From an uncultured Geobacter sp. (GTDB lineage: Bacteria; Desulfobacterota; Desulfuromonadia; Geobacterales; Geobacteraceae): a DNA stretch of 41,596 bases. Positions 1 to 41,596 of this stretch are shown one piece after another (position 1 is the first letter of the stretch; every line of letters begins with the position of its first letter). Under the pieces are notes generated by a model. It was not told the origin of the DNA. It worked only from the letters and a program-made list of their open reading frames with translations, and ran no database searches. A program made the translations under genes and the position numbers. The DNA is taken from the NCBI GenBank assembly GCA_903925075.1, contig CAIYDQ010000049.1:1-41596 (forward strand). The letters are read 5' to 3'.

Positions 1-79
1 GTAAACGGTTCAGTTGTCAGAGAACAGGTGTTGCAAAGCTAAACATAAAATAAAATTAACATAATACAGGGCGCGGATC

Positions 80-111
80 AAAAAAAAACGCTCTCGGCCC
101 TGAGGCAGAGC
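80..111 (-). terminator. Rho-independent terminator-like hairpin, leftward
   Basis: Read on the minus strand, GCTCT and GCC arms pair with GGC and AGAGC around a TCAG loop with a 2-nt bulge. A single G and then nine U residues (plus-strand A-run at 80-88) follow. This is the normal shape of an intrinsic terminator. No minus-strand gene to its right is recognised, so it may end an unrecognised short transcript between 112 and 322. Confidence 0.5.
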
Positions 112-303
112 TATCAACTAAATCTCGTCACGGATTCAGGTTTATTACCATTCCACATCTACCGCTTCTTGAAAAGCACCTGGGAGACAAAAAAACTCTT
201 GTTTCTCGGCCTGCCCTATCATCAATAACCCTCTCAAACAGTAACGTCCCTTGCCCTTTCCCTTGCAAATAGCTAAGCGACGCGATACAGTAAAATCAGA
301 TTA

Positions 304-316
304 TCCGATTATCGGA
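304..316. promoter_or_regulatory. Palindrome overlapping the antitoxin ribosome-binding site
   Basis: TCCGAT-T-ATCGGA is a perfect 6-bp inverted repeat whose right arm runs into the GGAGG Shine-Dalgarno of the antitoxin gene. Toxin-antitoxin operons are commonly autoregulated by the antitoxin or the complex binding such palindromes, so this is a plausible operator. Direct binding is inferred from position only. Confidence 0.4.
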
Positions 317-322
317 GGTTTT

Positions 323-586
323 GTGCGGACAGTAACTGCTACCGATTTTGCAAGGCATTTCCGAGCCATGCTTAACCGGGTCGAATTCCAGCGCGAAGAG
401 TTGTTGATTGTGCGCAACAACGCACCCGTTGCGCGGCTGGTTCCAGGGCCGGCTACCATGACGGCAGCGGAGGCTTTTTCCGATCTCCATAATATCCTCC
501 CCAAGGAAGCGGGCGAGACGTGGCTTGCGGACAGTCGTATCGATGACGAAGGGATCGACGAGGTGCGCGACCCGTGGGCGTCTTAA
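323..586 (+). CDS. Antitoxin of a type II toxin-antitoxin pair (Phd/YefM/VapB-like)
   Basis: An 87-residue protein starting at GTG 323, chosen because GGAGG lies five bases upstream; an in-frame TTG at 251 would add 24 residues without a better ribosome-binding site. The N-terminus (TVTATDFARHF) and the central ELLIVRNNAPVARLVPG segment match the Phd/YefM fold, in which the N-terminal half dimerises and binds operator DNA while the acidic C-terminus wraps the toxin. The C-terminus is acidic (DEGIDEVRD), as expected for the toxin-binding tail. The stop overlaps the next gene by 13 bases, so translation is coupled to the PIN toxin. It would neutralise the toxin and autoregulate the operon through the palindrome at 304-316. 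The family is a confident call; the exact subfamily (Phd or VapB) is less so. Confidence 0.85.
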   Translation: MRTVTATDFARHFRAMLNRVEFQREELLIVRNNAPVARLVPGPATMTAAEAFSDLHNILPKEAGETWLADSRIDDEGIDEVRDPWAS

Positions 587-978
587 TCGATACTTGCGTC
601 TGGATAGACGTGGAACGAGGGAATCTTGCCGTTGCTGAAATCGTTGCAATCACTAAAAATGCGCCGGTTTTTCTTTCTCCGGTAACGATTGCCGAGATGA
701 AATTCGGCGCTGAATGCGCTTCGACTCCGGCAATCCGACAGCAGCGATTGGCTTCTTTGGCGAAAATGCGCACGAGGCCCGTATTGCTGATCGACGAAAA
801 TACAGGTGAAATTTTCGGCTCGATTTCAGCGCAGTTGACGACGAGCGGCAAGAACCCGCGGCCGCGCGTTCAAGATATATGGCTGGCAAGCCAGGCAATT
901 CAACACGGGTACACACTTTTAACCCGCAATCTTCGTGATTTTGCCGACATTCCCGGATTGCAGATTCAGGCGGTCTGA
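574..978 (+). CDS. vapC: PIN-domain ribonuclease toxin (VapC-like)
   Basis: A 134-residue PIN-domain protein starting at GTG 574 inside the antitoxin gene. The acidic residues of the PIN active site are all in place: D6 in LIDTCVW, E41 in AEMKFG, D101 in QDIWLASQA, and D122 in the TRNLRDF segment that usually carries the fourth acid. VapC toxins are Mg2+-dependent endoribonucleases that cleave tRNA or rRNA when their antitoxin is degraded. The length is normal for the family and the protein looks intact, so the pair is likely functional rather than a relic. The target RNA cannot be read from sequence. It lies at the edge of a gene-poor stretch, where such pairs are often carried as mobile accessory genes. 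Confidence 0.9.
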   Translation: MGVLIDTCVWIDVERGNLAVAEIVAITKNAPVFLSPVTIAEMKFGAECASTPAIRQQRLASLAKMRTRPVLLIDENTGEIFGSISAQLTTSGKNPRPRVQDIWLASQAIQHGYTLLTRNLRDFADIPGLQIQAV

Positions 979-1357
979 GCCCCGCAAAAAAGGCAGCCCG
1001 AGAACGCTGGCCACTTGGTTGAGTCCACCATCGGCGGGCTCGGTATGTCCAAAATACGAGGCTGTACTCTTGCCGTTTCGCTTGTTTGCTTCGCATCCCT
1101 GCGGCTCCGCCGCTCCGGTGAAATCGAGACGGACTGCAGCCAGCATTTTCCCGCCCCGCCTGACTTTCCCTCGGCCGAAAAATTCATTAGTGATTCTCGC
1201 GGGCAAATGGTAAATTCTCCATGAGCCGTCTTCCTTGACTTCCGGGGGAAAGCCGAATTGCAGGAGACATTGTCCCCCCCTTATCCGGTCTTCGGCCACC
1301 TTCTCCCTCAAGAAGAAGGATCTATCCTGTCCTATGATGCGTCAGCGGGGAACGTCT
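979..1357. other. Gap without a recognised gene
   Basis: Several short overlapping ORFs exist here on both strands (one of 130 codons on the minus strand, 919-1311), but none has a recognisable domain, a clear ribosome-binding site or convincing codon use. The overlapping open frames could reflect a decayed mobile or repeated sequence; there is no terminal repeat to support that. The promoter of the HD-GYP gene should lie in the right-hand part. Confidence 0.4.
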
Positions 1358-2911
1358 ATGTTGGAAAATGAGGGATTCGCGGATATCGGCAGGTTCGTGC
1401 TGGAACTCACCGCTACGGGCGGAGCCGAGTGCGACATCGACCGGTTGCTGGAACGCCTGCTGGGCTTGCTGCAAAAGTCGCCGTCGTTTCGCATCCGGCC
1501 GGTGGGGTTTATCGGCATGCGCTCGCGCCGCGGCAGGCTGATCGCCATCGCGCAACACGGCCTGCAACCGATCTGGCTCGATTCTTCCGCGGATATCCTG
1601 CTGGCGAAGGTCCCGCGGACCGCGGACAACGCCGCCTTTACGGCGTCGCTCAAGCCGGCGGGCAACGCGCTGGTGCTGCCGCTTACTCTGGGCAGCCGAC
1701 AGGTCGGGCTGGCGGTGGTCTTCATCGATCCCGATTGGACCCCCTCCGATACCGATATGGAGTTCATGACCAACCTGGCGCAGGTGTTTTCCGGGTTGGT
1801 GAACAACCGTCTGCTGAGCGAGACTCTGCAGGTGCGCGATCTTGAGCTCGACGAGGCGGGAACGCAGGCGCTGCGGCGTCTGGGCACGGCGGCGGAATTT
1901 CGCGACCAGGAAACCGGCATGCATATCATGCGCATGACCAACATCGCGGTGGTGATCGCCAAGGCGCTGGGGCTGTCGGATCTGGAGCGCGAACTGCTCT
2001 GCATCACGGCGCCGATGCACGACGTCGGCAAGATAGGGATCGGCGACGACATCCTTTTGAAGCCGGGCTCTCTCACCAAGGAAGAGTTCGAGGCGATGAA
2101 AAAGCACACGGAGATCGGCGAGCGCCTGCTGCAGGGATCGGATTCGTTGATGAAGACGGCGCGCGACATCGCCATTTCCCACCACGAAAGCTGGGACGGC
2201 AACGGTTATCCCCACCGGCTGAAGGGCGAGGAGATCCCGATCCTGGGGCGGATCTGCTCGGTCGCCGACGTTTTCGACGCGCTGACCTCGTCGCGCCCCT
2301 ACAAGGAGGCCTGGACGGTCGAGGTTGCGGCGAGTTGGATCGTGGATCAATCCGGCAAAAAGTTCGATCCCGCCGTGGTTAGCGCCTTTACTTGCGCGCT
2401 CCCCGAAATCCTGCGCATCAGGGAGTTGTATCGGGAAGACATCATCGACCCGAACCAGGTTCTGGATCTGAAGGAGTTGATCAATCGGGACACCAGATGG
2501 ATCAGTTGGGATGCGAGTTTCAGCGTCGGCATCGATGTGATCGACGAGCATCACCGCTACCTCTTCGACTTGACCAACGACCTGATCGACGTGGTGGCCA
2601 ATAAGCTCGGAGCGCGGGAGGTCTTGCGGCTCTTGAAGGCCCTGGGGCAGTACGCCCAAGTCCACTTTCACGCCGAAGAAAGGATGATGGAGCACTACCA
2701 TTTCGAGGGGTTGGAGCGGCAGAAGATTCAGCATCGGCAGTTCAACGATAAGTTGCACGAGTTCTGCGAAGAACTCCACGACCACCCGCTGGTTACCCAG
2801 TTCGAGGTGCTCCCTTACCTGCGAGAGTGGCTGGTTGGGCATATTCGGCATGAAGACACCCAGCTGAGGGCGCTGGTGGTGAAGCAGGGCTCGGATGAAA
2901 ACACTCCGTAA
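1358..2911 (+). CDS. HD-GYP cyclic-di-GMP phosphodiesterase fused to a bacteriohemerythrin domain
   Basis: A 517-residue soluble protein. I place the start at ATG 1358 (GGGGA seven bases upstream); ATG 1334 is an alternative. Residues ~15-165 look like a GAF-type sensory domain. The HD-GYP domain follows (~170-370), with HDVGKIG at 221-227, HHESWDGNGYP from 275 and DVFDALTSSRPYK after it. The metal-binding His/Asp and the GYP signature are intact, so c-di-GMP hydrolysis is expected. The C-terminus (~385-510) is a bacteriohemerythrin: WDASFSVG, DEHHRYL (H398/H399), HFHAEERMM and HIRHEDTQL supply the di-iron ligands. HD-GYP enzymes with hemerythrin domains are known to couple oxygen or redox state at a di-iron site to c-di-GMP breakdown. 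That role is likely here in an anaerobe but is inferred. It stands alone and is followed by a GC-rich inverted repeat. Confidence 0.9.
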   Translation: MLENEGFADIGRFVLELTATGGAECDIDRLLERLLGLLQKSPSFRIRPVGFIGMRSRRGRLIAIAQHGLQPIWLDSSADILLAKVPRTADNAAFTASLKPAGNALVLPLTLGSRQVGLAVVFIDPDWTPSDTDMEFMTNLAQVFSGLVNNRLLSETLQVRDLELDEAGTQALRRLGTAAEFRDQETGMHIMRMTNIAVVIAKALGLSDLERELLCITAPMHDVGKIGIGDDILLKPGSLTKEEFEAMKKHTEIGERLLQGSDSLMKTARDIAISHHESWDGNGYPHRLKGEEIPILGRICSVADVFDALTSSRPYKEAWTVEVAASWIVDQSGKKFDPAVVSAFTCALPEILRIRELYREDIIDPNQVLDLKELINRDTRWISWDASFSVGIDVIDEHHRYLFDLTNDLIDVVANKLGAREVLRLLKALGQYAQVHFHAEERMMEHYHFEGLERQKIQHRQFNDKLHEFCEELHDHPLVTQFEVLPYLREWLVGHIRHEDTQLRALVVKQGSDENTP

Positions 2912-2927
2912 GCTTCCCCCCTCCCAA

Positions 2928-2948
2928 CCTCCCCCCGCTGGGGGGAGG
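2928..2948. terminator. GC-rich inverted repeat after the HD-GYP gene
   Basis: CCTCCCCCC and GGGGGGAGG form a perfect 9-bp stem around a GCT loop, 16 bases past the HD-GYP stop. No U-run follows on either strand, so it is not a textbook intrinsic terminator. Its position between two convergently transcribed genes (HD-GYP and the 55-aa ORF) suggests a shared transcript-end or stabilising hairpin. Confidence 0.4.
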
Positions 2949-3002
2949 AGCCTGATCGGGAGGCCGCCGGGGAATCGAAGTTAGCTGGGGAATCGGCGTG
3001 CG

Positions 3003-3170
3003 TCAAGTCCCGAAGAGGCTTGGGGTGCAGATGTATCTATGGTTGTGCGAGGGATCGTCGCAGGGCAGGCAGGCGAAATCGCTCGTCCGTGCCCGCTCGA
3101 TGGCACAACCGTTCAGATTTAACGAACACATGTGCTCGTAATGCGCCATGCTGTTGCAGCATTTTTCCAT
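3003..3170 (-). CDS. Small cysteine-rich protein of unknown function (55 aa)
   Basis: A 55-codon ORF on the minus strand, divergent from the IclR gene. It starts at ATG 3170 with AGAGGTG six bases upstream. It has seven cysteines (residues 4, 5, 15, 22, 34, 37, 48). The second half carries a CLPC pair, then HNHRYIC, a Cys/His pattern typical of a small metal-binding or redox protein. There is no signal peptide or membrane segment. A TATAAT-like box lies upstream at 3217-3222 (minus strand), without a clear -35. I do not recognise the family. Its place next to the regulator and the bam operon hints at a link to aromatic metabolism, but that is position only. An overlapping 52-codon frame (3037-3195, minus) has a stronger GGGAGG box but an unremarkable composition; I prefer the Cys-rich frame. 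Confidence 0.6.
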   Translation of the reverse strand: MEKCCNSMAHYEHMCSLNLNGCAIERARTSDFACLPCDDPSHNHRYICTPSLFGT

Positions 3171-3245
3171 ATAGTTCACCTCTTTCTACTGCCATTTAAC
3201 CTCCCGTTACTTTTCCATTATATGCTTTTTCTCATATAGGGGGAA

Positions 3246-3260
3246 GCGCCGCCTCGGCGC
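3246..3260. repeat. Short GC hairpin in the divergent intergenic region
   Basis: GCGCCG and CGGCGC pair perfectly around CCT. It lies between the divergent Cys-rich ORF and the IclR gene. Its function is unknown; it could shape the leader of either transcript. Confidence 0.3.
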
Positions 3261-3309
3261 CGCCTGCCCCTTACTTTCGGCTTTGGTGAAAAAGCTGGCG
3301 TCGGCGACA

Positions 3310-3326
3310 ATGAAATGGTATTTCAT
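3310..3326. promoter_or_regulatory. Palindrome upstream of the IclR gene, candidate operator
   Basis: ATGAAAT-GGT-ATTTCAT is a perfect 7-bp inverted repeat 49 bases before the IclR start. Its core (GAAAT..ATTTC) resembles the GGAAAT/ATTTCC arms of known IclR-family operators, though the spacer is longer. IclR-family proteins often autoregulate from such sites. Binding is inferred. Confidence 0.4.
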
Positions 3327-3335
3327 AGGATAAAA

Positions 3336-3353
3336 CCGGCGACGCTTCGCCGG
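3336..3353 (+). repeat. Leader hairpin before the IclR gene
   Basis: CCGGCGA and TCGCCGG form a perfect 7-bp stem around CGCT, ending 21 bases before the start codon. It would fold in the mRNA leader. No U-run follows, so it may affect translation or stability rather than termination. Confidence 0.35.
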
Positions 3354-3374
3354 ACTGAAAGGATATCTGCGCAC

Positions 3375-4178
3375 ATGGCCGAATCGACGCCTCAGAGTCA
3401 GACCAAGGACGACGACAAGTACAACATCAGGGCGGTAGAGCGGGCGCTTTCGCTTTTGGACGTCTTCTCGCGCGAGCGCAGGAAATTGACGCTTGACGAG
3501 TTGACCAAGCTCTCCGGCCTCTCCAAGCCCACCGTTTTCCGCCTCCTCTCCACGCTGCAAAACCATCGCTACATTCTCACCGACAAGAGCGACGGGCGTT
3601 ACCAGCTAAGCTCGGTCTTTCTGGCGCTCGCCTCCTCGGCGCTGGTCTCGTTCAACCTGGGCACGGTGACCCGGCCCCATCTGGTCGAACTGCGCAACAA
3701 GGCGCAGGCCACCGCGCTTTTGGGCGTGCTGGTGGAAGACCGCCTGGTGTATCTCGACAAGCGGGAAGGGAAGGGGCCGGTGAGGCTTGCCGCCGACATC
3801 GGCTGGCGGCGCGATCCTCCCAACTACGGGATGCTCGGCATGACGCTCATGGCCTATCTTGATCCCTCCGAAGCGGATCGGCTGCTGGCGGAGTACCCCC
3901 TGTCGGGTTACACGCGCAAATCGATCACCGATATGCTTTTGTTCAAGCATCGTCTGCAGGAGATACGCGAGCGCGGCTACACGGTGGAGTTCGGAGAGGC
4001 GATCGAGGGGGTGTGGGGCGTGGCCGCGCCGGTTTGGAACTCGGATCGCGAAGTCGTCGCCGCAGTCGGCGCGGCACTCCCTATGACAGTGATAAACAAC
4101 GAACGCATAGCCGAAGCCATCAAATTGGTCAAGTCCTGCGCCAACGACATCTCTTCGTCACTGGGACACAGGGATTAA
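3375..4178 (+). CDS. IclR-family transcriptional regulator
   Basis: A 267-residue regulator, the usual IclR length. I choose ATG 3375; an in-frame start at 3315 lacks a ribosome-binding site and falls at the leader palindrome. Residues ~17-75 form the winged helix-turn-helix (AVERALSLLDVF, then LSGLSKPTVFRLLSTL as the recognition region). Residues ~90-260 form the effector-binding domain, with VYLDKREGKGPVRLAADIG and the C-terminal GVWGVAAPVWNSDREVVAAVG segment typical of the family. IclR proteins act as dimers or tetramers on palindromic operators and often control aromatic catabolism. The gene directly precedes the bam operon on the same strand, so benzoyl-CoA or another aromatic acyl-CoA is a plausible effector. 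That is inference: nothing in the sequence identifies the ligand or shows whether it activates or represses. Confidence 0.9.
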   Translation: MAESTPQSQTKDDDKYNIRAVERALSLLDVFSRERRKLTLDELTKLSGLSKPTVFRLLSTLQNHRYILTDKSDGRYQLSSVFLALASSALVSFNLGTVTRPHLVELRNKAQATALLGVLVEDRLVYLDKREGKGPVRLAADIGWRRDPPNYGMLGMTLMAYLDPSEADRLLAEYPLSGYTRKSITDMLLFKHRLQEIRERGYTVEFGEAIEGVWGVAAPVWNSDREVVAAVGAALPMTVINNERIAEAIKLVKSCANDISSSLGHRD

Positions 4179-4272
4179 AAGCATTCAACCCGGGCACAAA
4201 AATCAACCAGGCAAAAGCAATTTAACAGGGATACAACGGATACAGGGGATAAGTCCAGGATCAGAATCAGGC

Positions 4273-4290
4273 TTTTGGTTTAAACCAAAA
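4273..4290. repeat. Perfect 18-bp palindrome
   Basis: TTTTGGTTTAAACCAAAA is fully self-complementary. A half copy (TTTAAACCAAAAAGCC) recurs at 4435-4450. It seems part of the repeat element rather than a free-standing operator, but a protein-binding site is possible. Confidence 0.55.
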
Positions 4291-4293
4291 CCT

Positions 4294-4327
4294 GTAAAAC
4301 GAAAACAGGGGTAAAACGAAAACAGGG
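4294..4327. repeat. 17-bp perfect tandem duplication
   Basis: GTAAAACGAAAACAGGG occurs twice with no spacer (4294-4310 and 4311-4327), inside the repeat element. Confidence 0.7.
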
Positions 4328-4577
4328 TCTAACAAAAAATCTTGTCTTGTCTCAACAGTCGTGTCCTCGTTTCATCCCCTGCATCTGTTTCATCCCTGTT
4401 AAGGCCTTTGACTTTGTTTTGGTCCGGCCCTTGATTTAAACCAAAAAGCCTTGTTTTGTCTTCGTTTTATCCCTTGTATCCGTTGCATCCCTGTTAAAGC
4501 TTTTGACGTATCCCCTGCCTCCGTTTTATCCCTGTTAAACTCTGTGACCCTTGCGCATCCCTGTACAAAAAAAGTTG

Positions 4578-4607
4578 TTGACAACATCGTTATATTTTCG
4601 GTATTTT
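4578..4607 (+). promoter_or_regulatory. Candidate sigma-70 promoter of the bam operon
   Basis: A perfect TTGACA (-35, 4578-4583) is followed after 18 bases by TATTTT (4602-4607, four of six matches to TATAAT). GTTGT-TG-ACAAC (4574-4585) forms a small palindrome over the -35, where a regulator could block polymerase. A transcript from here would have a leader of about 195 bases before bamB1. The -10 is weak, so activation or another promoter is possible. Confidence 0.4.
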
Positions 4608-4623
4608 AGTACGTAAAATTACA

Positions 4624-4638
4624 TTTCACAGAGTGAAA
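4624..4638. promoter_or_regulatory. 15-bp palindrome just downstream of the putative promoter
   Basis: TTTCAC-AGA-GTGAAA is a perfect inverted repeat, placed where a repressor would overlap the initiating polymerase. IclR-family operators have this size, so it is a candidate site for the adjacent regulator. It does not match the palindrome at 3310-3326 beyond the GAAA/TTTC theme. Confidence 0.4.
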
Positions 4639-4808
4639 CGAAAAAGGGCGCAGTGCAGGTGGGAAAAATGGGCTGTCGGCCGGACGGAAGGTGTCCCGGC
4701 AGAGTTTATAAAAATTAAGTGGTATTGCGGTACCGGATTGCGAGTTAGTGGCTTTTGGCAGGTCTTGACCGGAGTCTGCATTCAGACAACTTGAGAAGGA
4801 ATACGCTT

Positions 4809-6788
4809 ATGAGGTATGCAGAGACAGGATTTGATTTGGAAGTCGACTTGACCCGCGGCAACATCGAGCGAGTGGCCACCGCCCCGGAACTGACGGCTCT
4901 CCACCTCGGCGGCGAGGGCGCTGCCGCCAAGGAACTGTGGGACCGCGTCCCTCCCGAAGTCGACCCGTTTTCTCCCCGCAACCTGCTGATTTTCAGCGCC
5001 GGCCTCTTGCACGGCACGCCGGTCCCCGGCGCCAACCGCACCTGCGTCAGCACCATCAGCCCGCAGACCAATCTGTACGTGACCTCCGGGTTCACGGGGT
5101 TCTTCGGGCCGGAACTGAAGCATGCGGGCTACGACCGGATCATCATCCGCGGCAAGTCGCCAAGCCCGGTCTATCTCCATATCCGCAACGACAAGGTGGA
5201 ACTGCGCGACGCCACGCACCTGGTGGGTAAAAGCGCCCTGGAAACCTCGGCGCTGATCAAGGACGAGATGAAGGAGGCCAAGCTCCAGGTGGCGGCCATC
5301 GGTCTCGCCGGCGAAAACCGCGTCTGTCAGGCGACCATCGACCACGCCAACACCAGCGCCTCGCGCGGGGTGGGGGTGGTGATGGGGGACAAGGGGCTGA
5401 AGGCGATAGCGGTGCGCGGCACCAAGGACATCAACGTCGCCCGCCCCGCCGAACTGTTTGAGCGCTGCAACGCCATGTACCAGGAAATCTACGACAACCC
5501 CCGCTGCGGGGACGCCTTCTTGAGCGAGGCCGACGACTCCTGGCAGGTTAAAAACATCGCCGCCGCTGGCGGCGCGCTCGGCGGGGTCAAGGGCTTTTGG
5601 ACCAAGGAGCTGCAGGACGAGTGGACGGTGCGCGTGGAAAGCGAGCACATGCACTTCCAGTGGGAAAACTACAGCCAGCAGATGGAAGAGGTGCACGAGA
5701 CGGTGGTCGACGAAAGCAAGCGGCTGCGCGGCACCGGCTGCTTCAACTGCACCAAGAACTGCCACGAGGCGGTCTATCTGCCGGGGCAGCGCCAGTATTT
5801 CCTGAAAAGCTACAGCAAGCTCGCCTATGCCACGGCGGCCTATGCGGACCTGAAGATCAATTACGACGTGCTTTTCGGGATGCAGGAGTACGGTCTGGAC
5901 GAATCGGCCACCTTGCAGGCGGTAAGCTTCGCGCTGGAGCTGCGGCAGGCGGGCATCCTGACCGACGCGGAGCTGCCGGATTTCCCGGCCGACGGCCCGG
6001 GGCGCTGCGGCTATCTGCTGGAAAAGATCGCCACGCGCCAGGGGATAGGCGACGCCCTGGCGGACGGCGTGCATCTGGCGGCCGCTCGGATCGGCAAGGG
6101 GGCCGAGGCCTTTGATCGCAGCGTGAAAAAGATCGAGCAGCTCCCTCTCAACGAGGAGCAGCTCGATTACCCGCACTTTCTCATGTACGCCACCGGCGCC
6201 AAGATGGGCATCACCCAGATCGAAGGCTCTTTTCCGCAGTTCCCGATCGCGGACAAGCAGCAGAGGGCGGCTTTCGTGGCCGCCTGGGACGCGGCTCCGG
6301 AGCGGTTCAAAATCTGGTTCCTGGAGTGGGAGCCGGGGGCGCAACTTCCGGTGGAGGCGGCGGTCGACATCGCCGACTGGAACGAGGCGATGCACAGCGC
6401 CGACGACGCGATCGGGATCTGCCCGCTGTTGTCCTCCTTTAGAGGCCAGTTCGGCGGCAGGCCCCCCTATCACCTGCACAACCTCCCCGCCTTCATCACG
6501 CTCGCGACCGGCCTGGAGCTCGACGCCGAGGGACTTTTGGAGATAGCCAAACGGAACCGGCTACTGGTGCGAGCCATCAACGCGCGCCGGGGCGTTACCA
6601 GGGGCGACGAGCAGGCGCCGGCCGGCCTGTACGGGAAGGGCGAACCGGAGACCGAGCAACGGCTGCTCGACGCCTACTACGCCTTCAGGGGTTGGAACGG
6701 CGACGGCGTGCCGAGCGCAGAGACGCTGGACGGATTGGGCTTGAGGTACGTGCGGGAAGATTTGGCGCAGAGGGGGATCTTGAAATGA
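4809..6788 (+). CDS. bamB: BamB-like tungsten aldehyde oxidoreductase-family protein, divergent copy (BamB1)
   Basis: A 659-residue member of the aldehyde:ferredoxin oxidoreductase family, to which the active-site subunit of class II benzoyl-CoA reductase belongs. I start it at ATG 4809 (GAGAAGGA nine bases upstream). The N-terminal half carries the cofactor-binding fold (LHGTPVPGANRT, GLKAIAVRGTKD). C311, C314, C318 (GCFNCTKNC) and C538 (GICPLLSSF) are the [4Fe-4S] ligands. Compared with the next gene it has about 28 extra residues at ~278-306. It also lacks residues I equate with the BamB active site: the NEGFH segment reads DDSWQ (His to Gln246), the YFLKC cysteine is Ser334 and a second cysteine is Ala341. 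So cofactor and cluster binding look intact but ordinary benzoyl-CoA chemistry is doubtful. It overlaps bamB2 by four bases (ATGA), so both are made together. It may use another substrate or play a structural role. Confidence 0.85.
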   Translation: MRYAETGFDLEVDLTRGNIERVATAPELTALHLGGEGAAAKELWDRVPPEVDPFSPRNLLIFSAGLLHGTPVPGANRTCVSTISPQTNLYVTSGFTGFFGPELKHAGYDRIIIRGKSPSPVYLHIRNDKVELRDATHLVGKSALETSALIKDEMKEAKLQVAAIGLAGENRVCQATIDHANTSASRGVGVVMGDKGLKAIAVRGTKDINVARPAELFERCNAMYQEIYDNPRCGDAFLSEADDSWQVKNIAAAGGALGGVKGFWTKELQDEWTVRVESEHMHFQWENYSQQMEEVHETVVDESKRLRGTGCFNCTKNCHEAVYLPGQRQYFLKSYSKLAYATAAYADLKINYDVLFGMQEYGLDESATLQAVSFALELRQAGILTDAELPDFPADGPGRCGYLLEKIATRQGIGDALADGVHLAAARIGKGAEAFDRSVKKIEQLPLNEEQLDYPHFLMYATGAKMGITQIEGSFPQFPIADKQQRAAFVAAWDAAPERFKIWFLEWEPGAQLPVEAAVDIADWNEAMHSADDAIGICPLLSSFRGQFGGRPPYHLHNLPAFITLATGLELDAEGLLEIAKRNRLLVRAINARRGVTRGDEQAPAGLYGKGEPETEQRLLDAYYAFRGWNGDGVPSAETLDGLGLRYVREDLAQRGILK

Positions 6789-8710
6789 GGTACGCAGAGA
6801 CCGGCTTTAACTTAGAAATTGACCTCACCCACGGGACCGTCAAGCGGGTGGCGACCGACGCCAAACTGACCGAGCTCTACCTGGGCGGGCAGGGGACTGC
6901 CGCCAAGATCCTGTGGGACAACGTGCCTCCCGAGGTCGCGCCGCTTTCCCCGGAGAACATGCTGATCTTCAGCACCGGCCTTTTGCACGCCACGCCGGTT
7001 CCGGGCGCCAACCGCACCGCGGTCAGCACCTTTTCGCCCTTGACCAACCTGTACGTGAATTCGCTGATGGGCGGCTGGTTCGGGCCGGAATTGAAGCACG
7101 CCGGCTACGACAAGATCGTGCTCAAGGGCAAGTCCCCGAAGCTCGTCTATCTCTGGATCAACAACGACCGGGTGGAGATCCGCGACGCGGCTCATCTGAA
7201 GGGCAAGGGGGTCCAGGATACCGCGGCGCGCCTGAAGGAGGAGCTGAAGGACGCCAACATCCAGGTGGCCGCCATCGGCCTTGCCGGCGAGAACATGGTG
7301 CACATGGCCAGCATCGAGCACCTGAACTCCAGCGCGGCGCGCCACGGCGTGGGCGCGGTCATGGGGTCCAAAGGGCTGAAGGCGATCGCGGTGCGCGGCA
7401 CCAAGGACGTCTACGTCGCCAAGCCGGCCGAGCTCTGGGCGATGTGCAACAGCAAGTACCAGGAGATCCACGACAATCCCAACGCCGGCGACCCGATGGC
7501 GCACGACCACAACGAGGGGTTCCACGTCGACAACTTCGCCTGGGGCAACGCGCGCACCCGCCGGCCCGGCTATTGGAACAAGGAGCGCGAGGAGGAGTGG
7601 GTGGCGCTGTGGAAAAAGGTGCGCACCCGCGACTCGGGCTGCTTCAACTGCCCCAAGACCTGCCACTACACCATTTCCTATCCGGGGCGGCCGACCTATT
7701 TCCTGAAATGCTTCTCCAAGCTCACCTACTGCATGGCGGCCTTCGAGGAGATCGATTTCAATTACGACATCCTGGGCGTCACCAGCGCCTACGGTCTGGA
7801 CGGCTTCTCGACGCCGCAGGTGCTGGCCTTCGCCGTCGAGCTCTACGAAGCCGGCATCCTGACCGACGAGGATCTGCCGGGCTTCCCCTCCGATTCGCCG
7901 GGGAGGTTCTTCTACCTGGTCGAGAAGATCGTGCATCGCGACGGGATCGGCGACGTGCTGGCCAACGGCGTCTACGCCGCGGCCCGCATCATCGGCAAGG
8001 GCGCTGAGGTCTACGATCACAACACCACCAAGAAGGTCGAGCAGGTGCCCCTGAAGCTGGGCGTGGTCAACTATCCCTTCTTCCTCATGTACTGCACCGG
8101 CGAGAAGATGAACATCACCCAGATCGAAGGGTCCTTCCCGCAGGCGCCGCTGGCCGACAAGGAGAAGCGCAAAAAGTTCGTGGAGAACTGGGACGCGGCG
8201 CCGGAGCGGTTCAAGAAATGGTACGCCGAATGGGAACCGCGCGAGCACATGCCCATCGAGGCGGCCGTCAACGTTTGCGACTGGAACGAGGCGATGCACT
8301 ACGTCGACGACTCCATCGGCACCTGCGCCTGGCTCTCCTCCTTCCGGGGGCAATTCGGCGGCTCGCCTCCCTATCACCTCTACAACCTGCCGACCTTCAT
8401 CACGCTTGCCACCGGCATGGAGATGGACCCGGACAAGCTCCTGGAGATCTCCCGCAGGAACCGCAACCTGGTCAGGGCTCTCAACATCAGAAGGGGCTTG
8501 CGAAGGGACGTGGAGAAGCCGCCCGAGGATCATTGGAAGAAAAGGGACCCGGAGATGGAGCAAAAGCACCTTGACGCTTATTACGACTTCAAGGGGTGGA
8601 CCAACGACGGCATCCCCACCAAGGAGACCTTGGATCTATTGAAGTTGGATTTCGTCAGCGAAGACTTCGTCAAGAGGGGAATCTTGGCAGCCAGCGAAGC
8701 CACTCCCTAA
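6785..8710 (+). CDS. bamB: Benzoyl-CoA reductase class II, active-site subunit BamB (BamB2)
   Basis: A 641-residue tungsten-bis-metallopterin protein of the aldehyde:ferredoxin oxidoreductase family, starting at ATG 6785 inside the stop of bamB1. In the cytoplasmic Bam complex, BamB reduces the aromatic ring of benzoyl-CoA to cyclohexa-1,5-diene-1-carbonyl-CoA without ATP. [4Fe-4S] ligands are C286, C289, C293 (GCFNCPKTC) and C514 (GTCAWLSSF). The segment HNEGFHVDN (E244, H247) and C309 in YFLKCFSK have the spacing of the catalytic Glu/His pair and the tungsten-ligating cysteine of the G. metallireducens enzyme (numbering there recalled from memory). It is therefore the likely functional BamB. 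The family length is about 650 residues, so it is full length. BamC follows after 51 bases. Confidence 0.93.
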   Translation: MRYAETGFNLEIDLTHGTVKRVATDAKLTELYLGGQGTAAKILWDNVPPEVAPLSPENMLIFSTGLLHATPVPGANRTAVSTFSPLTNLYVNSLMGGWFGPELKHAGYDKIVLKGKSPKLVYLWINNDRVEIRDAAHLKGKGVQDTAARLKEELKDANIQVAAIGLAGENMVHMASIEHLNSSAARHGVGAVMGSKGLKAIAVRGTKDVYVAKPAELWAMCNSKYQEIHDNPNAGDPMAHDHNEGFHVDNFAWGNARTRRPGYWNKEREEEWVALWKKVRTRDSGCFNCPKTCHYTISYPGRPTYFLKCFSKLTYCMAAFEEIDFNYDILGVTSAYGLDGFSTPQVLAFAVELYEAGILTDEDLPGFPSDSPGRFFYLVEKIVHRDGIGDVLANGVYAAARIIGKGAEVYDHNTTKKVEQVPLKLGVVNYPFFLMYCTGEKMNITQIEGSFPQAPLADKEKRKKFVENWDAAPERFKKWYAEWEPREHMPIEAAVNVCDWNEAMHYVDDSIGTCAWLSSFRGQFGGSPPYHLYNLPTFITLATGMEMDPDKLLEISRRNRNLVRALNIRRGLRRDVEKPPEDHWKKRDPEMEQKHLDAYYDFKGWTNDGIPTKETLDLLKLDFVSEDFVKRGILAASEATP

Positions 8711-8761
8711 AAGAGAGCTCGGCGGGAAGAGAAGAGAACAACAGTCAAGGGGGTAGCAGCC

Positions 8762-9298
8762 GTGAGCGGTCAAGCGAAGAAAAAGATAGTCAAAGAGATC
8801 AAGGTCGACGTGGAGAAATGCATCGGTTGCCGCGCCTGCGAGGTTGCCTGCTCCGGATTTCACGCCAGCCCCAAATACAGCAGCTTCAATCCGGCGCGCT
8901 CCCGCATCCGGGTGGTGCTCGATCTGCCCAGCGACGTCTACGTGCCGCTGCGAGCCGGCGAGTACACCGCGGCCGAGTGCACCGGCAGGCAGACCTTCCG
9001 CATCAATGGGAAAAATTATTCCGAGTGCAGCTTCTGCCCGGCGTCCTGCCCCTCCAGGGACCTGTTCAAGGAGCCGGATTCCGGCCTCCCCCTGAAATGC
9101 GACATGTGCGAGGACGAGAAGATCCCGATGTGCGTGCAGGTCTGCCGTCCGGGCGCCTTGACCTACGAGGAGCGGGAAGAGGAGCGTGACGACGAGCCGA
9201 CGCCGGGCGAAGTGGAGATCGGGCTGCAGGCGCTCCTGCACCGGCACGGGGCGCAGAAGGTGAAGGATACCTTCGCCCGCCTGTCGCAGGGAGAGTAG
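8762..9298 (+). CDS. bamC: Benzoyl-CoA reductase class II, ferredoxin-like subunit BamC
   Basis: A 178-residue Fe-S protein starting at GTG 8762 behind a G-rich ribosome-binding site (AAGGGGG). Eleven cysteines are spaced as in DMSO-reductase/HycB-type four-cluster ferredoxins: C20-C23-C26-C30 (CIGCRACEVAC), C89-C92-C96 (CSFCPASC) and C113-C116-C124-C128. This matches BamC, which partners BamB as a heterodimer and carries electrons from the rest of the complex to the tungsten subunit through about three [4Fe-4S] clusters. The acidic C-terminal tail (EEREEERDDE) is a possible docking surface. It lies 51 bases after bamB2 and is separated from bamD by 237 bases holding an inverted-repeat element. 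Confidence 0.92.
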   Translation: MSGQAKKKIVKEIKVDVEKCIGCRACEVACSGFHASPKYSSFNPARSRIRVVLDLPSDVYVPLRAGEYTAAECTGRQTFRINGKNYSECSFCPASCPSRDLFKEPDSGLPLKCDMCEDEKIPMCVQVCRPGALTYEEREEERDDEPTPGEVEIGLQALLHRHGAQKVKDTFARLSQGE

Positions 9299-9330
9299 AC
9301 GGACGGCTTCCTGGTTGGGGGAGTAAAACC

Positions 9331-9465
9331 GTAGGTTGCGTTGAACGGCTGCTTCGTGAAACGCAACGTTGGGCCGGCGCCATCACGGCAACTGCTCCGT
9401 GAAACGTGACATTGTGCCCCGCGCCAACATGACAACGTCGCGTTTCGTGCCTCAACGCGACCTAC
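9331..9465. repeat. Inverted-repeat element between bamC and bamD
   Basis: The ends are imperfect inverted copies. The left end starts GTAGGTTGCGTTGA and carries GAAACGCAACGTTG further in. The inverse of the right end starts GTAGGTCGCGTTGA and carries GAAACGCGACGTTG. A third partial copy (CGTGAAACGTGACATTG) lies in the middle (about 9399-9415). At 135 bp with no coding capacity, it looks like a REP- or MITE-type repeat. It would form a large hairpin in the operon mRNA, 70 bases before bamD. Confidence 0.65.
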
Positions 9466-9535
9466 AGAACTACAGAACTGCCTGCCGTTTTTTCGGATCA
9501 GGACGCTACCTCGCACCATAAAGGGGATCATAAAA

Positions 9536-10687
9536 GTGGAAACTGTCGCCCCGTTCAAAGAGATCATCGACGTCATCAAAGAGGAAGGCGGCGACGCCTT
9601 CAAATATTGCTACCAGTGCGGCAAGTGCGATACGGTCTGCCCGTGGAACAGGGTCAGAAAGTTCAGCATGCGCAAGCTGGTCCGGCAGGCGAGCCTCGGC
9701 CTCACCGAGATCGAGAGCGAGGACATCTGGCGCTGCACCACCTGCGGCAAGTGCCCGGCAAACTGCCCGCGCGGCGTGAAGCAGATCGAATCGGGCGTGG
9801 CCCTGAAAAGGATCGCCACCCAGAACGAGGTCTTCCCCGCCGCCGTCGAGCCGATCCGCACGGTGAGCGTCGGCCTCATGGGCGAAGGAAACCCCTTCAA
9901 CGACGAGCGCAGCAAAAGGGGGGACTGGGCGCAGGGGCTGTCGGTAAAGCCGTTCAAGAAGGAGATGGAGGTCCTCTATTTCTCCTGCTGCTACTTGAGC
10001 TACGCGCCCAGGCTGAAGAAGGTGGCTGCGGCCACCGCCAAGATCCTCAATAAGGCGGGGGTGAAATTCGGCATCCTCGGCTCCAAGGAGAGCTGCTGCG
10101 GCGAAAGCATCAGAAAGACCGGCAACGAGGATCTGTTCAAACGCCTGGCCACCGACAACATCAAGGCCTTCATCGACAACGGCGTCAAGAAGGTCCTGGT
10201 CTCCTCCCCGCACAGCTACCATACCTTCAAGAACGAGTACCCCGAGTTCATGGTGAACTTCGAGGTGGTCTACATCACGGACTACCTGAACGAGCTGATC
10301 AAGGCGGGGAGGCTCAAGATCGACAAGGAGTACGCCAAGAAGGTCACCTATCACGACCCTTGCTACCTCGGCCGCCATAACGGCATCTACGATCAGCCCC
10401 GCGAGATCCTGAAGGGGATACCGGGCCTGGATCTGGTGGAGATGGCCGACAACCGGCAAAACAGCCTCTGCTGCGGCGGCGGGGGGGGGAGGATCTGGGT
10501 GGAAACGCCCAAGGAGGAGAGGTTCTCCGATTTGAGGGTGGGGCAGGCCGTCAAGGCCGGGGCCGAGGTGCTGGCCACTTCCTGTCCTTATTGCATCACC
10601 AACTTCGAGGACAGCAGGCTCTCTCTTGAGGAGGGGACCGTCCTCGAGATCAAGGACATCACGGAAATTCTCCAGGAACTCATCTAG
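9536..10687 (+). CDS. bamD: Benzoyl-CoA reductase class II subunit BamD (HdrD/HdrCB-like)
   Basis: A 383-residue soluble protein starting at GTG 9536. The N-terminus has two [4Fe-4S] motifs, C25-C28-C31-C35 (CYQCGKCDTVC) and C67-C70-C73-C77 (CTTCGKCPANC). Two CCG domains follow (SCCYLSY with SKESCCGE, then CCGGGGGR with CPYC), which in heterodisulfide reductase hold the non-cubane clusters. The order matches HdrC+HdrB in one chain and BamD in Geobacter. In the Bam complex it is thought to pass or bifurcate electrons between BamE and the BamBC unit; its exact acceptor is not settled. The 3' end has been tandemly copied (10672-10759), so its stop codon sits in the first of four 22-nt repeats. 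Confidence 0.92.
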   Translation: METVAPFKEIIDVIKEEGGDAFKYCYQCGKCDTVCPWNRVRKFSMRKLVRQASLGLTEIESEDIWRCTTCGKCPANCPRGVKQIESGVALKRIATQNEVFPAAVEPIRTVSVGLMGEGNPFNDERSKRGDWAQGLSVKPFKKEMEVLYFSCCYLSYAPRLKKVAAATAKILNKAGVKFGILGSKESCCGESIRKTGNEDLFKRLATDNIKAFIDNGVKKVLVSSPHSYHTFKNEYPEFMVNFEVVYITDYLNELIKAGRLKIDKEYAKKVTYHDPCYLGRHNGIYDQPREILKGIPGLDLVEMADNRQNSLCCGGGGGRIWVETPKEERFSDLRVGQAVKAGAEVLATSCPYCITNFEDSRLSLEEGTVLEIKDITEILQELI

Positions 10688-10759
10688 GGAATTCCGGAAC
10701 TCATATAGAGAACGGCAGGAACTGATATTGGGAACTCCAGGAACTCATCCAGGGAACCG
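10672..10759 (+). repeat. Four 22-nt tandem repeats covering the bamD stop and the bamD-bamE gap
   Basis: Copies lie at 10672-10693, 10694-10715, 10716-10737 and 10738-10759. The common core is a GGAACTCAT-like block followed by a GGGAAC-like block. The first copy includes the last codons and stop of bamD, so the array looks like successive duplication of the gene's 3' end. It accounts for most of the 98-base gap. The transcript would carry many GGA motifs just before bamE; whether anything binds them is unknown. Confidence 0.8.
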
Positions 10760-10785
10760 AAGACACCTTTAAAGGGACGCTCACA

Positions 10786-13700
10786 GTGGACAATCAAATT
10801 GCACAGAAAAACTTTATCGATGTTTTGGTGGTCGGCGGCGGCATCAGCGGCATTCAGGCCGCGCTCGATCTTGCCAATACCGGTTTCAAGGTGTACCTGA
10901 TCGACAAGTCGCCGGCCATCGGCGGCAAGATGTCGCAACTGGACAAGACCTTTCCCTCCAATGACTGCTCCATGTGCATCGAATCGCCCAAGTTCATCGA
11001 GTGCAGCCGGCATCCGAACATAGAGATCATGACCTATACGGAGGTCGACAGCGTCAAGGGGAAGGCCGGCAACTTCAACGTGACGCTGGTGAAAAAGCCC
11101 CGGTACGTCATCGAGGAGAAATGCACGGGGTGCAATATCTGCAAGGAATATTGCCCGGCCAAGATCGCCGATCCCTACAACCAGAACATCTCCGACAACA
11201 AGGCCATTCACATCTATTTCTCGCAGGCGGTGCCGCTGATCCCTTACGTCGATCCGGACGCCTGCCTGTTCCTCAAAGACGGGTCGTGCACCATCTGCGA
11301 AGGGGTCTGCAAACCCAACGCCATCGATCTCCACCAGGAACCGGAGCTTTTGAACGTGCAGGTGGGCGCCATCGTGCTGGCCCCTGGCTTCGAGACCTTC
11401 GACCCGAAGCTTAGAAACGATTACGGCTACGGCGTCATCGAAAACGTGGTGACGAGCCTCGATTACGAGCGCATCCTCTGCTCCACCGGTCCCTACGAGG
11501 GGACCATCCGGCGCCCTTCCGACCTGAAGCACCCGGAGAAGATCGCCTGGATCCAGTGCGTCGGCTCCCGGCAGGTGAACCCGGAGGGTGGAAACAGCTA
11601 CTGCTCGGCGGTCTGCTGCGCCTACACGCAAAAACAGGTGATCCTCACCAAGGACCATGACGCCGGCATGGAAGCCACCATCTTCCACAACGACGTGCGC
11701 GCCTTCGGCAAGGATTTCGAGCGCTTCTACCAGAGGGCGGCCAACCTCCCGGACGTCAGGTTCATCAGGAGCTACGTCTCGATCGGCGAGGAGAACCCGG
11801 ACAACCAGAACGTCAGCATCCGCTACTCGACCTTCGAGGACGGCGTGAAGGAAGAAGAATTCGACCTGGTGGTGCTGTCGGTCGGGCTCAATCCCCCGGC
11901 GGGCGCGCTGGAGCTGGCCAAGACCTTCGACATCGAGTTGAACGCCCACGGCTTTTGCAAAACCAACCCGGTCAACCCCATCGAGACCACCCGCGAGGGG
12001 ATCTTCATCAGCGGCGCCTTCCAGGGGCCGATCGACATCCCCGAGTCGGTGATGACCGCCAGCGGCGCCGACGCCCTCTGCAGCCAGCTCCTTTCCTACC
12101 GGCGCGGCGAGCTCTCGCAGGACCGCGTCTATCCGCCGGAAAAGGACGTCTCGCAAGAGGAGCCCAGGGTCGGCGTGTTCGTCTGCCTGTGCGGCGCCAA
12201 CATCGGGCGGGTGGTCGATACCCCGGGCGTGGCCGAATACGCCAGGAGCCTCGGCAACGTGGTCTACGCCCAGGAGAGCCTCTTCGCCTGTTCCACCGAC
12301 AACGCCCAGCAGGTGGCGGACATGATCAAGGAGAAGGGGCTGAACCGCGTGGTGATGGCGGCCTGCACGCCGCGAACCCACGAGCCGCTGTTTAGGGACA
12401 CCTGCCGCGAGGCGGGCCTGAACCCGTATTTCTACGAGATGGCCAACATCCGCGAGCATTGCGCCTGGGTCCACTCCAAGGACAAGGACGGTGCCACCAA
12501 GAAGGCCAAGGAAATCGTGCGCATGTCTGTTGCGAGGTCGGCCCTTTTGGAGCCGCTCGACGAGATCCAGCTGCCGCTTAACAAGGCGGCCGTGGTGGTC
12601 GGAGGAGGCGTGGCCGGCATGACCACCGCCCTCAGCATGGCCAACCAGGGCTTCGAGATCTATCTGGTGGAAAAGGCCGGCGATCTCGGGGGGATGGCCA
12701 GGCGGCTTTATTACACCATGGACGGCGTCGAGGTGCAGCCCTATCTGGACGAGCTGGTGAAGAAGGTCTACCGGCACCCGGCCATACACGTCGCCACCGA
12801 CGCGGTGATCACCGATGTCTCCGGTTACGTGGGGAGTTTCGTCACCAAGGTGCAGAGCGAGGGGAGGGTCAAGGAGATACGCCACGGCGCGGTGGTGATC
12901 GCCACCGGCGCCCGGGAATACCAGCCCACCGAGTACCTTTACGGTCAAAACGACCAGGTGCTGACCCAACTGGAGTTGGAAGAAAAAATCGCCAAAGGCG
13001 ACGAGCAGGTGCGCGGCGCCCAGAGCGTGGTGATGATCCAGTGCGTGGGCTGCCGGGAAGAAGGGAAGAATTACTGCAGCCGGGTCTGCTGCAGCCAGTC
13101 CATCAAGAACGCCTTGAAGCTCAAGGAAGCGAACCCCGAGATGGACGTCTACGTCATCTACCGGGATATGAGGACCTACGGCTTCAAAGAGGATTTCTAC
13201 CGGGAAGCGGCCAACAAGGACGTCAAGTTCATCCGCTACGAGCCGACCGACAAGCCGGTGGTCGAGGCGGCCATGGAGGGGGGGCAGCCGATCGTCCGGG
13301 TCACCGTCACCGATTACGTGCTGGGTCAGAAGATCTCCATCGACGCCGACCTGCTGGCCTTGGCCGCCGCCGTGGTACCTTCGGCGTCGGGTCAGGAGGT
13401 AGCCAAGCAGTTCAAGGTCGCCCTGAGCCCGGACGGCTTCTTCCAGGAGGCCCACGTCAAATTGCGGCCGGTCGACTTCGCCGCGGACGGCATTTTCCTC
13501 TGCGGCCTGGCGCACTATCCAAAGCACATGACCGAGACCATCAGCCAGGCTTACGGGGCCGCCGGGCGGGCGATCAGCCTTCTTTCCAAGAAGTTCATCA
13601 CCGCCTCGGGCGCGGTTTGCGAGGTCAAGGACGACGACTGCGTCGCCTGTGGGGCCTGCATCACCGCCTGTAAGTACGACGCCATCGAGCTGCAGGAGAC

Positions 13701-13863
13701 CTCCTACGGCAAAAAGGCCGTGGTCAATCCGGTGCTTTGCAAGGGCGACGGCCTGTGCAACACCAAGTGCCCCACCGGCGCGGTGTATCTGAAGCATTAC
13801 ACCAACGAGGAGATCTGGTCGCAGATCGACGCCGCGCTGCCCGAGTTGGAAGAGGCGATTTAA
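10786..13863 (+). CDS. bamE: Benzoyl-CoA reductase class II subunit BamE (HdrA-like, FAD and Fe-S)
   Basis: A 1025-residue HdrA-type flavoprotein starting at GTG 10786. A first FAD site begins near residue 14 (VVGGGISGIQAAL, then IDKSPAIGGKMSQLD). [4Fe-4S] motifs follow at C113 onward (CTGCNICKEYC) and a further Cys-rich stretch (CTICEGVC). A CLCGANIGR segment at ~465 is typical of HdrA. A second dinucleotide fold starts near 602 (VVVGGGVAGMTTAL, EKAGDLGGMARR). The C-terminus has two ferredoxin motifs (CVACGACITAC from 952, then CKGDGLCNTKC). In Hdr complexes the HdrA flavin is the bifurcation site; BamE is thought to play the equal part between BamF-I and BamD. It is longer than simple HdrA (~650 aa) because of the extra N-terminal flavin module, as expected for BamE. 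bamF starts 25 bases later. Confidence 0.93.
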   Translation: MDNQIAQKNFIDVLVVGGGISGIQAALDLANTGFKVYLIDKSPAIGGKMSQLDKTFPSNDCSMCIESPKFIECSRHPNIEIMTYTEVDSVKGKAGNFNVTLVKKPRYVIEEKCTGCNICKEYCPAKIADPYNQNISDNKAIHIYFSQAVPLIPYVDPDACLFLKDGSCTICEGVCKPNAIDLHQEPELLNVQVGAIVLAPGFETFDPKLRNDYGYGVIENVVTSLDYERILCSTGPYEGTIRRPSDLKHPEKIAWIQCVGSRQVNPEGGNSYCSAVCCAYTQKQVILTKDHDAGMEATIFHNDVRAFGKDFERFYQRAANLPDVRFIRSYVSIGEENPDNQNVSIRYSTFEDGVKEEEFDLVVLSVGLNPPAGALELAKTFDIELNAHGFCKTNPVNPIETTREGIFISGAFQGPIDIPESVMTASGADALCSQLLSYRRGELSQDRVYPPEKDVSQEEPRVGVFVCLCGANIGRVVDTPGVAEYARSLGNVVYAQESLFACSTDNAQQVADMIKEKGLNRVVMAACTPRTHEPLFRDTCREAGLNPYFYEMANIREHCAWVHSKDKDGATKKAKEIVRMSVARSALLEPLDEIQLPLNKAAVVVGGGVAGMTTALSMANQGFEIYLVEKAGDLGGMARRLYYTMDGVEVQPYLDELVKKVYRHPAIHVATDAVITDVSGYVGSFVTKVQSEGRVKEIRHGAVVIATGAREYQPTEYLYGQNDQVLTQLELEEKIAKGDEQVRGAQSVVMIQCVGCREEGKNYCSRVCCSQSIKNALKLKEANPEMDVYVIYRDMRTYGFKEDFYREAANKDVKFIRYEPTDKPVVEAAMEGGQPIVRVTVTDYVLGQKISIDADLLALAAAVVPSASGQEVAKQFKVALSPDGFFQEAHVKLRPVDFAADGIFLCGLAHYPKHMTETISQAYGAAGRAISLLSKKFITASGAVCEVKDDDCVACGACITACKYDAIELQETSYGKKAVVNPVLCKGDGLCNTKCPTGAVYLKHYTNEEIWSQIDAALPELEEAI

Positions 13864-13888
13864 ATCCACTGTTAGAAAGGAGACGAGC

Positions 13889-14656
13889 ATGAATGCAGGC
13901 CTTGAGTTTAAGCCGCGAGTAGTTGGCTTCTTGTGTACTTGGTGAGCGTACGGCGCTGCCGACCTGGCTGGAGTTTCCAGACTGCAATATACAACTGAAA
14001 CAAAGATTATCCGCGTCATGTGCTCGGGCCGAGTCGATCTGGACTTCGTGCTGCGCGCTTTCTCCAAGGGTGCGGACGGCGTGTTCGTCGGCGGCTGCTG
14101 GCTGGGCGAGTGCCACTACGTCACCGAGGGGAATTACGACGCCCTGAGCATGATGCACCTGGCCAAAAAGGTGATGGAACAGATCGGGGTGAACCCGGAC
14201 CGCTTGCGGCTGGAATGGATCTCCGCCTCCGAGGGGATGCGCTACGCCGAGGTGATGAACGACTTCGGCAAAAAACTCAAGGAGATGGGACCGATCGGCG
14301 AGGGCGAGGGGCTGGAGAAAAGCGCCCTGAAGCTCAAGTTCCAGGCGGTCAAGAAGCTCCTCCCCTTCCTCAAGTTGGTGGAAAGGGAGCGGCTGCGGGT
14401 GAAGTTCAAGACCGAGGAAGAGTACAGCGAGTTCTACAACAGCCCCGAGGTGGACGGCCTGATCCGCGAATTGATCGGGGAAAATCTGGCGATCAGCCAG
14501 ATCACCACGCTTCTGGCGAGAAACCCGCTTTCCACCAGGGAGATCGCCGAGGTTCTGAAACTGGCGCCGACCGAGGTGGGGAGATGCCTCAACATCTCGG
14601 CCAGGCAGGGGCTGATCAGGTACGATGAGAGCCAGAAACGCTACGCCATGGCCTGA
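13889..14656 (+). CDS. bamF: Benzoyl-CoA reductase class II subunit BamF, selenoprotein (MvhD-like)
   Basis: The reading frame opens at ATG 13889 behind AAGGAG and meets an in-frame UGA at 13943-13945 (codon 19). It then stays open to 14656, giving 255 residues if UGA is read as selenocysteine. Around it the protein reads FLCTW-U-AYGAADLAG, the MvhD/HdrA-associated motif in which the U position is normally cysteine. C45 (MCSGRVD), C70 and C75 (GGCWLGECHY) complete the Fe-S ligand set. BamF of Geobacter is a known selenoprotein, so this is translation, not a broken gene. MvhD-type subunits carry electrons by a [2Fe-2S] cluster between the hydrogenase or NADH module and HdrA, here between BamG-I and BamE. 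The last ~100 residues form a helix-rich extension with a helix-turn-helix-like end. Gene callers that ignore Sec will start it at ATG 14018 or miss the N-terminus. Confidence 0.92.
13943..13980 (+). promoter_or_regulatory. Selenocysteine UGA codon and putative SECIS hairpin of bamF
   Basis: UGA at 13943-13945 is followed after 22 bases by CTGGA-GTT-TCCAG (13968-13980), a perfect 5-bp stem with a GU-containing loop. The 27-base distance from UGA to the apical loop, and a G at the first loop position, fit the usual bacterial SECIS layout for SelB binding. No SelB or selenocysteine-synthesis genes are in the window. Confidence 0.7.
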
Positions 14657-14701
14657 TTCGAGACACGGGACTAACTGAAAGATAGAAGAGGGCCGCAAGC
14701 T

Positions 14702-15154
14702 ATGGATTTCCAAAACATCGACCAGATTATCGATAAGCACGGGTGCAAAGCCAGTTCGCTCATCCAGATATTGCTCAATATCCAGAGCGAGAACCATTGG
14801 CTCCCCAAGGAAGTACTGGAGAGGGTCAGCCAGAGGCTGGACGTGCCGATGAGCCAGGTTCAGCACATAACCACCTTCTATAAATCCTTCAGCATGGTTC
14901 CCAAGGGACGCCACGAGGTTCACGTCTGCATGGGTACCGCCTGCCACGTGCGCGGCGCGCAGCGGGTGCTGGACGCGGTCGAGGAGCAGATCGGCATCAA
15001 GCCGGGGGAAACGGACGTGGACCTGAAATTCAGCCTGGAAACCGTCAACTGCATCGGCTGCTGCGCGCTGGGGCCGGTGATGGTGGTGGACGGCGAGTAT
15101 CACGGCAACCTGGCCCCCGCCCAGTTGGAAGGCGTGTTGAAAAACTACGAGTAG
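14702..15154 (+). CDS. bamG: Benzoyl-CoA reductase class II subunit BamG (NuoE-like)
   Basis: A 150-residue thioredoxin-fold [2Fe-2S] protein of the NuoE/24-kDa family. The ligands are C76 and C81 (CMGTAC) and C117 and C121 (NCIGCCALGPV), the exact C-x4-C...C-x3-C spacing of the family. The N-terminal helical part (LIQILLNIQSENHWLP and MSQVQHITTFYKSF) is also characteristic. With BamH and BamI it forms an NADH-dehydrogenase-like module of the Bam complex. The ribosome-binding site is GAGGG, about ten bases before ATG 14702. The gene lies 45 bases after bamF. Confidence 0.92.
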   Translation: MDFQNIDQIIDKHGCKASSLIQILLNIQSENHWLPKEVLERVSQRLDVPMSQVQHITTFYKSFSMVPKGRHEVHVCMGTACHVRGAQRVLDAVEEQIGIKPGETDVDLKFSLETVNCIGCCALGPVMVVDGEYHGNLAPAQLEGVLKNYE

Positions 15155-15220
15155 GCTAGATAAGCGGAAAACCGGTCCACTCTTTAGTTTCGAGTCTGCA
15201 GTATCTAGAAGGGAACCTTT

Positions 15221-17134
15221 ATGCCAAAGATAAATTCCTCCGCCGAATTGGAAGCTTTAAGGAAGGACGTCCTCTCCTCCAGGGATCCGCTCAAGCCCTG
15301 CATCGCCGTCTGCACCGGCTCGGGCTGCCTCGCCCTGGGCGCGGCCAACCTGGTCACCGCCCTGAGAGAGGAGATCGCGGAGCAGGGGGTGGAAAGCCGC
15401 ATCGACATCAGGGAAACGGGGTGCCCCGGTTTCTGCGAGCGGGGTCCGCTGATCGTCGTCTATCCCGACGAGACCTGCTACCTGAAGGTGCAGCCCTCGG
15501 ACGCCAAAGAGGTGGTGCAGAGCGTCCTGGAAAAGACGGTGATCGACCGGCTGCTCTACGTCGACCCCGCCACCGGCGAGCGGCTGGTCCACGAGATGGA
15601 CATCCCCTTTTACAAGAACCAGCAGCGGCTCTTGATCGGCAACAACATAAAGTTGGACCCGACCAGCATCGAAGACTACCTGGCGGTCGGGGGCTACGCC
15701 GCCCTGGAAAAGGTCGCCTGCCGGATGAAGCCCGAAGAGGTGGTGGCGCTGGTCAAGGAATCGGGACTGCGCGGCCGCGGGGGGGGCGGCTTTCCTTCCG
15801 GCAGCAAGTGGGAATTCACCCGCAACAGCCCCGACCCCGTGAAGTACGTGATCGTCAACGCCGACGAGGGAGACCCGGGTGCGTTCATGGACCGGGCGCT
15901 GCTCGAAGGGAGCCCGCACGCGGTGCTGGAAGGCCTGATCATCGGCGCCTACGCCATAGGCGCCCATCACGGCTATCTGTACGTGCGCCAGGAATATCCC
16001 TTGGCGGTGGAGAACATCACGCTGGCCATCAAGAAGGCCGAAGAATACGGCTTCATCGGCAAAAACATCCTGGGCTCCGGCTTCGACTTCGAGGTCGAGG
16101 TGGCTCAGGGGGCCGGCGCCTTCGTCTGCGGCGAGGAAACGGCGCTGATCCGGTCGCTGGAAGGAAAGGCGGGAGAACCGAAGCCCCGCCCTCCTTTCCC
16201 CGCGGTGCGCGGTCTCTGGGACAAGCCCACCAACATCAACAACGTGGAGACCTGGGCCAACATCCCGCTGATCATCAACAACGGGGCGGCCGCCTTCGCC
16301 TCGATCGGCACCGCCGGCAGCAAGGGGACCAAGATCTTCTCCCTGGTCGGCAAGGTGAAGAACACCGGCCTCGTGGAAGTCCCCATGGGGATCACGCTCA
16401 GGGACATCGTCTACAAGATCGGCGGCGGCATACCCGGCGACAAGAAGTTCAAGGCCGTGCAGACCGGGGGACCCGCGGGCGGCTGCATGCCCGAGTCGCT
16501 TTTGGACATGGAGGTCGATTTCGACCAGTTGACCAAGGCCGGCTCCATGATGGGTTCGGGCGGCATGATCGTTTTGGACGAAGAGACCTGCATGGTGGAC
16601 TTCGCCCGGTTTTTCCTGGCCTTTCTGGCCGACGAGTCCTGCGGCAAATGCGTCCCCTGCCGCGAGGGGATCCAGCAGATGCTGACCATCGTCACCGACA
16701 TCACGCAAGGGAAGGGGCGCGAGGGGGACCTGGATCTCTTGGCGCAACTGACCGAGGTGTCGGGGGCATCGCTTTGCGCCTTGGGCAAGGGCGCGCCCAA
16801 TCCGGTGTTGAGCACCATGAAGCACTTCCGGGACGAGTACGAGGCCCACATCGCGGGGAGGTGCCCTTCTTTTTCCTGCAAGGAGCTGATCGCCTTCTAC
16901 ATCGACCCGGACAAGTGCCAGGCGTGCACCAGTTGCGCCAGGAAATGCCCGGCGACGGCGATCGAAGGGGGCAAGAACCAGATCCACGTGGTCGACCAGG
17001 CGAAATGCACCAAGTGCGGCTCCTGCCTGGAGGCGTGCCCGCCGCGCTTCGGAGCGGTAAAGAGGATTTCCGGCGAGCCGCTGCCGCCCCCTTTGCCTAA
17101 GGACGCGCGCACAGTTGCCAGGGGGAGCAAATAG
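15221..17134 (+). CDS. bamH: Benzoyl-CoA reductase class II subunit BamH (NuoF-like, FMN and Fe-S)
   Basis: A 637-residue NuoF/HndC-type flavoprotein. Residues 1-110 are a thioredoxin-like [2Fe-2S] domain (C31-x4-C36, C68-x3-C72). The FMN/NAD(H) domain follows, with GRGGGGFPSGSKW near 184 and ADEGDPGAFMDRALLEG after it, then an SLBB domain. SCGKCVPCREG (cysteines from 474) binds the N3-type [4Fe-4S] cluster. The C-terminus is a two-cluster ferredoxin (CQACTSCARKC from 566, then CTKCGSCLEAC). This matches BamH and the hydrogenase/formate-dehydrogenase NuoF variants. The sequence predicts NAD(P)H or ferredoxin as redox partner; which one serves the Bam complex is not settled. bamI begins two bases after its stop. 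Confidence 0.93.
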   Translation: MPKINSSAELEALRKDVLSSRDPLKPCIAVCTGSGCLALGAANLVTALREEIAEQGVESRIDIRETGCPGFCERGPLIVVYPDETCYLKVQPSDAKEVVQSVLEKTVIDRLLYVDPATGERLVHEMDIPFYKNQQRLLIGNNIKLDPTSIEDYLAVGGYAALEKVACRMKPEEVVALVKESGLRGRGGGGFPSGSKWEFTRNSPDPVKYVIVNADEGDPGAFMDRALLEGSPHAVLEGLIIGAYAIGAHHGYLYVRQEYPLAVENITLAIKKAEEYGFIGKNILGSGFDFEVEVAQGAGAFVCGEETALIRSLEGKAGEPKPRPPFPAVRGLWDKPTNINNVETWANIPLIINNGAAAFASIGTAGSKGTKIFSLVGKVKNTGLVEVPMGITLRDIVYKIGGGIPGDKKFKAVQTGGPAGGCMPESLLDMEVDFDQLTKAGSMMGSGGMIVLDEETCMVDFARFFLAFLADESCGKCVPCREGIQQMLTIVTDITQGKGREGDLDLLAQLTEVSGASLCALGKGAPNPVLSTMKHFRDEYEAHIAGRCPSFSCKELIAFYIDPDKCQACTSCARKCPATAIEGGKNQIHVVDQAKCTKCGSCLEACPPRFGAVKRISGEPLPPPLPKDARTVARGSK

Positions 17135-17136
17135 CC

Positions 17137-17736
17137 ATGAGCGAGATAGTTCTGCAGATAGACGGCCAAGAAGTAACCGTGCAGGAAGGCGCGACCATCC
17201 TGGAGGCGGCCCAGAGCCTGGGGATAGAGATCCCCACCCTCTGCCACCACCACAAGTTGGAACCCTACGGCGGCTGCCGGGTCTGTTCGGTGGAGGTGGA
17301 GTCGCGCGGCAGGGCCAGCGTGGTCGCCGCCTGCCTGTACCCGGCGGAGGACGGATTGGTGGTCACCACCAAGACCGAAAAGCTCTCCCGCATCCGCAAG
17401 TCGCTGGTGGAGATGATGATGGCGCATGCGCCGGATTCCGAGCCGCTCCTGGCCTTGGCCAAAGAGTACGGAGCGGACAAGGACCGCTTCAAGAGGAACC
17501 AGTCCTTTTGCATCCATTGCGGTCTGTGCGTCAGGTACTGCTCGGAGGTCAAGAAGAAGCACGCCCTGGGATTCATCGACCGGGGAGCGAAGAAGAGGAT
17601 CTGCTTCATCCCGGAGATCGCCTCCAAGGAGTGCTGGAAGTGCAAGGAATGTTTCCCGCTTTGCCCCACTTCGGCGCTGCAGGCGTCCTTCGTGCTCACC
17701 AAGTCGCTGACCTTCGGAGGCGAGGGGGAGGAGTAG
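17137..17736 (+). CDS. bamI: Benzoyl-CoA reductase class II subunit BamI (NuoG N-terminal-like)
   Basis: A 199-residue Fe-S protein matching the N-terminal part of NuoG/HoxU. C36, C47, C50 and C66 (LCHHHKLEPYGGCRVC...ACLYPA) bind a plant-type [2Fe-2S] cluster. C125-C128-C131-C135 (CIHCGLCVRYC) and C166-C169-C172-C176 (CWKCKECFPLC) bind two [4Fe-4S] clusters. It is the last gene of the operon and would wire BamH to BamF/BamE. The molybdopterin-like C-terminal half of full NuoG is absent, as expected for BamI. A strong intrinsic terminator follows 37 bases after the stop. Confidence 0.92.
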   Translation: MSEIVLQIDGQEVTVQEGATILEAAQSLGIEIPTLCHHHKLEPYGGCRVCSVEVESRGRASVVAACLYPAEDGLVVTTKTEKLSRIRKSLVEMMMAHAPDSEPLLALAKEYGADKDRFKRNQSFCIHCGLCVRYCSEVKKKHALGFIDRGAKKRICFIPEIASKECWKCKECFPLCPTSALQASFVLTKSLTFGGEGEE

Positions 17737-17773
17737 GCGGCAGCTTGGAATCCATGATTAATCGTTAGCGTCC

Positions 17774-17803
17774 GGCCCCTGAGTTGCTTCAGGGGCCTTT
17801 TTT
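17774..17803 (+). terminator. Intrinsic terminator of the bam operon
   Basis: GGCCCCTGA and TCAGGGGCC form a perfect 9-bp stem around GTTGCT, directly followed by six T residues (17798-17803). It closes the bam operon 37 bases after the bamI stop. Confidence 0.92.
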
Positions 17804-17833
17804 ATGGTTCTCGGCCGCCGCAGCCGCCCGGCG

Positions 17834-17861
17834 TTGACAAGACCCGCCGGGACTATAGAAT
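17834..17861 (+). promoter_or_regulatory. Sigma-70-type promoter of the 56-aa protein gene
   Basis: A perfect TTGACA (17834-17839), a 16-base spacer, then TAGAAT (17856-17861, five of six matches). It lies just past the bam terminator and would start a transcript near 17868 carrying the hairpin at 17895-17925 and the small gene. Confidence 0.6.
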
Positions 17862-17894
17862 TCCTTGCTGTTAAAGCAAAGAGTTGGGCAAAGG

Positions 17895-17931
17895 ACGGCT
17901 CCGACTGTGATATAGTCGGGGCCGTTTCTTT
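17895..17931 (+). terminator. Leader hairpin with trailing U-rich run (possible attenuator)
   Basis: ACGGC-T-CCGACT pairs with AGTCGG-G-GCCGT around GTGATAT, an 11-bp stem with one internal mismatch. TTTCTTT follows. It lies between the promoter at 17834-17861 and the 56-aa gene, so it could attenuate or, if partial, regulate that gene. Confidence 0.5.
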
Positions 17932-17950
17932 GCAACGGACGGGGCACGTT

Positions 17951-18121
17951 ATGGACTCTCCACGCGGCAGCGATCCCTACGACAAATGGCTCAACACCTT
18001 GTCCTGGCCGGACAGAGTCATCGCCCGCTGCTTTCCCCGTTTCTTTCGGCGTTATGCGCCGGAAGAGATTCAGAAGCAGTGGGCGGAACATTTGGATAAA
18101 AAACGCACGTCCCGGAAATGA
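17951..18121 (+). CDS. Small protein of unknown function (56 aa)
   Basis: A 56-codon ORF from ATG 17951. It is basic and aromatic-rich (DPYDKWLNTLSWPDRVIARC, FPRFFRRYAPEEIQKQWAEH). It has no signal peptide and no clear membrane span, though the central part could form an amphipathic helix. The ribosome-binding site is weak (ACGGGGCA). I prefer this start because the upstream in-frame extension to 17804 runs through the promoter and hairpin. Its own promoter and leader hairpin argue that it is expressed. I do not recognise the family; the helical, charged pattern would suit a small regulatory or membrane-associated protein. Confidence 0.55.
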   Translation: MDSPRGSDPYDKWLNTLSWPDRVIARCFPRFFRRYAPEEIQKQWAEHLDKKRTSRK

Positions 18122-18285
18122 ATCCGGCTGCGTTGCGACTGAAAAGTGCGGGCTCGGCTCCAGGCCGAATGCGGTGAAGCAAACGACGAAGAACCCGGAT
18201 CTGACGGCAGTTTAAGGTGTACTTTATTATCGAAAATTGTTATATAGCAGGTCCTGATTGCTCAGTTTTTCCTGGAGGACGCGGC

Positions 18286-19659
18286 ATGCCACCGATTAAT
18301 ATCGCTAAATTAATCAAAAGGCGTGATTTCGCCCCGGTCCTGAATCGGCTGGTGGCAGCCTTGGGGGCCTCCGTCATCATAGAAGACCACCACGGCAAGC
18401 TGTTGCTGTCCACCGCGGACGCGGTGCGGCAGACCGGCTATCCGGTGAGCGTCGCCGGCGAAATCATCGGCTGGGTGAACGGCAACGAGCAGGCGGGGGC
18501 CATCGCGGCGCTGCTCTGCCATCAGGCGGAATCGGAGTTCGAAAAGCGGACCCTGGCCGCGGAAACGCTCAACAAATACAAAGAGATCACCCTGCTCTAC
18601 GAGATGGTCGAGCAGGTCACCTGCTGCCTGGACACCAAGGAGATCGCCCGGCTGGTGATCGAACAGGCCAAACGGGTGCTGGAGCTCTCCAGTGTCGCCG
18701 TGCTGCTGCTCGACAAGGAGAGCGGGTTGATGGAGCTTGTGGCCACGCACGGCCAGGAACTGGACGGCACCAGGAGCATCCGGCCCGGGGTGGGGATCGC
18801 CGGCAGCGTCTGGTCCTCGGGGCGGGCGGAGATCGTCAACGACGTGCCTGCCGACCCGCGCGCCGCCGGCAGCGCCAGGGTGAGCTCGCTCATGTGTGCG
18901 CCGCTCAAGGCCAAGGACCAGGTGGTGGGGGTGATCAAGCTGGGGAGCGCGCAGCCGGTGAACTACAGCGCCGACGACCTGAAGCTCTTCACCACCCTAG
19001 CCTCGCTGGCGGCGGTCGCCATCGAGAACGCCAGCCTCTACGAGCAGTTGCAGGAGGCGTTCTACACCACGGTCTACACCTTGGCCGAAACCATCGAAAA
19101 ACGGGACCCCTACACGGGGAACCACACCAAGAGGGTGATGGAGTACAGCCTGGCGATCGGCCGGACCATGGGACTCGATCAGGAGACCATGACCCGCCTG
19201 CAACTGGGCGCCGTGCTGCACGACGTCGGCAAGATCGGGGTCAGGGATGCCGTGCTGCTCAAGGAGTCGGCCCTGACCGACGAGGAGTTCGAGCAGATCA
19301 AGAGGCACGCGGTCTACGGCGAGGAGATGATCAGCGGCATCTCCCGGCTGCGGACCGCCATCCCCGGCGTCCGGCAGCACCACGAGAAATTCGACGGCAG
19401 AGGGTATCCCGACGGCCTGAGCGGGGAGCAGATAGACATCACCGCCCGCGTCATCTCCGTGGCCGATTCCTACGACGCCATGACCACCGACCGTCCCTAC
19501 CGCAAGGGGCTGACCATCGACGAGGCCTTCGCCGAGTTGAGGAAGCATGCCGGCACCCAGTTCGACGCCACGGTGGTGGACGCTTTTTTCGCCTCCGACG
19601 TGATGGAGGCCTATTTCATCGCCAATTCCAGGAAGAAGATCCTCGACACCATCGATTAA
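18286..19659 (+). CDS. GAF-HD-GYP cyclic-di-GMP phosphodiesterase
   Basis: A 457-residue cytoplasmic protein starting at ATG 18286 (CTGGAGGA nine bases upstream). The first ~95 residues form a small sensory-type region. A GAF domain spans ~110-260 (LSSVAVLLLDKESGLMEL, then LMCAPLKAKDQVVGVIKLG). The HD-GYP domain occupies ~265-457, with HDVGKIGV (H312, D313), HHEKFDGRGYPDG and SYDAMTTDRPYRKG all intact, so c-di-GMP or linear pGpG hydrolysis is expected. It lies directly upstream of a receiver, an Hpt protein and two hybrid kinases, suggesting it is the c-di-GMP output or partner of that phosphorelay. Its 3' end, including the stop, is duplicated in the gap before the receiver gene. Confidence 0.92.
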   Translation: MPPINIAKLIKRRDFAPVLNRLVAALGASVIIEDHHGKLLLSTADAVRQTGYPVSVAGEIIGWVNGNEQAGAIAALLCHQAESEFEKRTLAAETLNKYKEITLLYEMVEQVTCCLDTKEIARLVIEQAKRVLELSSVAVLLLDKESGLMELVATHGQELDGTRSIRPGVGIAGSVWSSGRAEIVNDVPADPRAAGSARVSSLMCAPLKAKDQVVGVIKLGSAQPVNYSADDLKLFTTLASLAAVAIENASLYEQLQEAFYTTVYTLAETIEKRDPYTGNHTKRVMEYSLAIGRTMGLDQETMTRLQLGAVLHDVGKIGVRDAVLLKESALTDEEFEQIKRHAVYGEEMISGISRLRTAIPGVRQHHEKFDGRGYPDGLSGEQIDITARVISVADSYDAMTTDRPYRKGLTIDEAFAELRKHAGTQFDATVVDAFFASDVMEAYFIANSRKKILDTID

Positions 19660-19698
19660 GGACGACGGACCAGATTCTCGACACCATCGACTAAGGAC
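19642..19698 (+). repeat. Duplicated 3' end of the HD-GYP gene
   Basis: CTCGACACCATCGATTAAGG (19642 onward, containing the stop TAA) recurs as CTCGACACCATCGACTAAGG from 19677, one base different, each copy followed by AC. The two 22-nt copies are 13 bases apart. The second copy ends seven bases before the start of the receiver gene, so it also supplies its AAGGAC ribosome-binding site. Confidence 0.8.
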
Positions 19699-19705
19699 CA
19701 CCACC

Positions 19706-20086
19706 ATGCCCAAGGTACTGATCGTAGACGACGAGCCGTTCATCCGGCTGCTGCTGGAACAAACCCTGGAAGAGCTGGAGGACGACGGGGTGGAACTGAT
19801 CACCGCCGACAACGGCGAGACCGCGCTGGAGATCATCAGGGCCGAGGCGCCGGAGATGGTCTTTCTGGACGTGATGATGCCCAAGATGAACGGCTTCGAC
19901 GTCTGCCAGGCGGTGAAGAACGACCTGGGGCTGTCCGAGGTGTACATCGTCCTGTTGACGGCCAAGGGGCAGGAGTTCGACAAGCAAAAGGGGATCGACG
20001 TCGGCGCCGACATCTACATGACCAAGCCCTTCAACCCCGACCAGGTGCTGGCCAAGACCCGCGAAATACTGGGTATGGCGCCGTGA
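19706..20086 (+). CDS. Single-domain response regulator (CheY-like receiver)
   Basis: A 126-residue stand-alone receiver domain. The acidic pocket is D8-D9, the phosphoacceptor is D55 (LDVMMPKMNG), with T in VLLTAK and the conserved lysine in YMTKPFNP, so it should be phosphorylated. There is no output domain. The gene overlaps the following Hpt gene by four bases (19706-20086 against 20083), so the two products probably act together in a phosphorelay. It may shuttle phosphate between the hybrid kinases and the Hpt protein, or act by binding a target protein such as the HD-GYP enzyme upstream. Confidence 0.92.
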   Translation: MPKVLIVDDEPFIRLLLEQTLEELEDDGVELITADNGETALEIIRAEAPEMVFLDVMMPKMNGFDVCQAVKNDLGLSEVYIVLLTAKGQEFDKQKGIDVGADIYMTKPFNPDQVLAKTREILGMAP

Positions 20087-20436
20087 GCGCGGAGCAACCG
20101 GTCGACCTCGACAAGGCCTTGCAGTGGCTGGAGGGAGACCGGCGCATGCTGGAGCGGATCAGGGTGATGTTCCTGAAGAACATGCCGGTTCAGGTGGCCG
20201 CCCTCGAGGAGTCGCTGCGGCTGGGGGATGCCGACGCGGCCGAAAGGATGGCGCACACCATCAAGGGTTCGGCGGCCATGATGGGGGCGGGGCGGATGAG
20301 CAGCCTGGCGGCGGAGGTCGAGCGGAGCGTCATGGAAAGCGACCTGCCCGGGGAGGCGGCGTTGCGGTTCGCGGAGTTTTTCGCCGCCTACCGGCAGGTG
20401 ATGGCGGCGCTTACGGCCTACGGAGAGCAACCATGA
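20083..20436 (+). CDS. Histidine phosphotransfer (Hpt) protein
   Basis: A 117-residue helical protein starting at GTG 20083, overlapping the receiver gene by four bases and the next kinase gene by four bases. The phosphoacceptor is H58 in RMAHTIKGSAAMMGAGRM, the Hpt signature. The flanking helices (LDKALQWLEGD before, and LAAEVERSV after) fit the four-helix bundle. Hpt proteins move phosphoryl groups between receivers, so this is the relay piece linking the receiver-kinases on either side. The family call is secure; the partner order is inferred from the operon. Confidence 0.92.
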   Translation: MSAEQPVDLDKALQWLEGDRRMLERIRVMFLKNMPVQVAALEESLRLGDADAAERMAHTIKGSAAMMGAGRMSSLAAEVERSVMESDLPGEAALRFAEFFAAYRQVMAALTAYGEQP

Positions 20437-21608
20437 ACATCCTGATAGTGGACGACGACGAGATGGTGCGCTACGTGCTGACCGAGAAGCTCGGCGAATG
20501 CGGCTTCGCCACCGTCGCCGCCGGCGATGGCTGCAAGGCGCTGCAACTCTTCGGGCAGCAGCGCTTCGACGCCGTGCTGCTCGATCTCAAGATGCCGGGC
20601 ATGGACGGCATCGAGACCTTGAGGGAGCTTTTGAAGCGCGACCCGGAGGTGCCGGTGATCATGGTCACCGCCCACGGCGACGTAGCCACCGCGGTGGAGG
20701 CGATCAAGCTCGGCGCCTACGACTTCGTGGAGAAGCCCCCCCAGATCAGCCGGATCACCCTGACGCTCAGACGGGCCATGGAAAAGGCCGCGCTGGAGCG
20801 CGAGGTCCGGGAGCTCGGCAAAAGCGTCCAGGAGAGCTCGACCCTGAAGCGGGCCAACGACAAGCTGATCGAACTGGACCGGGTCAAGACCGCCTTTCTC
20901 TCCTCCATTTCCCACGAGTTGCGCACCCCGCTCACCTCGATCATCGGCTTCGCCGACATCAACAGGAACAAGCTGGCCAAGGCGGTCCCGCGGATCGCCG
21001 ACCCCAAGGCCGCCCGCGAGATCGAGCAGGCGGCGGAGAACCTGAACATCATGATCGGGGAGGCCAGAAGGCTCGCCGAACTGGTGGACAACGTGCTGGA
21101 ATTGACCGCCATGGAGGCGGGCACGGCCAAGTGGAACTGGGCTCCGCTGCGCGTGCAGGAGGTGATCGCGGACGCGGTCGGCCAGCAGGCGAGCGCTTTT
21201 CTCCGCAAGGGGATCGAGCTGGTGACCGAGATCGCCCAGGATCTGCCGCCGGTCAGGGGCGACCGGGAGAGGCTTTGCCAGGTGCTGAAGCATCTTTTGG
21301 CCAACGCGCTCAAGTTCACCGACCACGGCCGGGTGAGCTGCAGCGCCGTGCACACCAACGACTGCGTCAAGATCGAGGTCCGCGACACCGGCTGCGGCAT
21401 CCCCGAAGCGCTGCACCGGGTGATCTTCGACAAGTTCCGGCAACTGGGCGACACCCTCACCGAGAAGCCCAAAGGGGTGGGCCTTGGGCTGCCCATCTGC
21501 CGGTTGATCGTGGAGTGCCACGGCGGCGCCTTGAGCGTCGGCAGCGAGCCGGGCAAGGGGAGCGTGTTCAGCATCAGGCTGGCCTGCGACCGGGAGACGG
21601 GCCTATGA
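20433..21608 (+). CDS. Hybrid histidine kinase with N-terminal receiver (REC-HisKA-HATPase)
   Basis: A 391-residue cytoplasmic protein starting at ATG 20433 within the stop of the Hpt gene. The N-terminal receiver (1-120) has the D7-D9 acidic pocket, phosphoacceptor D51 (LLDLKMPGMDG) and K101 in VEKPP. A coiled linker leads to the HisKA box with H161 (SISHELRTPLTSIIGF). The ATPase domain has the N box (HLLANALKFT), G1 (DTGCGIPE) and G2 (GVGLGLPIC). There are no membrane segments or signal peptide, so it receives input through its own receiver rather than a periplasmic ligand. The neighbours suggest it belongs to a multi-step relay feeding or listening to the chemosensory core downstream. Confidence 0.92.
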   Translation: MNILIVDDDEMVRYVLTEKLGECGFATVAAGDGCKALQLFGQQRFDAVLLDLKMPGMDGIETLRELLKRDPEVPVIMVTAHGDVATAVEAIKLGAYDFVEKPPQISRITLTLRRAMEKAALEREVRELGKSVQESSTLKRANDKLIELDRVKTAFLSSISHELRTPLTSIIGFADINRNKLAKAVPRIADPKAAREIEQAAENLNIMIGEARRLAELVDNVLELTAMEAGTAKWNWAPLRVQEVIADAVGQQASAFLRKGIELVTEIAQDLPPVRGDRERLCQVLKHLLANALKFTDHGRVSCSAVHTNDCVKIEVRDTGCGIPEALHRVIFDKFRQLGDTLTEKPKGVGLGLPICRLIVECHGGALSVGSEPGKGSVFSIRLACDRETGL

Positions 21609-23155
21609 GCGTCGCGGCCACCAAAATACTGATCGTGGACGACGACGTCTTCGTGCTGGAGATGCTCTCCTCGATCCTGGAATCGAGCGGCTATCTGATC
21701 GAAACCGCCGGCAACGGCCTGCAGGCCATCGAGAAATACCGGGCCGACCCGAGCATCTCGCTGATCGTCTCGGACGTGAACATGCCGGAGATGGACGGCA
21801 TCCAGCTGATCAAGGAGTTGCGCCGAAACGATCTGGACGTCCCGATCATCATGGTCACCAGCGTCGGCAGCATCTCGGTCGCGGTGGACGCCTTGAGCAG
21901 CGGCGCCATCGACTACGTGCTCAAGGACGAGGGGATCCAGGAGACCATCAATATCACGGTCAAGCGGGCCCTGGCCAAGCACCAGCTGAAGTTGCAGAAC
22001 CTGCAGCTGATCGCCGACCTGGCCGCCAAGACTGCCGAGCAGGAGGACACGCTCTCCTATCTGACCGCCATCATCAACAACATGCCGGACGGCCTGCTGG
22101 TCACCAACGCCCAGGACCGGATCACCCTCGCCAACCCGGCGCTGGGGAGGATGTTCGGGGTGACGGAACGGGAACTGATCGGCGCGGAGTGCGCCCGGGT
22201 GTTCGGCGACAACCTGGCTCCGCTGTTGGAGAAGATGAGCCACGATTCGGACGCCCCCTGCACGGCCCAAATGGAGCTGCAGCAGAAACGTACCGGCTCG
22301 GCCGTCGGCGCCGCCATCCGCAGGAAGCAGGGGGCGAACGGCAAGAAGGAGGACGTCATCGGCAACCTGGTGATCGTCAGGGACGTCACCTCCGAGAAGG
22401 AGGTCGAGCGGATGAAGGACGATTTCATCTCCACCGTCTCCCACGAACTGAGGACGCCGCTCACCTCGGTGCTCGGCTTCACCAGGATCATCAGGAAAAA
22501 GCTGGAAGAGGTGGTGTTCCCGCAGCTCGCCCGGGGGGAAGCCAAGACCGACAAGGCGGTGCAGCAGGTGAGCGACAACATCAGGATCATCATCTCCGAG
22601 GGGGAGCGCCTCACCTCGCTGATCAACGACGTGCTCGACCTCTCCAAGATGGAGGTCGGCAAGATGGAGTGGAAAAAGGCGCCGGCGACCCTGGCGGAAA
22701 TCCTGGAGCAGGCGGCCGCGGCGACCGCCGCGCTCTTCGACGCCAAGGGGCTGGCGCTGGTGCTGGAGGTCGAGCCGGGGCTGCCCCGGGTCGAGTGCGA
22801 CCGGGACCGGATCGTGCAGGTGGCGATCAACCTCCTTTCCAACGCGCTCAAGTTCACCGACCGCGGCCGGGTCACCGCCTCGGCCCGCAGAGGCCGCGCG
22901 CGGGAGGGAGCCGGCGGCCTCGAAGCGATCGTGGTCGCCGTCGCCGACACCGGCATAGGGATCGCCCGGGACAACCTGGGGGACGTTTTCGAGAAGTTCA
23001 AGCAGGTGGGGGACACGCTGACCGACCGCCCCAAGGGGACCGGGCTGGGGCTTCCCATCTGCAAGCAGATCGTCGAGCATCACGGCGGCGGCATCTGGGT
23101 GGAAAGCGCGCTGGGAGAGGGGAGCGTCTTCACCTTCACCCTGCCGCTGGGGTGA
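21605..23155 (+). CDS. Hybrid histidine kinase (REC-PAS-HisKA-HATPase)
   Basis: A 516-residue cytoplasmic kinase starting at ATG 21605, overlapping the previous gene by four bases. The receiver (1-125) has phosphoacceptor D57 (VSDVNMPEMDG); the usual KP motif is KDEG instead. A helical linker precedes a PAS domain (~150-265: INNMPDGLLVTNAQDRITLA). The HisKA box has H280 (TVSHELRTPLTSVLGF), followed by the N box (LLSNALKFT), G1 (DTGIGIA) and G2 (GTGLGLPIC). Its architecture is that of the preceding kinase plus PAS, suggesting duplication. The PAS domain would give a cytoplasmic sensing input. A CheW gene follows after 37 bases. Confidence 0.92.
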   Translation: MSVAATKILIVDDDVFVLEMLSSILESSGYLIETAGNGLQAIEKYRADPSISLIVSDVNMPEMDGIQLIKELRRNDLDVPIIMVTSVGSISVAVDALSSGAIDYVLKDEGIQETINITVKRALAKHQLKLQNLQLIADLAAKTAEQEDTLSYLTAIINNMPDGLLVTNAQDRITLANPALGRMFGVTERELIGAECARVFGDNLAPLLEKMSHDSDAPCTAQMELQQKRTGSAVGAAIRRKQGANGKKEDVIGNLVIVRDVTSEKEVERMKDDFISTVSHELRTPLTSVLGFTRIIRKKLEEVVFPQLARGEAKTDKAVQQVSDNIRIIISEGERLTSLINDVLDLSKMEVGKMEWKKAPATLAEILEQAAAATAALFDAKGLALVLEVEPGLPRVECDRDRIVQVAINLLSNALKFTDRGRVTASARRGRAREGAGGLEAIVVAVADTGIGIARDNLGDVFEKFKQVGDTLTDRPKGTGLGLPICKQIVEHHGGGIWVESALGEGSVFTFTLPLG

Positions 23156-23192
23156 ACGACGGGCCGATCCGCGATTCAAGGAGAAACGCTCC

Positions 23193-23711
23193 ATGGCGTC
23201 AAGCGAAGAACAACTGAAAAGCGAGCTGCTCCTGGAGGAGCTTAAGCGCCGGCAACGCTCCAAGGAGATCGTCGACGTGGAAGAGGAGCGGCTGAAGGTG
23301 ATCATCTTCCACTGCGGCGCCAACCGCTACGCCTTCTACGGTGGCGACGTGCGGGAGTTTCTCCCCAACTGCAAGATCTCCTGGGTCCCCGGGCTCCCCG
23401 ACTACCTTCCCGGGCTGATCAACGTGCGCGGCGACATCGAATCGGTGGTGGACATCGGCCATTTCCTGGGAGAGCCGCAGTCGGAGCCTTTCACCGGCCT
23501 GATCGCCATGGCGGTGCGCGGCGACTTCCGCTCCGGGGTGATGATCGACGCTATCCAGGACGTGGTGGATCTGCCGCTCAGCGCCATCGGCCCGCCGCTT
23601 GCCACCCTGGAAGGGGCGGCCCGCGACCTGGTGAGCGCCACCATCGTCTACGGCGGCGAAACCATCTCGCTGATCGACCTCGGCAAGGTGGCGGCGAAGA
23701 TCTCCCTATGA
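23193..23711 (+). CDS. cheW: CheW-type coupling protein
   Basis: A 172-residue CheW-domain protein with a charged ~30-residue N-terminal helix (LLLEELKRRQRSKEIVDVEE) absent from classical CheW. The core has the typical VPGLPDYLPGLINVRGDIESVVDIGHFLG segment (23385-23470 region) and the ETISLIDLGKV end. CheW proteins link receptors to CheA at the inner face of the membrane. It starts at ATG 23193 behind AAGGAG and overlaps the next, divergent CheW-like gene by four bases. It probably couples the MCP at 24184 to the CheA at 27860. Confidence 0.9.
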   Translation: MASSEEQLKSELLLEELKRRQRSKEIVDVEEERLKVIIFHCGANRYAFYGGDVREFLPNCKISWVPGLPDYLPGLINVRGDIESVVDIGHFLGEPQSEPFTGLIAMAVRGDFRSGVMIDAIQDVVDLPLSAIGPPLATLEGAARDLVSATIVYGGETISLIDLGKVAAKISL

Positions 23712-24187
23712 GCGCGCCGGATGCGGGAGAGCAGGTCGCCGGCGCCGTGGCGGAGCCGGGCCACGCCGCTCTCAATCTGCTGCTGTTCAGCGTCGGCGGC
23801 GTGCGCTTCGGCTGCGACGCCGAACAACTGACCGGTTTCGCCGCGTGGGAAGGCGAAGAGGGGGGCGACCTGTTCCGGTTTCACGAGGAACTGGGCTTCG
23901 GGCGGCCGGTCGCCTATCGCTCCCCGACCGCGCTCAGCGTCGGCACCGGGGGGAAGGGGAGCTACCGGGTGCTGATCGACCAACTGGAAGAGATCGCCGA
24001 GTTCAGCATCCAGAAGCTCCGCCCGCTCCCCCCGCTTTTGGAGCCCTTGGCCCTCAGAAAGGGGATCTGGGGCGTCTTGCCGCTGGAGGCGCAGTTGGTG
24101 CTGCTGGTGGATTTTCAGCTGCTCTTGAAGAAGAAGGCCGAGCAAGGCGGCGGCCGACACGAAACGGAACAAGGAGACTCTGCATGA
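23708..24187 (+). CDS. Divergent CheW-like protein
   Basis: A 159-residue protein starting at ATG 23708. The fold reads as CheW-like: LNLLLFSVGGVRFGCDAEQL at the start, YRVLIDQLEEIAEFS in the middle and GVLPLEAQLVLLVDFQLLL at the end. It lacks the conserved PGxxNxRG loop that binds receptor and CheA in CheW. It sits between an ordinary CheW and the MCP, each overlapping by four bases, so it is part of the chemosensory unit. It may compete with or modify CheW, as the second CheW homologue FrzB does in the Frz system; that parallel is inference. The CheW-like assignment is moderately sure. Confidence 0.65.
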   Translation: MSAPDAGEQVAGAVAEPGHAALNLLLFSVGGVRFGCDAEQLTGFAAWEGEEGGDLFRFHEELGFGRPVAYRSPTALSVGTGGKGSYRVLIDQLEEIAEFSIQKLRPLPPLLEPLALRKGIWGVLPLEAQLVLLVDFQLLLKKKAEQGGGRHETEQGDSA

Positions 24188-25293
24188 AAATCACCACCAA
24201 GTTTATCCTGATCAACGTGCTCACCGTCACCCTGGGGATCGCCTGCGCCAGTTGCTTCACCTTCGCGCGCATCGGCTCGGCGCTCACCGACAGCGGCGCG
24301 CTCGCCTCCTACGAGCAGGCCCGCGCCGGGGCGATCGTCATGGCCGCGGCGCTGGCGGTGGCCTTCTCCCTGGTCGGCGGCCTCTTGATCAGGAAGTACC
24401 TCTTTCCGATCATCGGCGAGGTTTCCGGCATCACCGAAAGGATCCATGCCCACGCGGGCGCCATCGCCATGACCATGGACCAGCAGTCCGGCTTCGCCAC
24501 CCAGCTCTCCAGCTCGGTGGTGGAGATCTCCTCCACCATGGAGGAGTTCACCTCCACGGCCAGCCAGATCGCCCTGCACAGCCAGGGGGTGGTGGAGCGG
24601 GCCGACAAGACCCTGGAAGACACCAAGAACGGCGCGGCGGAGGTCGAGAACCTGACCTTCAAGGTGAACGACATCAGCACCAACATCCAGACCAACCTGG
24701 CCGAGATCGTCGAATTGGGCAAGAAGTCCAAGGAAATCAACAAGGTGATGGAGATCATCAACAACATCGCCAACCAGACCAAGCTGATCGCCTTCAACGC
24801 CGCGCTGGAGGCGGCCAGCGCCGGCGAGTCGGGGAAGCGCTTCGGGGTGGTGGCGGTGGAGATCAGGCGTCTGGCCGACTCGGTGGTCGAGTCCACCAGC
24901 GAGATCGAGGGGAAGATCACCGAGATCCTGGACGCGGTGAACCGGCTGGTGATGTCCTCGGAGAAGAGCTTCCAACTGATCCAGGAGGGACAGGAGTACG
25001 CCTCGCACACGGTGGTGATGCTGATCGAGAGCGTGGACGGGGTGGACGAGACCACCAGCGCCGCCCGGCAGATCTCGCTTTCCACCCAGCAGCAGCAGAT
25101 CGCCAGCAGCCAGGTGGTGCTGGCGCTGAAGGACATCGAGCAGGGGGTGCGCTTCTCCACCGATTCCGTGCACCAGGCGAACGCGGCCACCTCCGAGCTG
25201 GCCGAGCTCTCCGAGCAACTGCGCAGGCTGGTGGTGTCCATGAGGTACGGCAGCGACGGCGGGGAGTCGGCGGGCGTCCGGGAGAGTCGCTAA
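24184..25293 (+). CDS. Methyl-accepting chemotaxis protein with minimal periplasmic loop
   Basis: A 369-residue MCP starting at ATG 24184. Two membrane helices (about 7-27, KFILINVLTVTLGIACA, and 48-69, AGAIVMAAALAVAFSLVGG) are separated by only ~20 residues, too few for a ligand-binding domain. No clear HAMP is visible. Residues ~100-360 are the coiled-coil signalling domain, with the tip IANQTKLIAFNAALEAASAG then GKRFGVVAVEIRRLA, slightly divergent from the consensus. There is no C-terminal NWETF-type tether. Such a receptor more likely senses membrane state or takes input from the partner proteins than a soluble ligand. It is flanked by CheW-like and CheB genes and should be methylated by the CheR in the same cluster. 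Confidence 0.92.
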   Translation: MKITTKFILINVLTVTLGIACASCFTFARIGSALTDSGALASYEQARAGAIVMAAALAVAFSLVGGLLIRKYLFPIIGEVSGITERIHAHAGAIAMTMDQQSGFATQLSSSVVEISSTMEEFTSTASQIALHSQGVVERADKTLEDTKNGAAEVENLTFKVNDISTNIQTNLAEIVELGKKSKEINKVMEIINNIANQTKLIAFNAALEAASAGESGKRFGVVAVEIRRLADSVVESTSEIEGKITEILDAVNRLVMSSEKSFQLIQEGQEYASHTVVMLIESVDGVDETTSAARQISLSTQQQQIASSQVVLALKDIEQGVRFSTDSVHQANAATSELAELSEQLRRLVVSMRYGSDGGESAGVRESR

Positions 25294-25296
25294 ACC

Positions 25297-26343
25297 ATGG
25301 CCGCATCGGTAAAAAACATCAGGGTGCTTCTGGTGGACGACAGCGCTATGGTGCGCGAGATGATCCGCGCCATCCTGGAGACGGAGCCGGGCATGGAGGT
25401 GGTGGGCGAGGCCGCCGACGGCGCCCGGGCCGTCGCCCTGGTCGCGGAGCTTAGGCCCGACGTGGTGACCATGGACATCGAGATGCCGGTGATGGGCGGG
25501 CTGGAGGCGATCGAGCGCATCATCGCCGCCCATCCGGTGCCGATCCTGGCGGTGACCGCCCTGACCGGGGTGCGCACCGCCTTCGCCGCCGTCTCCAAGG
25601 GGGCGCTGGACGTCATCGAAAAGCCGGACATCAGCCCGCAGAACATGCAGAAGCTGATCCAGAAGATCCGGGTGCTTTCCCGGGTCGACGTCGCCGCGCA
25701 CCTGGCCGCCATCGGCAGGCGCAACGCCGCCCCCGCGGGCGGCCCCGTCGGCGCCCCCGGACGGGCGAGCGCCGCGGGGAGCCGGGTGGTCGCCATCGCC
25801 GCCTCGACCGGAGGACCGCAGGCCATTTACAACATCCTGTCGCGGCTTCCCGCCGACTTCCCGGCGCCGATAGTGATCTCCCAGCACATAGCCGAGGGGT
25901 TCAGCCGGGGGATGGCGGAGTGGCTGAACGGCTCCACCCCGCTGAGCGTGGCGGTGGCCGCCCACGGCGACCTGCTCGCCGCCGGGCGGGTCTACGTCAA
26001 TCCGGCCGAGCACGCCATGCGGGTCTCGATGCAGGGGATGCTGCTTTTGGGCGAAGACAACCCGAGCCTTTTGTACCACCCGTCCTGCAACACCCTGCTC
26101 GACTCGGTCGCCGCCGCCTACGGGGAGCGGAGCATCGGCCTGATTTTAAGCGGCATGGGGGACGACGGGGTGCTCGGCATGGAGGCGATCCGCAGGGCGG
26201 GGGGGCTCACCCTGGCCCAGGACGCCAAGACCTCGGTGATCTTCGGCATGAACAGGGTGGCGGTGGAGCGCGGCTGCATAAATCGGGTGCTGCCGCTCTC
26301 CGAGATCCCGGCCGAGCTGCTGGCCCGGGCCGGCCATCTCTAG
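25297..26343 (+). CDS. cheB: Chemotaxis methylesterase/deamidase CheB
   Basis: A 348-residue CheB. The N-terminal receiver has D14-D15, phosphoacceptor D60 (TMDIEMPVMGG), T in VTAL and a lysine in IEKPD. A Gly/Ala/Pro-rich linker (~145-160) leads to the methylesterase domain with the catalytic triad S170 (AASTGGP), H197 (SQHIAEGF) and D289/D290 (GMGDDG). It removes methyl groups from receptor glutamates and is activated by phosphorylation from CheA. It lies three bases after the MCP stop and 13 bases before cheR, so the adaptation pair is encoded together. The sequence is complete and normal in length. Confidence 0.95.
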   Translation: MAASVKNIRVLLVDDSAMVREMIRAILETEPGMEVVGEAADGARAVALVAELRPDVVTMDIEMPVMGGLEAIERIIAAHPVPILAVTALTGVRTAFAAVSKGALDVIEKPDISPQNMQKLIQKIRVLSRVDVAAHLAAIGRRNAAPAGGPVGAPGRASAAGSRVVAIAASTGGPQAIYNILSRLPADFPAPIVISQHIAEGFSRGMAEWLNGSTPLSVAVAAHGDLLAAGRVYVNPAEHAMRVSMQGMLLLGEDNPSLLYHPSCNTLLDSVAAAYGERSIGLILSGMGDDGVLGMEAIRRAGGLTLAQDAKTSVIFGMNRVAVERGCINRVLPLSEIPAELLARAGHL

Positions 26344-26356
26344 CGAGGCGCAACCC

Positions 26357-27859
26357 ATGCCGCTCACGACGCGCGACCCAAAGACGCTGGCCCGCTTCAA
26401 GGAGCTGATCCTCAACGCCTGCGGCTTCAGCCTGGAGATGGGACGGGAGCAGACCCTGATCGCGGGGGTGCGCGAGCGCATGGCGGCGCGCGGGGTGGAG
26501 GAGCCGGAGGCCTACCATGCCCTGTTGATGCGGGACCGCGGCGAATTGAGCGGGCTGGTCGAGCTGCTCACCGTGAACGAGACCTATTTTTTCCGGGAGC
26601 CGGCGCACCTGAAGGCGGCGACCGAGACGCTGCTCCCCGAGTTCCTGCACCGCTGCCACGGCCGGCCGGTGCGGATCGTCAGCGCGGGGTGCTCCACCGG
26701 CGAGGAGCCCTATTCCATCGCCATGATGCTGCGCGAGCGTTACGGCGTCGACAGCCTGCGGCTTTTCGCCATCACCGCCGTGGACATCGATTCGGGCGCC
26801 ATCGCCGCCGCCCGGCGGGGCGTGTACGGCCGGGGTTCCTTTCGCGGCATGTACCAGCGGGTGCTGGAGCGCTATTTCGAGCCGCGCGGCGCGGCGGAGT
26901 TTCGGATTCGGGAAGAGATCAGGTCGTTGGTCGATTTTCAGGTGGCGAACCTCTTGGGGCCGGGCTATCCGCAGGGGATGCAGCAGCCCGATCTGATCTT
27001 CTACCGCAACGTCTCCATCTATTTCCCGCAGGAGGTGCAGCAGCGGATCTTCGCCAGCCTGGCCGGCCTGTTGAACGAGGGGGGGTACCTGGTGGTCGGG
27101 GCCTCGGAGACCATACATCACAACACCGGGATACTCTCCCTGGTGGAGCGGGATGCGCTGTATTTTTATCGCAAGGCGCCGGCGCCGGCCCCCGAGGACC
27201 GGCGTGCCGTGAGGCGCGACGGGCCGCAGCGCAGGCAGCCGCGCCTGGCATCGTCGCCGGCCCCCTTCACCGGCCGGCCGCGCGGCGAGCGATCGACGCA
27301 GCGGCGAGCCGGCGACCCCGCCGATGCCGGGCAGCAGCTCGAAGACGCCGCCGTGGTCTTTGACGCGGCCCTGGCGCTGGCCCGAGGCGGCCAGGCCGAG
27401 AAGGCGTTGCAGCTTTTAGACGCGGTCATCGAGCGCGATCCCGGATTCGTGAAGGCCCGGACCCTGCAGGGGAGCGTGTTGCTGGCCGCCGCGCGCTACG
27501 ACGAGGCGGCGGCCGTCTGTCGCGGCATACTGGAGCGCGACCCGCTCTGCCTTGAAGCCTGCCTGATGCTGGGCATCGTTTCCCGGCATCAGGGAGACAA
27601 CGACCAGGCCTTTCGCAGGTTTCGGGAGGCCGTCTATTTGGACGCCTCCTGTTGGCTGGCGCATTTTTACAGCGCCGAGATACTTTTCTCCCAGGGAGAG
27701 GCGAAGCGGGCGCGCACCGGCTACGAAACCGCCTCGCGGCTGTTGGAGAAGGGGATTCCCGGCGAGCACGGCCAGGCGATATTTCAGCTTTCCTTCAATG
27801 CCGAGCAATTCATCGTCATCTGTCGCCACAAATTATCGCTGCTGAAGGAGAACGGATAG
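26357..27859 (+). CDS. cheR: Chemotaxis methyltransferase CheR with C-terminal TPR repeats
   Basis: A 500-residue protein starting at ATG 26357. Residues 1-275 form a SAM-dependent CheR methyltransferase: VNETYFFREP, the SAM motif SAGCSTGEEPYSIAM, and the catalytic-region RNVSIYFPQ. A Pro/Arg-rich linker (~276-320) leads to ~160 residues of tetratricopeptide repeats (ALALARGGQAEKALQLLD, AARYDEAAAVCRGILERDPL and similar). CheR-TPR fusions are found in alternative chemosensory systems such as FrzF of Myxococcus, where the TPR part modulates methyltransferase activity or partner binding. Here it would methylate the MCP at 24184. The CheA gene begins one base after its stop codon. Confidence 0.93.
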   Translation: MPLTTRDPKTLARFKELILNACGFSLEMGREQTLIAGVRERMAARGVEEPEAYHALLMRDRGELSGLVELLTVNETYFFREPAHLKAATETLLPEFLHRCHGRPVRIVSAGCSTGEEPYSIAMMLRERYGVDSLRLFAITAVDIDSGAIAAARRGVYGRGSFRGMYQRVLERYFEPRGAAEFRIREEIRSLVDFQVANLLGPGYPQGMQQPDLIFYRNVSIYFPQEVQQRIFASLAGLLNEGGYLVVGASETIHHNTGILSLVERDALYFYRKAPAPAPEDRRAVRRDGPQRRQPRLASSPAPFTGRPRGERSTQRRAGDPADAGQQLEDAAVVFDAALALARGGQAEKALQLLDAVIERDPGFVKARTLQGSVLLAAARYDEAAAVCRGILERDPLCLEACLMLGIVSRHQGDNDQAFRRFREAVYLDASCWLAHFYSAEILFSQGEAKRARTGYETASRLLEKGIPGEHGQAIFQLSFNAEQFIVICRHKLSLLKENG

Positions 27860-30178
27860 ATGGCGTTCGACCATTCCAAGTTTTTAGCCCGCTTCGTGGA
27901 AGAGGCGAGGGAGCACTGTTCCCGCATCAACCAGGGGCTGATCAATCTGGAGAGCGCCCCCGGCGACGCGGAGACCCTCAACGCCCTGTTTCGTTCGGCC
28001 CACACCATCAAGGGCTCATCCCGGATGATGAAGTTGACCGGCGTCACCGAGCTGGCCCATCACATGGAAGACGTGTTGGACGCCGTGCGTGGCGGCAAGG
28101 TGCCGTTGGCGGCGCGGGTTTCCGACTCGTTGTTTCGGGGAGTGGACGCCCTGTCGGCCTTGCTGGAGAGGATCTCCGGAGGCGAGGGGAGCGCCGAAGC
28201 CCCGGATCAGCTGTGCAAGGAGTTGGCCGCGGCCGCGGCCGGAGAGGTCGGGTGTGCGGTTGAAAATGGAAAAGTGCCGGCCGCCCAAGGGACGCCAGAG
28301 GCGACAAGGCCAGCAGCAGCGCCCAAAGAGTCCCTCACCGACCCTGCGTCTGCCCCAGTGGCAGCAGGCAGTCCCATAATTCCCATAGTTCCCATGCCAG
28401 CTGCCCCCCCAGCAGCCCCAGCAGCCCCCCCAGCTCCCCAGCCCCCCTCCGACGACCACCCCCACCTGGTCAAGGGAAAGCCGGCCGATTATCTCCGGAT
28501 CAACGCCGCCAAGCTCGACGACCTGGTCAGACTGATGGGGGAGATCGTCTCGGAGCACGGCCGCTCCAGAAGGCAGATCGCCCGTCTGCGCGAGTTGGAA
28601 CGCGCCGTGGGCCGCCACCTGAGCGCGGTCGCCGACCGGCTCTCCGCTAGCCAGGACGACTCGCAACCGCTGGCCGAGGCGGGCAACGCCCTGCAACTCT
28701 CCCTGCGCCAGGCGGTGCGCGCCCTGCACGACGCTTCCCTCATGCAGGACCACCTGGTGGGGGACCTCCAGGACACCTCGCTCAAGCTGCGCATGCAGCC
28801 GCTCTCCACGGTCTTCGACCCCCTGCGCCGCACGGTCAGGGACCTGGCGCACGAACACGGCAAGGACATCGACTTCATCGTCGAAGGGGGCGATACCGAA
28901 CTGGACCGAAAGATCATCGACCGCATCGGCGACTCGCTGATCCACCTGATCCGCAACTCCCTGGACCACGGCCTGGAGAACCCCGAGGAACGGAGCGCGG
29001 CCGGCAAATCGGCCAAGGGGACCATTACCCTCGCCGCCTGCTACGACTCCGGCTGCGTCACCATCTCCCTCGCCGACAACGGCCGCGGCCTTGCCATCGA
29101 CCGGCTGCGGGACAAGGCGCTCGCCAAACGGCTCTACGACGCGGACTCCCTGGCCAACATGTCCCGCGCCGAGATCATCGACCTCATCTTTCTCCCCGGC
29201 TTCAGCACCAGCCCGATCATCACCGATCTTTCCGGGCGCGGCGTCGGCATGGACGTGGTCAGAAAAAGCATCGTCGACGAACTCAAAGGGACCATCGTCA
29301 TCGAGAGCCAGGAAGGGGTCGGCACCACCTTCCTGATGCGCCTCCCGCTCAACCTGGCGGTTTTCCCGCTGTTCCTGCTCACGGCCGGCGGCAAAACCTG
29401 CGCTCTGCCGGCCACCTCCATCGTCGAGATGCTCTCGGTCGGCCGCTGCGAGATCATCGAGATCGTCAACAAACGGGCCATCCGGCTGCGCAATCAGCTG
29501 ATCCCGGTGGAGAGCCTGGCCGCCGTCCTCAAGCTCCCGCCGCAAAGCGGACCGGAACCGGCGCTGATCACGGTGGTCATCGTCAGAGACGGCGAAGAAA
29601 AACTGGGGCTCATGGTGGACGATATCGTGAGCCGCGAAGAGATGGTGGTAAAGCCGCTGCCGCAGCACCTGCAGAACCTGCGCCTGGTCTCCGGCGCCAC
29701 CATCGGGGAACGCAACAGCATCATCAACGTGCTGCACGTGCCGGAGATCCTGAAGCAGGCGCGGGAGATCGGGCAGCCGGGCAAAAGGGCGCCGCAGGCC
29801 AAGGAGGCGCACGCCTCCACGGTGCTGGTGGTGGACGATTCCCTGAATACCCGAGAGATCGAGAAGAGCATCCTCGAGGCCTACGGCTACACGGTGGCGA
29901 CGGCCGAGGACGGCCAGGAAGCCTTGGAAATGACCCGCGACAAGCTCTACGACCTGGTGATCACCGACGTGGAGATGCCCAGGCTGGACGGATTCTCGCT
30001 CACCGAATGCCTGCGCGGCGACGACCGCTACCGCGCGGTGCCGATCATCATCGTCACCTCGCGGGAAAAGGACGAGGACAAGAAGCGCGGCGTCCAGGTG
30101 GGGGCGAACGCCTACATCGTCAAGGGCGCCTTCGATCAATCCAACCTGTTGGAGACCGTGAAAAGCCTGATCGGATGA
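27860..30178 (+). CDS. cheA: Hybrid CheA histidine kinase with C-terminal receiver
   Basis: A 772-residue CheA. The Hpt domain has H48 (SAHTIKGSSRMM). A Pro/Ala-rich low-complexity linker (~145-205) replaces a recognisable P2 domain. Dimerisation and ATPase domains follow (LIRNSLDHGLEN N box, DNGRGLA, GRGVGMDVV). A CheW-like domain then has MLSVGRCEIIE and EKLGLMVDDIVSREEMVV. The C-terminal receiver has phosphoacceptor D703 (VITDVEMPRLDG) and a lysine in YIVKGAF. CheA-receiver hybrids (FrzE-like) usually signal through their own receiver or a small partner rather than a motor CheY. That fits the absence of cheY-fliM or flagellar genes nearby. It is translationally coupled to cheR. Confidence 0.94.
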   Translation: MAFDHSKFLARFVEEAREHCSRINQGLINLESAPGDAETLNALFRSAHTIKGSSRMMKLTGVTELAHHMEDVLDAVRGGKVPLAARVSDSLFRGVDALSALLERISGGEGSAEAPDQLCKELAAAAAGEVGCAVENGKVPAAQGTPEATRPAAAPKESLTDPASAPVAAGSPIIPIVPMPAAPPAAPAAPPAPQPPSDDHPHLVKGKPADYLRINAAKLDDLVRLMGEIVSEHGRSRRQIARLRELERAVGRHLSAVADRLSASQDDSQPLAEAGNALQLSLRQAVRALHDASLMQDHLVGDLQDTSLKLRMQPLSTVFDPLRRTVRDLAHEHGKDIDFIVEGGDTELDRKIIDRIGDSLIHLIRNSLDHGLENPEERSAAGKSAKGTITLAACYDSGCVTISLADNGRGLAIDRLRDKALAKRLYDADSLANMSRAEIIDLIFLPGFSTSPIITDLSGRGVGMDVVRKSIVDELKGTIVIESQEGVGTTFLMRLPLNLAVFPLFLLTAGGKTCALPATSIVEMLSVGRCEIIEIVNKRAIRLRNQLIPVESLAAVLKLPPQSGPEPALITVVIVRDGEEKLGLMVDDIVSREEMVVKPLPQHLQNLRLVSGATIGERNSIINVLHVPEILKQAREIGQPGKRAPQAKEAHASTVLVVDDSLNTREIEKSILEAYGYTVATAEDGQEALEMTRDKLYDLVITDVEMPRLDGFSLTECLRGDDRYRAVPIIIVTSREKDEDKKRGVQVGANAYIVKGAFDQSNLLETVKSLIG

Positions 30179-30246
30179 GGCCGACCGCCGAGGCGCCGTA
30201 AGACATGGCGCGCTGGACGAGGCGCCCTAGACAAAGGAGTTGGTAC

Positions 30247-30627
30247 ATGACAGACGCAGCCGCAACCGCAACCAGTCTGGTGGTGGACGACGATCCCTTC
30301 ACCGCCGAACTGACGGCCATGATCATCGAGATGGCCGGCTATGAAACCGTCATCGCCGTAGGGGGGCTGGAAGCCCTGGAGAAGATCGACGGCGATCCTC
30401 TCATCGCGGCGGTGGTCTCGGATATGAACATGCCTTTCATGAGCGGGGTCGAGCTCTTTGCCGAGTTGCGCGGCCAGGGATTCGCCAAGCCGTTCCTGCT
30501 GATCAGCGGCGAGGCCGCCGAACCTTTGCGACTGGCCCATCCGGACATCGACGCCATCATGACCAAGGACGAACATCTCCAGGAGACCTTGCCGGAGATG
30601 GTCGCATCCCTGCTCGCCGGCCGCTGA
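30247..30627 (+). CDS. Single-domain response regulator
   Basis: A 126-residue receiver starting at ATG 30247 (AAGGAG ten bases upstream). The acidic pocket is D14-D16, the phosphoacceptor is D59 (VSDMNMPFMSG), with S in LLISGEA and a lysine in IMTKDEH. It has no output domain. As the last gene of the chemosensory cluster, it is a candidate phosphate acceptor for the CheA-receiver hybrid, or a phosphate sink. Its FMSGVELF and LISGEAAE segments make it the most divergent receiver of the cluster. A GC hairpin follows downstream. Confidence 0.9.
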   Translation: MTDAAATATSLVVDDDPFTAELTAMIIEMAGYETVIAVGGLEALEKIDGDPLIAAVVSDMNMPFMSGVELFAELRGQGFAKPFLLISGEAAEPLRLAHPDIDAIMTKDEHLQETLPEMVASLLAGR

Positions 30628-30656
30628 AAAAAACCGCGGCGACCTATCACCTAGAC

Positions 30657-30682
30657 GGACGAGTCGGTCCAACGACTCGGCC
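30657..30682 (+). terminator. Hairpin after the chemosensory cluster
   Basis: CGAGTCG and CGACTCG form a 7-bp stem around GTCCAA, extended by GG/CC after a mismatch, followed only by CGTTTG. This is a weak intrinsic-terminator candidate between the receiver and the TusA-like gene. Confidence 0.4.
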
Positions 30683-30716
30683 CGTTTGACAACAGCTAAC
30701 CTGAGGAGGCAAAACC

Positions 30717-30938
30717 ATGGCTACCCAACTGCTCGACGCGCGCGGCTTGAAGTGCCCGCAACCGACCCTGAAGATCACGGTAATGGCGACCAAAATCAAA
30801 GCCGGCGACCAGTTGGAAGTGGTCGCCAACTGCCCCACCTTTGAAAAAGACGTGCGCGACTGGTGCACCCGCGCCAAAAAGACCCTGCTCTGGCTCAAGG
30901 TCGAGGGTGATGCGAAAAGGTGCCAGATCCAGTTTTGA
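30717..30938 (+). CDS. TusA/SirA-family sulfur-carrier-like protein
   Basis: A 73-residue protein of the TusA family, starting at ATG 30717 behind GAGGAGG. The signature LDARGLKCPQPTLKI places the persulfide-carrying C13 in the CPxP motif. It has two further cysteines in ANCPTFEKDVRDWC and a third near the C-terminus. TusA proteins pass sulfur as a persulfide in tRNA thiolation, cofactor synthesis or sulfur trafficking; many TusA-like paralogues have other, often unknown, redox roles. The extra cysteines set it apart from plain TusA. The MFS transporter gene follows closely, so the two may be co-transcribed; some TusA-like proteins pair with sulfur-compound transporters, but of other families. 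The precise role is unknown. Confidence 0.85.
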   Translation: MATQLLDARGLKCPQPTLKITVMATKIKAGDQLEVVANCPTFEKDVRDWCTRAKKTLLWLKVEGDAKRCQIQF

Positions 30939-30981
30939 CCCCCGGCCCGGCCTGCCGTCGCGCCAGGCACAGCAGCAAGCA

Positions 30982-32202
30982 ATGACAGGACAAAAGCCGC
31001 TTATGGAAACAGCCAGACCTTCAGCCACCCGCGTGCTCTTGACCGTTTGCACCATCAGTTTCTTCTGCTTCCTGGGCTCCTACATGCGGATTCCTGTGGT
31101 GCCGCTTCTGGCCGCTTCGCTGGGCGCCGACACCTTGCAGGTGGGGATGATCAACAGCGCCTTCATGCTGATGGCGGGGGCGCTCTCCATCCCGTCCGGG
31201 CTCGCCTCCGACCGGCTGGGGCGCAGGCTCCCGTTGCTAGGGGGACTGGCGCTGCTGGCCGCCTCCTCTTTTTTGCTGTATTGGAGCAACTCGCTGCCGC
31301 AGATGGCGCTCATCTACCTGCTGTTCGGCGTGGGGCTCTCCGCGTTCTCTCCGACCTTGATGTCCTATGTGGCCGATTTCACGCCCCCGGAGGTGCTGGG
31401 CCAGGCCTACGGCTGGTACACCATGGCCCTCTACGGCGGCATGACGCTGGGACCTGCCGCCGGCGGCTTCCTGGGAACGGCCCTGGGGCTGCGCTCGGTA
31501 TTCCTTGTTTCCGGATCGCTGATCTTCGCCATGCTGCTGGTGGCGTTCCTGTTGCTTCCCAATCCCGGCCCCCGCGCTCCCGGCAACTCGTCCCCCGTCA
31601 TGCCGGTCTTGCGCGGGCTCATGAAAAATCGGCGGCTGGTCGCCTGCCTGGTGGCCACCGTCGGGGGGTGCATAGGTTTCGGGACCTTCGTGACCTTCAT
31701 GCCGCTGTACATCCGCAGTCAAGGGATGTCCATGCAGGAGGTCGGCTTGGTCTTCGCGACCCAGGCCCTGGCCAACGCCTTGTCGCGCCTTCCCTCCGGA
31801 CGGTGGTGCGACCGGGTCGCGGACCGCACCCTGCTGGTCAACGGCGGGCTGGCGTTTTTCGCCGCGGCGCTGGTCGGCTTCGGTTTCTGCCGCTCCGTCG
31901 GTTCGCTGATGGCCGTCGCCGCCTTCATGGGGGTGAGCATGGGGGTCGCTTTCACCGTGATCTGCGCCCTGATCGCCGACATCGTGCCCAGGGAACAGCG
32001 CGGGGTCGCCATGGGGTGCTACAACACCTGCATCTACGCCGGGATGATGCTCAGTTCCATCGTCATGGGTACGGTGATCAAGGTGGAAGGCTTTCGGGCC
32101 GGCTATCTAGCCAGCGGAGCCGCGGTCTTGCTGGCGACGGCGCTGGTCCGCCTCCTTTATCGCGGTCAACCCACCGGCCGCGGCCAGCTGGGACATTCCT
32201 GA
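30982..32202 (+). CDS. Major facilitator superfamily transporter
   Basis: A membrane protein of about 406 residues (ATG 30982; ATG 31003 is an alternative with a better-placed AGGA). About twelve hydrophobic helices are visible. The loop between helices 2 and 3 reads GLASDRLGRRLP, the MFS signature, and a similar SGRWCDRVADRTLL occurs in the second half. It resembles drug/metabolite-efflux type MFS proteins. The substrate cannot be told from sequence. The protein is full length. It may be co-transcribed with the TusA-like gene (43 bases apart) and converges on the hemerythrin gene. Confidence 0.9.
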   Translation: MTGQKPLMETARPSATRVLLTVCTISFFCFLGSYMRIPVVPLLAASLGADTLQVGMINSAFMLMAGALSIPSGLASDRLGRRLPLLGGLALLAASSFLLYWSNSLPQMALIYLLFGVGLSAFSPTLMSYVADFTPPEVLGQAYGWYTMALYGGMTLGPAAGGFLGTALGLRSVFLVSGSLIFAMLLVAFLLLPNPGPRAPGNSSPVMPVLRGLMKNRRLVACLVATVGGCIGFGTFVTFMPLYIRSQGMSMQEVGLVFATQALANALSRLPSGRWCDRVADRTLLVNGGLAFFAAALVGFGFCRSVGSLMAVAAFMGVSMGVAFTVICALIADIVPREQRGVAMGCYNTCIYAGMMLSSIVMGTVIKVEGFRAGYLASGAAVLLATALVRLLYRGQPTGRGQLGHS

Positions 32203-32226
32203 CCGGACCGGGCCAAGCGGAATCGG

Positions 32227-32640
32227 TTACTCCCGGACGATCTTTTGGGAAGCGAGGAAGCTCCCCAATTGGGCGTCGACCTTGAGTATGTGGTGGGTAA
32301 GCCAGTTCTTTAGAAACAACAACACCTCGGCGGGAATGTCCGTGCGATCGCGGTAGAAATCGGTCTGTATTTGCACCACCCTGCGGGTGAAGCGTTCATG
32401 TTCCTCTCGGTGCTCGGCAAACCCCGGGTAGCCGGTGGCCTCCATCAGCCGTTCTTCGGCGATGAAATGATAGGTCGCGTAGTCGATCAACTTGTCCAGC
32501 ACCAGGCCAACCGTCTCCGAAGGCGCCCCCGCCGCTACCTCGTCGTGGGTCAGGTTCAGCAACTCGACCAAACGCCGGTGATGTTTATCGATCTCCGCCA
32601 CGCCGATCAGAAAGTCGTCGTTCCAGGTAACCATGGACAT
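32227..32640 (-). CDS. Bacteriohemerythrin (single domain)
   Basis: A 137-residue hemerythrin-fold protein on the minus strand. The di-iron ligand pattern is complete: H20/H21 (IDKHHRRL), H58 and E62 (YHFIAEE), H77 and H81 (HREEH), H117 and D122 (HHILKVD). WNDDFLIGV at the N-terminus is the usual start of the family. Bacteriohemerythrins bind O2 reversibly and may store, deliver or scavenge oxygen in the cytoplasm, a common trait in Geobacter-like anaerobes. It is transcribed alone from a good promoter at 32730-32758. It is related to the C-terminal domain of the HD-GYP fusion at 1358 but lacks any output domain. Confidence 0.95.
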   Translation of the reverse strand: MSMVTWNDDFLIGVAEIDKHHRRLVELLNLTHDEVAAGAPSETVGLVLDKLIDYATYHFIAEERLMEATGYPGFAEHREEHERFTRRVVQIQTDFYRDRTDIPAEVLLFLKNWLTHHILKVDAQLGSFLASQKIVRE

Positions 32641-32729
32641 AGCTTCTCCTTTTATCGCGGATGCACGCGTGTCTCATTGCCGTTGCGGGTAAATGGCATT
32701 AATGAAAAACTACGCTTTTAAGCTGGCTG

Positions 32730-32758
32730 ATTTTGCTACGTCTGGCTCTTCTTGTCAA
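32730..32758 (-). promoter_or_regulatory. Sigma-70 promoter of the bacteriohemerythrin gene
   Basis: On the minus strand TTGACA (32753-32758) is followed after 17 bases by CAAAAT (32730-32735). The leader to the start codon is about 85 bases. The -35 is perfect and the spacing ideal; the -10 matches four of six. Confidence 0.55.
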
Positions 32759-32825
32759 GCGCCGCGCGGCTCCTGCGGTCTTGTTTCGCATGCCTCTCCA
32801 TGACTGAATTACCGAGCGGGCCTCT

Positions 32826-33491
32826 ATGGATCGATCTTCTCGCAATCGACTGAACGAACGACTACTGCCTTACTTTGCCGGCGATTCGCTCTTCGAGCGC
32901 ATTGCCAGGGCCGTATGCCGCGCCGGCTGCCTGCCGCGCAAGGAGCTGTACGAGGCTTGGGAGGTGGCGCGCCGGGTGCATCGCCGGTTCCGAGGGGGGA
33001 GGGTGGTCGATCTCGCCGCAGGGCACGGGTTGCTCGCGCAGATACTGCTGCTGTTGGATCGGGACATTCCGGAGGCGCTGGCCGTCGACCGGCGCATCCC
33101 CGACAACGCCCCGCTGCTTGCCGCCCAGCTCAGCTCCGACTGGCCCGGGCTCGCCGGCAGGCTGACCTTTGTCGAGCAGGATATCCAGCAGGTTTCCCTG
33201 ACTGCCGACGATCTGGTGGTTTCCGTGCACGCCTGCGGCGGCCTGACCGATCTGGTGTTGGAGCGGGCGCTGGCGGCGGGATGCCGGGTGGCCGTCCTCC
33301 CCTGTTGCCACGACCTGCGCGCAGCCGACGGGGGCGGTTTGCAGGGGTGGCTGGACGGCGCTCTGGCGGTGGACGTCACCAGGGCGGCGCTGCTGCGCGC
33401 CCGAGGCTATCGGGTCTACACCCAGACCATTCCCTCGGACATCACCCCGAAGAACCGTCTGCTGATGGCCGAGCCGGACGCTGAACGCTGA
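32826..33491 (+). CDS. SAM-dependent methyltransferase-like protein
   Basis: A 221-residue protein starting at ATG 32826. VVDLAAGHGLLAQ (60-72) is a SAM-binding motif I and AVDRRIPDNAPLL supplies the acidic loop of motif II. The later SVHACGGLTD and VAVLPCCHDL motifs resemble the methyltransferase group with a PCCH signature (GSTCD/Methyltransf_32-like), whose substrates are poorly known. No signal peptide or membrane segment is present. The stop codon falls inside a heptamer microsatellite (33481-33557), so gain or loss of one repeat would change the C-terminal residues. Its function beyond the fold is unknown. Confidence 0.75.
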   Translation: MDRSSRNRLNERLLPYFAGDSLFERIARAVCRAGCLPRKELYEAWEVARRVHRRFRGGRVVDLAAGHGLLAQILLLLDRDIPEALAVDRRIPDNAPLLAAQLSSDWPGLAGRLTFVEQDIQQVSLTADDLVVSVHACGGLTDLVLERALAAGCRVAVLPCCHDLRAADGGGLQGWLDGALAVDVTRAALLRARGYRVYTQTIPSDITPKNRLLMAEPDAER

Positions 33492-33557
33492 ACGCTGAAC
33501 GTAGAACGTAGAACGTAGAACGTAGAACGTAGAACGTAGAACGTAGAACGTAGAACG
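33481..33557 (+). repeat. Heptanucleotide microsatellite (11 units) across the methyltransferase stop
   Basis: Three CTGAACG units (33481-33501) followed by eight TAGAACG units (33502-33557), with no spacer or mismatch within either run. The first two units encode the end of the methyltransferase gene and its stop. A 7-nt unit is not a multiple of three and is prone to slippage. The array fills most of the gap before the M28 peptidase. Confidence 0.92.
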
Positions 33558-33593
33558 ACTGTCACCGGACAGCGTGTGAAGGGGAGAAAATAG

Positions 33594-34526
33594 ATGGAGA
33601 TCTTCGGCAAGCTTCTTGAAGACGTCTCGGAGCAGCGGCTAGCCGCGCACATCGGGGCACTGGAAGGGGTCCGGCACCCCTTGGCTGCGCCTGCCGCCCT
33701 CAAACAGGCCGGCGATTACCTGGCCGGCACCCTGGGCAAGCTGGGCTACAGCATGAGCGAGCACTGCTTCGACGACGCCGGCCGCCGGTTCGCCAACGTC
33801 ATCGCTACCCGCGCCGGCAGCCGATTTCCGCAGCAACGGGTGATCGTACTGGCCCATTTCGACTCGGTCTCCGTCTCACCCGGAGCCGACGACAATGCCA
33901 GCGGCGTCGCCGCGCTTTTGGAAGTCGCCACTATCCTCAACTCGCTGCAGTTCGAAAAGAGCGTCTTGTTCGTGGGCGCGAACCTGGAGGAAAACGGCGG
34001 GGAAGACGAGAGGGGCGCCGGCGTCAGGGGGAGCGGCGCGCTGGCGAGGTTCGCTCGGGAACAGGGTTGGGAGATCGAGGCGGTGCTGGTGCTGGAGTCG
34101 GTGGCCTACGCCGGCGAGGACGTGGTGCAGGCGGCGCCTCAGGGGATACCGATCAAGGTGCCGGAGACGGGAGACTTCATCGCGGTGATCGGCAACGATG
34201 CTTCCCGGGGAGTGGTGCAGGCCTTCAGCCAATCGATCGAGCGCTATCGGCTACCCTTGCCTTGTCTCTCGCTGGTGGTCCCCGGCAACGGCGAGATGCT
34301 CCCGGACACCAGAAGGTCCGATCACGCCCCCTTTTGGGACCAGGGGTACCCTGCCGTCATGGTGACGGACACCACGCAGTTCCGCAACCCTCACTATCAC
34401 CAGGCGAGCGACACCTTGGCCACCCTGAACCTCTCTTTTGCCGCCCAAGTCTGTCGGGCGACCGCCGGCGCGTTGATCGCGCTCGCGGGTGGCTTCCTTA
34501 GCGTCGAGGCACCGTCGGCGCGCTGA
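33594..34526 (+). CDS. M28-family zinc peptidase (aminopeptidase-like)
   Basis: A 310-residue peptidase of the M28 fold, starting at ATG 33594. The metal and catalytic residues are in place: H88 (LAHFDSV), D99/D100 (PGADDNASG), E132/E133 (LEENGG), E168 (VLESVAY) and H267 in NPHYHQASDT. The family includes aminopeptidases and glutaminyl cyclases; the di-zinc pattern here favours an aminopeptidase. There is no signal peptide, so it should be cytoplasmic, unlike many secreted M28 enzymes. It follows the methyltransferase gene, separated by the heptamer array, and converges on the CHAD gene. The substrate is unknown. Confidence 0.9.
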   Translation: MEIFGKLLEDVSEQRLAAHIGALEGVRHPLAAPAALKQAGDYLAGTLGKLGYSMSEHCFDDAGRRFANVIATRAGSRFPQQRVIVLAHFDSVSVSPGADDNASGVAALLEVATILNSLQFEKSVLFVGANLEENGGEDERGAGVRGSGALARFAREQGWEIEAVLVLESVAYAGEDVVQAAPQGIPIKVPETGDFIAVIGNDASRGVVQAFSQSIERYRLPLPCLSLVVPGNGEMLPDTRRSDHAPFWDQGYPAVMVTDTTQFRNPHYHQASDTLATLNLSFAAQVCRATAGALIALAGGFLSVEAPSAR

Positions 34527-34559
34527 TCGCCTTCGCTGGGGGGGCTCGCAAGGGTCGCC

Positions 34560-35468
34560 TTACAGCGCCTCCCTGGCCTTCGCCCCGATGCTCTCCATGG
34601 GAAAGCGCTCCAGCATCCGCTGAAACGAGCCAAAGAGCATGCCGCGCCGGTGCGCCATGACCTGCAGCAGGTGCTCCCGGCCGGCCGCGTCCGCGACTCG
34701 ATCCTGCACGAGATCCCGGAAGACATCCAGATCATGCAGCTTTCCCAGCACGTCCTGATACCCCTTGAGCGCGTCGTGCAGTTCCTGATAGCCGCTTTTT
34801 AGCAGCGGAGCGAGGATCTCCAGCCGGTAGCGCATCTTCTTCACGGCGATGCGCAGTCGGTGCTGATCCTGGCTGTTGTTTTCCATGACGGCCAGCGGCA
34901 GCAGCTCGACCAGCGGTTGGGAGCGCTCAGTCAGGGCGTGGAAAGCGAAAAAACGCATGCTCATGAAGGGGTCGACTTCGCTTTTGCGGTACAGGTTCTG
35001 GCCGCCCCAAAGCGCGGCGAGGCCGGCCCGCAGCGCTTTTTGATCCAGGTCCGTCATCCGTTTTTCCAGTTTCCGGTGGGCCTGCTCCCGTTCCCGGCGC
35101 AGGACGCTCAACAGCGCCTCGAGCTGGTCGGCGCATGGGGCGCTCTCCTGCGAGGCGAGCGAGCTGAAAAAGAGCACCGCCTCGTCGCTGTTGCGCAGCT
35201 CGCCAAGCATGCCGGTCACCGCTTTGATCTGCTTTACCACCCGGCTGGCTTTTTTGCCGGCAGGGCGAGGGGCGCAGAGCGCCACCGCTTCCCGCAACCG
35301 GCGCGAGGCGACGCGCAAGTCGTGGACGTCGTCGGCTTGCAGGCTGCGGGAGGTTTTCGCGAAGTGCTTGAAAAACTCCTCTTCACGGCCGGCCAGCAAG
35401 GTGCAGGAGGCCGCCCATAGAGGCATTGGCGGGCGCTGTCCGCTCCTTGGCTCGCTGCTGGTAATCAT
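34560..35468 (-). CDS. CHAD-domain protein
   Basis: A 302-residue minus-strand protein starting at ATG 35468 (AAGAGGTG upstream). It is rich in helices, Arg, Lys and His. Family motifs include VHDLRVASRRLREAV near the N-terminus and LRIAVKKMRYRLEILAPLL in the C-terminal half. CHAD (conserved histidine alpha-helical domain) proteins bind inorganic polyphosphate through such basic helices and often target polyphosphate granules. No CYTH/triphosphatase domain is fused and no polyphosphate kinase gene is nearby, so it is a stand-alone CHAD protein. It has no membrane segments. Confidence 0.9.
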   Translation of the reverse strand: MITSSEPRSGQRPPMPLWAASCTLLAGREEEFFKHFAKTSRSLQADDVHDLRVASRRLREAVALCAPRPAGKKASRVVKQIKAVTGMLGELRNSDEAVLFFSSLASQESAPCADQLEALLSVLRREREQAHRKLEKRMTDLDQKALRAGLAALWGGQNLYRKSEVDPFMSMRFFAFHALTERSQPLVELLPLAVMENNSQDQHRLRIAVKKMRYRLEILAPLLKSGYQELHDALKGYQDVLGKLHDLDVFRDLVQDRVADAAGREHLLQVMAHRRGMLFGSFQRMLERFPMESIGAKAREAL

Positions 35469-35571
35469 GGCGCACCTCTTCCTTGGAATCGCTGCTTATT
35501 GACCTAGAGTGGCGCATGACGCAAAGAGTTTCAAGCCTAATCCGAAGGAGGCGCTGCGATTGACCAGGTCG

Positions 35572-35736
35572 TCAGGGTGTCTTGTTCAGGGAAACGAGGA
35601 ATTCCATGACCGCAAGCAGGTTGACCAGCCGTTTGAAGAGGATGTTTTTTTCTTGGGGATCGCCGGTGGCGCCGAGTTTGTCTTTCAGCAGTTGGTATTG
35701 TTCGAAGGCAAGATCGAAGGGGTTGATGGTGTTCAA
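35572..35736 (-). CDS. Small helical protein of unknown function (54 aa, TTG start)
   Basis: A 54-codon ORF on the minus strand starting at TTG 35736, with AAGGAG at a seven-base spacing. The protein (INPFDLAFEQYQLLKDKLG, then EKNILFKRLVNLLAVMEFLV) looks like two amphipathic helices with good codon use. A promoter with TTGACA-17-TATATT lies just upstream (35769-35797). A competing frame (35537-35743, minus, ATG 35743) shares the ribosome-binding site but is unusually basic and Pro-rich and ill-spaced, so it is probably a shadow. I do not recognise the family. The strength of promoter and ribosome-binding site makes it likely to be real. Confidence 0.65.
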   Translation of the reverse strand: MNTINPFDLAFEQYQLLKDKLGATGDPQEKNILFKRLVNLLAVMEFLVSLNKTP

Positions 35737-36120
35737 TGCGCATCTCCTTGGCTATTTTTGATTAAAGAAATATAGTATGTTGCCCGGACCGTGTCAAGAC
35801 GAAAAGCTGTCGTCGAGCTCTTTAAGGGGGGACGCAGGCGTGCGGCCTCGGGAGGCGCCGAGGGCGCCGGTGGTCCCCAATCCTCACCCGATGGCCGGTC
35901 ATGTCGGGAGCCTTGACATCCTCCGATGCCGGCAGCTACCGGTCGGCATGCCGGCGACTCCAGCAATGAACGCTGGTTAGACTTATTTAATCGTTGCGCG
36001 GGCTTTGGTTAAATGTTATATCTAACCGACTGAAACACCGATTCTGGTACGGCATAGAGGGTTTAGTCCAAAGGCTAGGCCCTTATCTAATTCAGGCAGG
36101 CAGAGAGCGGGGAGACTTCC
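35737..36120. other. Divergent intergenic region between the 54-aa gene and galE
   Basis: This gap holds the promoter of the 54-aa gene at its left end. A GC-rich region (35811-35960) contains an inverted repeat (ATGCCG at 35926-35931 with CGGCAT at 35944-35949). The galE leader contains a GGTTA/TAACC hairpin near 36008-36028. I see no gene and no recognisable riboswitch. Confidence 0.45.
35769..35797 (-). promoter_or_regulatory. Sigma-70 promoter of the 54-aa protein gene
   Basis: On the minus strand TTGACA (35792-35797), an ideal 17-base spacer and TATATT (35769-35774, five of six matches) precede the small gene. It is one of the best promoter matches in the window. Confidence 0.75.
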
Positions 36121-37107
36121 ATGGGCGCAATCCTAGTTACCGGTGGAGCTGGTTATATCGGCAGTCACGTGGTGAGGCAACTCTCCGAGGCCGGCCGCGA
36201 GGTGGTGGTTTTCGACAACCTGTCCACGGGATCCGCCGACGCCCTGCTCCACGGGGAGAGGCTGATCGTGGGCGACCTGGCGGACCGAGCCGCGCTCGAC
36301 CAGGCGCTGCGCGAGACCGGCTGCAAATCCGTGCTGCATTTCGCCGCCGCCATCATCGCCCCCGAATCGGTGTATCTTCCCCTTAAGTACTACGCGAACA
36401 ACACACGGAACACGCTGAACCTGCTGCAGGCCTGCGTCGAACATGGCGTCGAGCGTTTCATCTTCTCCAGCACCGCCGCGATCTACGGCATGCCGCGGGA
36501 CGGCGCCGCCTCGGAGACCAGCGTCACCCAGCCGATCAACCCCTACGGCACCTCCAAGCTGATGAGCGAGTGGATGCTGCGCGACGCAGCCCTCGCCCAT
36601 GGATTTTCCTTCGTGGCGCTGCGCTACTTCAACGTGGCGGGCGCGGATCCGCTGGCCAGGATGGGGCAGCGCACGCCGGACGCCACCCATCTGATCAAGG
36701 TTGCCTGTCAGGCGGCCCTGGGCATGCGCGACGGAGTTTCCATCTTCGGCACCGACTACGATACGCCCGACGGCACCGGCGTGCGCGACTACATCCACAT
36801 CGAGGACCTGGCCGCGGCGCATCTGTACGCTCTCAACTATCTGGAAAAAGGGGGCGCTTCCACCGCCATCAACGTCGGTTACGGCCAGGGCGAGAGCGTG
36901 CGCGAGGTGATCGAGGTGGTGAAGAGGGTGAGCGGCGTGGATTTCCCGGTTTTTCTCGCGCCGCGCCGTCCGGGCGATCCGGCCAGCCTGATCGCCGTCG
37001 CCGATCGCATCCGCGCCGTGCTCGGCTGGAGCCCCTTGCATGCGGATCTCAACACCATCATCACGGATGCCTGGCGTTGGGAGAAAAAGTTGTTCGACGC
37101 GCGCTAG
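36121..37107 (+). CDS. galE: UDP-glucose 4-epimerase
   Basis: A 328-residue short-chain dehydrogenase/reductase, the usual GalE length, starting at ATG 36121 behind CGGGGAGA. The NAD-binding motif is GGAGYIG (8-14), followed by FDNLSTG. The catalytic Ser/Thr segment (FSSTAAIYG) and the YxxxK motif (NPYGTSK) are present. LRYFNVAGADP and the GTGVRDYIHIEDLA motif are diagnostic of GalE. It interconverts UDP-glucose and UDP-galactose for polysaccharide and lipopolysaccharide synthesis. It lies 38 bases before yicC. Related NAD-dependent epimerases share these motifs, so substrate specificity is very likely but not certain. Confidence 0.93.
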   Translation: MGAILVTGGAGYIGSHVVRQLSEAGREVVVFDNLSTGSADALLHGERLIVGDLADRAALDQALRETGCKSVLHFAAAIIAPESVYLPLKYYANNTRNTLNLLQACVEHGVERFIFSSTAAIYGMPRDGAASETSVTQPINPYGTSKLMSEWMLRDAALAHGFSFVALRYFNVAGADPLARMGQRTPDATHLIKVACQAALGMRDGVSIFGTDYDTPDGTGVRDYIHIEDLAAAHLYALNYLEKGGASTAINVGYGQGESVREVIEVVKRVSGVDFPVFLAPRRPGDPASLIAVADRIRAVLGWSPLHADLNTIITDAWRWEKKLFDAR

Positions 37108-37145
37108 CGCCCATTCCAGCATGAAGTTTTCGGGGGGGGAATTCG

Positions 37146-38024
37146 ATGATCAAGAGCATGACCGGTTACGGCAAGGGCGAGTCGCTGTATGGGACGGGGC
37201 GGTTCACCGTCGAGGTGCGCTGCGTGAACCACCGCTACGGCGAAATCACCGTGAAGCTCCCCCGGGCGCTGCTGAAGTTCGAGAACGACCTGAAGAAGCG
37301 GGTGGCCGAGAGGCTCAGCCGCGGCAAGATCGACGTCTTCATTCAGGTCGAGGGCGCCATGGCCCTCGGGGTGCCGACCGCCAATCTGCCGCTGGCCCGC
37401 GGCTATTACAAGGCCTTCAACAGCATAGCCGAGGCTCTGGGGCTGGGGGGCGAGGTGGATCTGGCGCTGATCGCCGCGCAACGGGACGTGGTGACGGTGG
37501 CGGCCGAGGCCGAGGCCAGCGTCGAGGAGATCCCCGAGGAACTGCTGGCCGCGCTGGCGGACGCGCTTTCCCAGGTGGACCAGATGAGGCTTTTCGAGGG
37601 CGAGTCGCTTTTGGCGGACTTCCGGAAACGACGCGAGCTGTTGAGCGGGTTTATCGGGCAGGTGGCGGGACGCGCCCCCTCGGTGGTCTCGGAATACGCG
37701 GCCAGGCTCAAGGAGCGCATCGCCCAGCTGTGCGGGGACTCCGGTCTGTCCGACGAGCGCATCGCGCTGGAGGTGGCGCTGCTTGCCGAGAAGTGCGACA
37801 TCACCGAGGAGCTGGTGAGACTGGAAAGCCACCTGCGCCAGTTCGACGAGACCCTGGACCGCAACGAGCCGGTCGGGCGCAAGCTCGATTTCCTGCTGCA
37901 GGAGATCAACCGCGAAGTGAACACCATCGGCTCCAAGGCCAACGACGCCGCCATCGCCGCCTGCGTGGTGGAGTTGAAGGGCGAGCTGGAAAAGATCCGC
38001 GAACAGGTGCAAAACATCGAATGA
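37146..38024 (+). CDS. yicC: YicC-family protein
   Basis: A 292-residue YicC homologue, full length. MIKSMTGYGKG at the N-terminus and VEVRCVNHRYGEI are the family hallmarks. The C-terminal half (GRKLDFLLQEINREVNTIGSKA) is the conserved DUF1732 part. YicC proteins are endoribonucleases implicated in RNA turnover and stress survival; in many bacteria the gene neighbours gmk and rpoZ, as here. It starts at ATG 37146 behind GGGGGGAA. It is co-directional with gmk, 24 bases away. In several other bacteria a remA/DUF370 gene sits between yicC and gmk; there is no room for one here. Confidence 0.93.
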   Translation: MIKSMTGYGKGESLYGTGRFTVEVRCVNHRYGEITVKLPRALLKFENDLKKRVAERLSRGKIDVFIQVEGAMALGVPTANLPLARGYYKAFNSIAEALGLGGEVDLALIAAQRDVVTVAAEAEASVEEIPEELLAALADALSQVDQMRLFEGESLLADFRKRRELLSGFIGQVAGRAPSVVSEYAARLKERIAQLCGDSGLSDERIALEVALLAEKCDITEELVRLESHLRQFDETLDRNEPVGRKLDFLLQEINREVNTIGSKANDAAIAACVVELKGELEKIREQVQNIE

Positions 38025-38048
38025 CGATGGGGAAAACGGGTGAACAGC

Positions 38049-38657
38049 ATGAAACGTGAAGGCGTCCTCTACGTGATGTCGGCCCCCTCCGGCGCCGGCA
38101 AGACCACGCTCTGCAAGGAAATAATTGACATTTTCCCCGGTTTGCGCCATTCTGTCAGCTACACGACGCGCCCTCCCCGAGTCGGAGAGGTGCACGGGCG
38201 TGATTATTTTTTTGTGGAGCATGCGGAATTCTCCCGGATGGCGTCGGCAGGCGAGTTCGCGGAGTGGGCCGAGGTTCACGGCAACCTGTACGGCACCTCG
38301 CTGGAGACCCTGAAGGAGTCGCGCGCACAGGGGATCGACCTGATCCTGGACATAGACTGCCAGGGCGCCAGGCAGTTGAAGGGACGCTTCGAAGGGGGCG
38401 TCTACATTTTCGTGCTTCCCCCGAGCATCGCCGAACTCAGGCGCCGGTTGGACAACCGCTCCTCCGACGCTCCCGAAGTGATCGAACGCAGGATCAACAA
38501 CGCCGCCGGCGAAATCAAGGAAGCCCGCTGGTACGACTACATCATCGTGAACGACAAGTTCAGCGAGGCGGTGGAGCAGCTGAAAAGCGTGCTGATCGCC
38601 GAGCAGTGCAGGGCCCTGCGGCTGATCCAGGGGCTTTCCACCATCTTCGACATATAG
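38049..38657 (+). CDS. gmk: Guanylate kinase
   Basis: A 202-residue kinase (ATG 38049; GTG 38040 in frame is a possible start). The P-loop is SAPSGAGKTTL (11-21). SYTTRPPRVGEVHGRDYFFV and the DIDCQGARQLK segment are typical GMP-binding and family motifs. It phosphorylates GMP (and dGMP) to GDP in the cytoplasm, feeding GTP and ppGpp synthesis. It sits in the conserved yicC-gmk-rpoZ-rel order, which groups nucleotide supply with the stringent-response gene. The sequence is intact. Confidence 0.95.
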   Translation: MKREGVLYVMSAPSGAGKTTLCKEIIDIFPGLRHSVSYTTRPPRVGEVHGRDYFFVEHAEFSRMASAGEFAEWAEVHGNLYGTSLETLKESRAQGIDLILDIDCQGARQLKGRFEGGVYIFVLPPSIAELRRRLDNRSSDAPEVIERRINNAAGEIKEARWYDYIIVNDKFSEAVEQLKSVLIAEQCRALRLIQGLSTIFDI

Positions 38658-38690
38658 TTCGACGTAAGAAGCACACAAAGGGGATTAATT

Positions 38691-38900
38691 ATGGCCAGGG
38701 TTACCGTAGAAGATTGTCTCGAAAAGGTGGACAACCGCTTCCTGCTCGTCATGCTCGCCTCCAAAAGGGTGAAGCAGCTTTTCAAGGGGGCGAAACCGCT
38801 GATCGACAACAGGGGCGCCAACAAGAACGTGGTGGTCTCACTGAGGGAAATCGCCGCCGGCAAGATCGGCTGCGAAATCGGCGGGAAAAAGGGCCGTTAA
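38691..38900 (+). CDS. rpoZ: RNA polymerase omega subunit
   Basis: A 69-residue omega subunit. [30 protein letters not shown] is the conserved N-terminal core (quoted in family form, residues 1-30). [16 protein letters not shown] completes the fold. Omega helps assemble and stabilise the beta-prime subunit and carries one ppGpp site in proteobacterial RNA polymerase, which fits its place just before rel. It starts at ATG 38691 behind AAAGGGG. A T-rich stretch and a GC hairpin separate it from rel. Confidence 0.95.
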
Positions 38901-38906
38901 CTAACC

Positions 38907-39000
38907 AAAAGGGGGCAGCTGCGCGTCTCCTTTTTTTTGCGCTCGGCTGGGGGCTGACGGCTAAGGGGAGAGCCCCGGGGGCCGCCGGCCCCTTCTTTTT
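38907..39000 (+). terminator. Terminator-like elements between rpoZ and rel
   Basis: An AAAAGG...CCTTTT arrangement runs into eight T residues (38931-38938). Further on, GGGGCC-GCC-GGCCCC (38978-38992) is followed by TTCTTTTT (38993-39000), 18 bases before the rel start. An upstream GGGGCT (38950-38955) can pair with AGCCCC (38971-38976). The layout could let a fraction of transcripts stop before rel, i.e. internal attenuation. This is inferred from sequence only. Confidence 0.5.
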
Positions 39001-39018
39001 CCGGGAAATGGCACAGGC

Positions 39019-41169
39019 ATGATACGACTCAACGACATACTCGACAAGGTGGCCTCCTACAACCCGGGGTGCGATCTGGACCTCTTGCGCAAGGCCTACG
39101 TCTTCTGCGCCAAGGTGCATCAGGGGCAGACCAGGCTCTCCGGCGAGCCCTACCTGATCCACCCGATGGAAGTGGCCGGCATCCTGGCCGACCTGCGTCT
39201 GGACATCTCCACCGTGGTGACCGGTCTCTTGCACGATACCGTCGAAGACACCCTGACCACCCACGAAGAGCTGGAGTCGCTGTTCGGCGAGGAAGTGGCG
39301 AGGCTTGTGGACGGCGTCACCAAGATCGGGAAGATCCACTTCAAGACCAAGGAGGAGAGCCAGGCCGAGAACTTCCGCAAGATGCTGCTCGCCATGGCCA
39401 ACGACATCCGGGTGATCCTGGTGAAACTGGCGGACCGGCTGCACAACATGCGCACCCTCGAGTTCCAGCCGGAGCCAAAGCAGCGCACCATCGCCAAAGA
39501 GACGCTCGACATCTACGCCCCCATCGCCAACCGGCTCGGCATTTCCTGGGTCAAGGGGGAGCTGGAGGATCTCTCCTTCCGGTACCTGGAGCCGCAGCTC
39601 TATTACGACCTCGCCTCCAAGGTCGCCAAGAAGAAGCAGGAGCGCGAATCCTACGTCACCACCGTCAAGGAGATCATCAAGAAGCAGCTCCAGGAGCACG
39701 GCATCAAGGGGGACGTCTCGGGGCGCTCCAAGCACCTCTATTCCATTTACCGCAAGATGGAGAGCCGCAACGTCGATATCGACGAGATCTACGACCTGAC
39801 CGCCATCAGGGTCTCGGTGGACGATATCCGGGAGTGCTACGAGGTGCTGGGGGTGATCCACTCCACCTGGAAGCCGATTCCGGGCCGCTTCAAAGATTAC
39901 ATCGCCATGCCCAAGGGGAACATGTACCAGTCGCTGCACACGACGGTGATCGGACCCCACGGCGAGCGCATGGAGGTGCAGATCCGGACCTCCGAGATGC
40001 ACCGGGTGGCGGAGTCGGGGATCGCGGCGCACTGGAAGTACAAGGAAGGCAAGGGGTACGACGAGAAAGAGGTGAAGCGCTTCACCTGGATCAGGCAACT
40101 GCTCGAATGGCAGCAGGAACTGGACGACTCCAAGGAGTTCATGGACACGGTCCGGGTCGAGCTCTTTCCGGAGGACGTCTTCATATTCACTCCCAAGGGG
40201 GACGTGAAAGGCTTCCCCAAGGGCTCCACCCCGATCGACTTCGCCTACAGCGTGCACACCGACGTGGGGCATCGCTGCGTCGGAGCCAAGGTGAACGGCA
40301 AGCTGGTCCCCTTGAAGTACGAGCTGATGACCGGCGACATCGTCGAGGTGATCACCTCGCCGCACCACACGCCGAGCAAGGATTGGCTGAAGATCGTCAA
40401 GAGTTCCCGCGCCCGCAACAAGATCAGGGCCTGGGTGAAGACCGAGGAGCGGCTACGGAGCATCACCCTGGGGCACGAGATCTGCGAGAAGGAATTCCGC
40501 CGCTACTCGCTCAACTTCGGCAAGCTGCAAAAGACCGGCGAAATAAAGAAGGTGGCGATCGAGTTCGGCTTCCAGGCCGAGGACGACCTGATGGCGTCGG
40601 TCGGCTACGGCAAGCTCTCCTGCAACCAGGTGCTCTCCAAGCTGATTCCGGCGGAGAAGCTGGAGGCGGCCAAGGAGCACAAGGAAACCCGGATCGGCAA
40701 GGTGATCGACCGGCTCAAGGGGAAATCCTCCAGCGCCATCCAGATCAGCGGCGTTGAGGAGGTGCTGGTGCGCTTCGGCAAGTGCTGCAATCCGCTTCCC
40801 GGCGACGAGATCACCGGCTTCATCACCCGGGGGCGCGGCGTCACCGTGCACACGGCCGACTGTCCGTTCGTGGCGTCGCTGGAGCCCGAGCGCCGCATCG
40901 AGGTGGCCTGGAACAAGGGGCGCAAGAGCGCGCTGCCGGTGAAGATCAGGGTGGTGTGCAACGACATGAAAGGGATACTGGCGCACATCGCCACGGCCAT
41001 CACCAACTGCGAGGCCAACATCTCCAGCGCCTCCATCCAGAGCACGCTGGACAAGAAGGGCGAGAACCTGTTCGAGGTGGACGTGACCGACCTGGATCAC
41101 CTGAAGAAGGTCTTCGCCGCGGTCATGAAGATCAAGGGCGTCATCAAGGTGGAGCGGTTGAAGAGTTGA
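39019..41169 (+). CDS. rel: Bifunctional (p)ppGpp synthetase/hydrolase (Rel/SpoT)
   Basis: A 716-residue RelA/SpoT-family enzyme starting at ATG 39019. The HD hydrolase domain is intact (HPMEVAG at 49, LLHDTVEDT at 71-79 with H72-D73). The synthetase has GRSKHLYSIYRKM and RFKDYIAMPKGN; the RFKD-type motif, rather than the EXDD of monofunctional RelA, marks a bifunctional enzyme. MEVQIRT is the nucleotide-binding strand. TGS (~385-450, VFIFTPKGDVKGFPKGSTP) and C-terminal ACT domains (~640-716) follow, with a conserved CCNPLPGD zinc-finger-like segment between them. It makes ppGpp on starvation and degrades it afterwards. Its 3' end, including the stop, is duplicated in the gap before ridA. Confidence 0.95.
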   Translation: MIRLNDILDKVASYNPGCDLDLLRKAYVFCAKVHQGQTRLSGEPYLIHPMEVAGILADLRLDISTVVTGLLHDTVEDTLTTHEELESLFGEEVARLVDGVTKIGKIHFKTKEESQAENFRKMLLAMANDIRVILVKLADRLHNMRTLEFQPEPKQRTIAKETLDIYAPIANRLGISWVKGELEDLSFRYLEPQLYYDLASKVAKKKQERESYVTTVKEIIKKQLQEHGIKGDVSGRSKHLYSIYRKMESRNVDIDEIYDLTAIRVSVDDIRECYEVLGVIHSTWKPIPGRFKDYIAMPKGNMYQSLHTTVIGPHGERMEVQIRTSEMHRVAESGIAAHWKYKEGKGYDEKEVKRFTWIRQLLEWQQELDDSKEFMDTVRVELFPEDVFIFTPKGDVKGFPKGSTPIDFAYSVHTDVGHRCVGAKVNGKLVPLKYELMTGDIVEVITSPHHTPSKDWLKIVKSSRARNKIRAWVKTEERLRSITLGHEICEKEFRRYSLNFGKLQKTGEIKKVAIEFGFQAEDDLMASVGYGKLSCNQVLSKLIPAEKLEAAKEHKETRIGKVIDRLKGKSSSAIQISGVEEVLVRFGKCCNPLPGDEITGFITRGRGVTVHTADCPFVASLEPERRIEVAWNKGRKSALPVKIRVVCNDMKGILAHIATAITNCEANISSASIQSTLDKKGENLFEVDVTDLDHLKKVFAAVMKIKGVIKVERLKS

Positions 41170-41227
41170 CGGAAGCAAGGGCGTTGCCCTAAGATCGGTT
41201 GAAGTGTTGAAGGGCGTCGCCCTAAGA
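41155..41227 (+). repeat. Duplicated 3' end of rel with small hairpins
   Basis: CGGTTGAAGAGTTGA (41155-41169, ending with the rel stop) followed by AGGGCGTTGCCCTAAGA (41178-41194) recurs as CGGTTGAAGTGTTGA (41196-41210) then AGGGCGTCGCCCTAAGA (41211-41227). Each copy contains the hairpin AGGGC...GCCCT. The second copy ends 13 bases before the ridA start, next to its AAGGAGG ribosome-binding site. Confidence 0.75.
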
Positions 41228-41240
41228 GAAGGAGGTTGGT

Positions 41241-41596
41241 ATGAAAAAGGTGATCATCAGCACGGAACGGGCGCCTAAGGCGATCGGCCCGTATTCCCAA
41301 GGGGTCAAGGCAGGCGACTTTCTCTTTCTTTCCGGCGCCATCGCGCTCGACCCCGCCACCGGCGAGATCTGCCCGGGCGGCATCGCAGCCGAGACCGAGA
41401 TGGTGATGAACAACATCGAGGCCCTGCTGTCTGCTGCCGGACTCGATTTCGGCAACGTGGTGAAGACGGTGATCTACCTGGCGAGCCTGGCCGATTTCGC
41501 CACGGTCAACGGCATCTACGGCAGACGCTTTCCGCAAGAGCCCCCCGCGCGGGTCACGGTGGAGGTGCAGGGGCTGCCTCGCGGGGCGCTGGTGGA
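41241..41596 (+). CDS. ridA: RidA-family (YjgF/UK114) enamine/imine deaminase, 3' end cut by the window
   Basis: The frame opens at ATG 41241, with AAGGAGG six bases upstream, and stays open to the window end (118 full codons). The protein begins MKKVIISTERAPKAIGPYSQG, a near-consensus RidA start, with VKAGDFLFLSGAIALDPATG, then NIEALLSAAGLDFGNVVKT and PPARVTVEVQGLPRGALV. The arginine in PPARVTVEV is the substrate carboxylate-binding residue. RidA hydrolyses reactive 2-aminoacrylate and related enamines released by PLP enzymes. The family is about 125-130 residues, so only a few C-terminal residues are missing. Confidence 0.93.
   Translation, partial: MKKVIISTERAPKAIGPYSQGVKAGDFLFLSGAIALDPATGEICPGGIAAETEMVMNNIEALLSAAGLDFGNVVKTVIYLASLADFATVNGIYGRRFPQEPPARVTVEVQGLPRGALV

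Follow-up and report, generated by a model that had tools for sequence, protein, structure and literature searches.

The window analyzed here, 41,596 nucleotides of DNA from an uncultured Geobacter sp., contains a complete operon for class II benzoyl-CoA reductase (bam), a second one in its genome, in which the gene for the catalytic subunit is present as a tandem pair. BamB1, the product of the first gene, lacks the cysteine that ligates tungsten in the characterized enzyme. On the evidence of sequence comparisons, we lean toward the view that BamB1 is a BamB paralogue that does not reduce benzoyl-CoA but has been retained as a noncatalytic partner of BamB2, the product of the second gene.

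The second bam operon and its tandem bamB genes

The operon holds the complete bamB–bamI set by which class II benzoyl-CoA reductase operons are recognized, and its gene set and order are identical to those of the other bam operon of the same genome. Its genes and the upstream regulator are as follows:

3315..4178, + strand: IclR-family regulator gene, upstream of the operon (Pfam IclR_C, HTH_IclR)
4809..6788, + strand: bamB1, 659 amino acids (aa), BamB paralogue without Cys322 (phmmer to 4z3w, 638 bits)
6785..8710, + strand: bamB2, 641 aa, with Cys322 (C309) and His260 (H247) kept (phmmer to 4z3w, 818 bits)
8762..9298, + strand: bamC, ferredoxin-like electron-transfer subunit (Pfam Fer4 families)
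9536..10687, + strand: bamD, CCG domains and Fer4
10786..13863, + strand: bamE, HdrA-like flavoprotein, start codon provisional (NF040770 HdrA2, 933 bits, below the curated cutoff of 1100)
13889..14656, + strand: bamF, MvhD/VhuD-like
14702..15154, + strand: bamG, NuoE-like (Pfam 2Fe-2S_thioredx)
15221..17134, + strand: bamH, NuoF-like (Pfam Complex1_51K; TIGR01959 match under the curated cutoff)
17137..17736, + strand: bamI, NuoG-N-like ferredoxin (Pfam Fer2_4)

The in-frame TGA at 13943–13945 of bamF probably encodes selenocysteine. An initial annotation, made from the sequence alone, had given the coordinates and lengths of the two bamB genes and their ATGA overlap (6785–6788) correctly, and its residue numbering was also accurate for BamB1 (C311/C314/C318/C538, Q246, and S334) and BamB2 (C286/C289/C293/C514, H247, and C309). 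Sigma-54–type sites, searched with a pattern, gave 12 matches in the window with up to two mismatches compared to a mean of 19 after shuffling and were thus not above chance; one sigma-70–like site was observed at 4578–4607, with 0.9 expected; and an Rfam scan of 3000–18500 at the gathering threshold returned no match.

Tandem bamB genes have been noted before. A 2007 report by Butler et al. describes two bamB homologues ahead of a second bamC–bamI cluster in Geobacter strain FRC-32 (Geotalea daltonii), an arrangement like that in the window, although the passages of that report covered here do not compare the active sites of the two proteins (PMC1924859). The main text of another report, of quantitative polymerase chain reaction on bamB1, bamB3, and bamB4 of G. 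daltonii, as far as covered, gives no gene correspondence (PMC13119186). According to the parts of a Desulfococcus multivorans study used here, two BamB paralogues with 64 and 79% identity to the Geobacter metallireducens protein are likewise encoded in one cluster, both were detected in cells, and a joint function was speculated; unlike in the window, bamB, bamC, and bamD are each present there in two copies, with bamOP in between (PMC5109826). A passage of a review describes Cys322 as conserved throughout the predicted BamB sequences (PMC12096430). In the literature searched, we found no mention of the loss of Cys322 in B1 proteins or of their insertion.

Active-site residues and a new element in BamB1

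BamB1 resembles G. metallireducens BamB, the class II benzoyl-CoA reductase subunit of PDB entries 4z3w–4z40, in fold, [4Fe-4S] cysteines, and main cofactor motifs, and the two systems share an operon with bamC–bamI. It differs from that protein in the absence of Cys322, in a degenerate proton-relay/substrate loop, in an inserted element, and in an identity of 48%. The AlphaFold2 model of BamB1 (pLDDT of 82.1; 88.4 for a BamB2 control) had 4z3w_A as its top Foldseek match (TM of 0.91, 48% identity); the active-site loop was modeled with middling confidence in BamB1 and in the BamB2 control alike. The relevant positions within bamB1 are as follows:

5544..5546, + strand: Gln246 codon, at the position of G. 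metallireducens His260
5628..5702, + strand: B1-only insertion of 25 residues (about residues 274–298, core motif QWENYSQ)
5739..5762, + strand: [4Fe-4S] ligand motif C311-x2-C314-x3-C318 (fourth ligand, C538)
5808..5810, + strand: Ser334 codon, at the position of tungsten-ligating Cys322

The proposed loss of the metal-ligating cysteine is borne out by alignment with 4z3w, where S334 takes the place of Cys322 and Q246 that of His260. None of Glu251, His255, Glu257, and His260, which form the zinc site and proton relay, is found in the aligned window protein, which has Asp at 257 and Gln at 260. In contrast, BamB2 keeps both Cys322 (C309) and His260 (H247). The annotation had named E244 and H247 of BamB2 as the catalytic Glu/His pair; H247 does correspond to His260, but E244 corresponds to Glu257 and not to Glu251, the substrate-side glutamate in the part of the review used here (PMC12096430). 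BamB2 and the wider B2 clade (59 of the 177 distinct Cys322-bearing proteins) have no Glu in the Glu251 column, although with a loop shorter than that of G. metallireducens BamB and an unsure alignment at this point. The loss of a further cysteine (A341), which had also been noted, carries little information, since the aligned G. metallireducens residue is Thr329 and the column varies across the family.

The B1 proteins of ten genomes have Ser (six) or Asn (four) at position 322, while all 177 distinct other BamB-family proteins examined have Cys; absence in 10 of 10 compared to 0 of 177 is more than chance. In another sample of the phylum, which shared some members with the first, Cys was present in 91 of 91. 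Because the changes recur in ten genomes, a sequencing or frame error behind them was ruled out. The sequence alignment revealed no clade-wide Cys or His that could replace the lost metal ligand or proton donor; in the B1 of locus L009 alone, a Cys lies two residues beyond position 322. Loss of His260, also considered as a mark of the clade, was rejected, since the residue is changed in only 2 of the 10 B1s (it is present in 177 of 177 distinct others). The three motif cysteines of the cluster are present in 10 of 10 B1s and 192 of 192 others, and C538 in 10 of 10 and 191 of 192. R77, D364, D532, and G536, main cofactor residues with roles as in aldehyde oxidoreductase (AOR), are kept in all ten B1s, and BamB1 may thus still hold a metal cofactor.

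These retained features, with His260 in eight members, fit an alternative in which BamB1 is catalytically active in the same complex, as a tungsten or molybdenum enzyme with changed coordination (Ser/Asn, or no protein ligand) that acts on a different compound, possibly an aldehyde or some other aryl-CoA. The alternation of Ser and Asn, which requires at least two changes, speaks against it, as does column 96, a pterin contact in AOR, where 192 of 192 others have Gly and 5 of 10 B1s have Glu, Thr, or Ala instead. The tungsten aldehyde oxidoreductases AOR, FOR, and WOR5 belong to the same superfamily, share the fold, and, as stated in the review passages, function with no protein ligand on tungsten (PMC12096430), which favors an active BamB1. 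BamB1 scores at most 194 bits against them compared to 638 bits against 4z3w and lies in a bam operon. We regard an active enzyme of this kind as unlikely. Less probable still is the particular form of it in which a thiolate-free tungsten or molybdenum bis-pterin in BamB1 would carry out another low-potential reaction in a mixed B1/B2/C complex served by a shared bifurcating BamC–I module; if true, one Bam complex would have two unlike active sites on one chain of clusters.

An insertion before the cluster motif had been noted with a length of ~28 residues; its presence was confirmed, while its measured length is 25 residues. The W272–C311 spacing is 38 residues in 10 of 10 B1s compared to 13 in 92 of 92 others measured, and none of the 192 other alignment rows, 91 of which were added with fixed columns, has residues (five or more) at the insertion columns. 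A DNA pattern derived from the insertion matched 10 of 141 genomes; a reversed control matched none. Block 281–300 of B1, within the insert, has a mean conservation of 0.87 (nine B1s, G030 omitted), and the insert was modeled at pLDDT below 50.

Distribution, phylogeny, and selection

The tandem pair was found in 10 of 141 genomes searched in the order. B1 and its B2 partner clade (at least 81% identity) occur in these same 10 genomes of six genera, a co-occurrence count that comprises ten related genomes; bamB1 was not found apart from its partner in the genomes searched. A gene for an IclR homologue precedes bamB1 in 9 of 10 B1 loci; in locus L027, it was not seen within the 2.9 kb upstream.

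Judged from the sequences, the B1 proteins form a clade of their own under purifying selection, and in the tree they do not cluster with proven BamB. This result and the lack of a clade-wide substitute Cys or His in the alignment both favor the initial annotation, which had named the opposite outcomes as refuting it. B1 and B2 were joined in the best tree with support of 43/54 (G030 B1 omitted) and in a larger quick tree with support of 78; they may have arisen by direct tandem duplication. For B1 pairs with dS below 1, dN/dS was 0.11 to 0.18, as expected also of an active enzyme. B2 was the better conserved protein in 36 of 36 genome pairs, and B1 fell behind most strongly in the active-site loop: Mean conservation of residues 241–260 was 0.56 in B1 compared to 0.94 in B2 (nine B1s, G030 omitted). 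No other 20-residue block of B1 is as poorly conserved as this pocket loop, an argument against catalysis. Among 200 columns that are conserved in proteins of neither clade, at least 5 of 10 B1s deviated at 17 and at least 5 of 9 B2s at 5. The B1 of G030 lacks 79 residues inside positions 436–528 of the window protein, another point against an active enzyme, as well as the last 55; it still has the insert, the cluster motif, and an open frame.

Lower conservation and the shortened G030 form would also be expected of a decaying duplicate without function. However, B1 frames are open in 10 of 10 genomes, dN/dS is well under 1, the relatives examined lack the conserved new element, and pairing with B2 extends across six genera. 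Decay is very improbable.

A proposed noncatalytic partner of BamB2

The initial annotation had offered two interpretations of BamB1, an enzyme with altered metal coordination that reduces another aryl-CoA and a structural or regulatory partner in a mixed complex. The former is the less likely, and the latter is better supported because B1 and B2 co-occur in the same genomes, because a single bamC lies behind both bamB genes in 9 of 9 loci reaching that far (the tenth contig stops within bamB2), and because the active-site loop is degenerate while the fold, cluster cysteines, and main cofactor motifs are kept. BamB1 probably helps rather than catalyzes. It would fill the second BamB place of a (BamBC)2-like assembly, giving B1-C-C-B2, in which its half-site would be silent and its iron-sulfur cluster would serve only for docking or for electron transfer to the single active site in BamB2. 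In such a mixed B1/B2/C complex, its role would be in assembly or electron transfer, and the 25-residue element may contact BamB2, BamC, or another subunit. BamC of the tandem operons has seven clade-specific residues (S2, Q4, G32, F42, F79, P93, and R129); no insertion mirroring that of B1 was seen in it.

Several observations were counted against a noncatalytic partner. Retention of His260 in eight B1s is more than a dead site needs, and the main cofactor residues are intact in all ten. In the G029/L014 pair, dN/dS of B1 (0.110 to 0.115) is no higher than that of B2 (0.089 to 0.119), a comparison in which L014 bamB2 starts out of frame. The co-occurrence is based on ten related genomes, and the bamB1/bamB2 overlap is not universal among loci.

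BamB1 could instead serve BamB2 as an assembly factor, as a regulator, or as a store of cofactor, without being a stable subunit. A kept fold with cofactor motifs and a degenerate active site would suit a chaperone that hands over the cofactor, and B1 precedes B2 in the operon. Yet, the cluster cysteines of all ten B1s point to a place in electron transfer, and in the gene maps shown, a B1-like partner is missing from the majority of other bamB loci. We consider such a role rather improbable.

A lineage in which one member of the pair has lost Cys322 is a natural experiment on the tungsten ligand and on the second half of (BamBC)2. If BamB1 is a silent half-site, a single active site would seem to be sufficient for a Bam complex, and the pair would provide a handle on how electrons of ~−650 mV are routed to the active site of class II reductases. 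The pair is also a warning that some of the copies counted as bamB in genomes or marker surveys probably have no part in reducing benzoyl-CoA themselves.

Gene order and spread of the bamB1-bamB2 pair

The window carries two adjacent bamB genes within a class II benzoyl-CoA reductase (Bam) operon:

bamB1, 4809-6788, downstream of an IclR regulator gene
bamB2, 6785-8710, after bamB1
bamC to bamI, after bamB2, ending at 17736
bamF, 13889-14656, with an in-frame TGA at 13943-13945, within VGFLCTW*AYGAADLAG

When this TGA is taken as selenocysteine, the bamF frame continues from an ATG upstream. BamF of Geobacter metallireducens (Gm) is a selenoprotein. PMC13119186 terms BamF selenite-binding. The genes identified in 20498-41169 (sensor kinase, cheB, cheR, cheA, galE, and a relA/spoT gene) have no clear link to aromatics; several frames in this part had no NCBIfam match.

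Since the window's genome (G000, 6.55 Mb in 368 contigs, the window being C49) has a separate bam operon on contig C191, with bamB followed by bamC to bamI, the window operon is its second reductase operon and not the sole one. The C191 bamB product has Glu251, Glu257, His260, and Cys322 (Gm numbering), with Thr at 255. Another bamB-bamC pair lies on C163, and C136 carries a bamB2-like gene with no other bam genes in the 20-kb stretch examined; these three contigs hold the close BamB kin beyond the window pair. The whole genome gave eleven matches to the C-terminal domain of the aldehyde oxidoreductase (AOR) family, and a distant AOR match (31%) adjoins bamB on C191.

A scan of 84,980 species genomes, from which the best 80 of 286 relatives (79 loci) were taken, revealed seven loci besides the window with a B1-like gene followed by a B2-like gene (64-70% identity to B1 and 79-85% to B2). 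A family search of 48 genomes added two further pairs (G029 and G030) and found the pair in a single genome among 19 from the genus of the window. Among 141 genomes of the order, an insert-derived DNA pattern, the B1 protein, and the B2 protein agreed as probes on the same ten: the window's own, G029, G030, G032 (matching the contig of locus L014 in length), G035 (likewise matching L013), G058, G059, G096, G110, and G120. Neither partner was found alone in these 141 genomes. The B2 search also gave 71-73% matches in G081, G110 (a second gene), and C136 of G000, the last grouping in the tree with another, unpaired B2-like set; in a 395-genome draw from the phylum, B2 matches beyond the window's own genome reached at most 72%. 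The pair is patchily distributed across six genera.

Of the ten loci, nine have the IclR gene upstream of bamB1 and nine have bamC after bamB2, the tenth contig stopping within bamB2. A complete bamC-bamI set lies downstream of the pair in the window and G029 (L106), and L010, L013, and L014 have the same order as far as the stretches extend. Because L009, L011, L027, and G030 have B1-B2-C without their own adjacent complete set (L009 retains bamH and bamI), the conserved unit is B1-B2-C. The overlap of bamB1 and bamB2 is absent from some loci. In the draft contig of Geotalea toluenoxydans JCM 15764 (L014:10049-11958), bamB2 is split over two frames, which may reflect either an error or a real break.

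Other pairings were also observed. L153:5148-7127 and 7161-9191 (G217:C310) is a separate case of a tandem bamB pair, with ~49% identity to BamB2 and Cys322 and His260 kept in both members. On a Chloroflexota contig (L031:5394-10599), bamB and bamC precede a tandem of two BamB2-like genes, of which the second is incomplete at the stretch end. Betaproteobacterial contigs L036, L042, L043, L044, L046, L047, and L061 carry a divergent pair of bamB-like genes, of which one is Gm-type and the other belongs to a clade whose motif resembles DWMAVDEDDSFHHNHF; L043 shows only the start of the Gm-type gene. Betaproteobacteria are unexpected hosts for class II reductases.

Active-site residues and the BamB1 insert

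Alignment to Gm BamB (PDB 4z3w) bore out the initial annotation on two of the residues that it had described as lost from BamB1 and intact in BamB2: Ser334 and Gln246 of BamB1 align with the tungsten ligand Cys322 and with His260, and BamB2 keeps both. A341, proposed as a second cysteine loss, proved to be an uninformative change, and the insertion before the [4Fe-4S] cluster motif is present at 25 rather than ~28 residues. BamB2 has no Glu in the Glu251 column, where its loop is shorter and column placement unsure; 59 of 177 distinct Cys322-bearing proteins likewise have no Glu in this column, with the same caveat.

All ten B1s have the insert, and position 322 is Ser in six and Asn in four. 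On the tree, this distribution takes two or more changes; such alternation is odd for a metal ligand. Gln replaces His260 in two (window and G030). Outside the B1 clade, all 177 distinct BamB-family proteins compared have both Cys322 and His260. Before near-copy removal, Cys322 was present in 192 of 192 comparison rows, 91 of them from a second, partly overlapping draw from the phylum (89 loci, from part of the matches listed). As to a substitute Cys or His, none occurs clade-wide beside position 322 in the alignment of ten B1s; the L009 B1 has a Cys two residues beyond it. Each of the ten B1s retains the cluster cysteines as well as R77, K333, D364, D532, and G536. At column 96, five of the ten B1s have Glu, Thr, or Ala, and 192 of 192 others have Gly; column 94 is Gly, Ser, or Asn in B1s and mostly Met or Leu elsewhere. 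Pterin contacts are assigned by analogy with AOR.

The AlphaFold2 model of BamB1 (54 aligned sequences; mean pLDDT 82.1, pTM 0.87) has 4z3w as its top PDB match (TM 0.91, 48% identity), with aldehyde oxidoreductases below it (TM 0.70-0.78). The BamB2 control model reached pLDDT 88.4 and pTM 0.92. At the insert's place BamB2 has a single helix (266-279, pLDDT ~86-92), whereas region 274-303 of BamB1 is below 50; thus, the insert appears to interrupt the helix that runs up to the cluster motif, and it may need a partner for folding. Per ten residues, loop 231-260 has pLDDT 61/57/49 in BamB1 and 75/73/62 in BamB2, and this active-site loop is therefore uncertain in both models.

Phylogeny and constraint

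In the tree, B1 forms its own clade with full support, and so does B2. Both fall within a larger group without Glu251, separate from Gm-type BamB (SH-aLRT 99); the best tree places B1 as sister to B2 with weak support (43/54). All 36 genome pairs show lower conservation of B1 than of B2 (mean identity 0.663 versus 0.844), the eight L014 pairs underestimating B2 identity. Where dS is <1, dN/dS is 0.11-0.18 for B1 and 0.05-0.12 for B2; in G029/L014, where B2 takes in the out-of-frame L014 start, the B1 value is not above that of B2. These values point to a constraint on B1 that is real though looser than that on B2.

The loss of conservation in B1 is uneven. With G030 excluded (nine B1s), conservation in B1 and B2 is 0.56 and 0.94 for residues 241-260 (the loop with the His260 position), 0.69 and 0.97 for 441-460, and 0.63 and 0.96 for 601-620; block 281-300, inside the insert, reaches 0.87 in B1. 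Of the 200 columns that are conserved in sequences beyond the two clades, at least 5 of 10 B1s deviate in 17, and at least 5 of 9 B2s deviate in 5. One B1 is shortened:

G030 BamB1, L108:2969-4525, open frame of 518 amino acids

Relative to the window BamB1, 79 residues within positions 436-528 and the 55 C-terminal residues are missing; insert, cluster motif, and fourth cysteine are retained.

A putative mixed reductase complex

Paralogous BamBs are on record. In strain FRC-32, Butler et al. 2007 (PMC1924859) described two bamB homologues and, in addition, a second bamC-bamI cluster. Both BamB paralogues of D. multivorans were found in cells (PMC5109826), and in G. daltonii the transcripts of bamB1, bamB3, and bamB4 were quantified on benzoate (PMC13119186). 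The parts covered of PMC11960108, PMC11497800, and PMC13416013 contain nothing on paired BamB. The literature searched, which includes a minority of subscription papers, yielded no paper on the Cys322 loss or on the insert, which is weak evidence of absence.

At the sequence level, ligand-residue loss, loop degeneration, B1/B2 pairing, and the insert are demonstrated. In the solved complex, as described in the review PMC12096430, two BamB subunits are bound to two BamC subunits, and eight clusters link the two tungsten sites. Because there is one bamC per B1-B2 pair and given the observed pairing, the likeliest product of the pair would be B1-C-C-B2. The other subunits may be common to the B1-B2-C unit and another Bam complex. 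In B1-C-C-B2, BamB2 would provide the single active site, and BamB1, as the silent half, would serve for docking and electron transfer.
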